This document shows, one piece after another, positions 1-64,000 of a stretch of 64,000 nt of DNA. A program made the position numbers and the translations under genes. The DNA comes from Stutzerimonas stutzeri. Its GTDB lineage: Bacteria; Pseudomonadota; Gammaproteobacteria; Pseudomonadales; Pseudomonadaceae. The DNA lies in NCBI RefSeq assembly GCF_000952685.1, contig NZ_JYHV01000010.1, positions 1-64,000 on the forward strand, given 5' to 3'. The notes under the pieces are model-generated. The model did no database searches and was not told where the DNA came from. It worked only from the letters and a program-made list of their open reading frames with translations. Within the stretch, counting starts at the first letter, position 1; the number at the start of each line of letters is the position of its first letter.

Positions 1-1193
1 TGGCTAAAGAAAAATTCGAACGTAACAAACCGCACCTGAACGTCGGTACCATTGGTCACGTTGACCATGGCAAAACCACGCTCACCGCTGCGCTGACTAA
101 GGTCTGCGCGGAAACTTGGGGCGGCTCTGCACGTGACTTCTCGCAGATCGACAACGCGCCGGAAGAGAAGGCTCGTGGTATCACCATCAACACCTCCCAC
201 GTTGAGTACGATTCCTCGATTCGTCACTACGCTCACGTCGACTGCCCAGGTCACGCTGACTACGTGAAAAACATGATCACCGGTGCTGCGCAGATGGACG
301 GCGCGATCCTGGTTTGTTCCGCTGCTGACGGCCCGATGCCGCAGACGCGCGAACACATCCTGCTGTCCCGTCAGGTAGGTGTTCCTTACATCGTTGTCTT
401 CCTGAACAAGGCTGACATGGTGGATGACGCCGAGCTGCTGGAACTGGTTGAGATGGAAGTGCGTGACCTGCTGTCGACCTACGACTTCCCGGGTGACGAC
501 ACGCCAATCATCATCGGCTCCGCACTGATGGCTCTGAACGGTCAGGACGACAACGAAATGGGTGTGTCGGCCGTGCGCAAGCTGGTCGAGACTCTGGATA
601 GCTACATTCCGGAGCCTGAGCGTGCCATCGACAAGCCGTTCCTGATGCCGATCGAAGACGTGTTCTCGATCTCCGGTCGCGGTACCGTTGTGACCGGTCG
701 CGTTGAGCGCGGCATTGTCAAGGTTCAGGAAGAGATCGAAATCGTTGGTATTCGTGCCACGACCAAGACCACCTGCACCGGCGTTGAAATGTTCCGCAAG
801 CTGCTCGACGAAGGTCGCGCTGGTGAGAACGTGGGCGTGCTGCTGCGTGGTACCAAGCGTGATGACGTAGAGCGTGGTCAGGTTCTGGCCAAGCCGGGCA
901 CCATCAAGCCGCACACCAAGTTCGAAGGCGAAGTCTACGTGCTGAGCAAGGAAGAAGGCGGTCGTCACACGCCGTTCTTCAAAGGCTACCGTCCGCAGTT
1001 CTACTTCCGTACTACTGACGTGACCGGTAACTGCGAGCTGCCGGAAGGCGTAGAAATGGTAATGCCGGGCGACAACATCAAGATGGTTGTCACTCTGATC
1101 GCTCCGATCGCCATGGAAGATGGTCTGCGCTTCGCGATTCGCGAAGGTGGCCGTACCGTGGGTGCCGGCGTGGTTGCCAAGATCATCGAATAA
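1..1193 (+). CDS. tuf: Elongation factor Tu (first base of the start codon lies outside the window)
   Basis: EF-Tu is the GTPase that carries aminoacyl-tRNA to the ribosomal A site. The window opens on the T of its ATG, so essentially all 397 codons are present. The nucleotide-binding elements are intact: GHVDHGKT at residues 19-26, DCPGH at 81-85 and NKAD at 136-139. The two beta-barrel domains follow, and the protein ends in VAKIIE. The length is the normal Pseudomonas length. A strong terminator starts about 15 bases after the stop, so this gene closes the str operon; the expected upstream genes (rpsL, rpsG, fusA) are not in view. Confidence 0.98.
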
Positions 1194-1208
1194 TCCTTTC
1201 GATGTGGG

Positions 1209-1232
1209 AAAGGGCCCTTCGGGGCCCTTTTT
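1209..1232 (+). terminator. Rho-independent terminator of tuf
   Basis: A 9-bp perfect stem, AAAGGGCCC with GGGCCCTTT, closes a TTCG tetraloop and runs into a T tract. It sits 15 bases after the tuf stop and just before the S10 promoter. Confidence 0.92.
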
Positions 1233-1249
1233 CTATTGTTGATCATTTA

Positions 1250-1278
1250 TTGACACCCCCTGGACGCATCCGTACAAT
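1250..1278 (+). promoter_or_regulatory. Sigma70-type promoter of the S10 operon
   Basis: A perfect -35 box TTGACA (1250-1255) is followed by a 17-bp spacer and a -10 box TACAAT (1273-1278). It lies 65 bases upstream of rpsJ and immediately after the tuf terminator, as expected for the main S10 promoter. Confidence 0.88.
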
Positions 1279-1342
1279 TGCGCCTCCTTTTACCGGGCGT
1301 ATTGCGTTTGGTAGGGATGGCTAATTGGAGTCTGAGGTCAAA

Positions 1343-1654
1343 ATGCAAAACCAACAAATCCGTATTCGGTTGAAGGCTTTTGACCATCGCCTGATCGATC
1401 AATCAACCCAGGAAATCGTGGAAACCGCGAAACGTACTGGTGCTCAGGTGCGTGGTCCGATTCCACTGCCGACCCGCAAAGAGCGGTTCACTGTTCTGGT
1501 TTCTCCGCATGTCAACAAGGATGCGCGCGACCAGTATGAGATCCGTACTCATAAGCGTGTGCTGGATATCGTCCAGCCGACCGACAAGACTGTCGATGCG
1601 CTGATGAAGCTTGATCTTGCGGCTGGCGTGGAAGTGCAGATCAGCCTCGGCTAA
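1343..1654 (+). CDS. rpsJ: 30S ribosomal protein S10
   Basis: S10 sits in the head of the small subunit and is also the NusE partner of NusB in antitermination. The 103 residues match the family length and begin [21 protein letters not shown] chose the ATG at 1343, preceded by a GAGG-type ribosome binding site. An upstream in-frame TTG at 1325 would add six residues that S10 proteins lack. It is the first gene of the S10 operon. Confidence 0.98.
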
Positions 1655-1735
1655 AACCTCGAGTTTTAGTCGTGTAACGCTCTGAAATGGGCGGCCATAG
1701 CGGGTGAAAGCCCCGTACACTCAAGAGGTTACAAC

Positions 1736-2371
1736 ATGACTATTGGTGTAGTCGGTCGTAAATGCGGCATGACCCGCGTTTTCACCGAAGATGGTGTCTC
1801 TATTCCGGTTACGGTCATCGAGATCGAGCCGAATCGCGTCACTCAGTTCAAGAATGAAGAGAGCGATGGCTATCGCGCTGTACAGGTTACTGTCGGCGAG
1901 CGTCGCGCGTCCCGTGTTACCAAGGCTCAGGCTGGCCATTTCGCCAAGGCGAACGTTGCTGCCGGTCGTGGTGTCTGGGAATTCCGCCTCGATGGCGAGG
2001 AGTTCCAGGTTGGTGACCAGATCAACGCTGAAATCTTCCAGGCTGGACAGATGGTGGATGTCACCGGTCAGTCCAAGGGTAAAGGCTTTGCCGGTACCAT
2101 CAAGCGCTGGAACTTCCGTGGTCAAGACAATACCCACGGTAACTCCGTATCCCACCGCGTTCCGGGTTCGATTGGCCAGTGCCAGACTCCTGGTCGTGTT
2201 TTCAAGGGCAAGAAGATGTCCGGGCACATGGGCGCCGAGCGCGTAACCGTGCAGTCCCTGGAAATCGTGCGTGTCGATGCAGAGCGTAACCTGCTGCTGG
2301 TGAAGGGCGCAGTGCCCGGCGCCACGGGTGGTGACGTTGTCGTGCGTCCGGCCGCCAAGGCTCGCGGGTAA
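1736..2371 (+). CDS. rplC: 50S ribosomal protein L3
   Basis: L3 is an early-assembling large-subunit protein that binds near the 3' end of 23S rRNA and reaches the peptidyl transferase centre. The 211-residue product begins [16 protein letters not shown]. It contains the loop [20 protein letters not shown] around residues 143-162, whose glutamine is the known PrmB methylation site in this family. A full AGAGG-type site precedes the ATG. Confidence 0.98.
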
Positions 2372-2383
2372 GGGGGAGTTCAC

Positions 2384-2986
2384 ATGCAATTGAATGTAAA
2401 TGGCGCACAGGCCATCGAAGTCTCCGAGCAAACCTTTGGTGGTGAGTTCAACGAGACCCTGGTGCACCAGGCTGTCGTCGCCTATATGGCTGGCGGTCGT
2501 CAGGGCAGCAAGCAGCAGAAGACTCGCTCCGATGTCTCGGGTGGCGGTAAGCGTCCCTGGCGTCAGAAAGGTACTGGCCGCGCGCGTGCGGGTACCTCGC
2601 GTGGTCCGATTTGGCGTGGCGGTGGCGTAACCTTCGCTGCTCGTCCGCAGAACCATGAGCAGAAGCTCAACAAGAAGATGTACCGCGCAGCGCTGCGTTC
2701 CATTCTTTCCGAACTGGTTCGTTCCGAGCGTCTGGTCGTCGTTGAAGATTTCGCCGTCGACAGTCCTAAGACCAAGCTGCTTGCCAACAAGCTGACCGGT
2801 ATGGGCCTGAATGACGTACTGATCGTTTCCGATGCTGTCGATCAGAACCTGTATCTGGCGGCTCGCAACCTGCCGCACGTCGATGTTCGTGACGTTCAGG
2901 GTTCCGATCCAGTCAGCCTGATCGCCTATGACAAGGTGTTGATCACCGTGTCGGCTGTGAAGAAATTCGAGGAGCTGCTGGGATGA
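2384..2986 (+). CDS. rplD: 50S ribosomal protein L4
   Basis: L4 lines the exit tunnel; in E. coli it also represses its own operon. The 200-residue product has the basic loop [20 protein letters not shown] (about residues 49-68) that reaches the tunnel wall. Its last codons overlap the rplW start by ATGA, which indicates translational coupling. Confidence 0.98.
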
Positions 2987-3282
2987 ACCAGGAACGCGTA
3001 TTCAAAGTCCTGCTTGGTCCGCACGTCTCCGAGAAGGCAACCATGCTGGCTGACAGCAAAAGCCAGTTCGTTTTCAAGGTTGCTACTGATGCAACCAAGC
3101 TGGAAATCAAGAAGGCCGTCGAAAGCCTGTTCAACGTGAAGGTAGCCAAAGTCAGCACTCTGAATGTTCAGGGCAAGACCAAGCGCACCGCTCGCGGGCT
3201 GGGCAAGCGCAACGACTGGAAGAAGGCGTACATCGCGCTTCAGCCGGGCCAAGATCTCGATTTCTCCGGCAACGCTGAGTAA
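2983..3282 (+). CDS. rplW: 50S ribosomal protein L23
   Basis: L23 surrounds the polypeptide exit and is the docking site for trigger factor and SRP. The product has 99 residues and starts [19 protein letters not shown]. Its ATG overlaps the rplD stop by four bases. Length and motif are normal. Confidence 0.98.
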
Positions 3283-3296
3283 GGAAGGGGTGCATC

Positions 3297-4118
3297 ATGG
3301 CAATCGTTAAATGCAAACCGACTTCCGCGGGCCGCCGTTTTGTGGTCAAAGTGGTCGGTCAGGAGCTGCACAAAGGCGCTCCTTATGCTCCGCTGCTCGA
3401 GAAGAAGTCGAAGTCAGGCGGTCGTAACAACAACGGTCGTATCACCACGCGTCATATCGGTGGTGGTCACAAGCAGCATTACCGTCTGGTCGATTTTCGC
3501 CGCAACAAGGATGGCATTCCTGCCGTCGTTGAGCGTGTGGAATATGACCCGAACCGCACTGCGCACATTGCGCTGCTGAAGTATGCGGATGGTGAGCGTC
3601 GTTACATCATTGCGCCTAAGGGCGTAAGTGCTGGTGACCAGCTGCTTTCCGGCGTCAACGCGCCGATCAAGGCTGGCAACAGCCTGCCGCTGCGCAACAT
3701 CCCGCTGGGTTCAACCGTTCACGGTGTCGAGCTCAAGCCGGGCAAGGGTGCTCAGATCGCCCGTTCTGCCGGTGCGTCGGCTCAGCTGGTCGCGCGTGAG
3801 GGTGCTTACGTAACACTGCGTCTTCGCTCCGGCGAAATGCGCAAAGTGCTGGCCGAGTGCCGAGCGACTCTGGGCGAGGTCTCGAATTCCGAGCACAGCC
3901 TGCGTTCGCTGGGTAAAGCGGGTGCCAAGCGCTGGCGCGGTGTTCGCCCGACCGTTCGCGGTGTGGCAATGAACCCGGTCGATCACCCCCACGGTGGTGG
4001 TGAGGGTCGTACCTCCGGTGGTCGTCATCCGGTGTCGCCATGGGGCTTCCCGACTAAGGGCGCGAAGACTCGTTCTAACAAGCGCACCGATAACATGATC
4101 GTCCGTCGTCGCAAGTAA
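3297..4118 (+). CDS. rplB: 50S ribosomal protein L2
   Basis: L2 is a primary 23S-binding protein needed for subunit association and peptidyl transferase activity. The 273-residue product has the OB-fold and SH3-like domains and the highly conserved C-terminal segment [17 protein letters not shown], whose histidine is important in E. coli L2. The start is preceded by AAGGAAGGGG. Confidence 0.99.
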
Positions 4119-4134
4119 CTAGAGGGATACGACA

Positions 4135-4410
4135 GTGCCGCGTTCTCTGAAAAAAGGTCCTTTTATCGATCTTCACCTATTGAAGAAGGTCGAAGTGGCG
4201 ATGGAAAAGAATGATCGCAAACCAGTTAAAACCTGGTCGCGTCGTTCGATGATCCTGCCGCAAATGGTCGGTTTGACCATCGCTGTGCATAACGGTCGTC
4301 AACATGTTCCCGTTCTCGTGAACGAAGACATGGTCGGTCACAAACTCGGCGAGTTCGCTGGTACCCGCACCTATCGCGGGCACGTAGCGGACAAGAAAGG
4401 CAAGCGCTAA
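4135..4410 (+). CDS. rpsS: 30S ribosomal protein S19 (GTG start)
   Basis: S19 forms a complex with S13 in the 30S head near the A-site tRNA. The 91-residue product starts [19 protein letters not shown] after a GTG initiator at 4135. No usable ATG exists nearby, and the conserved start fits this GTG. It continues the S10 operon. Confidence 0.98.
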
Positions 4411-4423
4411 GGGGTAAGGAAAG

Positions 4424-4756
4424 ATGGAAGTAGCCGCTAAGTTGTCGGGCGCTCGCATCTCCGCCCAGAAAGCCCGCCTGGTCGCCGACCAGATCCGCGG
4501 GAAGAAGGTGGGCGAAGCGCTCAACCTGCTGGCTTTCAGCAGTAAGAAAGCCGCCGAGATCATGAAGAAAGTGCTGGAGTCGGCCGTGGCCAACGCCGAG
4601 CACAACGAAGGCGCTGACGTGGATGACCTCAAGGTTTCCACGGTCTTCGTCAACGAAGGGCGTTCGCTTAAGCGCATCATGCCGCGTGCCAAAGGCCGCG
4701 CTGATCGCATCGTCAAGCGGTCTTGCCATATCACTGTCAAGGTTGCGGACAAGTAA
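4424..4756 (+). CDS. rplV: 50S ribosomal protein L22
   Basis: L22 contacts all 23S domains, and its long beta hairpin forms part of the exit-tunnel constriction (a macrolide resistance locus). The 110-residue product begins [20 protein letters not shown]. The hairpin tip region [12 protein letters not shown] is intact, with no visible macrolide-type deletion. A GGGGTAAGGA site precedes the ATG. Confidence 0.98.
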
Positions 4757-4769
4757 CGGAGTCGATCAG

Positions 4770-5456
4770 ATGGGTCAGAAAGTACATCCCACTGGCATTC
4801 GCCTGGGAATCGTCAAGGAGCACACCTCCGTCTGGTACGCAGACGGACGTACGTACGCCGATTATCTGCTTGCAGATCTGAACGTGCGTGAGTACCTCCA
4901 AGACAAATTAAAAAGCGCGTCCGTAAGCCGTATCGATATCCATCGCCCGGCTCAAACCGCACGCATCACTATCCATACCGCTCGTCCCGGCATCGTGATC
5001 GGCAAGAAAGGTGAGGATGTTGAGAAGCTGCGTCAGGACCTGACCAAGAAAATGGGTGTGCCTGTGCACATCAACATCGAAGAAATCCGCAAGCCGGAAC
5101 TCGATGCAATGCTGGTAGCACAGAACGTCGCTCAGCAGCTGGAGCGTCGCGTAATGTTCCGTCGCGCCATGAAGCGCGCCGTACAGAACGCGATCCGCAT
5201 TGGTGCCAAGGGCATCAAGATCCAGGTGAGCGGTCGTCTGGGTGGGGCTGAAATCGCCCGTACGGAATGGTATCGGGAAGGTCGTGTGCCGCTGCACACC
5301 CTGCGTGCCGATATTGACTACAACACCTACGAAGCACACACCACTTACGGTGTGATCGGCGTCAAGGTTTGGATCTTCAAGGGCGAAGTTATTGGTGGTC
5401 GCCATGAAGAGCTCAAGCCGCAAGCGCCTGCGCCTCGTAAAAAAGCTGCCAAGTAA
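4770..5456 (+). CDS. rpsC: 30S ribosomal protein S3
   Basis: S3 lies at the mRNA entry channel and contributes helicase activity together with S4 and S5. The 228-residue product begins [20 protein letters not shown]. It carries the KH-domain GKKG loop (around residues 73-76) and a lysine-rich end. I placed the start at 4770 because the longer frame reaching back to 4623 runs inside rplV and lacks family similarity there. Confidence 0.98.
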
Positions 5457-5468
5457 GGAGTACGCCAA

Positions 5469-5882
5469 ATGTTGCAACCCAAGCGTACAAAATTCCGTAA
5501 GCAGATGACTGGTCACAATCGTGGCCTGGCTCAGCGCGGTAGCAAAGTCAGCTTCGGCGAGTTCGCTCTGAAGTCTGTCGCTCGTGGACGTCTCACTGCA
5601 CGCCAGATCGAGTCCGCACGTCGTGCGTTGACCCGTCACGTGAAGCGTGGCGGTAAAATCTGGATCCGTGTGTTCCCCGATAAGCCTATCTCCAAAAAGC
5701 CTCTGGAAGTCCGGATGGGTAAAGGTAAGGGTAACGTCGAGTACTGGGTGGCCCAGATTCAGCCGGGCAAGGTGCTCTACGAGATCGAGGGTGTTTCCGA
5801 AGAGCTGGCGCGTGAGGCATTCGCCCTGGCTGCTGCAAAGCTGCCGCTCGCCACCTCCTTTGTTAAGCGGACGGTGATGTGA
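5469..5882 (+). CDS. rplP: 50S ribosomal protein L16
   Basis: L16 helps shape the A site and organises 23S helices. The 137-residue product starts [20 protein letters not shown] and is of normal length. The conserved residues around [20 protein letters not shown] are present. Its TGA shares one base with the ATG of rpmC. Confidence 0.98.
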
Positions 5883-6073
5883 TGAAAGCGAATGAGCTTC
5901 GTGAAAAATCCGCTCAGCAGCTGAACGAGCAACTGCTCGAGCTGCTGCGCGACCAGTTCAATCTGCGTATGCAGAAGGCAACTGGCCAGTTGGGGCAGTC
6001 TCACCTGCTCTCGCAAGTCAAGCGCGACATCGCTCGTGTCAAGACTGTGCTCAACCAGCAGGCAGGTAAGTGA
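5882..6073 (+). CDS. rpmC: 50S ribosomal protein L29
   Basis: L29 is a small helical protein beside L23 at the tunnel exit. The start is the ATG at 5882, overlapping the rplP TGA by one base and giving 63 residues ([20 protein letters not shown]). A GTG three bases upstream would add one extra residue and is less likely. Confidence 0.97.
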
Positions 6074-6075
6074 TC

Positions 6076-6342
6076 ATGGCTGAAGTTGAAAAAACTGTCC
6101 GCACGCTGACTGGCCGCGTCGTCAGCGACAAAATGGACAAAAGCATCACCGTTCTGATCGAGCGTCGTGTTAAGCACCCGATCTACGGTAAATACGTGAA
6201 GCGTTCGACCAAACTGCACGCCCACGACGAAACCAACCAGTGCCGTATTGGCGACAAGGTCACTATCCGCGAGACTCGTCCGCTGGCGAAGACCAAGTGC
6301 TGGATGCTGGTTGATGTCGTTGAACGTGCCGTCGAAGTCTAA
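6076..6342 (+). CDS. rpsQ: 30S ribosomal protein S17
   Basis: S17 is a primary 16S-binding OB-fold protein. The 88-residue product begins [21 protein letters not shown] use the ATG at 6076, two bases after the rpmC stop. An in-frame GTG at 6070 would overlap rpmC and add only two residues. It is the last gene before the 23-base gap to rplN, where the spc block begins. Confidence 0.97.
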
Positions 6343-6365
6343 GGGCTAGGGGTCGGAGAAATTAT

Positions 6366-6734
6366 ATGATTCAGACTCAATCAATGCTCGATGTGGCGGA
6401 TAACAGTGGCGCTCGTCGCGTCATGTGTATCAAGGTTCTCGGCGGTTCGCACCGCCGTTACGCCGGCATCGGCGACATCATCAAGGTAACCGTCAAGGAA
6501 GCGATCCCGCGTGGCAAGGTCAAGAAAGGCCAGGTGATGACTGCTGTCGTAGTCCGCACTCGTCACGGTGTTCGTCGTCCGGACGGCTCCATTATTCGCT
6601 TCGATGGCAACGCTGCTGTTCTGTTGAACAACAAGCAGGAGCCGATCGGCACCCGTATTTTCGGGCCGGTGACACGTGAGCTTCGTTCCGAGAAGTTCAT
6701 GAAGATCGTCTCGCTCGCGCCTGAAGTGCTGTAA
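6366..6734 (+). CDS. rplN: 50S ribosomal protein L14
   Basis: L14 sits at the subunit interface next to L19 and binds the silencing factor RsfS. The 122-residue product starts [20 protein letters not shown] and has the typical length. A GGAG site precedes the ATG. It is the first gene of the spc block. Confidence 0.98.
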
Positions 6735-6745
6735 GGAGAAGCCGC

Positions 6746-7060
6746 ATGCAAAAGATTCGTCGCAACGACGAGATCATCGTCATCGCCGGCAAAGACAAGG
6801 GCAAGCGCGGTAAGGTGCTCCGGGTTCTCGCTGACGACCGTCTGGTCGTCGGTGGTATCAACCTCGTGAAGCGTCATACCAAGCCGAACCCGATGTCGGG
6901 CGTTCAAGGCGGTATCGTCGAAAAGGAGGCGCCTCTGCACGCCTCTAACGTCGCTATCTTCAACGGCGAAACCAACAAGGCTGACCGTGTTGGTTTCAAA
7001 GTAGAAGACGGCAAGAAAATTCGTGTCTTCAAGTCGACCCAAAAGCCGGTTGAAGCTTGA
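6746..7060 (+). CDS. rplX: 50S ribosomal protein L24
   Basis: L24 is one of the two initiators of large-subunit assembly. The 104-residue product contains the KOW motif [18 protein letters not shown] near its N terminus. It is preceded by AAGGAG and sits 11 bases after rplN. Confidence 0.98.
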
Positions 7061-7079
7061 GACTGCTAGGTAGATAACC

Positions 7080-7619
7080 ATGGCACGACTAAAAGAAGTT
7101 TATCGGAAGCAAATCGCTCCCAAGCTGAAAGAAGAGCTTCAGCTTGGCAACGTGATGGAAGTTCCGCGCATCACCAAGATCACCCTGAACATGGGTATCG
7201 GCGAAGCGATCGGTGACAAAAAAATTATCGACAACGCGGTTGCTGATCTGGAAAAGATCACCGGCCAAAAGGTCGTCGTGACTCACGCACGCAAGTCCAT
7301 CGCCGGCTTCAAGGTCCGCGAAGGTTGGCCGATCGGTGTCAAGGTGACCCTGCGTAGCGATCGTATGTACGAATTCCTGGATCGTTTGCTGTCGATCTCC
7401 CTGCCCCGGGTTCGCGACTTCCGCGGCCTGAATGCCAAGTCCTTCGACGGACGTGGTAACTACAGCATGGGCGTGAAAGAGCAGATCATTTTCCCGGAAA
7501 TCGATTACGACAAGATCGATGCGCTGCGTGGTCTGGACATCACGCTGACCACTACTGCTCGAACGGATGAAGAGGGTCGCGCACTGTTGCGTGCCTTCAA
7601 CTTCCCGTTCCGTAACTAA
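7080..7619 (+). CDS. rplE: 50S ribosomal protein L5
   Basis: L5 binds 5S rRNA in the central protuberance and forms a bridge to S13. The 179-residue product contains the family segment [20 protein letters not shown] and ends AFNFPFRN. In E. coli S8 represses the spc operon through an mRNA site near the start of rplE; whether that site is kept here needs RNA folding. Confidence 0.98.
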
Positions 7620-7631
7620 TTGGAGTAGGAA

Positions 7632-7937
7632 ATGGCTAAGCAAAGCATGAAGAACCGCGAGCTGAAGCGTCAGCAGACGGTTGCCAAGTACGCCCAGAAG
7701 CGTGCTGCGCTGAAAGCTGTCATCGCTAATCCCGAGTCGTCTCCAGAGGCGCGTTGGGAAGCTCAGGTTGCTCTGCAGAAGCAGCCTCGTGATGCCAGTG
7801 CTTCGCGTCTGCGTAATCGTTGCCGTCTGACTGGCCGCCCGCATGGTGTGTACCGCAAGTTTGGTCTTGCGCGTAACATGCTGCGTCAGGCTGCGATGCG
7901 CGGTGATGTGCCGGGTCTGGTGAAAGCCAGCTGGTAA
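7632..7937 (+). CDS. rpsN: 30S ribosomal protein S14 (long, zinc-free type)
   Basis: S14 assembles late in the 30S head. The 101-residue product is the long form. It has a single cysteine and no CxxC...CxxC zinc ribbon, so this copy does not need zinc. The conserved [19 protein letters not shown] segment is present. It is followed by an unusually long spacer (189 bases) before rpsH. Confidence 0.98.
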
Positions 7938-7973
7938 TAACGCTCCGGCAGTTGTTGTCGGAACTGCAGTTGT

Positions 7974-8006
7974 CGAATCAAGCCCCTTATGGGGCTTGAT
8001 TCGTTT
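7974..8006 (+). terminator. Terminator-like hairpin between rpsN and rpsH
   Basis: A perfect 13-bp stem (7974-7986 with 7991-8003) closes a TTAT loop, followed by only three Ts. It begins 36 bases after the rpsN stop inside what is usually treated as one operon. It may cause partial termination or protect the upstream mRNA's 3' end. Confidence 0.7.
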
Positions 8007-8024
8007 CTGAACTGTCTCTAGAAT
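7996..8024 (+). promoter_or_regulatory. Internal sigma70-like promoter upstream of rpsH
   Basis: TTGATT (7996-8001), a 17-bp spacer and TAGAAT (8019-8024). The -35 box lies within the 3' arm of the preceding hairpin. It would restart transcription for rpsH to rpmJ. This is read from sequence only; no start site is known. Confidence 0.6.
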
Positions 8025-8028
8025 GTCC

Positions 8029-8106
8029 GGCTCGCCCGAGCCATGCCTGTTAGGCGTTCGCTCATTTAGTAGCAGGCGACACGAGCCCTAGCGGGCTTAT
8101 TTTTTT
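8029..8106 (+). promoter_or_regulatory. Possible attenuator in the rpsH leader
   Basis: The segment GGCTCG (8029-8034) can pair with CGAGCC at 8037-8042 or with an identical CGAGCC at 8082-8087. The second copy is also the 5' arm of a hairpin (8083-8088 with 8093-8098) running into a seven-T tract 21 bases before rpsH. The two pairings are mutually exclusive, which is the usual layout of an attenuator. No trigger can be assigned from sequence. Confidence 0.4.
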
Positions 8107-8126
8107 GAATTAGGAGCCAAGAGCCC

Positions 8127-8519
8127 ATGAGTATGCAGGACCCGTTAGCGGACATGCTAACTCGTATCCGTAATGCCCAGATGGCCGAAAAGTCCGTCGT
8201 AAGCATGCCGTCTTCCACTTTGAAGGTGGCTGTAGCCAACGTTCTTCAGGGTGAGGGCTATATCGCAGGATACAACGTCAGCAGCGACGCCAAACCGCAG
8301 CTGTCTATCGAGCTCAAGTACTTCGAAGGCCGTCCGGTTATCGAAGAGCTGAAGCGCGTAAGCCGTCCTGGCCTTCGCCAGTACAAATCCGTTGATCAGT
8401 TGCCGAAAGTTCGCGGCGGTCTGGGTGTTTCGATCGTATCCACCAATAAAGGTGTGATGACGGATCGGGCTGCTCGCGCTGCTGGCGTTGGCGGCGAAGT
8501 GCTCTGCACAGTGTTCTAA
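8127..8519 (+). CDS. rpsH: 30S ribosomal protein S8
   Basis: S8 binds the central domain of 16S rRNA and is the spc-operon repressor in E. coli. The 130-residue product begins [20 protein letters not shown] and ends in the typical GGEVLCTVF. An AGGAG site lies upstream of the ATG at 8127. The 189-base leader with a promoter and alternative hairpins sits directly in front of it. Confidence 0.98.
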
Positions 8520-8531
8520 GGGGGGATAAGC

Positions 8532-9065
8532 ATGTCTCGCGTTGCTAAGAACCCCGTCAAGCTGCCCGCTGGTGTTGAATTCAACATGGCCGGCCAGCAG
8601 CTTTCGGTGAAGGGTGCCAAGGGTACTCTCGAACTGAACGTGCACTCGTCTGTGGAAGTGATCCACGAGGCCGGTGAGCTCCGTTTTGCTGCGCGTAATG
8701 GCGATCAGCAGAACCGTGCCATGGCCGGTACCACCCGTGCGCTGGTTAACAATATGGTGATCGGCGTCAGCCAAGGCTTCGAGCGCAAGCTTCAGCTGGT
8801 TGGTGTTGGTTACAAGGCGCAAGCCAAAGGTCAAGTGCTGTCCCTGGCTCTCGGCTTCTCGCACCCGGTGGAGTATGAACTGCCGCAAGGCGTTACCGCT
8901 GAGACCCCCAGCCAGACCGATATCCTGATCAAGGGTGTCGATAAGCAACTGGTCGGTCAGGTGGCTGCTGAAATCCGTGATTTCCGCCGTCCTGAGCCCT
9001 ACAAGGGCAAAGGCGTGCGTTACTCGGACGAAGTGGTCCGTCGTAAAGAAGCTAAGAAGAAGTAG
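8532..9065 (+). CDS. rplF: 50S ribosomal protein L6
   Basis: L6 is a two-domain protein near the sarcin-ricin loop and L7/L12 stalk base. The 177-residue product starts [20 protein letters not shown] and contains the C-terminal signature [11 protein letters not shown]. Spacing to rpsH is 12 bases, with a GGGG-rich ribosome binding site. Confidence 0.98.
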
Positions 9066-9075
9066 GGCATAGCAA

Positions 9076-9426
9076 ATGAGCGTAAAGAAAGTTACTCGTC
9101 TGCGTCGCGCTCGCAAGGCACGCCTGAAGATGCGCGAGCTGGAAACCGTACGCCTTTGTGTGTACCGCTCTTCCCAGCACATCTACGCCCAGGTCCTTTC
9201 GGCCGACGGCGGCAAGGTCCTGGCCAGTGCCTCGACTCTCGACAAAGAACTGCGCGACGGAGCCACCGGCAACGTCGACGCTGCCAAGAAAGTTGGTCAG
9301 CTGGTCGCTGAGCGTGCTAAGGCCGCAGGTGTCACCCAGGTGGCGTTCGACCGTTCTGGCTTCAAGTACCACGGTCGTGTCAAGGCACTGGCTGATGCTG
9401 CTCGTGAAGGCGGGCTGGAGTTCTAA
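9076..9426 (+). CDS. rplR: 50S ribosomal protein L18
   Basis: L18 recruits 5S rRNA to the large subunit together with L5 and L25. The 116-residue product starts [20 protein letters not shown] and ends [13 protein letters not shown], the conserved end of the family. Confidence 0.98.
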
Positions 9427-9429
9427 GTT

Positions 9430-9930
9430 ATGGCATATAACGAGCAAAAGCGCGACGAAGGCTACATTGAGAAGCTGGTTCAAGTTAACCGCGTCGCCAA
9501 GACAGTAAAAGGTGGTCGTATCTTCACATTCACTGCGTTGACCGTAGTGGGTGATGGTAAGGGTCGTGTAGGTTTCGGTCGTGGCAAGTCGCGCGAAGTG
9601 CCGGCTGCCATTCAGAAGGCTATGGAAGCGGCTCGCCGCAACATGATCCAGGTCGATCTGAACGGCACGACTCTGCAGTACGCGACCAAGGCAGCGCATG
9701 GCGCTTCCAAGGTGTACATGCAGCCTGCTTCGGAAGGTACCGGTGTTATTGCCGGTGGTGCGATGCGTGCCATTCTTGAAGTGGCTGGCGTGCAGAACGT
9801 CCTGGCCAAGTGCTACGGCTCTACCAATCCAGTGAACGTGGTCCATGCCACTTTCAAGGGATTGAAGGCCATGCAGTCGCCTGAGTCGATCGCTGCTAAG
9901 CGTGGCAAGAGCGTTGAGGAGATTTCCTGA
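9430..9930 (+). CDS. rpsE: 30S ribosomal protein S5
   Basis: S5 affects decoding accuracy and is the spectinomycin resistance locus. The 166-residue product contains the N-terminal double-stranded-RNA-binding fold, with [20 protein letters not shown] around residues 20-39, where the spectinomycin-site loop lies; I see no obvious resistance deletion. It starts three bases after the rplR stop. Confidence 0.98.
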
Positions 9931-9932
9931 TC

Positions 9933-10112
9933 ATGGCTAACACCGTCAAGGTCACGCTGATCAAAAGCGTCAGCGGTCGTATCCCCAATCACAAGCTTTG
10001 CGTCAAAGGCCTCGGTCTGCGTCGCATTGGTCACACCGTCGAAGTCCAGGATACTCCTGAAAATCGCGGCATGATCAACAAGGCTTACTACATGCTCCGT
10101 GTGGAGGGCTAA
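9933..10112 (+). CDS. rpmD: 50S ribosomal protein L30
   Basis: This is a short gene of 59 codons. The product begins [20 protein letters not shown] and ends [13 protein letters not shown], a typical L30. The start lies two bases after the rpsE stop, and the downstream rplO start is three bases after its TAA, so it is tightly coupled on both sides. Confidence 0.97.
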
Positions 10113-10115
10113 GCC

Positions 10116-10550
10116 ATGCAACTGAACGATCTGCGTTCTGCGCCAGGCGCCCGTCGCGAAAAGCTGCGTCCGGGCCGTGGTATCGGTAGCGGCCTCGGCA
10201 AGACCGGTGGTCGTGGTCACAAGGGTCAGACTTCCCGCTCTGGCGGCAAGATCGCTCCCGGTTTCGAAGGCGGCCAACAGCCTTTGCATCGCCGTCTGCC
10301 TAAGTTTGGCTTCGTCTCCTTGAAGGCTATGGATCGTGCTGAAGTACGTACCTCCGAGCTGGCAAAGGTTCAGGGCGACGTCGTAACTCTGCAGAGCCTT
10401 AAGGATGCCGACATCATCAATCAGAACGTACAGCGCGTGAAAGTCATGCTGTCGGGTGAGGTTGGTCGTGCGGTAACTCTGAAAGGCATCGCCGCCACCA
10501 AGGGTGCGCGTGCGGCTATCGAAGCAGCTGGCGGCAAGTTCGAGGAATAA
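10116..10550 (+). CDS. rplO: 50S ribosomal protein L15
   Basis: L15 is a late-assembling protein that contacts many 23S helices. The 144-residue product has the glycine-rich basic N terminus ([19 protein letters not shown]) and the motif [18 protein letters not shown]. Its stop abuts the secY ATG with no gap. Confidence 0.98.
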
Positions 10551-11879
10551 ATGGCTAAGCAAGGTGCTCTCTCCGCGCTGAATAGTGGCGGGCTTTCTGA
10601 ACTTTGGGCTCGTCTGCGTTTTCTGCTGATGGCGATCATCGTCTATCGTGTTGGCGCACACATCCCGGTTCCGGGAATCAATCCCGACAGGTTGGCCGAG
10701 CTGTTCCGTCAGAACGAAGGGACCATCCTTAGCTTGTTCAACATGTTTTCCGGTGGTGCGCTGGAGCGCATGAGCATCTTTGCCTTGGGGATCATGCCGT
10801 ATATCTCGGCATCGATCATCATGCAGCTCATGACGGCTGTCAGTCCCCAGTTGGAGCAGTTGAAGAAAGAGGGCGAGTCCGGTCGTCGCAAGATTAGTCA
10901 GTACACGCGCTACGGTGCTTTGGTGTTGGCTATCGTGCAGGCCATTGGTATGTCGGTCGGTCTCGCCGGCCAGGGTGTCGCCTTCAGCACTGACTTCGGC
11001 TTCTACTTCGTAGCTGTCACTACCTTTGTGGCAGGGGCGATGTTCATGATGTGGCTGGGGGAGCAGATCACCGAGCGGGGTGTCGGTAACGGCATTTCGA
11101 TGTTGATCTTCGCTGGTATCGTTGCCGGTCTCCCTGGCGCCCTGGGGCAGTCGTTCGAATCTGCGCGGCAGGGCGATGTCAACATCATCGCACTGCTGGC
11201 CGTTGGTTTGCTGGCGATCGCCATCATCGGGTTCGTTGTGTTCATCGAGCGTGGTCAGCGGCGAATCGCCGTGCATTACGCCAAGCGTCAGCAGGGCCGC
11301 AAGGTCTTCGCTGCGCAGACGAGTCACCTTCCGCTGAAGGTGAACATGGCGGGTGTCATCCCTGCCATTTTTGCCAGCAGCATTCTGCTGTTCCCTGCTT
11401 CCTTGGGACAGTGGTTCGGACAGTCGGAGAACATGGGATGGCTGGCTGATATTTCTCAGTCGATCGCCCCTGGTCAGCCGTTGAATATCCTATTGTTCAG
11501 CGCCGGCATCATCTTCTTCTGCTTCTTCTATACGGCATTGATGTTCAATCCGAAGGATGTTGCAGAAAACCTGAAGAAGTCCGGTGCATTTATCCCGGGG
11601 ATTCGGCCTGGTGAGCAGTCGGCACGCTATATCGATGGTGTGTTGACTCGTTTGACCATGTTCGGCGCCCTATACATGACGGCTGTATGCTTGCTACCGC
11701 AGTTTCTTGTGGTGGCAGCAAACGTGCCGTTCTACCTTGGCGGGACGTCGTTGCTGATTGTGGTTGTGGTTGTAATGGACTTCATGTCCCAGGTTCAATC
11801 TCACCTCATGTCTCACCAGTACGATTCCCTGATGAAAAAAGCCAACCTGAAGGGCTATGGCAGCGGAATGCTCCGCTGA
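10551..11879 (+). CDS. secY: Protein translocase channel subunit SecY
   Basis: SecY is the pore of the SecYEG translocon in the inner membrane. The 442-residue product has ten predicted membrane segments. It carries the plug region after the first helix and the cytoplasmic loop [19 protein letters not shown] (about residues 226-244) that binds SecA or the ribosome. It is cotranscribed with rplO, as in other gammaproteobacteria. Confidence 0.99.
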
Positions 11880-11909
11880 GGTCAGCCCGTAAGGTTCCAG
11901 GAGTTGGTC

Positions 11910-12026
11910 ATGAAAGTTCGTGCATCGGTCAAAAAGCTGTGCCGCAACTGCAAAATCGTTCGTCGCGAAGGTGTCGTTCGAGTGATCTGCAGCGCAGAAC
12001 CGCGTCACAAGCAGCGCCAAGGCTGA
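11910..12026 (+). CDS. rpmJ: 50S ribosomal protein L36 (zinc-binding type)
   Basis: This 38-codon gene encodes [20 protein letters not shown] and ends [10 protein letters not shown]. It contains C11, C14 and C27 with H33, so it is the C+ form whose fold needs zinc. Many pseudomonads keep a zinc-free paralogue elsewhere under Zur control; none is in this window. It is the last gene of the spc block. Confidence 0.97.
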
Positions 12027-12045
12027 TTGTGAGCTAAGGCTCGAG

Positions 12046-12069
12046 CCCGGCAGCTAGTGCGCTGCCGGG
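12046..12069 (+). terminator. Hairpin closing the spc block
   Basis: A 9-bp perfect stem, CCCGGCAGC with GCTGCCGGG, has a 6-base loop and is followed by a T-rich but interrupted stretch. It lies 19 bases after the rpmJ stop. It may terminate only partially. Confidence 0.65.
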
Positions 12070-12098
12070 TTGATTATTTGTTATTACAGCGTTAGTAT
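12070..12098 (+). promoter_or_regulatory. Sigma70-like promoter of the alpha operon
   Basis: TTGATT (12070-12075), a 17-bp spacer and TAGTAT (12093-12098) begin on the base after the hairpin ends. This is the expected position of the alpha-operon promoter, about 60 bases before rpsM. Confidence 0.6.
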
Positions 12099-12157
12099 CT
12101 CGCGCCCTTTTCTTGGCTTCCGGGGCGTTGGGTAGCTGTCAATTGGAGTTTCACTGA

Positions 12158-12514
12158 ATGGCCCGTATTGCAGGCGTAAACATTCCGGATAACAAGCACA
12201 CTGTTATCTCGCTGACCTACATCTATGGTGTCGGTCGCACTCGTGCGCAGACTATCTGTGCTGCTACCGGTGTAAATCCGGCAGCGAAAATCAAGGATCT
12301 TTCCGACGAGCAGGTCGAACTGCTGCGTGGTGAAGTGGCCAAGTTCATCGTTGAAGGTGACCTGCGTCGCGAAGTCAACATGAAGATCAAGCGCTTGATG
12401 GACCTGGGTTGCTATCGCGGCCTGCGTCATCGTCGTGGTCTGCCGGTACGCGGTCAGCGCACCAAGACCAACGCTCGTACCCGTAAGGGTCCGCGTAAGC
12501 CGATCCGCAAGTAA
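12158..12514 (+). CDS. rpsM: 30S ribosomal protein S13
   Basis: S13 is in the 30S head, contacts P-site tRNA and bridges to L5. The 118-residue product starts [20 protein letters not shown] and ends in the basic tail [19 protein letters not shown] site precedes the ATG. It is the first gene of the alpha operon. Confidence 0.98.
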
Positions 12515-12544
12515 TCGCGTTAGCGCATCGACAGGAATCTAATC

Positions 12545-12934
12545 ATGGCAAAACCTGCTGCTCGTCCTCGTAAGAAAGTAAAAAAGACGGTGGTTGATGG
12601 CATCGCCCATATCCACGCATCTTTTAACAACACCATCATCACTATCACCGATCGCCAAGGCAATGCATTGTCCTGGGCTACGTCCGGTGGTTCCGGTTTC
12701 CGCGGCTCCCGTAAGAGCACTCCGTTCGCTGCCCAGGTGGCTGCCGAGCGTGCTGGTCAAGCGGCACTGGAATATGGCCTCAAGAACCTCGACGTCAACG
12801 TCAAGGGTCCTGGTCCGGGCCGTGAATCTGCCGTTCGTGCATTGAACGGCTGTGGTTATAAAATCGCCAGCATCACCGACGTGACGCCAATCCCGCACAA
12901 CGGGTGCCGTCCGCCGAAGAAGCGCCGCGTGTAA
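12545..12934 (+). CDS. rpsK: 30S ribosomal protein S11
   Basis: S11 lies on the platform beside the E-site mRNA. The 129-residue product includes [20 protein letters not shown] and the C-terminal motif [20 protein letters not shown], both diagnostic of S11. An AGGA site lies upstream. Confidence 0.98.
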
Positions 12935-12951
12935 TCAGGAGACAGTGAGAA

Positions 12952-13572
12952 ATGGCTCGTTATATTGGTCCCAAGTGCAAACTGTCTCGTCGTGAAGGCA
13001 CCGATCTCTTCTTGAAGAGTGGTGCGCGCGCGCTCGAATCGAAGTGCAACATCGAAACCCCACCGGGTGTTCATGGTCAGCGTCGTGGTCGTCTGTCTGA
13101 CTACGGCACGCAGCTGCGTGAAAAGCAGAAAGTTCGTCGTATCTACGGCGTACTTGAGCGTCAGTTCAGCGGCTACTACAAAGAAGCTGCCAGCCGTAAG
13201 GGCGCTACCGGCGAAAACCTGCTGCAACTGCTGGAATGCCGTCTGGATAACGTGGTTTACCGCATGGGCTTCGGCTCTACTCGTGCCGAGTCGCGTCAGC
13301 TTGTTTCCCACAAGGCTATCAGCGTTAACGGCAAAACCGTGAACGTTCCGTCCTTTCAGGTGAAGGCCGGTGACGTGGTTGCCGTTCGTGAGAAGTGCCG
13401 TAACCAGCTGCGCATCGCCCAAGCCCTGGAACTGTGCGTACAGCGCGGTCGCGTTGAGTGGGTCGAAGTAGACGCCGACAAGAAATCTGGTGTTTTCAAG
13501 AGTGTTCCGGCTCGCAGTGATCTGTCCGCCGACATCAACGAAAACCTGATTGTCGAGCTCTACTCCAAGTAA
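12952..13572 (+). CDS. rpsD: 30S ribosomal protein S4
   Basis: S4 nucleates 30S assembly and in E. coli represses the alpha operon by binding a pseudoknot. The 206-residue product starts [20 protein letters not shown]. It carries the S4 RNA-binding domain (about residues 96-157, [20 protein letters not shown]). Family length is normal. Confidence 0.98.
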
Positions 13573-13594
13573 GGGCTAGAAAATAGGTGTATCC

Positions 13595-14596
13595 ATGCAG
13601 ATTTCGGTAAATGAGTTCCTGACCCCCCGCCATATCGATGTGCAGGTGGTCAGTCCGACCCGTGCCAAGATTACGCTCGAGCCTCTCGAGCGTGGTTTCG
13701 GCCATACCCTGGGCAACGCGCTGCGTCGTATCCTGTTGTCCTCCATGCCCGGCTGCGCTGTGGTCGAGGCTGAGATCGACGGTGTGCTCCACGAGTACAG
13801 TGCTATCGAGGGCGTGCAGGAAGATGTCATCGAAATCCTGCTGAACCTCAAAGGTATCGCCATCAAGCTGCACGGCCGTGATGAAGTGACCTTGAGCCTG
13901 GTGAAGAAGGGCGCGGGCGCTGTTACCGCTGCCGATATCCAGCTGGATCACGATGTCGAAATCGTCAATGGCGATCACCTGATCGCCAACCTGGCGGCCA
14001 ATGGCTCGATCAACATGAAGCTTAAGGTCGCACGCGGCCGTGGCTACGAGCCGGCTGATGCACGTCAGAGTGACGAAGACGAGAGCCGCAGCATTGGCCG
14101 TCTTCAGCTCGACGCGACATTCAGCCCGGTTCGTCGCGTAGCGTATGTTGTCGAAAACGCTCGTGTTGAGCAGCGCACCAACTTGGACAAGCTGGTCATC
14201 GACCTGGAAACCAATGGAACCCTGGATCCCGAAGAGGCGATCCGTCGTGCCGCGACCATCCTGCAGCAGCAGTTGGCCGCGTTCGTCGACCTCAAGGGTG
14301 ACAGCGAGCCGGTCGTAGTCGAGCAGGAAGACGAGATCGATCCGATCCTGTTGCGTCCGGTTGACGATTTGGAACTGACCGTACGTTCGGCAAACTGCCT
14401 CAAGGCAGAAAACATCTACTACATCGGTGACCTGATCCAGCGCACCGAAGTCGAGCTGTTGAAAACGCCGAACCTGGGCAAGAAATCTCTGACCGAAATC
14501 AAAGATGTTCTGGCTTCTCGTGGTCTGTCCCTCGGCATGCGCCTCGACAATTGGCCGCCGGCCAGTCTCAAGAAGGACGATAAGGCTACGGCCTGA
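13595..14596 (+). CDS. rpoA: RNA polymerase alpha subunit
   Basis: Alpha dimerises to scaffold RNA polymerase, and its C-terminal domain contacts UP elements and activators. The 333-residue product has the N-terminal dimerisation domain (to about 235), an acidic linker and the C-terminal helix-hairpin-helix domain (about 250-320), with [20 protein letters not shown] and the [14 protein letters not shown] segment. Confidence 0.99.
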
Positions 14597-14641
14597 TCGA
14601 CCATAGTCACCGAACTGATCGTTTGGTAAGGAATTTCAATC

Positions 14642-15028
14642 ATGCGTCATCGTAAAAGTGGCCGTCATCTCAGCCGCACAAGCGCTCACCGCAAGGCCAT
14701 GTTTCAGAACATGGCGGTGTCGCTGTTCGAGCACGAACTGATCAAAACAACCCTGCCCAAGGCCAAGGAGCTGCGTCGTGTTGCTGAGCCGCTGATCACC
14801 CTGGCCAAGGAAGACAGCGTCGCCAACCGCCGTTTGGCTTTCGACCGTACTCGCTCGAAGGCTATCGTCGGCAAGCTGTTCAACGATCTGGGTCCGCGTT
14901 ACGCCACCCGTCAGGGCGGTTATCTGCGTATTCTCAAGTGCGGCTTCCGCGCTGGAGACAATGCTCCGATGGCTTACGTTGAACTGGTTGACCGTCCGGT
15001 TACCGGTGAAGTGGAAGCTGCAGAGTAA
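14642..15028 (+). CDS. rplQ: 50S ribosomal protein L17
   Basis: L17 lies near the tunnel exit. The 128-residue product begins [20 protein letters not shown], the conserved family start, preceded by a TAAGGA site. It is the last gene of the alpha operon and is followed by a strong terminator. Confidence 0.98.
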
Positions 15029-15043
15029 GCATTCGCTTGCTTG

Positions 15044-15075
15044 AAAAAACCGGGCGATCGCCCGGTTTTTTTTTT
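15044..15075 (+). terminator. Terminator of the alpha operon
   Basis: A long GC-core palindrome centred at 15057/15058, with six As before it and more than ten Ts after it, starts 16 bases past the rplQ stop. It is a textbook intrinsic terminator ending the ribosomal super-cluster. Confidence 0.95.
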
Positions 15076-15384
15076 CATTTTTTAGGCTGGATCTATCGCG
15101 AAGGCCCGTTCAATGAACGGTGTGCTGCGGCCGTCTGGTTAGATTCGATCCTCAGCCTGCGAGACCAAAGATAAGCGAGCGCATTTGTTCTTGCACTTAT
15201 CAGCGGCGGGGCGATCAAGGCTCAGCTTGATATTGAACATCCGCTCAGATATCGGCGCCATGAAGCCAGTGATATTCAGCCCGTCAGCCTGGATATTTCT
15301 TCCAGGCCAACCAGGTGCATGGTGTTGGTATCGTGGAGGGGTTGGAATTCGATCCTGATGAGGCTAGCTAAGAGCTGAAAAATA
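15076..15384. other. Gene-free interval with a possible degraded coding remnant
   Basis: No intact gene is present between rplQ and uvrA; in P. aeruginosa this junction holds katA and bfrA. On the plus strand a 39-codon open run (about 15183-15298, including IKAQLDIEHPLRYRRHEASD) can be joined by one frameshift near 15296 to another ending QVHGVGIVEGLEFDPDEAS and a stop at about 15371. I do not recognise the protein, and this may be chance. Confidence 0.3.
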
Positions 15385-15407
15385 AAGCCGGGCGCAAGGC
15401 CCGGCTT
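15377..15407 (-). terminator. Terminator of uvrA
   Basis: Read on the minus strand, a 9-bp stem (15385-15393 with 15399-15407) is followed by TTATTTTT. It lies 16 bases after the uvrA stop. Confidence 0.85.
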
Positions 15408-15422
15408 CTTCTTGCCTGTGGG

Positions 15423-18260
15423 TCAGGCTTTGTCGCGGTCGAGCAGAGGCTTGAGGAAATGGCCAGTATGAGATTGGGGCATCGCGGCAACCTGTTCCGG
15501 AGTGCCTGTCGCGATGATCTGGCCTCCTTTCGAGCCGCCTTCGGGGCCGAGGTCCACCAGCCAGTCGGCCGTCTTGATGACATCGAGATTGTGTTCGATG
15601 ACCACTACCGTATTGCCATGATCACGCAGCCGGTGCAGCACATCCAACAATTGCTGTATGTCCGCGAAGTGCAGGCCGGTAGTGGGCTCGTCGAGGATAT
15701 ACAGTGTTTTGCCAGTGTCACGTTTGGACAGTTCGCGTGACAACTTGACCCGCTGCGCCTCGCCGCCTGAAAGCGTGGTCGCGCTCTGGCCCAGCTTGAT
15801 ATAGGACAGCCCCACATCCATCAAGGTCTGAAGTTTGCGCGCCACGGCCGGTACCGGATCGAAAAACTCCCGAGCCTCCTCAATGGTCATGTCCAGCACT
15901 TCGGTAATGCTCTTGCCCTTGTATTTCACTTCCAGCGTTTCACGGTTATAGCGCTTGCCCTTACAGACGTCGCAGGGCACATAGATATCCGGCAGGAAGT
16001 GCATTTCTACCTTGATCACCCCATCGCCCTGGCAAGCCTCGCAGCGGCCACCCTTGACGTTGAAAGAGAAACGTCCAGGGCCGTAGCCACGCGAGCGGGC
16101 CTCTGGTACGCCGGCGAAGAGTTCCCGGATTGGCGTAAACAGTCCGGTATAGGTAGCCGGGTTGGAGCGCGGCGTACGGCCGATCGGGCTCTGATCGATA
16201 TCGACGACCTTGTCCAGATGCTGCAGGCCATCGAACGAATCATGGGGCGCCACTTCCAGCGTGGTCGCGCCGTTCAAGGCGGTGGCGGTGATGGGGAAAA
16301 GTGTGTTGTTGATCAGCGTCGATTTGCCGGAGCCGGAAACCCCGGTGATGCAGGTGAGCAGCCCGACAGGAATCTCAAGGTCGACGTTGCGCAAATTGTT
16401 GCCGCGCGCGCCTTTGAGCTTGAGCAGCTTGCTGGCGTCGCGGGGCGTGCGTTTCTCTGGATAGAGGATCTTCACCCGACCAGAAAGATATCCCCCGGTT
16501 AGCGAGGCGGGGTTGTTCATGACCTCGTCCGGTGTGCCTTCGGCGACGATCTGCCCGCCGTGCACGCCCGCCCCGGGGCCGATGTCGACTACATAATCGG
16601 CAAGGCGTATGGCGTCTTCGTCGTGTTCAACGACAATCACTGTATTGCCGATGTCGCGCAGGTGACGCAGGGTGCCCAGCAGGCGCTCGTTGTCGCGTTG
16701 GTGAAGGCCAATAGAAGGTTCGTCGAGGATATACATCACCCCGACCAGGCCTGCACCAATCTGGCTGGCCAGGCGAATTCGCTGCGCCTCTCCCCCGGAC
16801 AGGGTATCGGCACTGCGGTCGAGCGTCAGGTAGTCGAGTCCTACGTTGACTAGAAATTGCAGGCGCTCGCAAATCTCCTTGAGGATCTTGTCGGCAATCT
16901 CTCCTCGCCGGCCGGACAGCGAAAGCCCACCGAAATACTCGGTGGCATCGCCAATCGGCAGCCCGGTCACCGCCGGCAGCGTCTTGTCACCTACCCAGAC
17001 ATGGCGGGCTTCGCGACGCAGACGGGTACCGCGGCATTCCGGGCAGGGCTGAGTACTCAGGTACTTGGCCAGCTCTTCGCGCACCGCGTTGGATTCGGTT
17101 TCCCGGTAACGGCGTTCGAGGTTGGGGATGATTCCCTCGAACGGATGGGAGCGTTTGACGATGTCGCCGCGGTCGTTCAGGTAGCGGAAGTCAACGTTTT
17201 CCTTGCCACTGCCGCGCAGAACCACCTTCTGCTGCTCTGCCGGGAGGGAATCAAATGGTTTATCGAGACTGAAACCGTAGTGCGAAGCGAGTGAGCCGAG
17301 CATCTGGAAATAATAGACGTTGCGCCGGTCCCAGCCGCGGATGGCGCCCTCGGCCAAGGTCAGCTCGCCATTGACCAGGCGCTTGGCATCGAAGAACTGT
17401 TTCACACCAAGGCCGTCGCAGGTCGGGCAGGCGCCGGCCGGGTTATTGAATGAAAACAGTTTGGGCTCAAGTTCGCTGATGGAATGCCCGCAGATCGGGC
17501 AGGCGAAGCGGGCGGAGAAGATCATCTCCTCACTGTCGTCGCCTTCCTCCATCGAGGCGACCAGCGCGATGCCATCGGCGAGCTTCAACGCGGTTTCGAA
17601 GGACTCGGCGAGACGCTGCTGCAAATCGCCGCGCACCTTGAAGCGATCCACCACGACGTCGATCGAATGCTTCTTCTGTTTATCGAGTTTTGGCAGTTCG
17701 TCGAGCTCGTAAAGCCGTCCATTGACCCGAGCGCGCACGAAGCCTTGAGCGCGCAGCTCGTCGAACACCGCCAGATGCTCCCCTTTTCGCTCGCGGATGA
17801 CCGGGGCGAGAAGCATCAGCTTACGGCCCTCCGGCAGTGCCAGTACCTGATCGACCATCTGGCTGACCGTCTGGGCTTCGAGCGGCGCATCGTGGTCAGG
17901 GCACCGCGGTGTGCCTACGCGTGCATAGAGCAGGCGCAGGTAGTCGTAGATTTCGGTGATGGTGCCGACAGTCGATCGCGGGTTATGCGATGTCGATTTC
18001 TGCTCGATGGAAATGGCGGGGGAGAGCCCTTCGATGGTATCGACGTCAGGCTTTTCCATCATCGAGAGGAATTGCCGCGCGTAGGCCGAAAGAGATTCAA
18101 CATAGCGGCGTTGCCCTTCGGCATAAAGCGTGTCGAAGGCCAGCGAGGATTTGCCGGAGCCGGACAAGCCGGTAATCACGATCAACTTGTCGCGCGGCAG
18201 AGTGAGGTCGATGTTCTTCAAGTTGTGGGTGCGAGCCCCACGAATCAGAATCTTGTCCAA
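15423..18260 (-). CDS. uvrA: Excinuclease ABC subunit A
   Basis: UvrA is the ATPase that finds bulky DNA lesions and loads UvrB in nucleotide excision repair. The 945-residue product has Walker [10 protein letters not shown] (31-39), a zinc module CPICG...CPTC near residue 255, the first signature [12 protein letters not shown], a second Walker [10 protein letters not shown], a second zinc module CEAC...CDVC and a second [11 protein letters not shown]. The length is full. It is transcribed away from the MFS gene; I saw no LexA box in the 131-base divergent region. Confidence 0.99.
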
Positions 18261-18391
18261 AGCAGCCTCGCGTGGCGGGCGAAAACCCGAAAGTATACGA
18301 CCAGGGGCGACATCGCGGCAAAGTTGCGAGCCTGTGCCGAGCCGGGGATGGCTGCTAGAATCGCCGCCGGTTCATTCAAGCGAGTCCCGCA

Positions 18392-19759
18392 ATGCACGAT
18401 CCCTACAGCGAGCGCATGAGCGTCAGAGAAACCCGCGCCGCATCCGGGCTGGCCCTGGTTTTCGCGTTTCGTATGCTCGGCATGTTCATGGTGCTGCCAG
18501 TCCTGGCGACGTACGGCATGGATCTGCGGGGAGCGACACCGGCACTGATTGGCCTCGCTATCGGTGCCTATGGTTTGACCCAGGCTGTGCTACAAATTCC
18601 GTTCGGCATGCTCTCAGATCGAATCGGTCGGCTGCCAGTGATCTATTTCGGTCTGCTGATCTTCGCTGCTGGAGCCGTGCTGGCGGCGTCGGCCGACTCC
18701 ATTTGGGGCGTCATCGCCGGTCGTATCCTGCAGGGGGCGGGGGCCATTTCGGCGGCGGTGATGGCTCTGCTATCGGATCTCACTCGCGAGCAGCATCGCA
18801 CCAAAGCGATGGCGATGATCGGCATGAGTATCGGTATTTCATTCGCTGTTGCCATGGTCGTCGGCCCGCTGTTGACCCGCGCATACGGATTATCCGGCCT
18901 GTTCTGGATAACGGCTGGAATGGCGCTGCTGGGCGCGCTCATTGTTGCGACGCTACCACGGGCTCATCGGCATTTGCGCCATCGCGAATCCGGCGTGGCG
19001 AAGCAGGCGCTCGGCGTTACCGTGCGTGATCCCGATTTGCTGCGGCTCGATTTCAGTATCTTCGTGCTGCACGCCATTCTGATGGCGAGCTTTGTTGCCC
19101 TGCCCCTGGCTCTGGTCAATAACGCAGGCCTTCCCAAGGATGAGCATTGGTGGGTCTATCTCACGGCGCTGGTGGTTGGCTTCTTCGGTATGGTGCCTTT
19201 CATCATCTACGGTGAGAAGAAGCGTCAAATGAAGCGCGTCGTGCTGGGCGCCGTGGGTGGACTGGTCCTGACCGAGCTGTTCTTCTGGTTGTTCGGTGAC
19301 CGCCTTTGGTCGCTGGTTGCTGGCATGATCGCGTTCTTCATCGCGTTCAATCTGCTGGAGGCTTCTCTGCCTTCATTGATCAGCAAGGTGGCACCCGCTG
19401 GCGGCAAGGGCACGGCGATGGGGATTTATTCCACGAGTCAGTTTCTCGGTTCCGGCTTGGGTGGCGTTCTTGGTGGCTGGCTTTATCAACTCGGCGGTTT
19501 AGGGCTGGTCTTTGCCGGTTGTGCGGTGTTGTGCACGCTGTGGCTGCTGGTTGCCTGGGGCATGCGGGAGCCGCCTTATGTAACCGGGCTGCGCCTGCCG
19601 CTCTCGATCGATGCAGCGCGTAATCCGGCGCTCGCCGAACAGATGTTGGCGGTTCCAGGTGTCTCGGATGCCGTGGTGATCACCGAGGAGTCGGCCGCCT
19701 ACGTCAAGGTCGACATGCAAGCGCTGGATCGGGCTGCGCTCGATCGGCTAGTCGCCTGA
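18392..19759 (+). CDS. MFS exporter with C-terminal YAM-like domain (YajR-like)
   Basis: This 455-residue major facilitator has about 12 membrane helices. The family signature [12 protein letters not shown] falls after helix 2. After the last helix it continues for about 65 soluble residues (from [11 protein letters not shown] to the end) containing [20 protein letters not shown], which resembles the ferredoxin-like YAM domain of E. coli YajR, also about 454 residues long. Family knowledge suggests a drug or proton-coupled exporter of unknown substrate. The uvrA-MFS-ssb order is conserved in Pseudomonas. The start at 18392 could instead be the ATG at 18416. Confidence 0.88.
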
Positions 19760-19933
19760 CTGGCTTCTGGGATTGCTGCCCGCGTCGGGATGCTTAGTGT
19801 CCCAACGCCCAAGCTCGCGCCGGTTGGCCGACTTGGGGTGGTAAGGTAAGATTCACGGTCATTGGTTTTCCCGGTCACGGGGATTCTCTCCAATGAGCCA
19901 ACCCAATTCACGTTCAAACTAAGGAGTTACCTC

Positions 19934-20428
19934 ATGGCCAGAGGGGTGAATAAAGTCATCTTGATCGGTAATGTCGGCGGCGACCCGGAAACCCGCTACA
20001 TGCCCAATGGCAATGCGGTGACCAACATCACGCTGGCCACCACTGACAGCTGGAAGGACAAGCAGACCGGCCAGCAGCAGGAGCGCACCGAGTGGCACCG
20101 CGTCGTGCTGTTCGGCAAGGTTGCCGAGATTGCCGGCGAGTACCTGCGCAAGGGCTCGCAGTGCTATATCGAAGGCCGCCTGCAGACCCGTGAATGGGAA
20201 AAGGATGGCGTCAAGCGCTACACCACCGAGGTGGTAGTGGACATGGGCGGCACCATGCAGCTGCTCGGCGGCCGCGGTGGCAGCTCCGACGATGCACCGC
20301 GTCAGTCGCAGCCGCGTCCTCAGCGTGAGTCGCAACCTCAGCAGCAGTCGCGCCCGCAGTCTCAGCCGCAGCCCGCGCAGCAACCCGCTCCGGACTACGA
20401 CAGCTTCGACGACGATATCCCGTTCTAG
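19934..20428 (+). CDS. ssb: Single-stranded DNA-binding protein
   Basis: SSB coats single-stranded DNA in replication, repair and recombination. The 164-residue product begins [20 protein letters not shown] (OB fold, about residues 1-110). A Gln/Pro/Arg-rich linker follows, ending in the acidic tip [11 protein letters not shown] that recruits partner proteins. AAGGAG lies before the ATG at 19934. An in-frame TTG at 19862 would add 24 residues foreign to the family. Confidence 0.98.
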
Positions 20429-20439
20429 AGTCCACCTCC

Positions 20440-21324
20440 ATGCGAATGCGCCTGATGCTGTTGGGCGGCGGCAATGCCCTGGGTCAGGCGCTGATCCGCC
20501 TGGGTGCGGAGGAAGACATTGGCTTCCTCGCGCCACGCCCGCCCGATCAGGGGTGGGATGCGCCTAGTCTGACCAATCTGCTCGACGACAATCGTCCGGA
20601 CGTCGTGATCAACCTCGCCTACTACTTCGACTGGTTTCAGAGTGGTTATGTCGAGGGCAACGTGCTGGCCAGTCAGGAGCGGGCGGTAGAGCGGTTGGCC
20701 GAACTGTGCCAGCACCACCAGTTCGTCCTGATGCAGCCCTCCAGCTACCGCGTATTCGATGGCGCTCGTACCAGCGCTTACAGCGAGAAGGACGAAGTTG
20801 CGCCGCTGGACTCGCGCGGCCAGGCGCTCTGGCGTATCGAGCAGAGCGTTCGCGCGCTCTGCCCGCGCCATGTTCTGCTGCGGTTCGGCTGGTTGCTCGA
20901 TGACAGTTCGGACGGTTTGCTGGGACGATTTCTTCAGCGGCTCGAACAGAGCGATGAACTTTGCCTCGCCGATGATCGTCGTGGTAATCCGACACCGGTC
21001 GAAGACGCGGCGCGGGTCATCTTGGCTGTGCTGAAACAGTTGGACTGCCAAGCGCCGCTGTGGGGGACTTACCACTATGGCGGACACGAGGCCTCGACTC
21101 CGCTGGTGGTCGGTCAAGCGCTACTTGCCGAAGCGGCTCACCATCGGCAGCTGAAAGTCAGTAGCTTGACGCCCGTCGCACACGCGGCGTGCCCGGACGC
21201 AGCAGACGAGCCGCAGCATGGCGTATTGGCCTGCAAGAAAATCTTCAACACCTTCGGTATCAAGCCGCGTGCCTGGCGCACCGGGCTGCCGAGCCTGCTG
21301 GAGCGTTACTACCGTCATGGCTGA
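20440..21324 (+). CDS. RmlD-like sugar-nucleotide/NAD(P)-binding short-chain dehydrogenase family protein
   Basis: This 294-residue protein has an N-terminal Rossmann glycine motif LLGGGNALG and the RmlD-like segment PSSYRVFDG (about residues 104-112). A later GNPTPVEDAARVIL matches the substrate-domain entry of dTDP-4-dehydrorhamnose reductases. A clear catalytic YxxxK is not obvious, so the activity may differ from rhamnose synthesis. Its last eight bases overlap the next epimerase gene, so the two are almost surely coupled. The substrate is unknown. Confidence 0.75.
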   Translation: MRMRLMLLGGGNALGQALIRLGAEEDIGFLAPRPPDQGWDAPSLTNLLDDNRPDVVINLAYYFDWFQSGYVEGNVLASQERAVERLAELCQHHQFVLMQPSSYRVFDGARTSAYSEKDEVAPLDSRGQALWRIEQSVRALCPRHVLLRFGWLLDDSSDGLLGRFLQRLEQSDELCLADDRRGNPTPVEDAARVILAVLKQLDCQAPLWGTYHYGGHEASTPLVVGQALLAEAAHHRQLKVSSLTPVAHAACPDAADEPQHGVLACKKIFNTFGIKPRAWRTGLPSLLERYYRHG

Positions 21325-22246
21325 CTCACCGATTCTGGTTACCGGGGGTGCCGGCTTCATCGGCTCCAACCTGGTCGATGCGCTTGTTGCTCACGGTTAT
21401 GCGGTGCGGGTGCTGGATAATTTATCAACCGGCAAGCGCAGCAACCTGCCGGATAGCGCCAATGTGGAGCTGATCGAAGGCGACGTGGCTGATGCGCAGC
21501 TCGTGCGGCGCGCGGTTCAGGGATGCCGGGCCGTGGTGCATCTCGCCGCGGTGGCTTCGGTGCAGGCTTCGGTCGATGATCCGGTCGGCACGCACCAGAG
21601 CAATCTGGTGGGCACCCTGAACCTGTGCGAGGCGCTGCGCGAGTTTGGCGTGCGCCGAGTCCTCTTCGCCTCGAGTGCGGCGATCTATGGCAATAATGGC
21701 GAAGGGCAGTCCATCGACGAAGAAACACCGAAGGCTCCGCTGACCCCTTATGCCGCAGACAAGTTGGCCAGCGAGCACTACCTGGATTTCTACCGACGCC
21801 AGCATGGTCTGGAGCCTGTGGTGTTCCGCTTCTTCAATATCTATGGGCCGCGCCAGGATCCTTCTTCGCCCTATTCGGGAGTGATCAGCATCTTCACCGA
21901 GCGCGCGCAACAGGGATTGCCGATCACCGTGTTTGGCGATGGCGAGCAAACTCGCGACTTTCTCTATGTGGGCGACCTGGTCGAAATCCTGTTGCAGGCA
22001 TTGGAGAGTCCGACTGTTGAAGTTGGAGCGGTCAACGTCGGGCTGAATCGCGCCACCAGTCTGAACCAGTTGCTGGCAGCGATCGGTGATGTATTGGGGC
22101 CGTTGCCGCCCGTCAGCTATCAAGCGGCTCGTGGTGGAGATATCCGCCATTCACGGGCTGATAATACGCGCTTGCTGCAGCGATATCGTCCGCCGGAGCC
22201 GGCGACCGATATGCGTACAGGACTGGCGAAGTTGCTGGAGCGCTAG
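21317..22246 (+). CDS. NAD-dependent epimerase/dehydratase (GalE-like extended SDR)
   Basis: The 309-residue product starts MADSPILVTGGAGFIGSNLV. It has the NAD-binding GGAGFIGS motif, the serine segment ASSAAIYG, and the catalytic YAADK (Tyr and Lys of YxxxK). The C-terminal half holds typical extended-SDR motifs (RFFNIYGPRQDPSSPYSGVI). This fits a UDP-hexose 4-epimerase or related enzyme, probably for surface polysaccharide. I chose the ATG at 21317 because the glycine motif then sits at the family position; the earlier frame runs inside the previous gene. Confidence 0.85.
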   Translation: MADSPILVTGGAGFIGSNLVDALVAHGYAVRVLDNLSTGKRSNLPDSANVELIEGDVADAQLVRRAVQGCRAVVHLAAVASVQASVDDPVGTHQSNLVGTLNLCEALREFGVRRVLFASSAAIYGNNGEGQSIDEETPKAPLTPYAADKLASEHYLDFYRRQHGLEPVVFRFFNIYGPRQDPSSPYSGVISIFTERAQQGLPITVFGDGEQTRDFLYVGDLVEILLQALESPTVEVGAVNVGLNRATSLNQLLAAIGDVLGPLPPVSYQAARGGDIRHSRADNTRLLQRYRPPEPATDMRTGLAKLLER

Positions 22247-22254
22247 CGAAAGTT

Positions 22255-22283
22255 AAAAAACAAAGGCGCCGTGGGCGCCTTTG
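22255..22283. terminator. Bidirectional terminator between the epimerase gene and oprG
   Basis: A 10-bp perfect stem (22261-22270 with 22274-22283) has a 3-base loop. On the minus strand six Ts follow the stem, making it a good terminator for oprG; it can also serve the epimerase gene on the plus strand. Confidence 0.85.
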
Positions 22284-22316
22284 TCGTCTCTACGGTCCGG
22301 TAATGTACCGGATTCG

Positions 22317-23003
22317 TCAGAACTTATAACCGAGGCCGACCATATAGACCATCGGGTCGACGTCCACGTCGACCTTTACTTTGGCTCCGCCAAAGCTGGT
22401 GGTGCCGGTGGTATCGATGTCGATATAGCGAACCTGGGCGTTGACCATCAAACTGTCGGTCAGCATGTAGTCCATGCCCACTTGCGCCGCCAGGCCCCAC
22501 GAGTCCTTCATGTCCAGGCCGCTAAAGCCCTTGCCCTCGGCTTCGCTGCTGAGTTTGTCATCGAAAAACCAGGTGTAGTTGATGCCGGCGCCGACATAGG
22601 GCTGGAACGCCGACTTGCTGTCGAGCGGGTAGTACACGACGCTGAGGGTCGGTGGCAGGTGCTTGAGTTCGCCCAGCTTGCCATTCAGTGATGCAAAACC
22701 GCCGGGCATGCCAGCCACGCCTACGTCATGGGTAAAAGGGCTCGCTGCGAGCAGCTCAATGCCGATCTTGTCGGTAACCATGTAGGCGAAGTTCAGTCCT
22801 AGCTGGGTATCGCTATCAAGCGTGGCCTTGGTCCCCGCAACGCTCGTGGAGAGCGCACCTACATAAATGTCACCGCTTTCTTCTCGCGGATCAACGGTGA
22901 TCGCACCGGCGCGAACGACTACATCACCAGCCTGATGGGCCTGGGCGAAGGGGACGGCCAGGGCTACGGCCAGCACGGACGCGGTAAACAGGGTCTTGCA
23001 CAT
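22317..23003 (-). CDS. oprG: OmpW-family outer-membrane porin (OprG-like)
   Basis: The 228-residue product has a signal peptide (MCKTLFTASVLAVALAVPFA, cleaved after AQA) and an eight-stranded OmpW-type barrel ending GLGYKF with the C-terminal Phe used for assembly. OmpW/OprG proteins form a lateral hydrophobic channel for small nonpolar compounds. I set the start at 23003, with GGAG six bases before it; the upstream in-frame extension is not signal-like. In P. aeruginosa oprG adjoins PA4063-PA4066, whose counterparts lie at 28-31 kb here. Confidence 0.9.
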   Translation of the reverse strand: MCKTLFTASVLAVALAVPFAQAHQAGDVVVRAGAITVDPREESGDIYVGALSTSVAGTKATLDSDTQLGLNFAYMVTDKIGIELLAASPFTHDVGVAGMPGGFASLNGKLGELKHLPPTLSVVYYPLDSKSAFQPYVGAGINYTWFFDDKLSSEAEGKGFSGLDMKDSWGLAAQVGMDYMLTDSLMVNAQVRYIDIDTTGTTSFGGAKVKVDVDVDPMVYMVGLGYKF

Positions 23004-23043
23004 AATGGACTCCATCGAGACATGGTGTGTTGCGTTGGCGCCC

Positions 23044-23084
23044 ATGTTAGAGCTCTCCCTTGGGTCCATTTTGATCTAGCTCAA
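23044..23084 (-). promoter_or_regulatory. ANR/FNR-like site and -10 box of oprG
   Basis: TTGATCTAGCTCAA (23071-23084) matches the TTGAT-N4-ATCAA consensus with one mismatch. A -10-like TAACAT (minus strand, 23049-23044) puts a start near 23036, so the site would be centred about 41 bases upstream, the class II activator position. Confidence 0.6.
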
Positions 23085-23221
23085 CAAAGCCTCCGCCTAT
23101 GTTTCGCCTGTTTGATCTGGTTGCTTTGTGCTCTGCTTGCGGATGATAATGTTTCTCTTTCTGAACCGCAGTGGTCTCAGGTAGGTATCGCAGGTGAGGG
23201 AATAGGCTGCGAGACTATCGT

Positions 23222-23239
23222 CAAGTGTTATAACATAAC
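23222..23239 (+). promoter_or_regulatory. Zur-like operator upstream of the TonB2 operon
   Basis: The 14 bases TGTTATAACATAAC (23226-23239) match the right three quarters of the gammaproteobacterial zinc uptake regulator box (GTTATGTTATAACATAAC form); four bases at the left end do not match. The core GTTATAAC is a perfect palindrome. It lies 38 bases before the first ATG of the operon. No binding data exist for this sequence. Confidence 0.6.
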
Positions 23240-23276
23240 GCTTTTGAAGCCGCCGTGAACCGAGGATCCGCTCCGC

Positions 23277-24047
23277 ATGAATCAGTACCCGACTCGCTTG
23301 CTCGCAGGCGTGCTGTTGTCGTTATGCCTGCCGCTTAATGCGGCTCCGCTGGACGCTGCACTGGAAGAAAGCCAGCAACTGGCTGCTGAGGCCCAGGCGT
23401 CCCAAGCGCGCATCGAGCAGCTCGATGACACCGCTCGGAAAATGCTCACCGAATACCGCAATGCCGTCCAGCAAGCGGAGGCTTTGAAGGCATACAACGA
23501 GCAATTGGTCGAACTGACCGCTGCGCAGCGCAAGGAGCTGGACGGGTTTCAGCGTCAGTTAGACAGCATCGAGCGTACCCAGGAAGCCGTTGCACCGCAG
23601 ATGGGGCGGATGATCGAAGTGCTTGAAGAGTTCATCGCGGCAGACCTTCCGTTCCTTCCAGACGAGCGCGCCGATCGCCTGGCCAGCTTGCAGGACATGC
23701 AGGCGCGCGCCGACGTCAGTCTCGCTGAGAAATATCGCCGCATCCTTGAGGCCTATCAGATCGAGAGCGACTACGGCCGCACCTTGGAAGCCTGGCGCGG
23801 AGAGCTACCGGTCGAAGGTGGCAGCCGCAGCGTAGAGTTCCTCCGACTGGGGCGTACGATGCTTTATTACCAGACGTTGGATGCCCATGAGAGTGGTTGG
23901 TGGAACCCCAGGACTCGCGCGTGGGAAGCGCTGGACGGCAGCGCCCGTCGACCAATCACTAAGGCGATTGCGATTGCTCGTCAGCAGCAGGCACCGACCT
24001 GGCTGGAACTGCCTGTGAAGACTTTGGCCAAGGAGGCTGCGCAATGA
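23277..24047 (+). CDS. DUF3450 family periplasmic coiled-coil protein, TonB2-system partner
   Basis: This 256-residue protein has a signal peptide (cut near LPLNAAP, about residue 22) and a long heptad-rich helix (about 25-125). A mixed C-terminal domain follows with GGSRSVEFLRLGRTMLYYQT. It opens a six-gene operon and overlaps the next gene by ATGA. DUF3450 genes are typically found at the head of ExbB2/ExbD2/TonB2 clusters (family knowledge). The role is probably periplasmic coupling, but the mechanism is not known to me. Confidence 0.85.
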   Translation: MNQYPTRLLAGVLLSLCLPLNAAPLDAALEESQQLAAEAQASQARIEQLDDTARKMLTEYRNAVQQAEALKAYNEQLVELTAAQRKELDGFQRQLDSIERTQEAVAPQMGRMIEVLEEFIAADLPFLPDERADRLASLQDMQARADVSLAEKYRRILEAYQIESDYGRTLEAWRGELPVEGGSRSVEFLRLGRTMLYYQTLDAHESGWWNPRTRAWEALDGSARRPITKAIAIARQQQAPTWLELPVKTLAKEAAQ

Positions 24048-25390
24048 GCCGCTTGTTGACGTTGTTACTCATCGGCCTGTTGCCGACAATGGTTCAGGCA
24101 GCCGAGCCCTTGAGCCCTGATCAGTTGCTGCAGCGCATTCGCAGCGAGCGCGCTGCGGAAGTCGATGCCATGCAAGCACGCGAGCAGGCGTTCATCCAGA
24201 ATCGCGGCGAACAAGCGCAGCTGCTGGCGCGAGCCAATGCCGCGCTTGAAAAGCAAAAAGCCGAAGCCGAGCGCCTGAAAGCTGAATTCGATCGCCAGGA
24301 AGCCGAGCTGGCCGAACAGGAAAAACTGCTGGCGCAGCGGGTTGGCCACCTTGGCGAATTGTTCGGAGTAGTGCGGCAGAGCGCTGGCGATATCGCCGGC
24401 CAATGGCAGGACAGCCTGCTCAATGCGCAGTATCCAGAGCGACTCAAGCGGCTCAAAGCGCTGGCTGAAAGCCGCACGTTGCCCTCGGCCGAGGATCTGG
24501 ACAGCTTCTGGATGACCCTGCTTGAGGACCTCACAGCCAGCGGTCAGATCGAGCGCGTCGAACTGCCGGTAGTAGGTGTCGACGGGCAACGCAGCGAGCA
24601 ATCGGTCCTGCGTGTCGGCAACTTCTCGGCTTTCACTCAGGACAATTTCCTGCGCTACGACAGTGACGCTCGCGAGCTGCTGACGCCCAGCCGTCAGCCG
24701 GCCGGCATCGGGCAGGTGAGTGACTACCTGAGCAGCAGTGACGCGCTGGCGACGCTGCCGATCGACCCGAGCCGCGGCTCGCTGCTGGCTCAGTTGCAGC
24801 GCCAGCCACAGCTGTGGGATCGCCTTCAGCAAGGCGGGCTGGTGGGTTGGGTCATTTTGGTCCTGGGCGCCATCGGGCTTGTCCTTGCGGTCTGGCGCAT
24901 GATCTATCTAGCGGGCGTTGGCCGTGCGGTAAGCCGTCAGACCCGGGAGCTTCATCAGCCGCGCGATGACAATCCGCTAGGCCGTATCATCGGGGTGCTG
25001 GGACCCAAGCCACAGCTGTCGGACCTCGAAACTCTGGAGCTCAAGCTCGACGAGGCGATCCTCCAAGAAACACCGCCTCTCGAGCGCGGCCAGCCACTGC
25101 TCAAGCTGCTCAGTGCGGTCGCGCCGTTGCTCGGTCTGCTGGGCACGGTGACCGGTATGATCGTGACGTTCCAGGCGATCACCCAGAGCGGCGGTGGCGA
25201 TTCGCGGCTAATGGCCGACGGCATCTCTCAGGCGCTGGTCACCACAGTGCTCGGCCTGGTCGTGGCGATTCCGCTGCTGTTCCTGCACAGCCTGCTGGCC
25301 AGCCGCAGCAAGGCGCTGATCCAGCTGCTCGAGCAGCAGAGCGCCGGGTTGATCGCGCTGCACTTGTCGGGAACACAGCGCCGTGACTGA
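24044..25390 (+). CDS. TtpC-like MotA/TolQ/ExbB-family protein with periplasmic coiled-coil domain
   Basis: The 448-residue product starts with a signal peptide (MSRLLTLLLIGLLPTMVQAA). A coiled-coil rich in Glu, Gln and Arg follows (about 30-110), then a periplasmic domain. The C-terminal part holds three membrane helices (about 268-290, 360-380, 400-425) with the ExbB/TolQ core LLGLLGTVTGMIVTFQAI. Architecture and position match TtpC, an extra proton-channel-family subunit of Vibrio TonB2 systems. It overlaps the genes on both sides. Confidence 0.88.
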   Translation: MSRLLTLLLIGLLPTMVQAAEPLSPDQLLQRIRSERAAEVDAMQAREQAFIQNRGEQAQLLARANAALEKQKAEAERLKAEFDRQEAELAEQEKLLAQRVGHLGELFGVVRQSAGDIAGQWQDSLLNAQYPERLKRLKALAESRTLPSAEDLDSFWMTLLEDLTASGQIERVELPVVGVDGQRSEQSVLRVGNFSAFTQDNFLRYDSDARELLTPSRQPAGIGQVSDYLSSSDALATLPIDPSRGSLLAQLQRQPQLWDRLQQGGLVGWVILVLGAIGLVLAVWRMIYLAGVGRAVSRQTRELHQPRDDNPLGRIIGVLGPKPQLSDLETLELKLDEAILQETPPLERGQPLLKLLSAVAPLLGLLGTVTGMIVTFQAITQSGGGDSRLMADGISQALVTTVLGLVVAIPLLFLHSLLASRSKALIQLLEQQSAGLIALHLSGTQRRD

Positions 25391-25928
25391 CCTGCACGGC
25401 CAATGGCTACGTCTGGTCGACAGCGCTTACTCGCTGCTCGACTTCATGGCGGCGGGTGGCGCGGTGATGTGGGCGCTGGCGGCGCTGTGCGTGCTCTATT
25501 GGACGCTGGTGTTCGAGCGTCTGTGGTTCATGCGCCGCGTGTTTCCACGCTGGGTCGAAAGCCGGCGCCAGGCCTGGTCGCAGCTGGGCAACGAATCCGG
25601 CAGCTGGCAGCGCGCGGTGCGCAGCGCCTGGCTGGCCCAGGCCCAGCAGCAGCTCGCAGGTCCCTTGCGCATGAGCAAGACTCTGGTGGCCATGTATCCG
25701 TTGCTGGGCCTGCTCGGTACCGTCAGCGGCATGATTGCTGTATTCGATGTGCTGGCGCTCAACGGCACCGGCAACCCTCGCGGCATGGCCGCGGGCGTCT
25801 GGCAGGCGACCCTGCCGACCATGGCTGGCATGGTGCTCGCCATCACTGGACTGTTCAGCCTGGCGCGTCTCGAACGTATTTCGCGCCAGGCTCTCGACCG
25901 GCTGGCCGACCAGCTGCGTCACGATTGA
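25383..25928 (+). CDS. exbB2: ExbB2-type proton channel subunit
   Basis: The 181-residue inner-membrane protein has three helices. It carries the family core LLGLLGTVSGMIAVFDVLAL (about residues 103-122) and a second segment TLPTMAGMVLAITGLF. It lacks the long N-terminal domain of its neighbour. The GTG at 25383 overlaps the previous stop by eight bases. With ExbD2 it should form the proton-driven motor that energises TonB2. Confidence 0.9.
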   Translation: MTDLHGQWLRLVDSAYSLLDFMAAGGAVMWALAALCVLYWTLVFERLWFMRRVFPRWVESRRQAWSQLGNESGSWQRAVRSAWLAQAQQQLAGPLRMSKTLVAMYPLLGLLGTVSGMIAVFDVLALNGTGNPRGMAAGVWQATLPTMAGMVLAITGLFSLARLERISRQALDRLADQLRHD

Positions 25929-25938
25929 GGATTAACGG

Positions 25939-26352
25939 ATGCGTATGCGTCGTCACCATTACCAGCAGGAAGAAGACACCGGCATCGATCTGACGCCGAT
26001 GCTAGACGTGGTCTTCATCATGCTGATCTTTTTCATCGTCACCAGCTCGTTCATCAAAGAGTCCGGCGTCGAGGTTCAGCGGCCTCAGGCCGACACCGCC
26101 AGTGCGCAGGATAAGGGCAACATTCTCATCGCGGTCACGGCAGATGGTCAGGTCTGGATCGACAAGCAGGCCGTGGATGTACGCAGCGTGCGTGCCCATG
26201 TCGAACGCATGCGCGTCGACCAGCCGGAGGGCGCCGTGGTGGTCCAGGCCGACCAGGATGCACGTACCGGTCTTGTCGTCCAGGTTATGGACCAGGCGCG
26301 TCTGGCCGGGGTCCAGGACGTGGCGCTTGCCGCTACGTCGGGAGCGCCGTGA
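25939..26352 (+). CDS. exbD2: ExbD2-type energy-transducing protein
   Basis: The 137-residue product has one N-terminal membrane helix (IDLTPMLDVVFIMLIFFIVT) in which Asp23 is the essential proton-carrying residue of the ExbD/TolR family. A periplasmic domain of typical length follows. The stop TGA shares a base with the tonB2 ATG. Confidence 0.92.
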   Translation: MRMRRHHYQQEEDTGIDLTPMLDVVFIMLIFFIVTSSFIKESGVEVQRPQADTASAQDKGNILIAVTADGQVWIDKQAVDVRSVRAHVERMRVDQPEGAVVVQADQDARTGLVVQVMDQARLAGVQDVALAATSGAP

Positions 26353-27062
26353 TGGTTCGTGGGTTGACCCGCGTCGGGGTGTCCTTCGTCGCTGCCTGCG
26401 TGGTGGCGCTGCTGTTGTTTGCGCTGATGCTGAGCATGGTCAACCCGCCGCGTAACGAGGTGACGGACGATCCAGTAGCCATCGCCAATTTCGTGCGTAT
26501 GGACAATCGAGACGAAAGTGCGGCGACGCGCTCGCGGCAGCAGGCACCACAACCGCCGCAGCCGAAGACGCCGCCGACGCCCACGCCGCCGACACCGAGT
26601 ATGGCCAGTCCCAGTGCCAATCTGCCCAAGCTCGATCTGCCGCTGCCGAACATCGATACTGGCGTCTCGGTTGCCAGCGCGCCGGCACCGAGCCTTGCCG
26701 GGCTGACGGCCGCGTCCGCCCCAGCAGCACCTCCAGCGCCGGCGGCCCCTTCGGCCGACGAGACGGCAGGCCAGTCCGGCCCCGAGCAGGAGGTCATGCC
26801 GCTCAACGATGTGCGTCCCGAGTACCCTTATCGGGCACGTCAACGCGGCATCGAAGGCCACATCAAGCTCGCCTTCACCATCACGGCAGCGGGCAAGGTC
26901 GAAAACATCCGGGTACTGGACGCCTCGCCGCCGAATGTCTTCGACCGCGAAGCACGTCGTGCCGCCGCTCGCTGGCGCTTTACGCCGCGTACCGAGAACG
27001 GCTCCGCGGTATCGCGCGAAGCCGTCAAAACCCTGCATTTCCGCCTGCAAGGAGAACGCTGA
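26352..27062 (+). CDS. tonB2: TonB2-type energy transducer
   Basis: The 236-residue product has an N-terminal membrane anchor (about residues 8-30), a Pro/Ala-rich periplasmic spacer with repeated PPTPTPP-type runs, and a C-terminal TonB domain (about 145-236) beginning VRPEYPYRARQRGIEGHIKL, where YP is the region that contacts TonB boxes. ATG at 26352 overlaps the exbD2 stop. It would pass proton-motive force to an outer-membrane receptor; no receptor gene lies in the window. Confidence 0.92.
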   Translation: MVRGLTRVGVSFVAACVVALLLFALMLSMVNPPRNEVTDDPVAIANFVRMDNRDESAATRSRQQAPQPPQPKTPPTPTPPTPSMASPSANLPKLDLPLPNIDTGVSVASAPAPSLAGLTAASAPAAPPAPAAPSADETAGQSGPEQEVMPLNDVRPEYPYRARQRGIEGHIKLAFTITAAGKVENIRVLDASPPNVFDREARRAAARWRFTPRTENGSAVSREAVKTLHFRLQGER

Positions 27063-27063
27063 C

Positions 27064-28155
27064 ATGCCCCGTTTGCTGTTACTGATCTCGTTGTTGTTCG
27101 CTGTATCGGCTCAAGCCGCCCAGAGCATCGATCCTGGCGTATTCAAGGCATTGGAACGCGCGCAAAGCGCCCAGGAGAGAGGGGATTTCGGCGCCGCGCG
27201 AAGGGCGCTCGAGCAAGCCGAAGCCAAGCCAGGTAGCGCCGAAGAGGCACTGCTATGGCGCAGCCGCGCTTATCTGGCTTGGGCGCAAGGCAACAACCGG
27301 CAGGCCCTCGAATTACTCGAGAAAGCGATAACCAGCGGCAAGCTGGACGAGTCGATACTGACGAACGAGCGGCTCAACCTGGCGAAGCTCAATCTGATCG
27401 AGCATCGCTACGACAAGGTGATCAGCCTGCTGGGCTCGCCTGACCAGGCGAACGAAGAAGTCCTGCAGATGCTGGTCCAGGCCTATCAGGGGCTTGGGCA
27501 GCACGCCAAGGCACTGCCGTTGGCAGAGCGCTATGTCCAGGCCAACCCCAACGCGGCCGATACCTGGTTGCAGTTCCTGGTGGCCGGCAACGCCGAGTTG
27601 AAGCGCTACGAAACCGCCGAACGCTGGCAGAGCCGACTGCTTGTGCGTCACCCTGATCAGGTCAAGAGCTGGCGTCAGTTGGCGAGCTTGCAGCAGATGG
27701 CAGGTGACGAGGACAAGGCGCTCGCGACCCTGCGTGCCGCCCATGTCAAAGGGCTGCGTTTCAGCGAGGCGGAGCTGGACAATCTGGTGCTGTTGGCCGG
27801 GGCCGCTGGCCAACCCTGGCAAGGCGCGAAACTGCTCAAGGGCATGCTCGAATCGCGTCTGCTGCCCAGCGATGCCACGCGGCGTGAACGTCTGGGCATG
27901 CTCTGGTGGCAAGCGCGTGAGCGCTCGGAAGCGGTGCAGATTTACCGCGAGCTGGCGACACAGTCCGGCAACGCCAAGCTCTGGCTGAATGTCGCGCAGC
28001 TGGAGCTGGAGCAAGCTCGCTGGCAGGCCGGCCTCGATGCGCTGAAACAGGCCGAGCGCGCCGGCGCCGAACGCCGCAAGGTGCGGGCCTGGCGGGACTG
28101 GGCCGAGGGTGAGCTGAGTTTCGAACGGCAGCGCCAGATTGCAAGTGTTCGCTAA
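27064..28155 (+). CDS. TPR-repeat periplasmic protein of the TonB2 operon
   Basis: The 363-residue product begins with a signal peptide (MPRLLLLISLLFAVSAQAAQ). It contains about eight helical repeats of tetratricopeptide type, such as AEEALLWRSRAYLAWAQGNN and DTWLQFLVAGNAELKRYETA. TPR proteins of this kind end TonB2 clusters in Vibrio and pseudomonads. I start at 27064, one base after the tonB2 stop; the frame continues upstream inside tonB2 without meaning. Confidence 0.87.
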   Translation: MPRLLLLISLLFAVSAQAAQSIDPGVFKALERAQSAQERGDFGAARRALEQAEAKPGSAEEALLWRSRAYLAWAQGNNRQALELLEKAITSGKLDESILTNERLNLAKLNLIEHRYDKVISLLGSPDQANEEVLQMLVQAYQGLGQHAKALPLAERYVQANPNAADTWLQFLVAGNAELKRYETAERWQSRLLVRHPDQVKSWRQLASLQQMAGDEDKALATLRAAHVKGLRFSEAELDNLVLLAGAAGQPWQGAKLLKGMLESRLLPSDATRRERLGMLWWQARERSEAVQIYRELATQSGNAKLWLNVAQLELEQARWQAGLDALKQAERAGAERRKVRAWRDWAEGELSFERQRQIASVR

Positions 28156-28166
28156 GTCCAGTGCAT

Positions 28167-28190
28167 GGAGTCGCCCGGCCGGGTGACTCC
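28167..28190. terminator. Hairpin between convergent operons
   Basis: GGAGTC (28167-28172) pairs with GACTCC (28185-28190), continued by CCCGG/CCGGG inside one mismatch. There is no T tract, so its role as terminator is uncertain. It sits 12 bases after the TPR gene in the convergent gap. Confidence 0.4.
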
Positions 28191-28257
28191 GCGCTTCCTG
28201 ATGCTGCTCCGGCCTCGGTAGCTCGATCTATCGAGGACCCGGGGCCGGCGGCGACCC

Positions 28258-28770
28258 TTACTCCAGCTCGTAGAGATAGATCTTCTGGGCTTCCATGCGA
28301 TAGCCCGCCTCAGCCAGTTCGCTACTGGCGTGCTCGACTTTCAACGGGCCCTCGATCCAGAACGGCTGATACAGCTCATCAACCTTGACGCCCAGTTCGC
28401 TGGTTGCATGGACGATCTGGTTCGACGGCGGCGGTGGTACGTGGATGCAGGCGCCGAAATAGGGTACCAGTAGAAACTCGATTACCCGCCCATCCTCGCC
28501 GACCTCCAGCGGCACGATATATCCCGGCAGTTTGACCTGCACGCCATCGAGTTCTTTGACCACTGGCTCGGCAGGCGATTGCTGAGCCGCTGCCGGGCCC
28601 GCTTCGGCTGCCAGCGCATCGGCCAGCTGGGACATGTCATGCATCGCTATGGGGGGTGGCGGCGGAGGCGCATCCGCCGGAATCAGGTCCGACCACTGCA
28701 GTTCGCGGACATCGGCAGCGGCGAAGGGGGCCGCAAGGGCGAGCAGGGCGGCGAACAGCAGGCGAGACAT
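28258..28770 (-). CDS. DUF3299 family periplasmic protein
   Basis: This 170-residue exported protein has a signal peptide (MSRLLFAALLALAAPFAAAD). A proline run PPPPPP near residue 38 precedes the DUF3299 core KLPGYIVPLEVGEDGRVIEF and LLVPYFGACIHVPPPPSNQI, whose single Cys-Ile-His could bind metal. I use the ATG at 28770, with AGGA six bases upstream; an ATG at 28782 would overlap the permease stop by ATGA but lacks a binding site. It is the last gene of the DUF2796-ABC operon, corresponding to PA4066. Function unknown. Confidence 0.82.
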   Translation of the reverse strand: MSRLLFAALLALAAPFAAADVRELQWSDLIPADAPPPPPPIAMHDMSQLADALAAEAGPAAAQQSPAEPVVKELDGVQVKLPGYIVPLEVGEDGRVIEFLLVPYFGACIHVPPPPSNQIVHATSELGVKVDELYQPFWIEGPLKVEHASSELAEAGYRMEAQKIYLYELE

Positions 28771-28778
28771 GGAGTTCC

Positions 28779-30044
28779 TCATAGTCTGATCGACAGGCCG
28801 TCGGCCAAGGACTGCCGGTAGACGCGCCAGGCCGGCACGCCACCCATCAGCAGCCCGGCCAGCAGTATGCCGGCAAGCAACGACCACTCATAGGCGCTGG
28901 GCAACGCCAATGGCAGGTAGAGTCCATAGTGACTCTGCAGCGGACCTTGGGCGGCCGCAATCGCGGCGTACAACAACAGCAGGCCGAACAACACGCCTGC
29001 CAACGCCAGGCTGAACGCCTCAAGTATCAGCAGTCCGGCGATATGCCAGGGACGTGCCCCCACCGAGCGCAAAATCGCCATTTCCCGACGTCGCTCGTTG
29101 AGGCTGGTCAGGATCGCCGTAAGCATGCCGATCAATCCGGTCAGTACGACGAACAGCGATACCACGAACAGGGCCTTTTCCGCGGTGCCCATCAGGCCCC
29201 AGAGCTCTTGCAGGGCAACACCCGGGAGAATCGCCAGCAGCGGCTCGCCGCGATACTGGTTGATTTCGCGCTGCAGGCTGAAGGTGGCGATCTTGCTGTT
29301 GAGGCCGAGCATGAAGGCGGTGATCTGCTTGGGCTGCAAATCCATATGACGCGCCTGTGCGGCGTCGATGCGCGCCGCGCCGCGCGCCGGCATGCCGTTC
29401 TGCCAGTCGATGTGCAGCGCTTCCATGCCGGCCAGATTGATATGCAGTGTGCGATCCACCGGAGTACCGGTGCGCCGTAGAATGCCGACTACGTGAAACG
29501 GCTTGTCGTCATGCTTGACCAGACTGACCGTGGCGACGCCATGCGCCAGCACCAGCTGGTCGTCCAGCTTGTATTTCAGCGCTTCGGCCACTTCGGCGCC
29601 TAATACCACTTCGAACGGGTCTTCGGCGAACGGCCGACCTTGCGCGAGTTGCAGCGGTTGCTTACGCCCGTAGCGGTAGTGTTCGAAATAGGCGCTGCTG
29701 GTGCCCATGACGCGATAGCCGCGATGGGAATCACCCAGCGAGATGGGAATGGCCCAGCTGACCTGCGGGTGTCGGGCAAAGTGTTCGAAGCTGTCCCAGC
29801 GAATGTTGTTGGTCGCGTTACCGATGCGGAACACCGAGTACAGCAACAGATTCACCGAGCCGGAACGGGCGCCGACGATCAGGTCGGTGCCGCTGATGGT
29901 GCTGGCGAAACTGGCTCGGGCTTCGGTGCGCACGCGCTCGACGGCCAACAACAGGCATACCGAGAGGGCAATGGCGAAGACGGTGAGCAGGGCGGTGAAA
30001 CGGCGGTTGTTCAGGCTCGCCAACGCCAGGCGCAACAGGTACAT
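28779..30044 (-). CDS. FtsX/MacB-type ABC transporter permease
   Basis: The 421-residue product has an N-terminal membrane helix (about residues 15-35), a large periplasmic domain (about 40-270) and three C-terminal helices (about 280-405). This is the FtsX/LolC/MacB layout, not that of a substrate importer. It partners with the ATPase three bases upstream. The P. aeruginosa counterpart is PA4065. Family members act as mechanotransmitters or move lipids or proteins; a direct zinc route is not established. Confidence 0.87.
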   Translation of the reverse strand: MYLLRLALASLNNRRFTALLTVFAIALSVCLLLAVERVRTEARASFASTISGTDLIVGARSGSVNLLLYSVFRIGNATNNIRWDSFEHFARHPQVSWAIPISLGDSHRGYRVMGTSSAYFEHYRYGRKQPLQLAQGRPFAEDPFEVVLGAEVAEALKYKLDDQLVLAHGVATVSLVKHDDKPFHVVGILRRTGTPVDRTLHINLAGMEALHIDWQNGMPARGAARIDAAQARHMDLQPKQITAFMLGLNSKIATFSLQREINQYRGEPLLAILPGVALQELWGLMGTAEKALFVVSLFVVLTGLIGMLTAILTSLNERRREMAILRSVGARPWHIAGLLILEAFSLALAGVLFGLLLLYAAIAAAQGPLQSHYGLYLPLALPSAYEWSLLAGILLAGLLMGGVPAWRVYRQSLADGLSIRL

Positions 30045-30047
30045 GGC

Positions 30048-30755
30048 CTATATCTCCGGGGTGCGAGCGGCGCGGTTGAGGTCCGCCAATGACAGGCTGC
30101 GGTCGAATAGCGGCGCCAGACTCTGGTCGTGGCTGACGAACAGCAGGCTCGATCCGGCCTCCCGGCATTCGGCGAAGAGCAGTTGTAGGAAGGCTTCCCG
30201 ACTGTCTGCGTCGAGTGCCGAAGTGGGCTCGTCGGCGATCACCAGCTCTGGCTGGCCAATCAGTGCGCGTGCGGCAGCGACGCGCTGTTGCTGGCCGATC
30301 GACAATGCTTCGGCACGTCGCTCGAGCAGGCTCTTGGATAGTCCGAGATGCTGGAGCAGGCTTGCCGTTGCTTGCGCAACGCTGCCATGCCGCTGACGGG
30401 CGCGCTCGGCGCGAGCCTTGGAGAAGTGACAGGGCAGGCCTACATTCTCGGCCACCGAGAGAAACGGCAGCAGGTTGAACTGCTGAAAGATATAGCCGGT
30501 GTGGTCGACGCGAAAACGGTCCCGTGCGCCGGCCGAGAGCGCCGCGAGATCGCTGCCAAGCAGGCGAACCGTCCCGCGCTGCGCTTTATGCACGCCGCCA
30601 ATCAGTCCGAGCAAGGTGGTCTTGCCGCTGCCGGACGGGCCCTTGAGGAACAGGCTCTGGTTGCGTTCCAGCTTGAAGCTGGGGATGTCGAGCAGTTCTG
30701 CCTGGCCGGGCCAGGCAAAACCCAGTTGGTGGAGATCGAGCAAGGGTGCGGTCAT
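30048..30755 (-). CDS. ABC transporter ATP-binding protein (LolD/MacB-like)
   Basis: The 235-residue ATPase has Walker A GPSGSGKTT (residues 39-47) and a Q loop in IFQQFNLLPFLS. Its signature is LSIGQQQRV, with Ile in place of the usual Gly, and Walker B is LVIADEPTSALD. It is followed at once by the FtsX-type permease. The context makes it the energiser of the zinc-linked ABC unit (PA4064 counterpart). Confidence 0.9.
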   Translation of the reverse strand: MTAPLLDLHQLGFAWPGQAELLDIPSFKLERNQSLFLKGPSGSGKTTLLGLIGGVHKAQRGTVRLLGSDLAALSAGARDRFRVDHTGYIFQQFNLLPFLSVAENVGLPCHFSKARAERARQRHGSVAQATASLLQHLGLSKSLLERRAEALSIGQQQRVAAARALIGQPELVIADEPTSALDADSREAFLQLLFAECREAGSSLLFVSHDQSLAPLFDRSLSLADLNRAARTPEI

Positions 30756-30824
30756 CGAGATGATCCGTTTCAGGCGAGCCGGTGAGTTTACTGCGTCGGG
30801 CCGGGCGGCGGCAGGCCACGGGGG

Positions 30825-31424
30825 TCAGAAGGTCGCGCGCGGCTGGCTGGCGTCAAGTTGTGCGCCGCGTTGCCCATTCGGGCCGATCAGCTGGGCCTGG
30901 ATTTTCTTAGTGCCGGGAAAAGCCTTGAACAGTTCCTGCAGGTCGAGTGCTTGAATCGTTTGGGGTGTGGCGCAATCAAAGTGGTAGTGCGCGTGGATCT
31001 CGCTGTGCTGACCTTCCTGATCATCGTCGTGCTCGTGCTCGTGCTCGTGCTCATCGCCATGATCATGGTCATGAGCTGCGCCTTCGAACAGTGGGCTTTC
31101 CAGCCCGGTTTCGACCAGTTTGCAGTTTGCCGCGGCTGGCAGCCCAAACAGCGTATCCGGTTGTTCCAGCCATTTGCGGGCGTCGGCGATCTTGCGCTTG
31201 TCCGCGTCGCTGCTCGGCGCGTGTTCGAAGCCCACTAGGTTCATCGCCGGGCTACGCAGGTCGATTTCCAGCGTCGAGCCTTCCAGCGCGGCGTCCAGCT
31301 CGGCGGCGCCGTGCTCATGGGCGCCGAGGCTGTCATGGTGATCGTGGTCATGATCGTGATGTTCGGCGGCCAGAGCGAAACCGGGCAGCAGGGCGAAGGG
31401 CAGGGCAAGCAGCAAGCGGCGCAT
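30825..31424 (-). CDS. DUF2796 family His-rich periplasmic metal-binding protein
   Basis: The 199-residue product has a signal peptide (MRRLLLALPFALLPGFALAA) and two histidine/aspartate-rich runs. One is directly after cleavage (EHHDHDHDHHDSLGAHEHG); the other, near residues 115-150, includes DHDHGDEHEHEHEHDDD and HAHYH. This pattern suggests zinc binding or delivery. It is the first gene of the operon and corresponds to PA4063, part of an operon reported as zinc-starvation induced in P. aeruginosa. Confidence 0.87.
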   Translation of the reverse strand: MRRLLLALPFALLPGFALAAEHHDHDHDHHDSLGAHEHGAAELDAALEGSTLEIDLRSPAMNLVGFEHAPSSDADKRKIADARKWLEQPDTLFGLPAAANCKLVETGLESPLFEGAAHDHDHGDEHEHEHEHDDDQEGQHSEIHAHYHFDCATPQTIQALDLQELFKAFPGTKKIQAQLIGPNGQRGAQLDASQPRATF

Positions 31425-31447
31425 AACGAACTCCAGTTGAATTGTTG

Positions 31448-31465
31448 GTTACGTTATAACAAAAA
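31448..31465 (-). promoter_or_regulatory. Zur-like operator upstream of the DUF2796-ABC operon
   Basis: The 18 bases from 31448 (GTTACGTTATAACAAAAA on the plus strand) match the Zur box form GTTATGTTATAACATAAC at 15 positions, including the central GTTATAAC palindrome. The site ends 24 bases before the DUF2796 start codon. It could also serve the small plus-strand gene at 31534. Confidence 0.6.
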
Positions 31466-31533
31466 ATGACGCTAGCTAGCCAGCCTGCTCGGAGCGTGGG
31501 AGCATGCCATCCGGAACGTTCAGGAGAGTGGGG

Positions 31534-31857
31534 ATGATTCGAATTCGTGGGTATGTAGGCGAATGGCCGGTTGACCTCAGCATCGAGATGGATGAGCACG
31601 ACTGGACACAGCTGGCATCCCAGCTGCGTACGTCAGAGGTTGCTCCGGCTCAGGCGCAGGCCGATCCGCACTGGCTGAATGCGCAGCAGCTGCTGCGCGA
31701 TGCAGGGCGAATGGATGGACCGCAGTTGCTGGCGGAGCTGGAAGCGCTGACGGGCAGTGCGCAGGCGGGCAAGCGCTTGCTGGTGCGCCTGCGCCACAGC
31801 GCTCAGGTGAAGATTGACAGCGGAGGCGACGCACCGGTGTACCGCTGGGTCGGCTGA
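31534..31857 (+). CDS. Conserved hypothetical protein
   Basis: This small acidic protein of 107 residues begins MIRIRGYVGEWPVDLSIEMD. It has an N-terminal beta segment, a helical middle (WLNAQQLLRDAGRMDGPQLL) and a C-terminal strand ending VYRWVG. I do not recognise a named domain. AGGAG sits seven bases before the ATG at 31534, so I prefer it to the ATG at 31504. It is divergent from the DUF2796 operon. Codon use is like its neighbours. Confidence 0.7.
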   Translation: MIRIRGYVGEWPVDLSIEMDEHDWTQLASQLRTSEVAPAQAQADPHWLNAQQLLRDAGRMDGPQLLAELEALTGSAQAGKRLLVRLRHSAQVKIDSGGDAPVYRWVG

Positions 31858-31877
31858 CGACGCTGACCACGACCGGA

Positions 31878-32738
31878 TTAGAGCCGTTGCGCCTGGAACG
31901 TATCGCAGCGTGCCGGCTCGCCGCTGTCGAAGCCGGTGCGGAACCATTTCACCCGCTGTGCCGAGGTGCCATGGGTGAAGGCATCCGGCACCACGCGACC
32001 CTGACTCTGCTTTTGCAGACGATCATCGCCGATGGCGTTGGCGGCGTTCAGTGCCTCCTCCAGATCGCCTTCCTCGAGCCAGTCATGGCGCTGTTGGGCA
32101 TGGAAAGCCCAGACACCGGCGAAGCAGTCGGCCTGCAGCTCTTGGCGAACCAGCAAGCCGTTATCCCCTTCCATGCGTGCCCCGCGTTGACGTGCCGCCT
32201 GCATCTGCTGCGAGACACCTAACAGAGTTTGGACGTGATGACCGACCTCGTGTGCGATGACGTAGGCCTGGGCGAAATCTCCGGCGACGGAGAAGCGCGA
32301 GGCCATCTCGTCGAAGAACTGCAGATCGAGGTACACCTGCCGGTCGCCCGGGCAATAGAAGGGGCCGACCGCCGATCTGGCGAAGCCGCACGCTGAATTG
32401 ACTCCGCCGCGAAAGAGCACCAGCGTTGGGTCGCGGTATTGCTCGCCGGACTGCTGGAACAGTGCGCGCCAGGTGTCCTCGGTGTCACCTAGAAGGGCCT
32501 GGACGAATGCCACTTGCGGGTCGTCGCCGCGGGCTGGCGTGGTGCTCTGCTGAGTGGGGCCGGAGCCGGTCTGATTGGCCAGCTGACCGAGGATCTGCAT
32601 GGGGTCCTGACCGGACAGCAAGCCGATCACTACCACGACAGCCACCCCGGCCAGACTCAGGCGCCCGCCACCAATGCCGCCGCTGCGCCCCCGGGCATCT
32701 ACTACGTTGTCGCTGCGACGTGCTTTCTTCCAACGCAT
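31878..32738 (-). CDS. YpfJ-type neutral zinc metallopeptidase
   Basis: The 286-residue protein has a basic N terminus, one membrane helix (about residues 28-44), a Gln/Thr-rich linker and a catalytic domain with HEVGH (163-167) inside AYVIAHEVGHHVQTLLGVS. The segment ELQADCFAGVWAFH carries the downstream Glu/Asp expected for the third zinc ligand. This is the putative neutral zinc metallopeptidase family; the substrate is unknown. Confidence 0.9.
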   Translation of the reverse strand: MRWKKARRSDNVVDARGRSGGIGGGRLSLAGVAVVVVIGLLSGQDPMQILGQLANQTGSGPTQQSTTPARGDDPQVAFVQALLGDTEDTWRALFQQSGEQYRDPTLVLFRGGVNSACGFARSAVGPFYCPGDRQVYLDLQFFDEMASRFSVAGDFAQAYVIAHEVGHHVQTLLGVSQQMQAARQRGARMEGDNGLLVRQELQADCFAGVWAFHAQQRHDWLEEGDLEEALNAANAIGDDRLQKQSQGRVVPDAFTHGTSAQRVKWFRTGFDSGEPARCDTFQAQRL

Positions 32739-32831
32739 ATACGAATCCCTTTTACAGGTGTCTGCCGCTGGGTAGACCCGATATGCCGCCCGCTAATTCA
32801 GCAAGCGCTTGGCGTTTCGTCTATTTCTCGA

Positions 32832-33266
32832 TCAGTTCGCCGGGTAGTCGGCCAGCACCGATTCCTTGCCCTGGTTGCTCAGCCCGATCACCTTGAAGGC
32901 ATCCTTGCGGTCGCCCATCTCCATGCCCGGCGAGCCCATGGGCATACCGGGCACTGCCGCGCCGATCAGCTCCGGTTGAGCACGAAGTTTGAGGATGTCG
33001 CGGGCCGGGACATGCCCTTCGACGAACTTGCCGTCGATCACGCCGGTGTGGCAAGAACCCAGCCGCTGCGGCACGCCGAGGCGGGTCTTGACCGCGATCA
33101 TGTCGGCCTCGACGTGGTCGTTGACCTGAAAACCGTTGTCTTCGAGATGCTGGATCCATGCGCGGCAGCAGCCGCAGCTGGCGTCGCGGTGAACGTCGAT
33201 GGCGATGGGTTCGGCTGCCTGAGCCAGGCTGGCGAAGAGGGTAGTGACGAGTAGCAGATGGCGCAT
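32832..33266 (-). CDS. DUF411 family periplasmic copper protein (CopG-like)
   Basis: The 144-residue product has a signal peptide (MRHLLLVTTLFASLAQAAEP). Conserved metal ligands include CGCC (Cys31, 33, 34) and CHTG (Cys72, His73), and a Met-rich stretch GMPMGSPGMEMG lies near residue 105. DUF411/CopG proteins bind copper and occur in copper-resistance loci (family knowledge). Here it stands alone, with no cop or cus genes beside it. Confidence 0.87.
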   Translation of the reverse strand: MRHLLLVTTLFASLAQAAEPIAIDVHRDASCGCCRAWIQHLEDNGFQVNDHVEADMIAVKTRLGVPQRLGSCHTGVIDGKFVEGHVPARDILKLRAQPELIGAAVPGMPMGSPGMEMGDRKDAFKVIGLSNQGKESVLADYPAN

Positions 33267-33438
33267 GGTGTTTTACTCCGGCGAACTCACTGCAGAATAC
33301 CGCCAACCGGGCACGTGGCCCAAGTGCCCTCCCATGCGCGATCACCGCACTACTACCGCGGTCATGCGGGCGAACCAACGCCCGCCGCTTCGGTCGGATG
33401 TCTACCGTGGTACGGAGCCGCTATCAGGAGAGTTTTCG

Positions 33439-33987
33439 ATGCGTTTTGCCCGTTTCGTTCTGGTTGCCCAGGCCGTGATCATGATCGGTTTCAGCCTCGC
33501 CTACTGGCTGCGCCCTTATGAGATGGCCAATCTGAACGGGATGCTGTTGATGGAGACCGCCTCGGTCAGCCATATGCGGGTCTATTACGGCGGATTGCAG
33601 CTGGGTATGGCGTTGTTCCTGATCTGGGCGATGCGCGAGCCGGAGCGCGCCAGGGCGGCGCTGGTCATGCTGGTTATCACCATGCTGGCATTGGCCGCTG
33701 GACGGCTGGGATCATTGTGGCTCGATGGCGGTGAGCTGATCGGCTTCGATCTAGCCTCGTTGATTTACCGGGTATGCGCTGCACTGCTTGCCGCGGTTGC
33801 GCTGCTGTTCATGCGCGAGCGAGCAACACCTGAAACACCGGCGGAGCGGGTCGGGCCGCCGACCCGTCGGCTGGTGGACGAAGCGCCGCAGCCGTTCCGT
33901 CTGGGCGATGCCCGGCCGGAGCCGGAGCCGGAACCGGAACCGCCGACCGAGCCGATGCCGTTTCGCCGTGATGATGCAGCGCCCTGA
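33439..33987 (+). CDS. DUF4345-like membrane protein
   Basis: The 182-residue product has four predicted membrane helices: about residues 4-22, 45-65, 72-90 and 100-122. It ends in a low-complexity cytoplasmic tail with the repeat PEPEPEPEPP. The core SHMRVYYGGLQLGMALFLIW is typical of DUF4345 proteins. The start at 33439 has AGGAG eight bases upstream; the in-frame extension to 33244 is antisense to the copper protein. Function unknown. Confidence 0.75.
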   Translation: MRFARFVLVAQAVIMIGFSLAYWLRPYEMANLNGMLLMETASVSHMRVYYGGLQLGMALFLIWAMREPERARAALVMLVITMLALAAGRLGSLWLDGGELIGFDLASLIYRVCAALLAAVALLFMRERATPETPAERVGPPTRRLVDEAPQPFRLGDARPEPEPEPEPPTEPMPFRRDDAAP

Positions 33988-34352
33988 TGCTGGCTGGATC
34001 ACGTCCCGGCTGGCCAGTTACCTAATGTCCGTAGCCATTACTTCCATTCAACGATCTGATGCTGACATTCACGTCACCGCGTAGCACCCAGGATGACGGG
34101 GCACTCGAGCCGATCATCGCGTGCCCCTGCGTTCTGCTTCTTCGCATGCTGTTCCGCCAGGGTTGCCGGAACGCCTCCCGCGGCTTCGAACACGGAGCAA
34201 GGTAGCGACTATTAGCGGGCTGCCGCGACCCTTGGCCGCAACCCGCAGCAGGTCGCTGCGCAAACGGCTAGGGTAGGTGGAAACACCCCGACGGGGTGCC
34301 CCCGGTCCCGCGCAGGTTCGGCCTGCCGCCATTTTCCTCGGAGCTTGGAGCC
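33988..34352. other. Gene-free interval upstream of moeA with hairpins
   Basis: No supported gene is found. Two hairpins are visible: GGGGCAC (34098-34104) with GTGCCCC (34121-34127), and CACCC (34284-34288) with GGGTG (34294-34298). The minus strand has a 72-codon open frame (34114-34332) rich in Arg and Gly without family likeness. The stretch could be a structured moeA leader; I could not fit it to a known riboswitch. Confidence 0.35.
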
Positions 34353-35621
34353 ATGGCTCACCTACCCCAGAACGAATTCCAGCCGCCCCTGAGCGCCTGC
34401 GGTTGCGACATCAGTGGTCTTAAACCTGTGGACGAGGCGATCGATGAGTTGCTTACCCGCGTCCCGCCGTTACCCGCGGTGGAGCGTGTGGCGTTACCCG
34501 ATGCTCTCGGTCGGGTGCTGGCGGAGTCGCTGAACGCGCCATTTTCGATACCGGCGTGGGACAACAGTGCAATGGACGGCTACGCGCTGCGCGCCGCCGA
34601 CCTGCCCGCCGAAGGCGGCTGGCTGCCGCTGCTCGGGCGCATCGCCGCCGGCGACTCGGCCGATCAGCACCTGCCGGTGGGGCATGCGGTACGCATCTTC
34701 ACCGGCGCACCGCTGCCGCCGGGCGCCGACACCGTGGTGGCCCAGGAGGACTGCCAGATCGAGGTTGACCGCGTGCGGCTTCCGGCGGTCAACCTGGGCA
34801 TGCATGTGCGCCGCCGGGGTGAGGAGCTGGTGACCGGTGCGCCGGTGCTGCAGGCCGGCAAGCGCTTGCGACCGCAGGAGCTGGGACTGCTGGCGAGCCT
34901 GGGCGTGGCCCGGGTTGCGGTCTATCGACGGCTGCGCGTCGGCCTGCTCTCCAGCGGCAACGAACTGCGCGAGCCGGGCGAGCCGCTAGCGCCCGGGCAG
35001 ATCTACAACGCCAACCGCTACGCGCTGCTCGGGGTGTTGCGCAGCCTCGGGCTGGAGGTGCACGACTACGAAATCCTCGTCGACGAGCTGGCCGCCAGCC
35101 GCGACGCTCTGGCGCTGGCTGCCTCTGAGTGGGACGTTCTCATTACCTCCGGTGGCGTCTCGGTTGGCGAGGAAGATCATCTCAAACAAGCGATTCGGGA
35201 GCTGGGCGAGTTGCACCTCTGGCGCCTGGCGATCCAGCCGGGCAAACCGCTGGCGTTCGGTGAGGTCAACGGCAAGCCGTGGATCGGCCTACCGGGCAAC
35301 CCGGCGGCGGCACTGATCACTTCGCTGGTGGTGGCTCGGCCGTTCCTGCTCAGTGCCCAGGGTTGCACCGAGGTGCTACCCAAACCGCTGCGGATGACCG
35401 CCGGCTTCGCCTGGCGCAAGTCGAACAACCGCCGCCAATACCTGCGCGCGCGGCTGGAGCAGGTCGATGGCGAGATGCGCGTGTGCCTGCACCCGCGGCA
35501 GGGCTCGGCGATGCTGTCCTCCGCTAGCTGGGCGGAGGGCTTAGCGATCGTCGAGCCTAACCGCACGCTGGAAGCGGGTGAGACGGTGGAGTATCTGCCG
35601 TTCAGCGAACTGCTCGGCTGA
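34353..35621 (+). CDS. moeA: Molybdopterin molybdenumtransferase
   Basis: MoeA inserts molybdate into adenylated molybdopterin to form the molybdenum cofactor. The 422-residue product contains the N-terminal PAWDNSAMDGYALRAADLP motif, TSGGVSVGEEDHLK (about residues 264-277) and GLPGNPAAA (about 310-318), all typical of MoeA. I start at 34353 (MAHLPQNEF); an upstream in-frame ATG at 34296 adds 19 atypical residues. It would supply cofactor for the molybdenum hydroxylase at 40-44 kb. Confidence 0.95.
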   Translation: MAHLPQNEFQPPLSACGCDISGLKPVDEAIDELLTRVPPLPAVERVALPDALGRVLAESLNAPFSIPAWDNSAMDGYALRAADLPAEGGWLPLLGRIAAGDSADQHLPVGHAVRIFTGAPLPPGADTVVAQEDCQIEVDRVRLPAVNLGMHVRRRGEELVTGAPVLQAGKRLRPQELGLLASLGVARVAVYRRLRVGLLSSGNELREPGEPLAPGQIYNANRYALLGVLRSLGLEVHDYEILVDELAASRDALALAASEWDVLITSGGVSVGEEDHLKQAIRELGELHLWRLAIQPGKPLAFGEVNGKPWIGLPGNPAAALITSLVVARPFLLSAQGCTEVLPKPLRMTAGFAWRKSNNRRQYLRARLEQVDGEMRVCLHPRQGSAMLSSASWAEGLAIVEPNRTLEAGETVEYLPFSELLG

Positions 35622-35627
35622 GACATG

Positions 35628-35664
35628 AAAACGCCCGGTCGATGATGAGTCGACCGGGCGTTTT
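35628..35664. terminator. Bidirectional terminator between moeA and the cytochrome b561 gene
   Basis: A 15-bp perfect stem (35628-35642 with 35650-35664) has a 7-base loop and A/T ends on both sides. It serves the convergent genes moeA and the b561 gene. Confidence 0.92.
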
Positions 35665-35675
35665 GCGTCTGCGCT

Positions 35676-36227
35676 TCAGGCCTGGTGGCGCTGCGGCAGC
35701 ATGCGCAGCAGGGTGCCGTCGCGGCGCACGTAGTGATGGAACAAGGCTGCCGCCGCATGCAGGCCGATCAGCCAGTAGCCGGCCACCGCCAGCGTTTCAT
35801 GCAGTTCCTTGAACTCACCGGCCAGCTCCTTGTTGGCGCCGATCAGCGCCGGAAGTTCGAGGCCGAAGAAGGGAATCGGCTTGTCCGCCGCGCTCAGGGT
35901 CAGCCAGCCGAGCAGCGGCAGGCCAATCATCAGGCCGTACAGCGCCAGGTGCACCAGCTTGGCCAGCGCGCGTTCCCAGCCCGCCCCGGCGACTGCCTTC
36001 GGTGCCGGACGCAGCCATCGGGTAAGCAGGCGCAGCCAGACCAGTGCAAACACCGTCAGACCCAGCATGAAGTGCCATTGCTTGAGCACTTCGCGCGGTT
36101 CACTGCCCTTGGCGAAATTGCCTTTGAGTTCGATGGTCGCGTAGACCGCAGCGATAAACAGCACCATCAGCCAGTGCAAGGCGATGGACAGCCGCCCGTA
36201 GCGTGCCAGTGGGTTCAAAACAGTCAT
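35676..36227 (-). CDS. Cytochrome b561 family protein
   Basis: The 183-residue protein has four membrane helices. Histidines are placed as in bacterial di-haem b561 proteins: His near residue 18 (LSIALHWLM), QWHFMLG in helix 2, LHLALYG-like LVHLALYGL in helix 3 and LIGLHAAAALFHHYV in helix 4. It probably moves electrons from ubiquinol, with superoxide or another acceptor. I use the ATG at 36227 with GGAG upstream; the longer frame contains a broken gene fragment. Confidence 0.9.
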   Translation of the reverse strand: MTVLNPLARYGRLSIALHWLMVLFIAAVYATIELKGNFAKGSEPREVLKQWHFMLGLTVFALVWLRLLTRWLRPAPKAVAGAGWERALAKLVHLALYGLMIGLPLLGWLTLSAADKPIPFFGLELPALIGANKELAGEFKELHETLAVAGYWLIGLHAAAALFHHYVRRDGTLLRMLPQRHQA

Positions 36228-36334
36228 TTCACACACTCCGAGTAGGGGATTTCGCCAGTCTAGGGTGACAGGCTTAAGCAAACCATTGGCGAATGGCCGT
36301 TTCGCCTGCGGCGGACGGTCGCGGCGTTGCACGA

Positions 36335-36428
36335 GTCGATCACTGCGGCGGCCAAAGCCTTGCTGTTGCCCACCAGATAGGAGATCTGCGCCAGGCCGTC
36401 GGTATAGATCGGCTCGAAAAACCAGCAT
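36335..36428 (-). pseudogene. N-terminal fragment of an MBL-fold hydrolase (persulfide dioxygenase-like)
   Basis: After an ATG at 36428 the minus strand reads, with one frame change, FFEPIYTDGLAQISYLVGNS followed by KALAAAVID. This closely resembles the first 30 residues of MBL-fold sulfur dioxygenase-type proteins (YLDCLAHASY...VDP). Similarity stops where the family continues with PRRDV, and no HxHxD zinc motif follows. It is a broken remnant upstream of the b561 gene. Confidence 0.6.
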
Positions 36429-36501
36429 GTCCCCACCTCCGTAACGGCTCAATGGTTACGAATGTGGAAAGCCAGCGGGTTACCGGACGTTCACTCGGCG
36501 A

Positions 36502-37590
36502 TCACCTGCGAACCAGCAGCACGCCTGACTCCATGTGGTGCGTGTAGGGGAACTGATCAAACAGCGCGCAGCGCTCGATGCGGTGGGTGTCGTGCAGCTG
36601 GGCAATATTCGCCGCGAGGGTTTCCGGGTTACAGGAAATATAGAGGATGCGCTCGAAGCGGCGGGTCAGTTCGCAAGTGTCCGGATCCATGCCGGCGCGG
36701 GGCGGGTCGACGAAGACGCTGCCGAAGTTGTAGCTCTTCAGTTGGATGCCGGCCAGGCGGCGGAACGGGCGCACTTCGTTCAGCGCTTGGGTCAGCTCTT
36801 CAGCGGACAGGCGTACCAGGCTCACGTTGTCGACGCCGTTGTCGTCGAGGTTGGCCAGGGCAGCATTAACCGAGGATTTGCTGATCTCGGTTGCGAGTAC
36901 CTTGGGCACACGCGTTGCCAACGGCAGCGTGAAGTTACCGTTACCGCAATAGAGCTCGAGTAGGTCGTCGTCTCGTTCGCCAAGCACGTCGTAGGCCCAG
37001 TTCAGCATCTTCTGGCACACGTCGCCGTTGGGCTGGGTAAAGGCGCCTTCGGGTTGCCGGTAGCTGAAGGTGCGGCCGGCAACGGTCAGCTGCTCGGTGA
37101 CATAGTCGCGGCCGATGACGATGCGCTTGCCCTTGGAGCGGCCGACGATGCTGGTGCCCAGGGCAGCGGCCAGCTGCTCGGCTTCGGCCTGCCAGGCGTC
37201 GTCCAACGGCCTATGGTAGGCGAGGGTGATCAGCGCATCGCCGGAAAGCGTGGTGAGGAACTCGACCTGGAACAGCTTGAAGCTCAGGGTCTCGCTGGCT
37301 TTCCAGGCGGCTTTGAGCTGCGGCATCAGCTCATTGATGCGACGGCTGGCGATGGGGAACTCGTCGATCAGAATGGGCGTGTGCTTGTCGCCCTGCTCGA
37401 ACATTGCGTAGTGACGCTGGCCGTCCTCACGCCACAGGCGAAATTCGGTGCGCAGCCGATAGTGTTCACGTGGCGAGTCGAAGACTTCCGGGGCGGGTGC
37501 GTCGAAGGGCGCCAGCAGCTCAACCAGCCGTGCGGCTTTCTCGGCGAGTTGGGCATCGTAGGTGGCGGGGTCGAATTGCGGAGCGCTCAT
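36502..37590 (-). CDS. trmA: tRNA (uracil-5-)-methyltransferase
   Basis: TrmA makes the T54 ribothymidine of tRNA using SAM. The 362-residue product has the SAM loop [16 protein letters not shown], the motif [10 protein letters not shown], and the catalytic Cys in [14 protein letters not shown] (about residues 319-332). The general-base Glu lies in the final MESGVLL segment. Its length is that of E. coli TrmA. Confidence 0.97.
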
Positions 37591-37617
37591 GAAGACTCTT
37601 GGGAAAATTGAATGAAT

Positions 37618-37663
37618 CGTAGGGTGGATCGGGGCGCGCAGCTGACGCTTTACCCATCCACCG
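37618..37663. repeat. Dispersed GTAGGGTGGA palindromic element, short copy
   Basis: CGTAGGGTGGAT at 37618-37629 faces CCATCCACCG at 37654-37663. The ends match those of the array at 53.6 kb. It lies between convergently spaced minus-strand genes trmA and the NCS2 permease. Confidence 0.7.
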
Positions 37664-37713
37664 TTACCGCACGGCAGGTGAATGATGAAAGCATCATCGT
37701 GCCCATGGCGCTA

Positions 37714-39009
37714 TCAGCCGGCAAACCAGCCCAGCTTGATCACGAACAGGATCGAGAGGATCCACATCGCCGGGCTCAGCTCACGCCAGCGGCCGGCGAG
37801 CAGCTTGATCGCAGTCCAGGCAATGAAGCCGAAGGCGATGCCGTTGGCGATGGAGAAGGTCAGCGGCATGGCCAGCGCGGCGATGGCCACCGGGGCGGCG
37901 ACGGTAAGGTCTTCCCAATCGATGTTGGCGAGGCTGCTCATCATCAGCACGGCGACGAACAGCAGCGCCGGTGCTGTGGCGTAGGCGGGCACGGCACCAG
38001 CCAGCGGGGCGAAGAACAGGCTGAGCAAGAACAGCAGGGCGACCACGCAGGCGGTCAGCCCGGTGCGGCCACCAGCGCTGATGCCAGCGGCCGATTCGAT
38101 GTAGCTGGTGGTGGTCGAGGTGCCGAGCGCGGCGCCTGCCATCGTCGCGGTGCTGTCGGCCAGCAACGCACGGCCGAGGCGCGGCATGCGACCGTCCTTG
38201 TCCAACAGGTTGGCTTTCTGCGCCACCCCGATGAGGGTGCCGGAGGTGTCGAACAGGTCGACGAAAAGGAAGGCGAAGATGACGCTGAGCAGGCCGATGT
38301 CCAGCGCGCCCGCGATATCCAGCTGCAGCAGGGTCGGCATCAGCGATGGCGGCATTGAGACAACGCCGTTGAGTTCGGAGAGGCCAAGGACGATCGACAG
38401 GGCGGTGACTGCCAGAATGCCGATCATCACAGCGCCGGTCACCTTGCGGTAAGCCAGCGCGGCGATGAGGAAGAAGCCCAGGCAGGCCAGCAACGGGCCG
38501 CCGGCGGTCAGGTCGCCGAGGCCCACGAGCGTGGCCGGGTTATCGACGACAATTCCGGCATTCTTCAGCGCGATGATCGCCAGGAACAGGCCGATACCGG
38601 CCGCGATACCGGAACGCAACGCCAGCGGGATGCTGTGGATGATCCATTCGCGGATCTTGAAGATCGACAGCAGGAAGAAGATCGCACCCGAGAGGAACAC
38701 CGCGCCCAGCGCCGTCTGCCAGGTGTAGCCCATGGTCAGCACCACGGTGTAGGTGAAGAAGGCGTTCAAGCCCATGCCCGGTGCCAGGGCGATCGGGTAG
38801 TTGGCGACCAGGCCCATGATGGCCGAGCCGATAGCGGCGGCCAGGCAGGTGGCGACGAACACCGCGCCGTGATCCATGCCGGTTTCGGCGAGGATGCTCG
38901 GGTTGACGAAGAGGATGTAGGCCATCGTCAGGAAGGTGGTGAGACCGGCGAGGATCTCGGTGCGCAGCGTGGTGTTGTGCGCCTTGAGTTGGAACAGCTT
39001 CTCCAGCAT
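37714..39009 (-). CDS. NCS2 family purine permease (AzgA/GhxP/AdeP-like)
   Basis: The 431-residue transporter has 13-14 membrane helices. It begins MLEKLFQLKAHNTTLRTEIL and contains NPSILAETGMDHGAVFVATC, ALAPGMGLNAFF and GTSTTTSYIESAAGISAGGR, all characteristic of the adenine/guanine/hypoxanthine branch. It imports purine bases with protons (family knowledge). GAGGA lies six bases before the ATG at 39009; the longer frame to 39075 is not conserved-looking. Confidence 0.93.
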   Translation of the reverse strand: MLEKLFQLKAHNTTLRTEILAGLTTFLTMAYILFVNPSILAETGMDHGAVFVATCLAAAIGSAIMGLVANYPIALAPGMGLNAFFTYTVVLTMGYTWQTALGAVFLSGAIFFLLSIFKIREWIIHSIPLALRSGIAAGIGLFLAIIALKNAGIVVDNPATLVGLGDLTAGGPLLACLGFFLIAALAYRKVTGAVMIGILAVTALSIVLGLSELNGVVSMPPSLMPTLLQLDIAGALDIGLLSVIFAFLFVDLFDTSGTLIGVAQKANLLDKDGRMPRLGRALLADSTATMAGAALGTSTTTSYIESAAGISAGGRTGLTACVVALLFLLSLFFAPLAGAVPAYATAPALLFVAVLMMSSLANIDWEDLTVAAPVAIAALAMPLTFSIANGIAFGFIAWTAIKLLAGRWRELSPAMWILSILFVIKLGWFAG

Positions 39010-39311
39010 GGTCAATCCTCGTGTGTGCCGGTCAGGGGTTGGCGGTTGGTCTGCCTGCCTCTCTGGGCAGTTCATTCGCTATAGCAAAGCCTATCGAGGC
39101 CTTGCCCGCAAAAGCCGCGCATCTTACACCGGCCCTGCATCGGGTTGAATTTTCCGTTGCGTGACTGGTGGGTTCCGGCTGATCGGCTGCTGCGCTATGG
39201 TCGGCGCCATCGATACAACCCCTTCATTGAGAGCACATTGGCTGAATGAGTGAGAAAAAATGAGCGGCATGACTGTGCGAGGAAACCGATCCGCTTGCCA
39301 TAGGAATCCCT
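39010..39311. other. Divergent intergenic region, no gene seen
   Basis: This 302-base gap lies between the NCS2 permease (minus) and mocA (plus). I see no open frame longer than a few codons with a credible start and no clear operator. It must hold both promoters; none matches the consensus well enough to place. Confidence 0.5.
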
Positions 39312-39956
39312 TTGCATACGGCACTCGCCAGCAGGTCGCGGCAGGGCGGCGTTGTGCCTGATTCGACTGAGGGCGTTTGCGCCATCGTCCTGGCTGCGGG
39401 CCAGGGCAGGCGGTATCGTGAACATCGCGACGAGGACAAGTTGCTCGCGGCCAGCCGTGACGTCAGCGATGCGCCGCCAGTGCTGGCCGAGACCCTGAAC
39501 GCCCTGGCCGGAATGACCGAGCGGTTGTTGGTGGTCACCCGCGACGACAACCCTGGGCTGCTGGCCTGGCTCGAATGCCACGCTGGTAGATTCGACGCGG
39601 AAATCCTGGCAGTGCGGACCAATGGCCTTGGCCATAGCCTGGCGCAGGCGGTGGCGCACCGGTCGGCTCGTCGTGGCTGGCTAGTGGTCCTGGGCGACAT
39701 GCCCTACGTGCGGCGCGACAGCATCGCCCGCATCGTCACTGACATTCAGCCGCAACGGCTGGTGGTGCCGACCTACCAGGGTCGCCGCGGCCATCCGCGG
39801 GGGATTGGTGCCGACTATCTCCATCGCTTGCTCGCGCTGGAGGGTGATCGAGGCGCGCAGGAGCTGTTCGCAAGCGCCGCGGTGGAAGAGATCGAACTGA
39901 ACGATCCGGGCGTGCTGCAGGACATCGATCGCCCGGAAGACCGCCGTCACCGTTGA
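39312..39956 (+). CDS. mocA: Molybdenum cofactor cytidylyltransferase-like NTP transferase
   Basis: The 214-residue protein has the nucleotidyltransferase loop IVLAAGQGRRYREHRDEDKL (about residues 25-44), VVLGDMPYV and TYQGRRGHPRGIG with the RGHP motif, as in MocA. MocA converts the molybdenum cofactor to its CTP form, needed by xanthine-oxidase-family enzymes. The start is uncertain: TTG at 39312 has an AGGAA site, and GTG at 39354 is the alternative. It precedes the hydroxylase genes and probably matures their cofactor. Confidence 0.85.
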   Translation: MHTALASRSRQGGVVPDSTEGVCAIVLAAGQGRRYREHRDEDKLLAASRDVSDAPPVLAETLNALAGMTERLLVVTRDDNPGLLAWLECHAGRFDAEILAVRTNGLGHSLAQAVAHRSARRGWLVVLGDMPYVRRDSIARIVTDIQPQRLVVPTYQGRRGHPRGIGADYLHRLLALEGDRGAQELFASAAVEEIELNDPGVLQDIDRPEDRRHR

Positions 39957-40188
39957 ATTTTTCCCATGATCCGCCCGGCGGGCCAAGTGAGATCCCGTCG
40001 GTCATGAATGCCCGCGCGGTGCTTGGCTCTTCCGGGCTTCGCCGCCCTCCGCCCGCCACCCCGGCTGAACATTCTTTCGCCTGTGGCAGTCGTACCCCCT
40101 AGACGCACGGACAGCGCACCCAATGCCTGAGGTCTTCGGCAAACCTGCACAGAACAGGTGCCGGACGGCCCCCAAACGTGAGGCTGCC

Positions 40189-40722
40189 ATGAGCGAAACA
40201 TCTTCTCCCGCAGGTGGGATCGCCGCCTGCCCGATCACCCTTGAGTTGAACGGCCAGACCCGCCAGGTCGAGGTATATCCCTGGACCACATTGCTCGATC
40301 TGCTGCGCGAACAGCTGCATCTGACCGGCACCAAGAAAGGCTGCGACCACGGCCAATGCGGCGCCTGTACGGTGTTGCTCAACGGCAAGCGGATCAACAG
40401 CTGCCTGACCCTCGCAGTGATGCACGACGGTGCCGAGTTGACCACCATCGAAGGCCTGGCCCAAGGCGAGGTGCTGCATCCGATGCAAGCCGCCTTCGTC
40501 AGCCATGACGCCTTTCAGTGTGGTTATTGCACGCCCGGACAGATTTGCTCGGCGGTCGGGTTGGTGGCTGAAGGCCACGCACAGACCCGCGATGAGCTGC
40601 GCGAGCAAATGAGCGGCAACCTCTGTCGCTGCGGTGCCTATCCGAACATTCTCGCGGCGATCGAAGAGGCTATGCCACAGACCCGCGATCGCCTCACGGC
40701 TGTGCGGGAGGTGAAGCCTTGA
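40189..40722 (+). CDS. Molybdenum hydroxylase, 2Fe-2S subunit (PaoA/YagT-like)
   Basis: The 177-residue product has the plant-type ferredoxin cluster [12 protein letters not shown] followed by a fourth Cys (NSCLTL). A second helical cluster motif CGYCTPGQ...CRCGAYPNI follows. These are the two [2Fe-2S] sites that carry electrons from molybdenum to FAD. No Tat signal is present, unlike E. coli PaoA, so this enzyme should be cytoplasmic. ATG at 40189 with GAGG upstream. It overlaps the next gene. Confidence 0.92.
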
Positions 40723-41705
40723 ATCCGTTCAGCTACGCACGTCCGGTTGCCATCGATGAAGCGATCGGCCTGTTCCGGCCGAACAGTCGTTACATTGCCG
40801 GCGGGACCAATCTGCTCGACCTGATGAAGGAAAACGTCACCCGTCCGGAGCAACTGATCGACATTACCCGGCTGCCGATGACGGATGTCGAGGAGACGGC
40901 TGAGGGCGGGCTGCGCATCGGTGCGCTGGTCAGCAATGCTGATCTGGCCTGGCATCCGCTGGTGCAGCAACGCTACCCGCTGCTGTCCCAGGCGATTCTC
41001 GCCGGCGCTTCGCCACAGCTGCGCAATATGGCCAGCACCGGCGGTAACCTATTGCAGCGCACCCGTTGCTACTACTTCTACGACAGCACCACACCGTGCA
41101 ACAAGCGCGAGCCTGGCAGCGGCTGCTCGGCGCGCGATGGGCTCAATCGCATCCATGCGATTCTCGGTCACAGTCAGGCGTGCATCGCGGTGCATCCGTC
41201 CGATATGTGCGTGGCCCTCGCCGCTCTGGAGGCGGTGGTGCAGGTACAGGGCCCACAAGGCGAGCGCCGTATCGCTTTTGCCGACTTCCATCGACTACCG
41301 GGTGACACGCCAGACCGCGACAACACACTGGTCGATGGCGAGCTGATCACCGCGGTCGAGCTGCCGGCGCAGGGTTTCTCTGCCCACAGCAGCTACCTCA
41401 AGCTGCGTGATCGCGCTTCCTATGCGTTCGCCCTGGTGTCGGTGGCAGCGGCGCTGGAGATGGATGGTGCCGGCATTCGCAACGCCCGCATCGCCATGGG
41501 CGGCGTAGCGCACAAACCTTGGCGCAAGGCCGAAGCGGAGGCGGCGCTGATTGGCAAGGGGCCCGGCGAGGCCGCCTTCACAGCTGCGGCGGGCATCCTC
41601 CTCGAGGGTGCCAGCGGCTTCGAACACAACGCCTTCAAGATCGAACTGGGCCGGCGCGCCATCGTGCGTGCCCTGAGCGATGCCGCCAAAGGAGACGCCC
41701 GATGA
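40719..41705 (+). CDS. Molybdenum hydroxylase, FAD subunit (PaoB/YagS-like)
   Basis: The 328-residue FAD-binding subunit carries [15 protein letters not shown] (FAD pyrophosphate site, about 25-39) and [13 protein letters not shown]. An insert with Cys117, Cys127 and Cys136 plus Cys155 matches the extra [4Fe-4S] cluster of PaoB. The TTG start at 40719 overlaps the previous TGA. It accepts electrons from the 2Fe-2S subunit; the final acceptor is unknown. Confidence 0.92.
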
Positions 41706-43906
41706 AACCAGCCACTTCTCCCTTCGGCCAGCCCATCGATCGAGTCGACGGCCCGCCCAAGGTGACCGGCCAGGCGCAATACGCCGCCGAATTCCATCTG
41801 CCCGGTTTGCTCTACGGCAGCGTGGTCAACAGCAGCATCGCGCGCGGACGCATCGTCTCCATCGATGCCAGCGCAGCCGAGGCGGTGCCCGGCGTCAAGC
41901 TGGTGCTGACTCACCAGAACCGGCCACCGATCGCCAGTTACGACGAGCCGTACGAAGACGACGATGCCGCCGAGGGCTCGCCGTTCCGGCCGCTGTATAA
42001 CGATCACATCCTCTACAGCGGCCAGCCGATCGCGCTGGTGGTCGCGGAAAATCTCGAACTGGCCCGTTATGCCGGCAGCCTGGTGCGGGTGGAGTACGAG
42101 CAAGAGCCGCATCGGACCGATCTGCTCAGCGAACTGGACACCATGCACAAGGCACCGGCCGAGCTACCGCCGGTCCGCGGCGACGTGGATGCCGCCCTGC
42201 GCGGCGCCATGCTCAGGCTCGATCTCAAATACAGCACGCCGGTCGAGCACCACAACCCGATGGAGCCGCACGCATCCACCGTCCACTATTTCCCGGAAGG
42301 CAACCTGGAGATCCATGACAAGACGCAGGGCGTGCAGAATTGCATGCGCTATCTCGAAGACGTGTTCGGCATGAAAGGCCGGATTCGGGTGCTGTCGCCT
42401 TTCGTTGGCGGTGCCTTCGGTTCCGGGCTGCGCCCGCAATATCAGCTGACGCTCGCGGTGATGGCGGCGCTGAAACTGCAGCGCTCGGTGCGCGTTGTGC
42501 TCAAGCGCCAGCAGATGTTCACCTTTGGCTATCGACCGCGCACCCTGCAGCGCATCTCCATCGGCGCTGCACCCAACGGGCAGTTGGAGGCCCTGACCCA
42601 TCAGGCGATCGGTCAGACGTCGAGCTTCGAGGATTTCACCGAGCATGAGGTCGAGTGGTCCGGGATGCTCTATCAGTGTCCCAATGTGCGGCTGGATTAC
42701 CAGCTGGTGCCGCTGGACGTCTACACCCCGCTGGACATGCGCGCGCCGGGCGCGACCATCGGCGTCTACGCACTGGAATGCGCGATGGATGAGCTGGCCT
42801 ATGCCGCCGCCGTCGATCCGCTGGCGCTGCGCCTGACCAACTATGCCGAGCGCAACGGCAACGAGGGCAAGCCGTACTCCAGCAAGGCGCTGCGCCAGTG
42901 CTACGAGCAGGGCGCCGAACGTTTCGGTTGGTCACGTCGCTCCATGGAGCCGCGCAGTATGCGCGACGGCAATCAACTGATCGGCTGGGGCATGGCCACC
43001 GGCGTTTGGGAGGCGATGCAGATGCCGGCCAGCGCCAAGGCCTGCATGGAGCCCGATGGTCGGTTGGTGGTCAGCAGCGCCACGGCTGACATCGGCACCG
43101 GTACCTATACGGTGATGACCCAGATCGCGGCGGCGGCCATGGGGCTGCCGCTGGAGCGTGTCGAGTTCCGCCTGGGGGATTCCAACTTTTCCCAGGCGCC
43201 GCTGGAAGGCGGATCGGCGACCGTGTCCTCGGTCGGCAGCGCCGTGCAGCAGGCCTGCGAAGGGTTGCGTCAGAAGATACTGGACGCGGCTCAGCAGTCG
43301 CCGGTATCGCCATTTACCGGGGCCAAGCTCGACGACGTTGAGTTTGTCGAAGGCCAGATGCGGCTGAAGGCCACGCCCGCCCACAGCGTAGAGGTCGAGC
43401 AGATCGCTGCCGTCAGTGGCGTGCTCGAGGCCGAGGCGAGCGTCAAGCCCGGAGAGGAGCGCAACGCCTATTCCACCGCCACGCACTCGGCGGTATTCAT
43501 CGAAGTACGGGTTGATGAGAACCTGGGTACGGTCAAGGTCAGCCGGGCGGTGAGCGCCGTGGCCGCCGGGCGGGTAGTCAATCCCAAGACCGCCGGCAAC
43601 CAGATCGTCGGTGGGGTGGTGTGGGGCATCGGCCAGACCCTGCATGAGGAAACCATGATTGACCACGCATTAGGTCGTTACATGAACCACAACCTGTCCG
43701 AATATCACGTCCCGGTGAATGCCGATATCGGTGAGATCGACGTGATTTTCGTCGAGGAGAAGGACGAAATCGTCAACGCGCTCGGCTCCAAAGGCGTCGG
43801 CGAGATTGGCATCGTCGGTGTCGCTGCAGCGGTCGCCAACGCGATCTATCACGCCACTGGCAAGCGGGTGCGGGATTTGCCAATCACCATGGATAAGCTG
43901 TTGTAA
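41702..43906 (+). CDS. Molybdenum hydroxylase, molybdopterin-binding subunit (PaoC/YagR-like)
   Basis: The 734-residue catalytic subunit of an aldehyde or N-heterocycle oxidoreductase starts [20 protein letters not shown]. It has the cofactor motif [15 protein letters not shown], and near the end [19 protein letters not shown], where Glu701 is the expected catalytic base. ATG at 41702 overlaps the FAD-subunit stop by ATGA. The closest known set is E. coli paoABC, which oxidises aldehydes; the substrate here is not proven. Confidence 0.93.
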
Positions 43907-43936
43907 AAGGCGGGGCGGCGGAAGGCTTCGCCGTTT

Positions 43937-43972
43937 TCCACCCTACGGTTGGGCATCAGTATGTAGGGTGGA
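43937..43972. repeat. Dispersed GTAGGGTGGA palindromic element, inverted copy
   Basis: TCCACCCTAC at 43937-43946 faces GTAGGGTGGA at 43963-43972, a 10-bp inverted repeat in the opposite order to the 53.6-kb array. It lies in the convergent gap between the hydroxylase genes and the MFS gene and may form a hairpin in both transcripts. Confidence 0.7.
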
Positions 43973-44060
43973 CCGGGCGGCGCTCCGCTTCAGCCCCCAG
44001 CGAAGTCCAAGCTCTAAAAACGGGCGCGAGGGGGGTACGTTATTCCGCCTTGTTTCGACG

Positions 44061-45287
44061 TTAATCCAGATCGCGGTGCAACTGGTCGCGGTTGGCCAAG
44101 GTTGGGAAGAGTTTCATCCAGGTGCCGGTGATGATCAGCGTGCCGACCCCGCCGATCACTACAGCTGGCACCGTGCCGAACCAGTGTGCGGTCAGGCCGG
44201 ATTCGAATTCGCCGAGCTGATTCGACGCGCCGATGAACAGTCCATTGACCGCGCTGACCCGGCCGCGCATGGCGTCCGGCGTTTCCAGCTGCACGAAGGC
44301 GCCGCGTATCACCATGCTGATCATGTCCGCCGCGCCGAGTACCACCAGCACGCCGAGCGACAACCAAAACGAGGTCGATAGGCCGAAGGCGATGGTCGCC
44401 AGGCCGAATACCCCGACGGCGGCGAACATCACCCGACCGACCTGCCGGTTGATTGGGTATCGCGCCAACCAGAACGACATCAGCAGTGCGCCCACCGCTG
44501 GCGCCGAGCGCAGCAGCCCGAGGCCCCAAGGCCCGGTGAGCAGGATGTCCTTGGCGAACACCGGCAGCAGCGCCGTGGCACCACCGAGCAGCACGGCGAA
44601 CATGTCCAGCGAAATGGCACCGAAGATGTCCGGCCGGCTGCGGATGAAGCGCATGCCGGCGAGCAGGTTGTCCATCGCCGGGCCGGTCTGTTTCGGTGGG
44701 GCCGGGCGTTTCGGCAGGCTCAGCATCAGGCTGCAGGCCAGAGCGAAGAGGAGTGCCACCGGGCCATACACCCACAAGGGGCCGATGGCAAAGAGCAACC
44801 CGCCAAGCGCCGGGGCGACGATGGTCGCTGTCTGCATGGCCGAAGACGAGGCGGCGACCGCCGCCGGAAACAGCTGCGTCGGCACCAGACTCGGCAGTAA
44901 CGCCTGGGTAGCAGGACCTTCGAAGGCTCGCGCGGTGCCCAGCAGGAAAGCGAGCACGAAGATCATTTCCCGCGTCACCCCGAGCCCCCCGGCACCGAGC
45001 ACCAGCGACAGGGCGATCAGGCCTTGCAATCCTTGGCACAACGCGGCGACCCGGCGGCGATCGAAGCGATCGGCGACATGCCCGGTCCAGAGGATGAACA
45101 ACAGACGCGGAAAGAACTCGGCCAACCCCACCAGGCCGAGATCCAGCACGCTGCCGGTCAGTTCGTACATGTGCCAACCGATGGCCACCGCCAACATCTG
45201 AAAGCCGCTGGCGGTGAATACGCGCGCAAACCAGAACTTGATGAAGGGGCGTTGGTGGCGCAGCAGGAGTTTGGCGTGGGTCGACAT
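44061..45287 (-). CDS. MFS transporter (EntS/MFS_3-like)
   Basis: The 408-residue product has about 12 membrane helices. It carries the loop GHVADRFDRRRV after helix 2 and conserved segments VAIGWHMYELTGSVLDLGLV and ETPDAMRGRVSAVNGLFIGA, typical of the EntS-type branch. Members export siderophores or macrolides, but no siderophore genes are nearby, so the substrate is open. A second long frame over the same bases is out of phase and not conserved. Confidence 0.87.
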   Translation of the reverse strand: MSTHAKLLLRHQRPFIKFWFARVFTASGFQMLAVAIGWHMYELTGSVLDLGLVGLAEFFPRLLFILWTGHVADRFDRRRVAALCQGLQGLIALSLVLGAGGLGVTREMIFVLAFLLGTARAFEGPATQALLPSLVPTQLFPAAVAASSSAMQTATIVAPALGGLLFAIGPLWVYGPVALLFALACSLMLSLPKRPAPPKQTGPAMDNLLAGMRFIRSRPDIFGAISLDMFAVLLGGATALLPVFAKDILLTGPWGLGLLRSAPAVGALLMSFWLARYPINRQVGRVMFAAVGVFGLATIAFGLSTSFWLSLGVLVVLGAADMISMVIRGAFVQLETPDAMRGRVSAVNGLFIGASNQLGEFESGLTAHWFGTVPAVVIGGVGTLIITGTWMKLFPTLANRDQLHRDLD

Positions 45288-45448
45288 CAGACAAGCGCAA
45301 GAACGGCAGGGCCGGGCAGATTAGCACGCAGCCAATGCACGCGAGGCTCGCGTTTGACGGTGGCGTTCGTTGTTCGCACCGGTTCGATCATTGCTGCTAC
45401 CGGCCCAGCCTACGCAATGATCGGCGTCTGAGCTGTCTTGCGCACCAT

Positions 45449-45853
45449 TCAGCTGTCACCCGATGCGTGGGGCAGGACACCACGTTCGTCGAACACTGCC
45501 TTGGCCGTCATCATGCCGTTGAGCGCCGCAGGGAAGCCGGCATAGACGGCCATCTGAATGATCACCTCGACCACCTGCTGCGGCGTGCAGCCGACGTTCA
45601 GCGCGCCGTGGATATGTACCGCCAACTGCGGCTGGCAATGCCCGAGTGCGGTCAGCGCCGCCACCGTAGCAAGCTCGCGTTGCGGCAGGTCGAGGCCGGG
45701 GCGCTGGTAGATGTCGCCGAAGGGAAACTCGATGACGTAACGGGCCAGGTCCGGGGCGATGACTTGCAGGCTGTCAATGACCTTGCGGCCAGCCTCGCCG
45801 TCGATCTGTTGGAGCTTGGCCAGGCCTTCGGTGTAGCGGGTCGATGCAGACAT
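45449..45853 (-). CDS. Carboxymuconolactone decarboxylase family protein
   Basis: The 134-residue helical protein has the CMD core [20 protein letters not shown] and [20 protein letters not shown]. The redox CxxC of AhpD-type members is absent, so it is closer to gamma-carboxymuconolactone decarboxylase-like proteins. GAGGA lies seven bases before the ATG at 45853. It is downstream of a MerR regulator in the same direction, which probably controls it. Confidence 0.85.
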
Positions 45854-45909
45854 GGAGCGTTCCTCTCGATTGGGTAGAGGAAAGCCTGCGGGTTGGAGCG
45901 GACTCCAGG

Positions 45910-46287
45910 TCAAGCCATTGTTTGCTGGCGATACAGTTCGATCTTCGCCTGCAGTGCATCGAGGTGCTCGCGGTCGCGCTCAAGGCGTGCCTGCAGCCTG
46001 GCGGCGTGCGCTTCGAGCAGGACCTGGCGCGCGGCGAGCGTCGCCTCTCCCTGTTCGCGCAAATCGGCATAGCGGGTGATGTCCTCCAGCGCCATGCCCG
46101 TTTCCTTCAACCGAAGGATGAACGCGACCCACTCCAGGTCACGCGGACCATAGACACGAAAGCCGCTGGCGTCCCGCGCGACCTGGCGCAGAAGGCCAAT
46201 CTTCTCGTAATAGCGCAGGGTATCGGCGGACAGCCCGGTGCGTGCGGCGAACTGCTGGATGCTCAGCCTGGCCGGTGCTTCGCTCAC
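45910..46287 (-). CDS. MerR family transcriptional regulator
   Basis: The 125-residue regulator has the MerR helix-turn-helix ([20 protein letters not shown], about residues 8-27) and then [22 protein letters not shown]-terminal dimerisation coiled coil follows. It lacks the Cys ligands of metal-sensing members, which suggests a redox or small-molecule signal. The GTG start at 46287 overlaps the rlmG stop by GTGA. Confidence 0.87.
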
Positions 46288-47411
46288 GGCTTGATCGCCC
46301 TCAGGATGACGAACTTGGGCGTCGCCGCGACCTGTTCGACCTTGCCGAACAGGCGCTTGAGCTTGAGGTGATAGCTGAGGTGGCGGTTGCCGACGATCCA
46401 CAACTCGCCGCCTTTCGCGAGCGCGGTCTTGCCCTGGGTGAACATGCGCCAGGCGAGAAAGTCGCCGACCACCTGCTGCTGGTGAAAAGGCGGATTGCAC
46501 AACACCAGATCCAGCGAGGCGGGCGGCTGTTCGGCGAGCCCGTCGCCAGCTCGGATATCGGCCGGACGCTCGCCGAGGATCGCCTGCCAGTTCTCCTCTG
46601 CCGATTGCACCGCCATGTAGCTCTCGTCCACCAATGTCATCTGCGCCTGCGGATTGCTCAGCGCGTAGACGATGCCGAGCACGCCGTTGCCACAGCCCAG
46701 ATCCGCCACGCGCAGGTTGCCGAGCGCCTTGGGCAGGTGCGGAAGGAAGGCGCGGGTGCCGATGTCGAGTTCTTCGCGGCAGAATAGGTTGGCGTGGTTG
46801 AGCAGTTCGATGCCCGGCTGATCGAGGCGGTAGCGGGTCGGGTAGGGCGACACGGGCGCTGGCTTGTCGCTCGGTATGGCAATCAGCAGGCGTGCCTTTT
46901 TTACCGCCAGTGAGGCTTGCACTGGGCCGATGTACTTTTCCAGCAAGTCGCCCGCTGCACGTGGCAGATGTTTGATCATCGCGCCGGCGATCACCTGCGC
47001 ACCCGGTGCAAGCTGGCCGTGCAGGCGGATCAGTTGTTCCTCCAGCAGCGCCAGGGTTTTGGGCACCCGAATCAGCACGCGGTCGAACGGCCCTCGCGCA
47101 ACTTCGCTGGCAGGAACGAAAGTCACCGCGTCACCCGTCAGGTCGTTGCGTTGCAGATTCTTTTCCAGCGCCAGGTGCGCCAGGTGCGAATCGCCGCTGC
47201 TGGTGACCTGGGCGTGCTGCGCCAGCGAGCACGCCAGCGCCCCGAAGCTGTCGTTGAGGATCAGCACCCGGCTATCAGGCGACAGGTCCTGCTCATGCAG
47301 CTGCGTCAGCAGATACTCGTCGGCGGCGTCGAAGGCCTGCAGCGGCTCGTTGGGCTGCTCGGGCTGACGGATCAGGTCGAGGCGGGCGAAAGGCGATTCG
47401 AGAATAGGCAT
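46284..47411 (-). CDS. rlmG: 23S rRNA (guanine1835-N2)-methyltransferase
   Basis: RlmG methylates G1835 of 23S rRNA. The 375-residue product has a degenerate N-terminal methyltransferase-like domain and a C-terminal catalytic SAM domain with VADLGCGNGVLGI (about 232-244) and the N2-guanine motif LVLCNPPFHQQ (about 308-318). The length fits the family. Its stop overlaps the MerR GTG. Confidence 0.93.
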   Translation of the reverse strand: MPILESPFARLDLIRQPEQPNEPLQAFDAADEYLLTQLHEQDLSPDSRVLILNDSFGALACSLAQHAQVTSSGDSHLAHLALEKNLQRNDLTGDAVTFVPASEVARGPFDRVLIRVPKTLALLEEQLIRLHGQLAPGAQVIAGAMIKHLPRAAGDLLEKYIGPVQASLAVKKARLLIAIPSDKPAPVSPYPTRYRLDQPGIELLNHANLFCREELDIGTRAFLPHLPKALGNLRVADLGCGNGVLGIVYALSNPQAQMTLVDESYMAVQSAEENWQAILGERPADIRAGDGLAEQPPASLDLVLCNPPFHQQQVVGDFLAWRMFTQGKTALAKGGELWIVGNRHLSYHLKLKRLFGKVEQVAATPKFVILRAIKP

Positions 47412-47627
47412 AAGAACTGGCGGTGTTTGTGGGCGTCGGAATGGAGTATCAAGGAATCAAACCGTTGAAACGATCGGCGTCGCTATACGCATCGGCAGCG
47501 TAGCCTGGTCGGTTCAGAACGGCTTGACGCTGCTTGCTCTGGCTGTCGGGTGGCGTACTTGCCTCGCCAAGGTTATTCAGTGGCCTGATGAGCCTCAATC
47601 CGCAGAAGTCCGCGAAGGGAGCGAAGT

Positions 47628-48404
47628 ATGACCGTCAGCGAAGAGAAGTTCACCCGTCAACGTCTGCTCGAGGTGCAGACGCTGACGCCCAGCCTGTTCA
47701 CCCTGCGTACCACTCGCGATCCCGGCTTTCGGTTCACGGCGGGCCAGTTCGCCCGTCTCGGTGTCCGCAAGCCCAGCGGCAGCATCGTCTGGCGGGCCTA
47801 TTCGATGGTCTCGGCGCCCCATGACGAGTTTCTCGACTTCTTTTCAATCGTGGTGCCGGATGGCGAGTTCACCAGCGAGCTGAGCCGCCTCAAGCCTGGC
47901 GATGAGTTGCTGGTGGACAAACAGGCGTTCGGTTTTCTCACCCTGGACCGCTTCATCGATGGTCGCGACCTGTGGTTGCTCGGCACCGGGACCGGCATCG
48001 CGCCGTTTCTCTCGATTCTGCAGGACTTCGAGGTCTGGCAGCGCTTCGAACGGATCATCCTGGTCTACAGCGCGCGGACCGCATCCGAACTGGCCTACCA
48101 GGCGCTGATTCGCGACTTGCCGCATCGCGACTACCTGGAAGGCCTCGGTTCGAAGCTTACCTACCTGCCGGTGGTGACCCGCGAACGGATCCCCGGCGCG
48201 CTGCACGGGCGCGTCACCACGCTGATCGATAGCGGCGAGCTGGAGCGTGCCGCCGGCCTGGCGCTGGAACCGGAGCACTCGCGGATCATGCTCTGCGGCA
48301 ATCCGCAGATGATTGAAGACACCCGCGCCATTCTCAAGGCCCGCGAGCTGAACCTCGCCTTGACCCGTAAGCCCGGTCAGGTGGCGGTGGAGAATTACTG
48401 GTAG
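47628..48404 (+). CDS. fpr: Ferredoxin--NADP+ reductase
   Basis: Fpr moves electrons between NADPH and ferredoxin or flavodoxin and aids oxidative stress defence. The 258-residue product has the FAD motif RAYSMVSAP (about residues 51-59), the NADP motif LLGTGTGIAPFLS (about 115-127) and the C-terminal VENYW. The partner regulator finR, divergent to fpr in P. putida, is not beside it. Confidence 0.95.
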   Translation: MTVSEEKFTRQRLLEVQTLTPSLFTLRTTRDPGFRFTAGQFARLGVRKPSGSIVWRAYSMVSAPHDEFLDFFSIVVPDGEFTSELSRLKPGDELLVDKQAFGFLTLDRFIDGRDLWLLGTGTGIAPFLSILQDFEVWQRFERIILVYSARTASELAYQALIRDLPHRDYLEGLGSKLTYLPVVTRERIPGALHGRVTTLIDSGELERAAGLALEPEHSRIMLCGNPQMIEDTRAILKARELNLALTRKPGQVAVENYW

Positions 48405-48510
48405 CGCATGAGCTGGATGTTCGTTGGGGCTTTAGCCTGCCGTGGCCGGATCGAAACCTCCGTTGGGCTGAAGCCAGTCTGAGGTCTGTGCGACGCACTA
48501 TCTGAACCAA

Positions 48511-48543
48511 AAAGCCCCCGCCGGACGATCCGGCGGGGGCTTT
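48511..48543. terminator. Terminator of gdhA, possibly shared with fpr
   Basis: A 15-bp perfect GC-rich stem (48511-48525 with 48529-48543) closes a 3-base loop. On the minus strand the 3' arm ends in TTTTT, giving a strong terminator for gdhA. Confidence 0.93.
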
Positions 48544-48584
48544 CGTTCGAGTGGCTCCGCCTGAGGCTCGCCGTTCGACCCTGC

Positions 48585-49952
<1,368 letters not shown>

Positions 49953-50088
49953 TCACGAAAAAGGGATAAGGCCGTCGACTCTAGCAAAGCGGGTTTGCCC
50001 CGCGATAGTGCATGTAATGCGCTACGCACATTATTGGTGCGTGATCATGGCCGTGTCCTGCTCCTGTGAGCGGATGGGCGTTGGTGAT

Positions 50089-51009
50089 TCAGACCTGGCC
50101 AACGTCGCTGGCCAACTCGGCCTGCAGCCAGGTCACGAAGCTGCCGATCAGGCGTTGGCGTCGTTTGCGCTCAGGCAGCACGACGTAATAGCCGAACTCG
50201 GTTCGCACGCTTTCATTACAAACCCGGCAGAGCAGACCCTGAGCCAGGAGATCATCGACCAGATGACGCCAGCCGATGGCCACGCCTTGGCCGGCAATCG
50301 CCGCCTGGATCAGCAGCGTGTAGTTGTCGAAGCGCAACATGCCCGCGCCAGGTGTCTCAGTGATGCCGAACGCGCGAAACAGGCTGCTCCAGTCGAGCCA
50401 GCGTGAGCGGCTTTCCGGGCGCAGATGCAGCAGCGGCAGCCGCGAAAGCGCTGTCGGCGCCAGGGGCGTCGTCTCATTCTTCAGCAGCAGCGGGCTGCAG
50501 ACGGGATAGACCTCCTCGTGAAACAGCAGATGCGCCTCGCCATGCTTGGAGCGACCGTCGCCGAAGACGATGGCCACGTCGGTTTCCGATGGCAGCACGC
50601 CGAGGCCGCGCTCGCTGGTCACCAGGCTGACATCCACTGCAGGATGAAGCTGATGAAAACGCTCCAGGCGCGGCATCAGCCAGTACGCGGCGAAGGCGAA
50701 ATCGGTGGCGACCTGGAGCACCTCATGCTGCTGCTGCGCGGTCACCGCGGCGAGGCCGGCGTCCAGCGCGCCCAGGCCCTGCTGCACATAGCCCAGGAGC
50801 AGCTCGCCGGCCTCGGTGAGGACGATGCCGCGGTAGACGCGATCGAACAGCCGGATCGCCAACTGCTGCTCCAGGCGTTTGATCTGCTGACTGATGGCCG
50901 GCTGCGTGCTGCCCAGCTCCAGCGCAGCGGCGGTGAAGCTTTGTTGGCGAGCCGCGGATTCGAAGACCCGCAGTGCATCGAGGGGGATCTGATCGATTCG
51001 ATTTGGCAT
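50089..51009 (-). CDS. LysR family regulator of choline sulfate use
   Basis: The 306-residue LysR protein has an N-terminal helix-turn-helix (RQQSFTAAALELGSTQPAIS, about residues 21-40) and a co-inducer domain. It is divergent from betC, the usual layout for the choline-sulfate regulator in pseudomonads. A loose T-N11-A type sequence (TTATCCTAGGCATA at 51019-51032) lies in the shared 112-base promoter region. Confidence 0.85.
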   Translation of the reverse strand: MPNRIDQIPLDALRVFESAARQQSFTAAALELGSTQPAISQQIKRLEQQLAIRLFDRVYRGIVLTEAGELLLGYVQQGLGALDAGLAAVTAQQQHEVLQVATDFAFAAYWLMPRLERFHQLHPAVDVSLVTSERGLGVLPSETDVAIVFGDGRSKHGEAHLLFHEEVYPVCSPLLLKNETTPLAPTALSRLPLLHLRPESRSRWLDWSSLFRAFGITETPGAGMLRFDNYTLLIQAAIAGQGVAIGWRHLVDDLLAQGLLCRVCNESVRTEFGYYVVLPERKRRQRLIGSFVTWLQAELASDVGQV

Positions 51010-51121
51010 TAGCTGTGCTTATCCTAGGCATATGTCGCAGCCGGGTTTACCGCAGCGCTACAGGGTCCAGACTGTGTTCCAGGCAATCTCGCATAAAAAC
51101 AAGGCATGGACCATTCGCATT

Positions 51122-52627
51122 ATGAAGCGCCCCAATATCCTGTTCATCATGGCCGACCAGATGGCCGCTCCCATCCTGCCGATGCATGACCCGGCGTCGC
51201 CGATCCAAGTGCCGAACCTAGCGCGTCTCGCCGCCGAAGGCGTGGTGTTCGATTCGGCCTATTGCAACAGCCCGCTCTGCGCGCCGTCGCGCTTCACCCT
51301 GGTCAGTGGGCAGCTGCCGAGCAAGATCGGCGCTTACGACAATGCCGCCGACTTCCCAGCCGACGTGCCCACCTACGCGCACTACTTGCGGCGGCTCGGT
51401 TATCGCACGGCGCTGTCCGGCAAGATGCATTTCTGCGGCCCGGACCAGCTGCATGGCTACGAAGAGCGGCTGACCAGCGACATCTATCCCGCCGACTACG
51501 GCTGGGCAGTGAACTGGGACGAGCCAGAAGTCCGCCTGAGCTGGTACCACAATATGTCGTCGGTGCTGCAGGCCGGGCCCAGCGTGCGTACCAACCAGAT
51601 GGATTTCGATGAAGAAGTGGTGTTCAAGGCGCAGCAGTACCTCTACGACTTCGTTCGCGCAGACGAGGGCCAGCCGTTCTGCCTGACGGTTTCGATGACC
51701 CACCCTCACGACCCGTACACCATTCCCGAGGAATACTGGAACCGCTATCAGGATGAGGACATCCCTCTGCCGCGCCAGGACATCGACCAGGACGAGCAGG
51801 ACCCTCATTCGCAGCGCCTGCTCAAGGTCATCGATCTTTGGGGCAAATCACTGCCCGAAGAGAAAATCCGCGATGCCCGCCGCGCCTATTTCGGCGCCTG
51901 CAGTTATATCGACGACAACGTTGGCAAGCTGCTGAAAACGCTCGAGGCGTGCGGCCTGGCCGAGGACACCATCGTGGTGTTCTCCGGAGATCACGGCGAC
52001 CAGCTAGGCGAGCGTGGCCTCTGGTACAAAATGCACTGGTTCGAGATGGCCGCTCGCGTGCCGCTGATCATCCGTGCCCCGGGAATCGACCCGGCACGGG
52101 TCGGTGCTTCGGTATCGACCGCCGACCTGTTGCCAACCCTGGTCGAGCTGGCGGGCGGCACGCTGGAAGCCAATCTACCGCTCGATGGGCGCTCGCTGCT
52201 GCCGCACCTCACCGGCCACGAGGGCCATGACGAAGTGATCGGCGAATACATGGCCGAAGGCACTACCAGCCCTTTGATGATGATTCGGCGCGGCGCCTAC
52301 AAGTTCATCTATTCGGAGCAGGACCCTTGCCTGCTGTTCGATGTGGCCGGCGATCCGCTGGAGCGCGAAAACCTGATGAACTCCCCCGATCACCAGGCGC
52401 TTGCCGAGGCCTTTCTGACCGAGGCGCGGAAGCGCTGGGACATCCAGGCCATCCATGATCAGGTGCTCGCCAGCCAGCGTCGTCGGCGCCTGGTCAGCGA
52501 AGCGCTGAGCCTGGGCAAGCTGACCAGCTGGGACCATCAACCCTGGGTCGATGCCAGCCAGCAATACATGCGCAATCACATCGACCTGGACGATCTCGAG
52601 CGCAAGGCACGTTACCCCCGGCCTTGA
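51122..52627 (+). CDS. betC: Choline-sulfatase
   Basis: BetC hydrolyses choline-O-sulfate to choline and sulfate. The 501-residue alkaline-phosphatase-fold enzyme starts MKRPNILFIMADQMAAPILP. It carries the sulfatase motif SPLCAPSRFTLVSGQ, whose Cys53 becomes formylglycine, and later FSGDHGDQLGERGLW with metal ligands. The C-terminal region has the choline-sulfatase extension. I start at 51122; an earlier in-frame ATG at 51032 would add 30 atypical residues. Confidence 0.95.
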   Translation: MKRPNILFIMADQMAAPILPMHDPASPIQVPNLARLAAEGVVFDSAYCNSPLCAPSRFTLVSGQLPSKIGAYDNAADFPADVPTYAHYLRRLGYRTALSGKMHFCGPDQLHGYEERLTSDIYPADYGWAVNWDEPEVRLSWYHNMSSVLQAGPSVRTNQMDFDEEVVFKAQQYLYDFVRADEGQPFCLTVSMTHPHDPYTIPEEYWNRYQDEDIPLPRQDIDQDEQDPHSQRLLKVIDLWGKSLPEEKIRDARRAYFGACSYIDDNVGKLLKTLEACGLAEDTIVVFSGDHGDQLGERGLWYKMHWFEMAARVPLIIRAPGIDPARVGASVSTADLLPTLVELAGGTLEANLPLDGRSLLPHLTGHEGHDEVIGEYMAEGTTSPLMMIRRGAYKFIYSEQDPCLLFDVAGDPLERENLMNSPDHQALAEAFLTEARKRWDIQAIHDQVLASQRRRRLVSEALSLGKLTSWDHQPWVDASQQYMRNHIDLDDLERKARYPRP

Positions 52628-52691
52628 GCGCCAATCGGCGGCGAGCCCGTGTCACCAAAGGAACTTTCGAACAGAGAGAAGGCAGACGGAC

Positions 52692-53627
52692 ATGAATAAA
52701 ACTATAAATGCGGTTGTGGTCGGCAGCGTGTTGCTGGCCGTCACGAGTCTCCAGGCGCAGGGCGCGGTCGAAGGCGAGCAGTGCTCTACGGTGCGCCTGG
52801 GGGATCCGGGCTGGAGCGACATCGCGGTCACCAATGGCATCGCCAGCCTGCTGCTGGAGGGCCTCGGTTACAAGCCGAAGGTCATGACGCTGGGCGTGCC
52901 GATCATCTTCGCCGGGCTGACCAAGAATCAGCTCGATGTCTTTCTCGGCAACTGGATGCCGGCGCAACAGGACAACTACGACAAGTTCGTGGCGACCGGT
53001 GAAATCGAAGAGCACAGCGTCAACCTGACCGGCACCGAATACACCCTGGCGGTGCCGACCTCGGTGTGGAATGCCGGCGTGAAGCGTTTCGAGGACCTCG
53101 ACTCGCACGCCGAGCTGTTCGACAAGACCCTCTACGGGATTGCCGCCGGTGCGCCGGCGAATCTGTCGATCCAGAAAATGATTGATCAAGATGAGTTCGG
53201 GCTGGGCGACTGGCGACTGGTGGAATCCAGCGAGCAGGCGATGCTGGTGCAGGTGGGGCGCGCGGTGAAGCGCGATAAGGGTGTGGTCTTTCTCGGTTGG
53301 ACGCCACACCCGATGAACGTGCAGTTCGACATCAAGTACCTCAAAGGTGGCGAGGCCTATTTCGGCGAGAGCGGCACGGTCAATACGCTGGTACGCAAGG
53401 GCTATGCCGCGCAGTGCCCGAACGTTGGCAAATTGCTGAGCAACCTGAAATTCACCCAGGACATGGAGAACGCCATCATGGACGAGGTGCTGGCCAGAAA
53501 TGCCAGCAACGACGCGGCGGTGAAGGCCTGGGTGAAGGCCCATCCCGAGGTGCTCGAAGGCTGGCTGCAAGGCGTCACGACCCGCGAAGGTGAAGACGGG
53601 CTGGCCGCGGTGAAAGCCTCGCTCTGA
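52692..53627 (+). CDS. Choline/quaternary-amine ABC transporter binding protein (ChoX-like)
   Basis: The 311-residue exported protein has a signal peptide ending LQAQGA. The mature part contains CSTVRLGDPGWSDIAVTNG and FLGNWMPAQQDNYDKFV, typical of ChoX/ProX binding proteins with aromatic box residues. It follows betC by 64 bases in the same direction, so it may recognise choline-O-sulfate or choline. No permease or ATPase is adjacent; those at 61.7-63.9 kb may serve it. Confidence 0.87.
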   Translation: MNKTINAVVVGSVLLAVTSLQAQGAVEGEQCSTVRLGDPGWSDIAVTNGIASLLLEGLGYKPKVMTLGVPIIFAGLTKNQLDVFLGNWMPAQQDNYDKFVATGEIEEHSVNLTGTEYTLAVPTSVWNAGVKRFEDLDSHAELFDKTLYGIAAGAPANLSIQKMIDQDEFGLGDWRLVESSEQAMLVQVGRAVKRDKGVVFLGWTPHPMNVQFDIKYLKGGEAYFGESGTVNTLVRKGYAAQCPNVGKLLSNLKFTQDMENAIMDEVLARNASNDAAVKAWVKAHPEVLEGWLQGVTTREGEDGLAAVKASL

Positions 53628-53636
53628 GGTTAGCTT

Positions 53637-54094
53637 CGTAGGGTGGATCACGCTTCATCGATCCACCAGGCGACGGCAAAACGGTGGATGAAAAGAGCGT
53701 TATCCACCCTACGTAGGACGTTTGGTTGAGCGTCGCCTGATTCCTGAACGCGCACACGCGAGAGCTTCGTAGGGTGGATCACGCTTCATCGATCCACCAG
53801 GCGACCGCAACGGTGGATGAAAGAGCGTCATCCACCCTACGTAGGACGTTTGGTTGAGCGTCGCCTGATTCCTGAAGCGCACACGCGAGAGCTTCGTAGG
53901 GTGGTCACGCTTCACCGATCCACCGGGCGACGGCAACGGTGGATGAAAAGAGCGTCATCCACCCTACGTAGGACGTTTGGTTAAGCGTCGCCTGATTCCT
54001 GAAGCGCACACGCGAGAGCTTCGTAGGGTGGATCACGCTTCACCGATCCACCGGGCGACGGCAACGGTGGATGAAAAGAGCGTCATCCACCCTA
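53637..54094. repeat. Array of four palindromic elements with three conserved spacers
   Basis: Four copies of a 73-77 bp palindrome lie at 53637-53713, 53768-53841, 53895-53968 and 54022-54094. Each starts CGTAGGGTGG and ends in its inverse CCACCCTACG, except the last, which ends CCACCCTAT. An inner pair ATCCACC/GGTGGAT gives a doublet of hairpins. The 53-54 bp spacers are nearly identical and begin TAGGACGTTTGG. The copies differ by a few indels. The array separates convergent genes. Confidence 0.9.
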
Positions 54095-54104
54095 TATCGG
54101 CCCC

Positions 54105-55829
54105 CTAGACTTGAACGCTTTGCGCCTTCTGCGCCTTCTGCGCGGCTGCCGGCTGTGTCTGCGCCGCGTTGCGCACCGGGTCGGATCCCGCGACGTAATA
54201 CGGCGCGGTGCTGCGCGGCAACGGCGTGCGCCCGCGAACCCGGTCGGCGAGTTTCTCGGCCATCATGATGGTCGGCGCGTTGAGGTTGCCGGTAGTAATC
54301 AGCGGCATGATGGAGGCATCGATCACCCGTAGCCCGTCGAGGCCGTGCACCCGGCCCTGGCCGTCGACCACGGCCATCTCGTCTTCGCCCATCTTGCAGG
54401 AGCAGGACGGATGGAAGGCGGTTTCGGCGTGCTGGCGGACGAACTCATCCAGCTCGGCATCGCTGTCGATGTTGGCGCCGGGACTCAGTTCTCGGCCGCG
54501 ATAGGGATCCAGTGCCGATTGCGCCATGATCTCCCGGGTGATCCGGATGCCGTCGCGGAACTCCTGCCAATCCTGCTCGCACGACATGTAGTTGAACAGG
54601 ATGCTCGGGTGCTGGCGCGGGTCCCGCGAGCGGGCATGTACACGCCCGCGGCTGGGCGAGCGCATGGAACCGACATGGGCCTGGAAGCCGTGCTCCTTTA
54701 CCGCGTTGCTGCCGTTGTAATTGATCGCCACCGGCAGGAAGTGGTACTGGATGTTCGGCCACTCGAACTCGGCGCGCGAGCGAATGAACCCGCCCGCCTC
54801 GAACTGGTTGCTGGCGCCGATGCCCTTGCCCAGGAACAGCCACTCGGCGCCGATCAGAGGCTGGTTATGCAACTGCAGCGCAGGGTAGAGCGAAACCGGT
54901 TGTTTGCAGGCGTACTGCAGGTACATCTCCAGGTGATCCTGCAGGTTGGCCCCGACGCCTGGAAGATCGTGGACGATCGGGATGCCCAGTTCGCGCAGCA
55001 GCGCGCCCGGGCCGACGCCAGAGCGCTGCAGGATCTGTGGCGAGGCGATGGCGCCACTGCACAGCAGCACTTCACGCCGGGCATGGACGATCACTGGCGT
55101 GTCGCTGCTGCCATGCAGGTAAGCCGCACCGATGGCCCGCTTGCCGCTGAACAGGATGCGATCGGTCAGCGCATGGGTCACGATGGTCAGGTTCGGTCGG
55201 CCACGGGCCATGTCCAGATACCCACGCGCGGTGCTGGCGCGACGCCCCTTGGGCGTGACCGTGCGATCCATCGGGCCGAAGCCTTCCTGGCGATAACCGT
55301 TGAGGTCGTCGGTTTCCGGATAGCCGGCCTGTACGCCGGCCTCGATCATGGCGCGGAACAAGGGATTGTTGCCGGGCTTGGGCGTGGTCACGCTCACCGG
55401 GCCGTCGCCGCCATGGTAGTCGTTGGGGCCGATGTCACGTGTCTCGGCTTTACGGAAATAGGGCAGGCAGTCGAGATAGGTCCAGTCTTCCAGACCGGGC
55501 GCCTTGGCCCAGCCATCGTAGTCCATGGCGTTGCCTCGGATGTAGCACATGCCGTTGATCAGCGACGAGCCGCCCAGGCCCTTGCCCCGACCGCACTCCA
55601 TGCGGCGATTGTTCATGTGCGGCTCGGGATCGGTCTCGTAGGCCCAGTTATAGCGCCGCCCCTGCAGCGGAAAGGCCAGCGCGGCGGGCATCTGGGTACG
55701 GAAATCCATCCGGTAGTCGGGACCTCCGGCTTCGAGCAGCAGCACGCTGACATCAGCGTCCTCGGTCAGGCGAGTCGCCAGAACGTTACCGGCCGAACCG
55801 GCACCGATGATGATGTAGTCGTATTCCAT
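54105..55829 (-). CDS. betA: Choline dehydrogenase
   Basis: BetA is the membrane-associated FAD enzyme that oxidises choline to betaine aldehyde. The 574-residue GMC oxidoreductase begins [20 protein letters not shown], with [19 protein letters not shown] and the catalytic His region [16 protein letters not shown] (about residues 465-480). The last 19 residues are a Gln/Ala/Lys-rich tail encoded by a 9-bp tandem repeat next to the palindrome array. It is the last gene of betIBA. Confidence 0.97.
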
Positions 55830-55849
55830 GAGCAGCGTCCTTGGGATGG

Positions 55850-55903
55850 ACGCTTCAGGCCTGAAGCCGCGAGCAACAGTGAGCGCTGTCCTGCCTGAAG
55901 CGT
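55850..55903 (-). promoter_or_regulatory. Inverted repeats between betB and betA
   Basis: GCTTCAGGCCTGAAGC (55852-55867) is a perfect 16-bp palindrome. ACGCTTCAGGC (55850-55860) can also pair with GCCTGAAGCGT at 55893-55903. The two hairpins exclude each other and lie in the 89-base gap between the cistrons, so they may adjust betA relative to betB. Confidence 0.45.
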
Positions 55904-55918
55904 GTGGCTGGCAACGGT

Positions 55919-57397
55919 TTAGAACACCGAGGCGAAATCGCCCAGTTCGACCTGGATCGACTTGGTGCGGGTGTAATGGGCCAGGGTCATCAGCCCGTTC
56001 TCGCGGCCCACGCCGGATTGCTTGTAACCGCCGACCGGCATTTCGGCTGGCGATTCGCCCCAGGTGTTGATCCAGCAGATACCCGCTTCCAGGCTGTGGA
56101 TCACCCGGTGGGCGCGGGCCAGGTCGTGGGTCACCACGCCGGCGGCCAGTCCGTAATCAGTGTCGTTGGCGCGGCGAATCACCTCCGCTTCGTCGTCAAA
56201 GACCAAGATGCTCATCACCGGGCCGAAGATTTCCTCGCGCACGATGCGCATGTCGTCCCGGCAGTCGCTGAACACGGTCGGCGCGACGTAGGCGCCCTTA
56301 GCGTACTCGCCCTCGGTCACCCGCGTTCCGCCGCAGAGCAGGCGCGCGCCTTCGGCCCGACCCGACTCGATGTAGTCGAGCACGCTGTCCATGTGCGCAT
56401 AGCCCACCAGCGGACCGAAGTTGGTCGCCTCGTCCAGCGGGTCGCCCAGTCGGATGCGCTTGACGCGTTCGAGCACCTTGGCTTCGAACCGCGCTTGCAG
56501 CGAGCGATGGACGAACACGCGGGTGCCGTTGGTGCAGACCTGGCCCGAGCTGAAGAAATTGGCCATGACCGCGATGTCAGCGGCACGGTTGAGGTTCGCG
56601 TCCTCGAAGATGATCAGCGGCGACTTGCCACCCAGCTCCATGGTCACGTCCTTGAGCGAGGAGCTGGACGCGCTGGCCATGACTTTCTTGCCGGTGCTGG
56701 TGCCGCCGGTGAAGGAAATCTTCGCGATGCCCGGGTGCTCTGTGAGCCAGGTGCCGACTTCCCGCCCGCTGCCGGTGAGTACGTTGAACACACCGTCCGG
56801 TACGCCTGCCTCGGTATAGACCTCGGCCAGTTTCAGGGCGCTCAGGGACGTCATCTCGCTGGGCTTGAAGATCATCGCGTTGCCGGCTGCCAATGCTGGC
56901 GCGGATTTCCACAGGGCGATCTGGATCGGGTAGTTCCAGGCGCCGATGCCTGCTACTACGCCCAGCGGCTCGCGGCGGGTATAGACGAAGCTGGTGTCGC
57001 GCAACGGGATCTGCTCGCCTTCGATGGCGGGGATCAGCCCGGCGTAGTACTCGAGCACATCGGCACCGGTCACGATGTCCACCGCCCGGGTTTCCGCTAG
57101 AGGCTTGCCGGTATCGAGGGTCTCCAGCTCGGCCAGTTCATCGTTGCGTTCGCGCAGGATATCCACTGCCCGACGCAAGATGCGCGAGCGCTGCATGGCG
57201 GTCATCGCGGCCCAGACCTTCTGTCCCGCGGTGGCGCTGGCGACAGCTTTATCGACATCGTCCCGCGACGCGCGCTGGAGCTCGGCAAGCACTTCGCCGG
57301 TCGCTGGATTGACGGTCTCGAAGGTGTCGCCGCTAGTGGCCTCGGTATAGCGGCCATCGATGTAGAGTTTCTGTTGTTCGAAACGGGGCATGGTCAT
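55919..57397 (-). CDS. betB: Betaine aldehyde dehydrogenase
   Basis: BetB oxidises betaine aldehyde to glycine betaine with NAD(P)+. The 492-residue product has the motif [19 protein letters not shown] with the catalytic Glu. The nucleophile lies in [19 protein letters not shown] (Cys about 288). The length matches characterised Pseudomonas enzymes. It lies 28 bases downstream of betI. Confidence 0.97.
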
Positions 57398-57425
57398 CCT
57401 CGCGGTGCATAGTGAAGGAGGGGGA

Positions 57426-58019
57426 TCAGTGCACCTGCTTGGTCAGTAGCTGATCCAGGTAGTCATAGGCCAGTTGCAGTGCCTGTTCGATATCGAAGTC
57501 GTCGCTGGCCAACGCGCCGCGCAGCCACAGGCCGTCGATCAATGCCGCCATGCCTCGCGCGGCCGAGCGTGCTTGCTCCTTTGGCAGAACGCGGCGGAAC
57601 TCGCAGCAGAGATTGGAATACAGGCGGCAGTCGTTGATCCGCTGCAATCGGTGCAGGGCGGGTTGATGCATGCTGAACGCCCAGAACGCCAGCCAGGTTT
57701 TCATCGCGGGTCCGTTCACCTGGCTGTCGTCGAAGTTGCCCTCGATGATCGCTTTCAGGTGCGCGCGCGGGCTGTCGTCGGTCAGCGCCTCGCGGCGTAT
57801 ACGGACGGCCTGATTCAGCGCCTTCATGAGGTGCCGCATGGTGGCTTCGAGCAGGCCGTTCTTATCCTGGAAATAATGACTGATGATGCCGTTCGAGACG
57901 CCCGCCAGTCGCGCAATCATGGCGATGCTGGCGTCACTCATACCGACCTGGTCCACGGCCGCGAGGGTGGCATGGATCAGCTGTTTGCGTCGGATGGGCT
58001 GCATTCCAACCTTGGGCAT
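57426..58019 (-). CDS. betI: Choline-responsive repressor BetI (TetR family)
   Basis: The 197-residue TetR-family protein begins [20 protein letters not shown]. It has the helix-turn-helix [20 protein letters not shown] (about residues 29-48) and the [14 protein letters not shown] segment typical of BetI. It represses betIBA until choline binds (family knowledge). It is the first gene of the operon, just after a matching operator. Confidence 0.95.
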
Positions 58020-58060
58020 TGGAGGCTCCGGGAGGATGATGAATGCTGTACACCCTAGTT

Positions 58061-58084
58061 TTTATTGATTGATCGATCAATAAA
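58061..58084 (-). promoter_or_regulatory. BetI-like operator
   Basis: ATTGATCGATCAAT (58068-58081) is a perfect 14-bp palindrome in an A/T-rich context, with TTGA and TCAA arms like reported Pseudomonas BetI sites. It lies 49-62 bases before the betI start, where the promoter must be. Confidence 0.7.
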
Positions 58085-58286
58085 AAAACAAAGGGCTGTC
58101 GGGAATGGATATGACTATGTCGTGCGTCGCAGACGCAGATGTGAACGAGCCCAAAGGCGGGTTGGGACAGCTAGCCGGTTTTCCCGATGGCAGTGTTGCC
58201 TGCGCCCCAATCGAAGGCCGCCGGGCACTGCCACGACGGCGTTCGGGGGTAAGGTGCGGGCGCGTGAGCGCCCGTACGGGTGCTGC

Positions 58287-59597
58287 TTACAGGATGTCCA
58301 GTGGGTACTCGGTGATCACGCGCAGTTCGTCGATGTCGCCGGCGAAGCCGCGCGCGGTGGCGTAACGCACACGCAAGGAGAGGTCTTTGAGGTCGCCGTC
58401 CTGGACCACGTACTTGGCTTCGAGGTCGCGCTCCCATTCCTTGCCCTTGCCGGCGGCTCCGGCGTAGTAAGCGTAGGCGCCATCGGGATCGACGCTCGCG
58501 CCATCAATGTCTCCCTTGATGTACCTGGCCATCAGGCTCAGACCCGGCACGCCGTAGGTCGCCATGTTGAGATCGTAGCGGGCCTGTACCGACTTCTCGC
58601 CGGGCGCGTTGAAGTCCGACCACTGCGAAGAGTTGGCCAGATAGATGGAGTCGCCGGCGTTGGTGCCGTCCATGCTGATGTAATCCATGGGCGCGTTGCC
58701 GTTCACCTGCTGATGGGCGAGGGTGAAGCTATGCGCGCCGATCGAATAGCCGGCGGCCAGCGACCAGGCTGTGGTGTTGATGTCCCCCGCCAGGGCGGAT
58801 CCTTCGTCACGGGTGTCATAGACGTTGAAGTCGAACGACAGTGCCTGACCTTCGGAGAGCGGCAGCGCGTAGTTCAGGTTGCCGTAGTACTGGCTCCAGA
58901 CGTCCTCGTACTTGGAACCGTAGAGGGTCGCGCTGAGGCTGTCGGTCAGCTGGTACGTGCCGCCCAGATAACTGACGGTTTCCGAGTCGATGGCGCCGGC
59001 ATAGACCAGGGTGATCTCGCCGTCGTGGTTGAGCGAGCGGTTGCGATCGCGAATCGAGGTGAAATAGCCCGCGTCGACGGTCAACTGATCGAGCTCGTTG
59101 GACGTCAGCTGGAAGCCAGTGGCGGTGCTGGCGAAGATGCGCCCGGTGCCTGGGGAGAAGACCGGGGCGGTGGGCGTCAGGTCGCCATACTTCAGGGTCG
59201 TGTTGGAAACACGTACCTTGACCGCGCCGCCAGCGAAGCCGAAGTCGTCGGCGGCACGGCCGTCGCTGTCCACTGGCAGCAGGCCAGTGCCGCTGGTGCC
59301 TCGACCGCTGTCGAGCTTGATCGCACCACCGGCATGAAGGTCGACGCCGAAGCCGACGGTGCCCTGGGTGAAGCCGGATTGATAGGAGAGTAGCAGGCCG
59401 TGGGCCCATTCTTCCCGGCGGCTCTGGGCGGCGCCAGGCGCATGGTTATCGCGGGCGAAGTAGTAGTTCTTGTTCAGCAGCGTCAGGTCACTGCCTTCGA
59501 CGAAGCCGGTGGCTTCCGACTGTTCGCTGGCTACGGCCAGCTGGCTGACCGCGGTGGTGACGGCCAGCGCCAGGGTGGTCCATTTGATTGCGTGCAT
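58287..59597 (-). CDS. OprD-family outer-membrane porin
   Basis: The 436-residue product has a signal peptide (MHAIKWTTLALAVTTAVSQL, then AVAS). An 18-stranded OprD-type barrel follows, with EGSDLTLLNKNYYFARDNH near the mature N terminus, typical of the family, and RRYATARG-type strands at the end. The position inside the choline/betaine island suggests a channel for quaternary amines or their sulfate esters; this is inference. ATG at 59597 with GGAG eight bases upstream; GTG at 59603 is possible. Confidence 0.9.
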   Translation of the reverse strand: MHAIKWTTLALAVTTAVSQLAVASEQSEATGFVEGSDLTLLNKNYYFARDNHAPGAAQSRREEWAHGLLLSYQSGFTQGTVGFGVDLHAGGAIKLDSGRGTSGTGLLPVDSDGRAADDFGFAGGAVKVRVSNTTLKYGDLTPTAPVFSPGTGRIFASTATGFQLTSNELDQLTVDAGYFTSIRDRNRSLNHDGEITLVYAGAIDSETVSYLGGTYQLTDSLSATLYGSKYEDVWSQYYGNLNYALPLSEGQALSFDFNVYDTRDEGSALAGDINTTAWSLAAGYSIGAHSFTLAHQQVNGNAPMDYISMDGTNAGDSIYLANSSQWSDFNAPGEKSVQARYDLNMATYGVPGLSLMARYIKGDIDGASVDPDGAYAYYAGAAGKGKEWERDLEAKYVVQDGDLKDLSLRVRYATARGFAGDIDELRVITEYPLDIL

Positions 59598-59676
59598 GCA
59601 CACGACTCCATTGCTTCGAGCGGCGCTCGTTCAGTGCGCCGGTCGGGGTTGGGTATAGGGGGATTGCGAGATCCGA

Positions 59677-60531
59677 TTATTCGAGCCAGCTGGCGACGCG
59701 TTCCGGGTGGTTCTTCACCCACTCACGGGCGGCAGCGTCCGGCTTGGCGCCATCACGTATCGCCAGCATCACTTCACCGACTTCTTCAGGACCCCAGTTG
59801 AACTTCTTCAGGAAGGCTTCGGCCTCGGGAGCCTTGCTGGCGAGCGCTGGGTTGGCGACCGTATCGACGTGCTCGTCGTCACCGAAGACCTTCTTCGGAT
59901 CTTCCAGGAAGCGCAGCTTCCACTTGGCGAACATCCAGTGCGGGATCCAGCCGGTAACTACGATCGGCTTCTGCGCTTTTTCCGCGCGGGTCAGGGCGGT
60001 GGTCATCGCTGGCCCGGAGCTGGGCATCAGTCGGACGTTCAGGTCGTATTGTTTTATGGCGTCTTCGGTGCGGCGCATGACACCGGCGCCGGCATCGATG
60101 CCAGTGATCTTGCCGTCGAATGCGTCGCTGTACTTGTTGAGATCCTCGATGCTCTTGGCCTCGACATAGTCCGGCACGATCAAGCCGATCTTCGCGCCTT
60201 CATAGTTGGTGCCGAGGACCACGACCTTGTCCTTCAATTTCTCGAAGTACTCGCCGTGTGTGGCGGGCAGCCAGGCGGAGAGGGTGGCGTCGAGATCACC
60301 GCGTGCGACGCCCTGCCACATGATGGCCGGCTCGACCGGCTGCAGCTTGACCGGGTAACCCAGGTTGCTCCCGAGAATTTCACCCGCCACGTGCGTGGCG
60401 GCGACGCTGTCGTCCCAGCCGTTGACGTAGCCGATCTTCAGCTCGGGCTTGTCCGCCGCCATGCTGGTGGCCATGCCGAGCGCCATGCTGGCGGCGCCGA
60501 GACCACAAAGAAGGTGCTTGATTAGATTCAT
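59677..60531 (-). CDS. Glycine betaine-type ABC transporter binding protein
   Basis: The 284-residue exported protein has a signal peptide ending ATSMAADK, then ELKIGYVNGWDDSVAATHVA, PAIMWQGVARGDLDATLSAW and VVTGWIPHWMFAKWKL, with the Trp residues that cage the trimethylammonium group. It belongs to the OpuAC/ProX class and resembles the orphan betaine- or carnitine-binding proteins BetX and CaiX of P. aeruginosa. No permease is adjacent. Confidence 0.87.
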   Translation of the reverse strand: MNLIKHLLCGLGAASMALGMATSMAADKPELKIGYVNGWDDSVAATHVAGEILGSNLGYPVKLQPVEPAIMWQGVARGDLDATLSAWLPATHGEYFEKLKDKVVVLGTNYEGAKIGLIVPDYVEAKSIEDLNKYSDAFDGKITGIDAGAGVMRRTEDAIKQYDLNVRLMPSSGPAMTTALTRAEKAQKPIVVTGWIPHWMFAKWKLRFLEDPKKVFGDDEHVDTVANPALASKAPEAEAFLKKFNWGPEEVGEVMLAIRDGAKPDAAAREWVKNHPERVASWLE

Positions 60532-60710
60532 GCGTTTAGCTCCATGTAGGAATATGGCAGTGATGCCTACCGTGGTCCCGTTCTGCGAGGGACTGCGGTT
60601 TTGTTGCAGGGATCTCAGCGATTGAGCGAGGTCCCGTGCACGGTTCGGCGCGCTGGTTCTGCTTGCGCACCGGCGAAATGAAAGGTGATCGGTTGTGTTG
60701 TGGCTGCGGA

Positions 60711-60748
60711 GCAGGCTCGTCTCGGCATCTGAGCCGGGACGGGCCTGC
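60711..60748 (-). terminator. Hairpin downstream of the choXWV-type operon
   Basis: A 14-bp stem with two single mismatches (GCAGGC/GCCTGC, CGTC/GACG, CGGC/GCCG) has a six-base loop. It is 47 bases past the stop of the choline-binding protein gene. There is no T tract, so termination is uncertain. Confidence 0.45.
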
Positions 60749-60794
60749 TGGCTACTTTTGCCTGGTCCTGTTCTGCGCGATGGCGTTCAGGCAG

Positions 60795-61742
60795 TCAGAG
60801 GCCGACGAACTTCTTCACCGCAGCGACCGCGTCCTGGCCGTCGTAGGTGGTCACTCCGGCCAGCCACTGATCGAGCGCGCCCGGGTTGGCTTTGATCCAC
60901 TTCTTCGCCACGGTTTGCGGATCGTCTCGTTCGAGCGCCATTTCCATCAGCTCGCTTTCGATGGGGACGGTGAACTGCAGGTTCTGTAGCAGCTTTCCTA
61001 CGTTTGCGCAGCGCTCCACATAGTCCGGCGGCACGACGGTAAACACCTTGGCCGCACCGAAGTCGGGGCCAAACACCTCGTCACCGCCTGCCAGGTAGGT
61101 CAGGTCGTACTGGGTATTCATCGGGTGCGGAGCCCAGCCGAGGAAGACCACCGGTTCTTTCTTGCGAATCGCACGTTGCACCTGAACCAGCATGCCGGCT
61201 TCGCTGGACTCGATCATGCGGAAGTCGCCGAGGCCGAACTGATCGTTCTTGATCATCTTCTCGATCAGCAGGTTGCCGTCGTTACCCGGTTCGATCGCGT
61301 AGATTCGGCCGCCCAGCTCGTCCTTGAACTTGGCGATGTCCTGAAAGCTTTTCAGTCCCGCCTCAGCCGCATAGGTCGGTACCGCCAGGGTGTATTTGGC
61401 GCCTTCCAGATTGGGCGATTCGAGCACCTTGACGCCGCCGTCCTTGGCAAACGGTTCGATGACCGCATCCATGGACGGCGACCAATAACCGAGAAAGGCA
61501 TCGATCTGCTTGTTCTTCACGCCGGTGAAGGCGATCGGTACCGAAGCCATTACCTTGCTCGGCTGGTAGCCCAGACCCTCGGTCAGAACCATTGCCACGC
61601 CCGTGGTCGCGGCGATGTCGGCCCAGCCGATTTCGGCAAAACGCACCTTTTCGCAGCTCGCTGGCTCCTGTGCCCAAGCTCCCTGCATCGCTGCGCAGGT
61701 GAGCAGGCCGACGGCAGTCGTTATCGTCTTGAAAGTATTCAT
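60795..61742 (-). CDS. choX: Choline ABC transporter substrate-binding protein
   Basis: The 315-residue exported protein has a signal peptide ending MQGAWAQE. The mature protein has CEKVRFAEIGWADIAATTGV, FLGYWSPSMDAVIEPF and VVFLGWAPHPMNTQYDLTYL, the ChoX/CbcX layout with aromatic residues at the ligand box. It follows the permease gene by 30 bases and completes the V-W-X operon. It is clearly related to the protein at 52.7 kb. Confidence 0.92.
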   Translation of the reverse strand: MNTFKTITTAVGLLTCAAMQGAWAQEPASCEKVRFAEIGWADIAATTGVAMVLTEGLGYQPSKVMASVPIAFTGVKNKQIDAFLGYWSPSMDAVIEPFAKDGGVKVLESPNLEGAKYTLAVPTYAAEAGLKSFQDIAKFKDELGGRIYAIEPGNDGNLLIEKMIKNDQFGLGDFRMIESSEAGMLVQVQRAIRKKEPVVFLGWAPHPMNTQYDLTYLAGGDEVFGPDFGAAKVFTVVPPDYVERCANVGKLLQNLQFTVPIESELMEMALERDDPQTVAKKWIKANPGALDQWLAGVTTYDGQDAVAAVKKFVGL

Positions 61743-61772
61743 CCTGATTTCCCGTGTCTGCGGTTCGTGGTG

Positions 61773-62660
61773 CTATTGGCGCTGCAACTTGAGCTTGGTG
61801 CTCACCCAGGTGTACCAGGTGGCCTTTTGCGTGGCTCGCTTGGTGCTGCCGAAGCTCTCGGTGATGCGATCGAGGATGATTGCCAGCAGTACCACGGCCA
61901 TGCCGCTTTCGAAGCCGAGACCGATGTCCAGTCGCTGAATACTGGCCAACACGTCGTTGCCCAGGCCGCCAGCACCTACCATCGAGGCGATGATCACCAT
62001 CGACAGCGCCATCATGATGGTCTGGTTGACCCCCGCCATGATCGAGGGCATGGCGTTGGGCAGCTGCACCTTGAACAACAGCTGCCTGCCGTTGCAGCCG
62101 AAGGATTGCCCAGCCTCGACGATCTCTTTGTTGACCTGGCGGATGCCGAGGTTGGTCAGGCGTACCGCTGGCGGCATGGCGAAGATCACCGTGGCGATGA
62201 TGCCGGGCACACGGCCGAGGCCGAATAGCATCGCGGCCGGGATCAGGTAGACGAATGCCGGCATGGTCTGCATGAAGTCCAGAATCGGACGGATGATCAT
62301 GGCGACCCGCTCACTGCGCGCCGACCAGATGCCCAGCGGAATCCCCAGCAGCAGGCTGATCAGCGTGGCGGAGAAGGTCAGGCCGAGGGTCACTACGGTC
62401 TGTTCCCAGAAACCGGTGAGCACGATGAGAATGAAGGACACAGCGGTGAAGACGGCGAACCGGGCACCGATGCGCCACAAACCGAGGCCGACGAAAATGG
62501 CGATGAGCAGCCAGGCCGGCGGCAGCATCAGCAGCGCTTCGACGCCCTCGGAAAACCCGCTGACCACGCCACCGAGGCTGTCGAAGGCGCCGCTGTAGTT
62601 TTCCAACAGATGCTGGACGACGTCGTTGACCCAGCTCCCCAGATCCAGATCTTTGCTCAT
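61773..62660 (-). CDS. choW: Choline ABC transporter permease
   Basis: The 295-residue inner-membrane protein has about six to seven helices. The permease EAA-type loop AGQSFGCNGRQLLFKVQLPNAMP (described here by its region, about residues 183-205) contacts the ATPase. The SARSERVAMIIRPILDFMQT segment is typical of ProW/ChoW. Its start is two bases from the ATPase stop, so the genes are coupled. Confidence 0.92.
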   Translation of the reverse strand: MSKDLDLGSWVNDVVQHLLENYSGAFDSLGGVVSGFSEGVEALLMLPPAWLLIAIFVGLGLWRIGARFAVFTAVSFILIVLTGFWEQTVVTLGLTFSATLISLLLGIPLGIWSARSERVAMIIRPILDFMQTMPAFVYLIPAAMLFGLGRVPGIIATVIFAMPPAVRLTNLGIRQVNKEIVEAGQSFGCNGRQLLFKVQLPNAMPSIMAGVNQTIMMALSMVIIASMVGAGGLGNDVLASIQRLDIGLGFESGMAVVLLAIILDRITESFGSTKRATQKATWYTWVSTKLKLQRQ

Positions 62661-62662
62661 GT

Positions 62663-63859
62663 TCAGTCCTCCTGCAGGCGAGTCAGAAGGCGGCCTTTGC
62701 TGATGGCGCCCGCGTAGAACCCTTGGCTGTCCACCACGGGCATCGGTCCCTCGTTGTCCACTAAGCGTTCGATCACCTGATCGAGTGGCTGGTCTTCGGT
62801 AAGAGGATCGATCTGTTTCAACACGTCCGCCTCGAGGGCGCAGGTCTGGCCGTTCTCGACCAGCAGGGCGATCCGCTCCAGGCTGATGGAGCCGCGGAAT
62901 CGTTTGTCTTCGTCGACGATGAAGGCGTAATGCTTGTCCATCGCCTGCAGTTCCTGGCAGACCTGCAGGGCATCCGGCGCTTTGCCGTTGTGCACATAGA
63001 GCGGAACGCTATCGGACTTGAGCTGGCCGGCGGTGAGGTAGCGGCTGGTGTTGACGGTGTCGAAGAAATTGCGCACGTAGTTGTTGGCGGGGTTATCGAT
63101 CAGTTCCTGCGGCGTACCGACTTGAATCAGCTTGCCGCCTTCCATGATGCCGATGCGGTTGCCGATGCGCATGGCCTCTTCGATGTCATGGGAGACGAAG
63201 ATGATGGTGCGTCGGTGAGTCTTCTGCAGCTCCAGCAGCACGTCCTGCATTTCCCGGCGCTTGAGCGGATCGAGGGCGGAAAAGGCTTCGTCCATGATGA
63301 TCATCGAAGGGTTGACCGCCAGCGCTCGGGCGAGGCCGACCCGTTGTTGCATGCCACCGGACAGTTCGTGGGGATACTTCTGCGCGAAGGTGTCGAGACC
63401 GACCTGTGTGAGCACCGCCATGGCGCGCTCCTCACGCTCCTTGCGCCCGATGCCGGCGACCTCCAGCCCGAAAGCCGCATTGTCCAGCACCGTGCGCGAC
63501 GGCATCAGCGCGAAGGACTGAAAGACCATGCTCATGTCGCGGCGGCGCAAGTCGATGAGTTGGGCGTGGGGCAGTTTCGCCACGTTCTGCCCGTCGATGA
63601 AGACGTCACCGGCGCTGGGTTCGATCAGGCGGTTGATCAGTCGTATCAGCGTGGATTTGCCGGAGCCGGACAGGCCCATCAGCACGAAAATCTCCCCTTC
63701 CTCGACACTGAACGAAACATCACTTACGCCGATGACGGCGCCGCGCTCGGCGAGAATCTTGTCCTTGCTCCAGCCTTGCTTGAGCAAGGCGATGGCTTCT
63801 TGTTCTTGTGGGCCGAATACCTTGTACAGGTTCTCGACGACGATTTTTCCAGACTGCAT
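62663..63859 (-). CDS. choV: Choline ABC transporter ATP-binding protein
   Basis: The 398-residue ATPase has Walker [10 protein letters not shown] (about residues 61-69), signature LSGGMQQRVGLARAL and Walker B MIIMDEAFSALDP. A C-terminal part of about 120 residues resembles paired CBS domains, which sense ionic strength in related transporters. GAGGGG lies nine bases before the ATG at 63859; an in-frame ATG at 63883 has no such site. First gene of the V-W-X operon. Confidence 0.93.
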   Translation of the reverse strand: MQSGKIVVENLYKVFGPQEQEAIALLKQGWSKDKILAERGAVIGVSDVSFSVEEGEIFVLMGLSGSGKSTLIRLINRLIEPSAGDVFIDGQNVAKLPHAQLIDLRRRDMSMVFQSFALMPSRTVLDNAAFGLEVAGIGRKEREERAMAVLTQVGLDTFAQKYPHELSGGMQQRVGLARALAVNPSMIIMDEAFSALDPLKRREMQDVLLELQKTHRRTIIFVSHDIEEAMRIGNRIGIMEGGKLIQVGTPQELIDNPANNYVRNFFDTVNTSRYLTAGQLKSDSVPLYVHNGKAPDALQVCQELQAMDKHYAFIVDEDKRFRGSISLERIALLVENGQTCALEADVLKQIDPLTEDQPLDQVIERLVDNEGPMPVVDSQGFYAGAISKGRLLTRLQED

Positions 63860-64000
63860 GGGATGGTTCCCCTCAGTAGACATCCAGATCAGCTAAACGG
63901 AGTCGAAAGCGCCTTGCGACGCCGTCGGCTAGTGCCAACTGCTATGGCTTTTGGGTTGACATGTTCTTGGACGGAAGCGGTGTCGCGGTGGCTCGACGGG

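Follow-up and report, generated by a model that had tools for sequence, protein, structure and literature searches.

A candidate operon boundary with a structured leader in front of rpsH in Pseudomonadaceae

In Stutzerimonas stutzeri, the ribosomal protein genes rpsN and rpsH are separated by 189 nt, and this gap raises the question of whether rpsH continues the upstream transcript or opens a transcription unit of its own. The gap lies in the window, i.e., the whole stretch of 64,000 nt that was analysed (positions 1 to 64,000 of contig NZ_JYHV01000010.1). A preliminary description had placed there a hairpin with a -35 element inside it, the motif GGCTCG, two CGAGCC copies and a T tract, and each of these elements is indeed present at its position. 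Together with the elements found subsequently, the gap has the following layout:

7937: end of rpsN; the gap to rpsH is 189 nt
7944 to 7962, + strand: H0, a weak 8-bp hairpin just 3' of rpsN, here without a T run
7974 to 8003, + strand: H1, a perfect 13-bp terminator-like hairpin (arms 7974-7986 and 7991-8003, 4-nt loop)
7996 to 8001, + strand: -35 element TTGATT, within the 3' arm of H1
8019 to 8024, + strand: -10 element TAGAAT, 17 nt after the -35
8029 to 8031, + strand: probable transcription start zone, placed by its distance to the -10
8029 to 8034: the sequence GGCTCG
8029 to 8042, + strand: 5'-terminal hairpin GGCTC/GAGCC
8032 to 8036, + strand: 5' strand of the long-range helix P1, TCGCC
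8037 to 8042: first copy of the sequence CGAGCC
8075 to 8079, + strand: 3' strand of P1, GGCGA; its equivalent covaries with that of 8032-8036 in relatives
8082 to 8087, + strand: second CGAGCC, alternative partner of 8029-8034, overlapping the 5' arm of H3
8083 to 8098, + strand: H3, terminator-like hairpin GAGCCC/GGGCTT (5' arm 8083-8088)
8100 to 8106, + strand: T tract (T7) 3' of H3
8112 to 8116, + strand: rpsH Shine-Dalgarno sequence AGGAG, invariant in 33 aligned Stutzerimonas leaders
8127 to 8519, + strand: rpsH (S8), first gene of the proposed downstream unit

Promoter and upstream hairpins

Taken alone, the promoter match of the window is at chance level (one promoter-like match in 6500-9500, 0.9 expected), and so are its terminator matches (three found, 2.9 expected); 6-nt inverted matches are likewise frequent by chance, with nine in 300 nt. 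The promoter and H3 are convincing because they are conserved in relatives, not because of their matches in the window. H1 is far above chance already in the single sequence, its folding energy of -24.7 kcal/mol being equalled by none of 200 shuffles (mean -7.2, sd 2.2).

Conservation was assessed in 170 rpsN-rpsH loci (30, the window's own included, plus 80 and 60 that were fetched), corresponding to 156 distinct gaps; several loci of the 30-locus and 80-locus sets are the same contigs, and the sample is a subset, rpsH having been found in 187 of 198 family genomes and the best 80 of 562 relatives having been kept. A module consisting of H1, a -35 in its 3' arm, the spacer and a -10 occurs in 147 of the 156 distinct Pseudomonadaceae gaps and is missing from nine (11 loci of a single genus, 38-40 nt long). 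The module was selected by its -10 with GGCT (or one near variant) behind it, never by its -35, and all 147 gaps hold the hexamers of a sigma-70 type promoter, 16-18 bp apart at orthologous sites: the -35 reads TTGATT in 125, TTGTTT in 14, TTGCTT in six and TTGACT in two, the -10 reads TAGAAT in 135, TAAAAT in eight, TAGGAT in three and TATAAT in one, and the spacing is 17 bp in 146 and 18 bp in one. In 143 of the 147 gaps, the best hairpin has a 3' arm within which the -35 starts; in the others (L007, L011, L019, L029) the hairpin chosen as best lies further upstream, so that the -35 is outside it. The gap of Pseudomonas yangonensis is 325 nt long, more than 100 nt above that of its relatives, and carries its extra sequence 5' of H1.

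A reporter study bears on the activity of the orthologous gap in P. aeruginosa PAO1, where the gene PA4249 is rpsH, an identity with which the primers of the study agree. Crouzet et al. report constitutive expression of eGFP from the PAO1 "PA4249 promoter" (PMC4189659). The primers of PMC4189659 match exactly at the end of rpsN and the start of rpsH in two relatives (G126, G100), in which the span between them encloses H1, the -35, the -10 and the leader; since the reporter is a plasmid fusion, vector read-through is possible. With a -35 at 17-18 bp in 147/147 gaps and a fluorescent PAO1 gap reporter (PMC4189659), the internal promoter 5' of rpsH that the preliminary description had proposed is strongly supported.

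Upstream of the promoter, the H0 position holds a best stem of at least seven pairs in 118 of 147 gaps and at least five T within the next 9 nt in 31; in some relatives a clear intrinsic terminator is found there. H1 itself is near-invariant in sequence among the Pseudomonadaceae that hold the module. Its stem is followed, within 9 nt, by at least four T in 120 of 147 gaps (exactly four in 63) and by two or three in 27, and in the window the stretch after it, GTTTCTG, is a poor T run. H1 may therefore terminate only weakly.

The near-perfect symmetry of H1, which spans the -35, and its near-invariance would also suit a palindromic DNA site through which a transcription factor governs the rpsH promoter. 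Changes in its arms, as in the putida group and in L145 and L146, are compensated, which fits a palindrome and a hairpin equally. A binding site for such a factor is nevertheless highly improbable: the loop varies in length (3 nt in 21, 4 nt in 121 and 5 nt in four of 146 gaps measured), 18 of 19 genomes of the genus, among them that of the window, contain a single copy of the palindrome, and the stem of L145 and L146, rebuilt with other bases, has eight T behind it. In the 13 of these 18 genomes for which the position was compared, the palindrome lies just 5' of rpsH, and it was found in none of ten genomes of other families. A hairpin resembling H1 in a genome of another family was discarded as a counterpart, the surrounding 1.8 kb holding no recognisable spc gene. 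H1 is read here as a terminator-like hairpin.

Position of the candidate boundary among Gammaproteobacteria

In E. coli K-12, the rpsN-rpsH gap measures 33 nt and the rpsQ-rplN gap 164 nt; the latter contains, according to sequence and gene table, a terminator hairpin followed by a promoter, which we take to be Pspc. The rpsQ-rplN gap of the window is 23 nt. With the promoter located between rpsQ and rplN in E. coli and before rpsH here, the boundary lies four genes further downstream. The same distribution is found in six further Pseudomonadaceae from five genera (rpsQ-rplN 18-23 nt, rpsN-rpsH 127-189 nt), and four genomes of the genus without the module have 41-44 nt and 39 nt, respectively. 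In a class sample of 30 genomes, one per other gammaproteobacterial family, drawn from 107 with rpsH, all 30 have an rpsN-rpsH gap of 9-66 nt, and the rpsQ-rplN gap reaches at least 118 nt in seven of the 29 in which both genes were found. Within the order, 20 genomes were drawn from 51 of other families with rpsH, and 18 of them have an rpsN-rpsH gap below 100 nt; the other two (L237 and L242, of one family, f139) have a gap of 129-130 nt, in which a promoter-like sequence differs from the module of the Pseudomonadaceae. The boundary before rpsH may, because of this family, have arisen more than once; in these samples it is a mark of the Pseudomonadaceae that is absent from one genus.

The E. 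coli S10/spc boundary offers the closest comparison: both consist of a hairpin with T run (a poor one in the window), a -35, 17 bp, a -10 and a GC-rich stretch, and the ribosomal protein genes downstream follow in the same order. In contrast to E. coli, the boundary is positioned before rpsH, four genes downstream, its -35 lies within the hairpin, and it is followed by a structured leader that contains another terminator-like hairpin. The kind of arrangement, promoter, terminators and leader, is ordinary; its place is unusual. Most likely, the combination of terminator and promoter before rpsH splits the large ribosomal operon elsewhere than in E. coli.

The rpsN-rpsH gap could function as a boundary in the following manner, which we consider probable as a whole: Polymerase arriving from upstream would be stopped, wholly or partly, at H0 and H1. 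The housekeeping promoter with its -35 in the 3' arm of H1 would restart transcription at about 8029-8031 for rpsH and the genes that follow. The RNA made from there would open with a folded leader of ~97 nt, the first nucleotides of which may form either the local 5' hairpin or the long-range helix P1. At the end of the leader, beside the ribosome-binding site, H3 and its T run would most likely cause part of the RNAs to end early, i.e., attenuation.

Predicted structure of the rpsH leader

The hairpin at the end of the leader was counted with its GCC/GGC core as anchor, which covers 134 of the 147 leaders (12 were put aside and one has no core). The three core pairs are present in all 134, the fourth in 132 and the fifth in 113, so that the H3 stem of most leaders comprises about five pairs. 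The fifth pair is T-A in 59, G-T in 31, C-G in 18 and A-T in five of these 113, and the 10 nt after the stem contain 6-9 T in 134/134. Among the Stutzerimonas leaders alone, the covariation of H3 does not exceed that of shuffles (90 of 500 match the score). The stem is degenerate or unlike in L130, L131, L132, L134 (P. aeruginosa-like), L139, L140, L145 and L146; a different hairpin occupies the position in L125 and L127, the stem of L128 lacks the common core, and L126 and L167 are also outside the count. The terminator-like hairpin of the preliminary description has thus held up in relatives: a GC hairpin with T run, kept with covariation at the fifth pair across 134 leaders, has the signature of an intrinsic terminator or a strong pause, as judged by its sequence. 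Because H3 is conserved, its fifth pair covaries and its T run is kept, a candidate attenuator is a reasonable reading, and attenuation at this leader is plausible.

The same features might serve translation or stability of the rpsH mRNA, with a structured 5' end and a U-rich standby site and with no attenuation involved. H3, whose stem is short, and the T run directly adjoin the Shine-Dalgarno sequence, and for L060 and L077 the fold of lowest predicted energy joins the 5' segment of the leader to the Shine-Dalgarno region. Yet 6-9 T in every leader counted, combined with a covarying fifth pair, is the usual signature of a terminator, which makes a role in translation or stability alone a possibility to be taken seriously rather than the probable one. 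A leader peptide was also considered and dismissed: an ATG lies between the RNA start and the Shine-Dalgarno sequence in 50 of 146 leaders, and the ATG of the window's short frame is missing at that place in the other 32 aligned Stutzerimonas leaders. Attenuation at H3 is retained as the preferred reading.

The leader start is strongly conserved, GGCTC being kept in 145 of 146 leaders. Of 146 leaders, 134 can form the 5' hairpin GGCTC/GAGCC with five consecutive pairs and nine with fewer than four; no two-sided change was found in this hairpin among 33 Stutzerimonas leaders. How H3 formation might be decided had been attributed in the preliminary description to two exclusive pairings of GGCTCG with the identical CGAGCC copies, the second of which overlaps the 5' arm of H3. 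Both pairings exist in the window, and the one with the second copy extends over 6 bp in most Stutzerimonas leaders (29 of 34) and over 4 bp in most others (95 of 104), nine of the 147 leaders being put aside in this count because their H3 is doubtful or missing. Outside the genus, mostly GGCT/AGCC is left of the alternative pairing, which is mainly a Stutzerimonas trait. Among 33 of the 34 Stutzerimonas leaders, 96% of cells are paired and no change is two-sided, a result that shuffles equal; the compensatory change that the proposal called for is thus not seen in these relatives, and with it the covarying, exclusive antiterminator pairing expected of an attenuator. Moreover, the stretch before the ATG is a rival partner, pairing with the leader start by at least 4 bp in 104/104 leaders outside Stutzerimonas, and GGCTC is nearly invariant while the H3 arm varies. 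The Shine-Dalgarno region, as in the predicted folds of L060 and L077, is a further possible partner. As to control of such a toggle by S8, sequence comparison of the window's leader with the organism's own 16S detects no 16S-like stretch (56 of 100 shuffles are as good), and the corresponding numbers are 8/100 for a fluorescens and 82/100 for a putida leader. Within the preliminary description, the GGCTCG switch has the least support, and its operation under S8 control is very unlikely.

Covariation points to another pairing, P1, between nucleotides 4-11 of the leader and the segment immediately 5' of H3. Its strands differ together between relatives, e.g., TCACCTG/CAGGTGA (L085), CACAAGA/TCTTGTG (L128), CGCCAGA/TCTGGCG (L150), and TCTCCTGA, which pairs with TCAGGGGA (L073, L087). 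Across 146 leaders, P1 attains a mean score of 12.69, compared to 11.76 (sd 0.16) when the windows are exchanged between leaders, the best of 200 exchanges reaching 12.2. In 34 leaders of the fluorescens-putida group, six cells show a two-sided change, all at one pair; none of 500 shuffles attains the two-sided cells, the share paired or the covariation score, and the number of pairs with two-sided change and the number of pair types are matched by 287 and 286 of the 500. When P1 is exchanged among 16 loop classes (138 leaders), one in 10,000 exchanges is as good, with the proviso that relatedness inflates such tests; the largest loop class scores alike with its own and with foreign windows (13.2 vs 13.0), and five small classes score lower than foreign windows. 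RNAalifold on two leader alignments (A1, A2) returned no pair with two-sided change. A covariance model built from A2 matches the leaders of the window (33.6 bits), L130, L153 and L125, matches L128, L209 and L210 weakly (E 0.011-0.08) and finds nothing in L140, L145, L237, L242, L173 and L221.

P1 excludes the 5' hairpin and does not overlap H3; it is, for the latter reason, not a classical antiterminator. If the leader switches, the choice between P1 and the 5' hairpin would be the likelier switch than the GGCTCG/CGAGCC pairing.

Known leader families, possible effectors and consequences

Rfam searches of positions 1-20000 and 7900-8200 of the window and of six relatives yielded no leader family at the rpsN-rpsH gap; the only two matches at the leader (E 0.65 and 2.3) are far below gathering. 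Elsewhere in the cluster, positions 12095-12190 (+) match the Alpha operon (S4) leader with 48.4 bits, above the gathering score, which suggests that the known control site for S4 has been retained. In the rpsJ-rplC gap, the Rfam LSU model detects at positions 1670-1724 (+) a likeness to positions 330-384 of 23S rRNA that stays below the gathering score (32.3 bits, E 1.4e-6). Of 59 Pseudomonadaceae genomes compared with the segment 1630-1740, 57 gave a match, and some contain extra, weaker, multi-copy matches that may be their 23S genes. By its likeness, 1670-1724 is possibly an rRNA mimic before rplC-rplD(L4)-rplW.

The literature searched yielded no description of an rpsH leader element, covarying pairing included. 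The term "rpsH" occurs 0 times in the main texts of PMC8297930, PMC7247131, PMC2965389, PMC10931766, PMC2704228 and PMC3460626, and rplE-rpsN-rpsH is mentioned for Streptococcus (PMC8046335). Like other attenuators predicted for ribosomal protein genes, e.g., the Pseudomonas rpsL-leader (PMC2965389), the rpsH leader combines alternative pairings with a terminator-like hairpin 5' of such a gene, but the gene concerned is a different one. The S8 translational operator of E. coli, located at the start of rplE, involves the same operon and the same protein (PMC10931766); it differs from the present leader in its place, and the likeness to 16S by sequence is here not beyond chance, an S8 site being expected to resemble 16S helix 21. 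The link to S8 drawn in the preliminary description rests on the identity of the gene, and nothing points to S8 as the effector; S8 is possibly one of several candidates. We regard it as rather unlikely that the leader represents a new family of ribosomal protein leaders, in which, at a boundary before rpsH, the choice between 5' hairpin and P1 would set termination at H3, with feedback by S8 or another ribosomal protein of the downstream unit.

Were transcription divided before rpsH, rplN-rplX-rplE-rpsN would remain part of the upstream transcript, and S8 and the genes behind it would start separately. Given such a separate start at rpsH, the E. coli scheme, in which S8 acts at rplE on one spc mRNA, would not be applicable unchanged in Pseudomonas.
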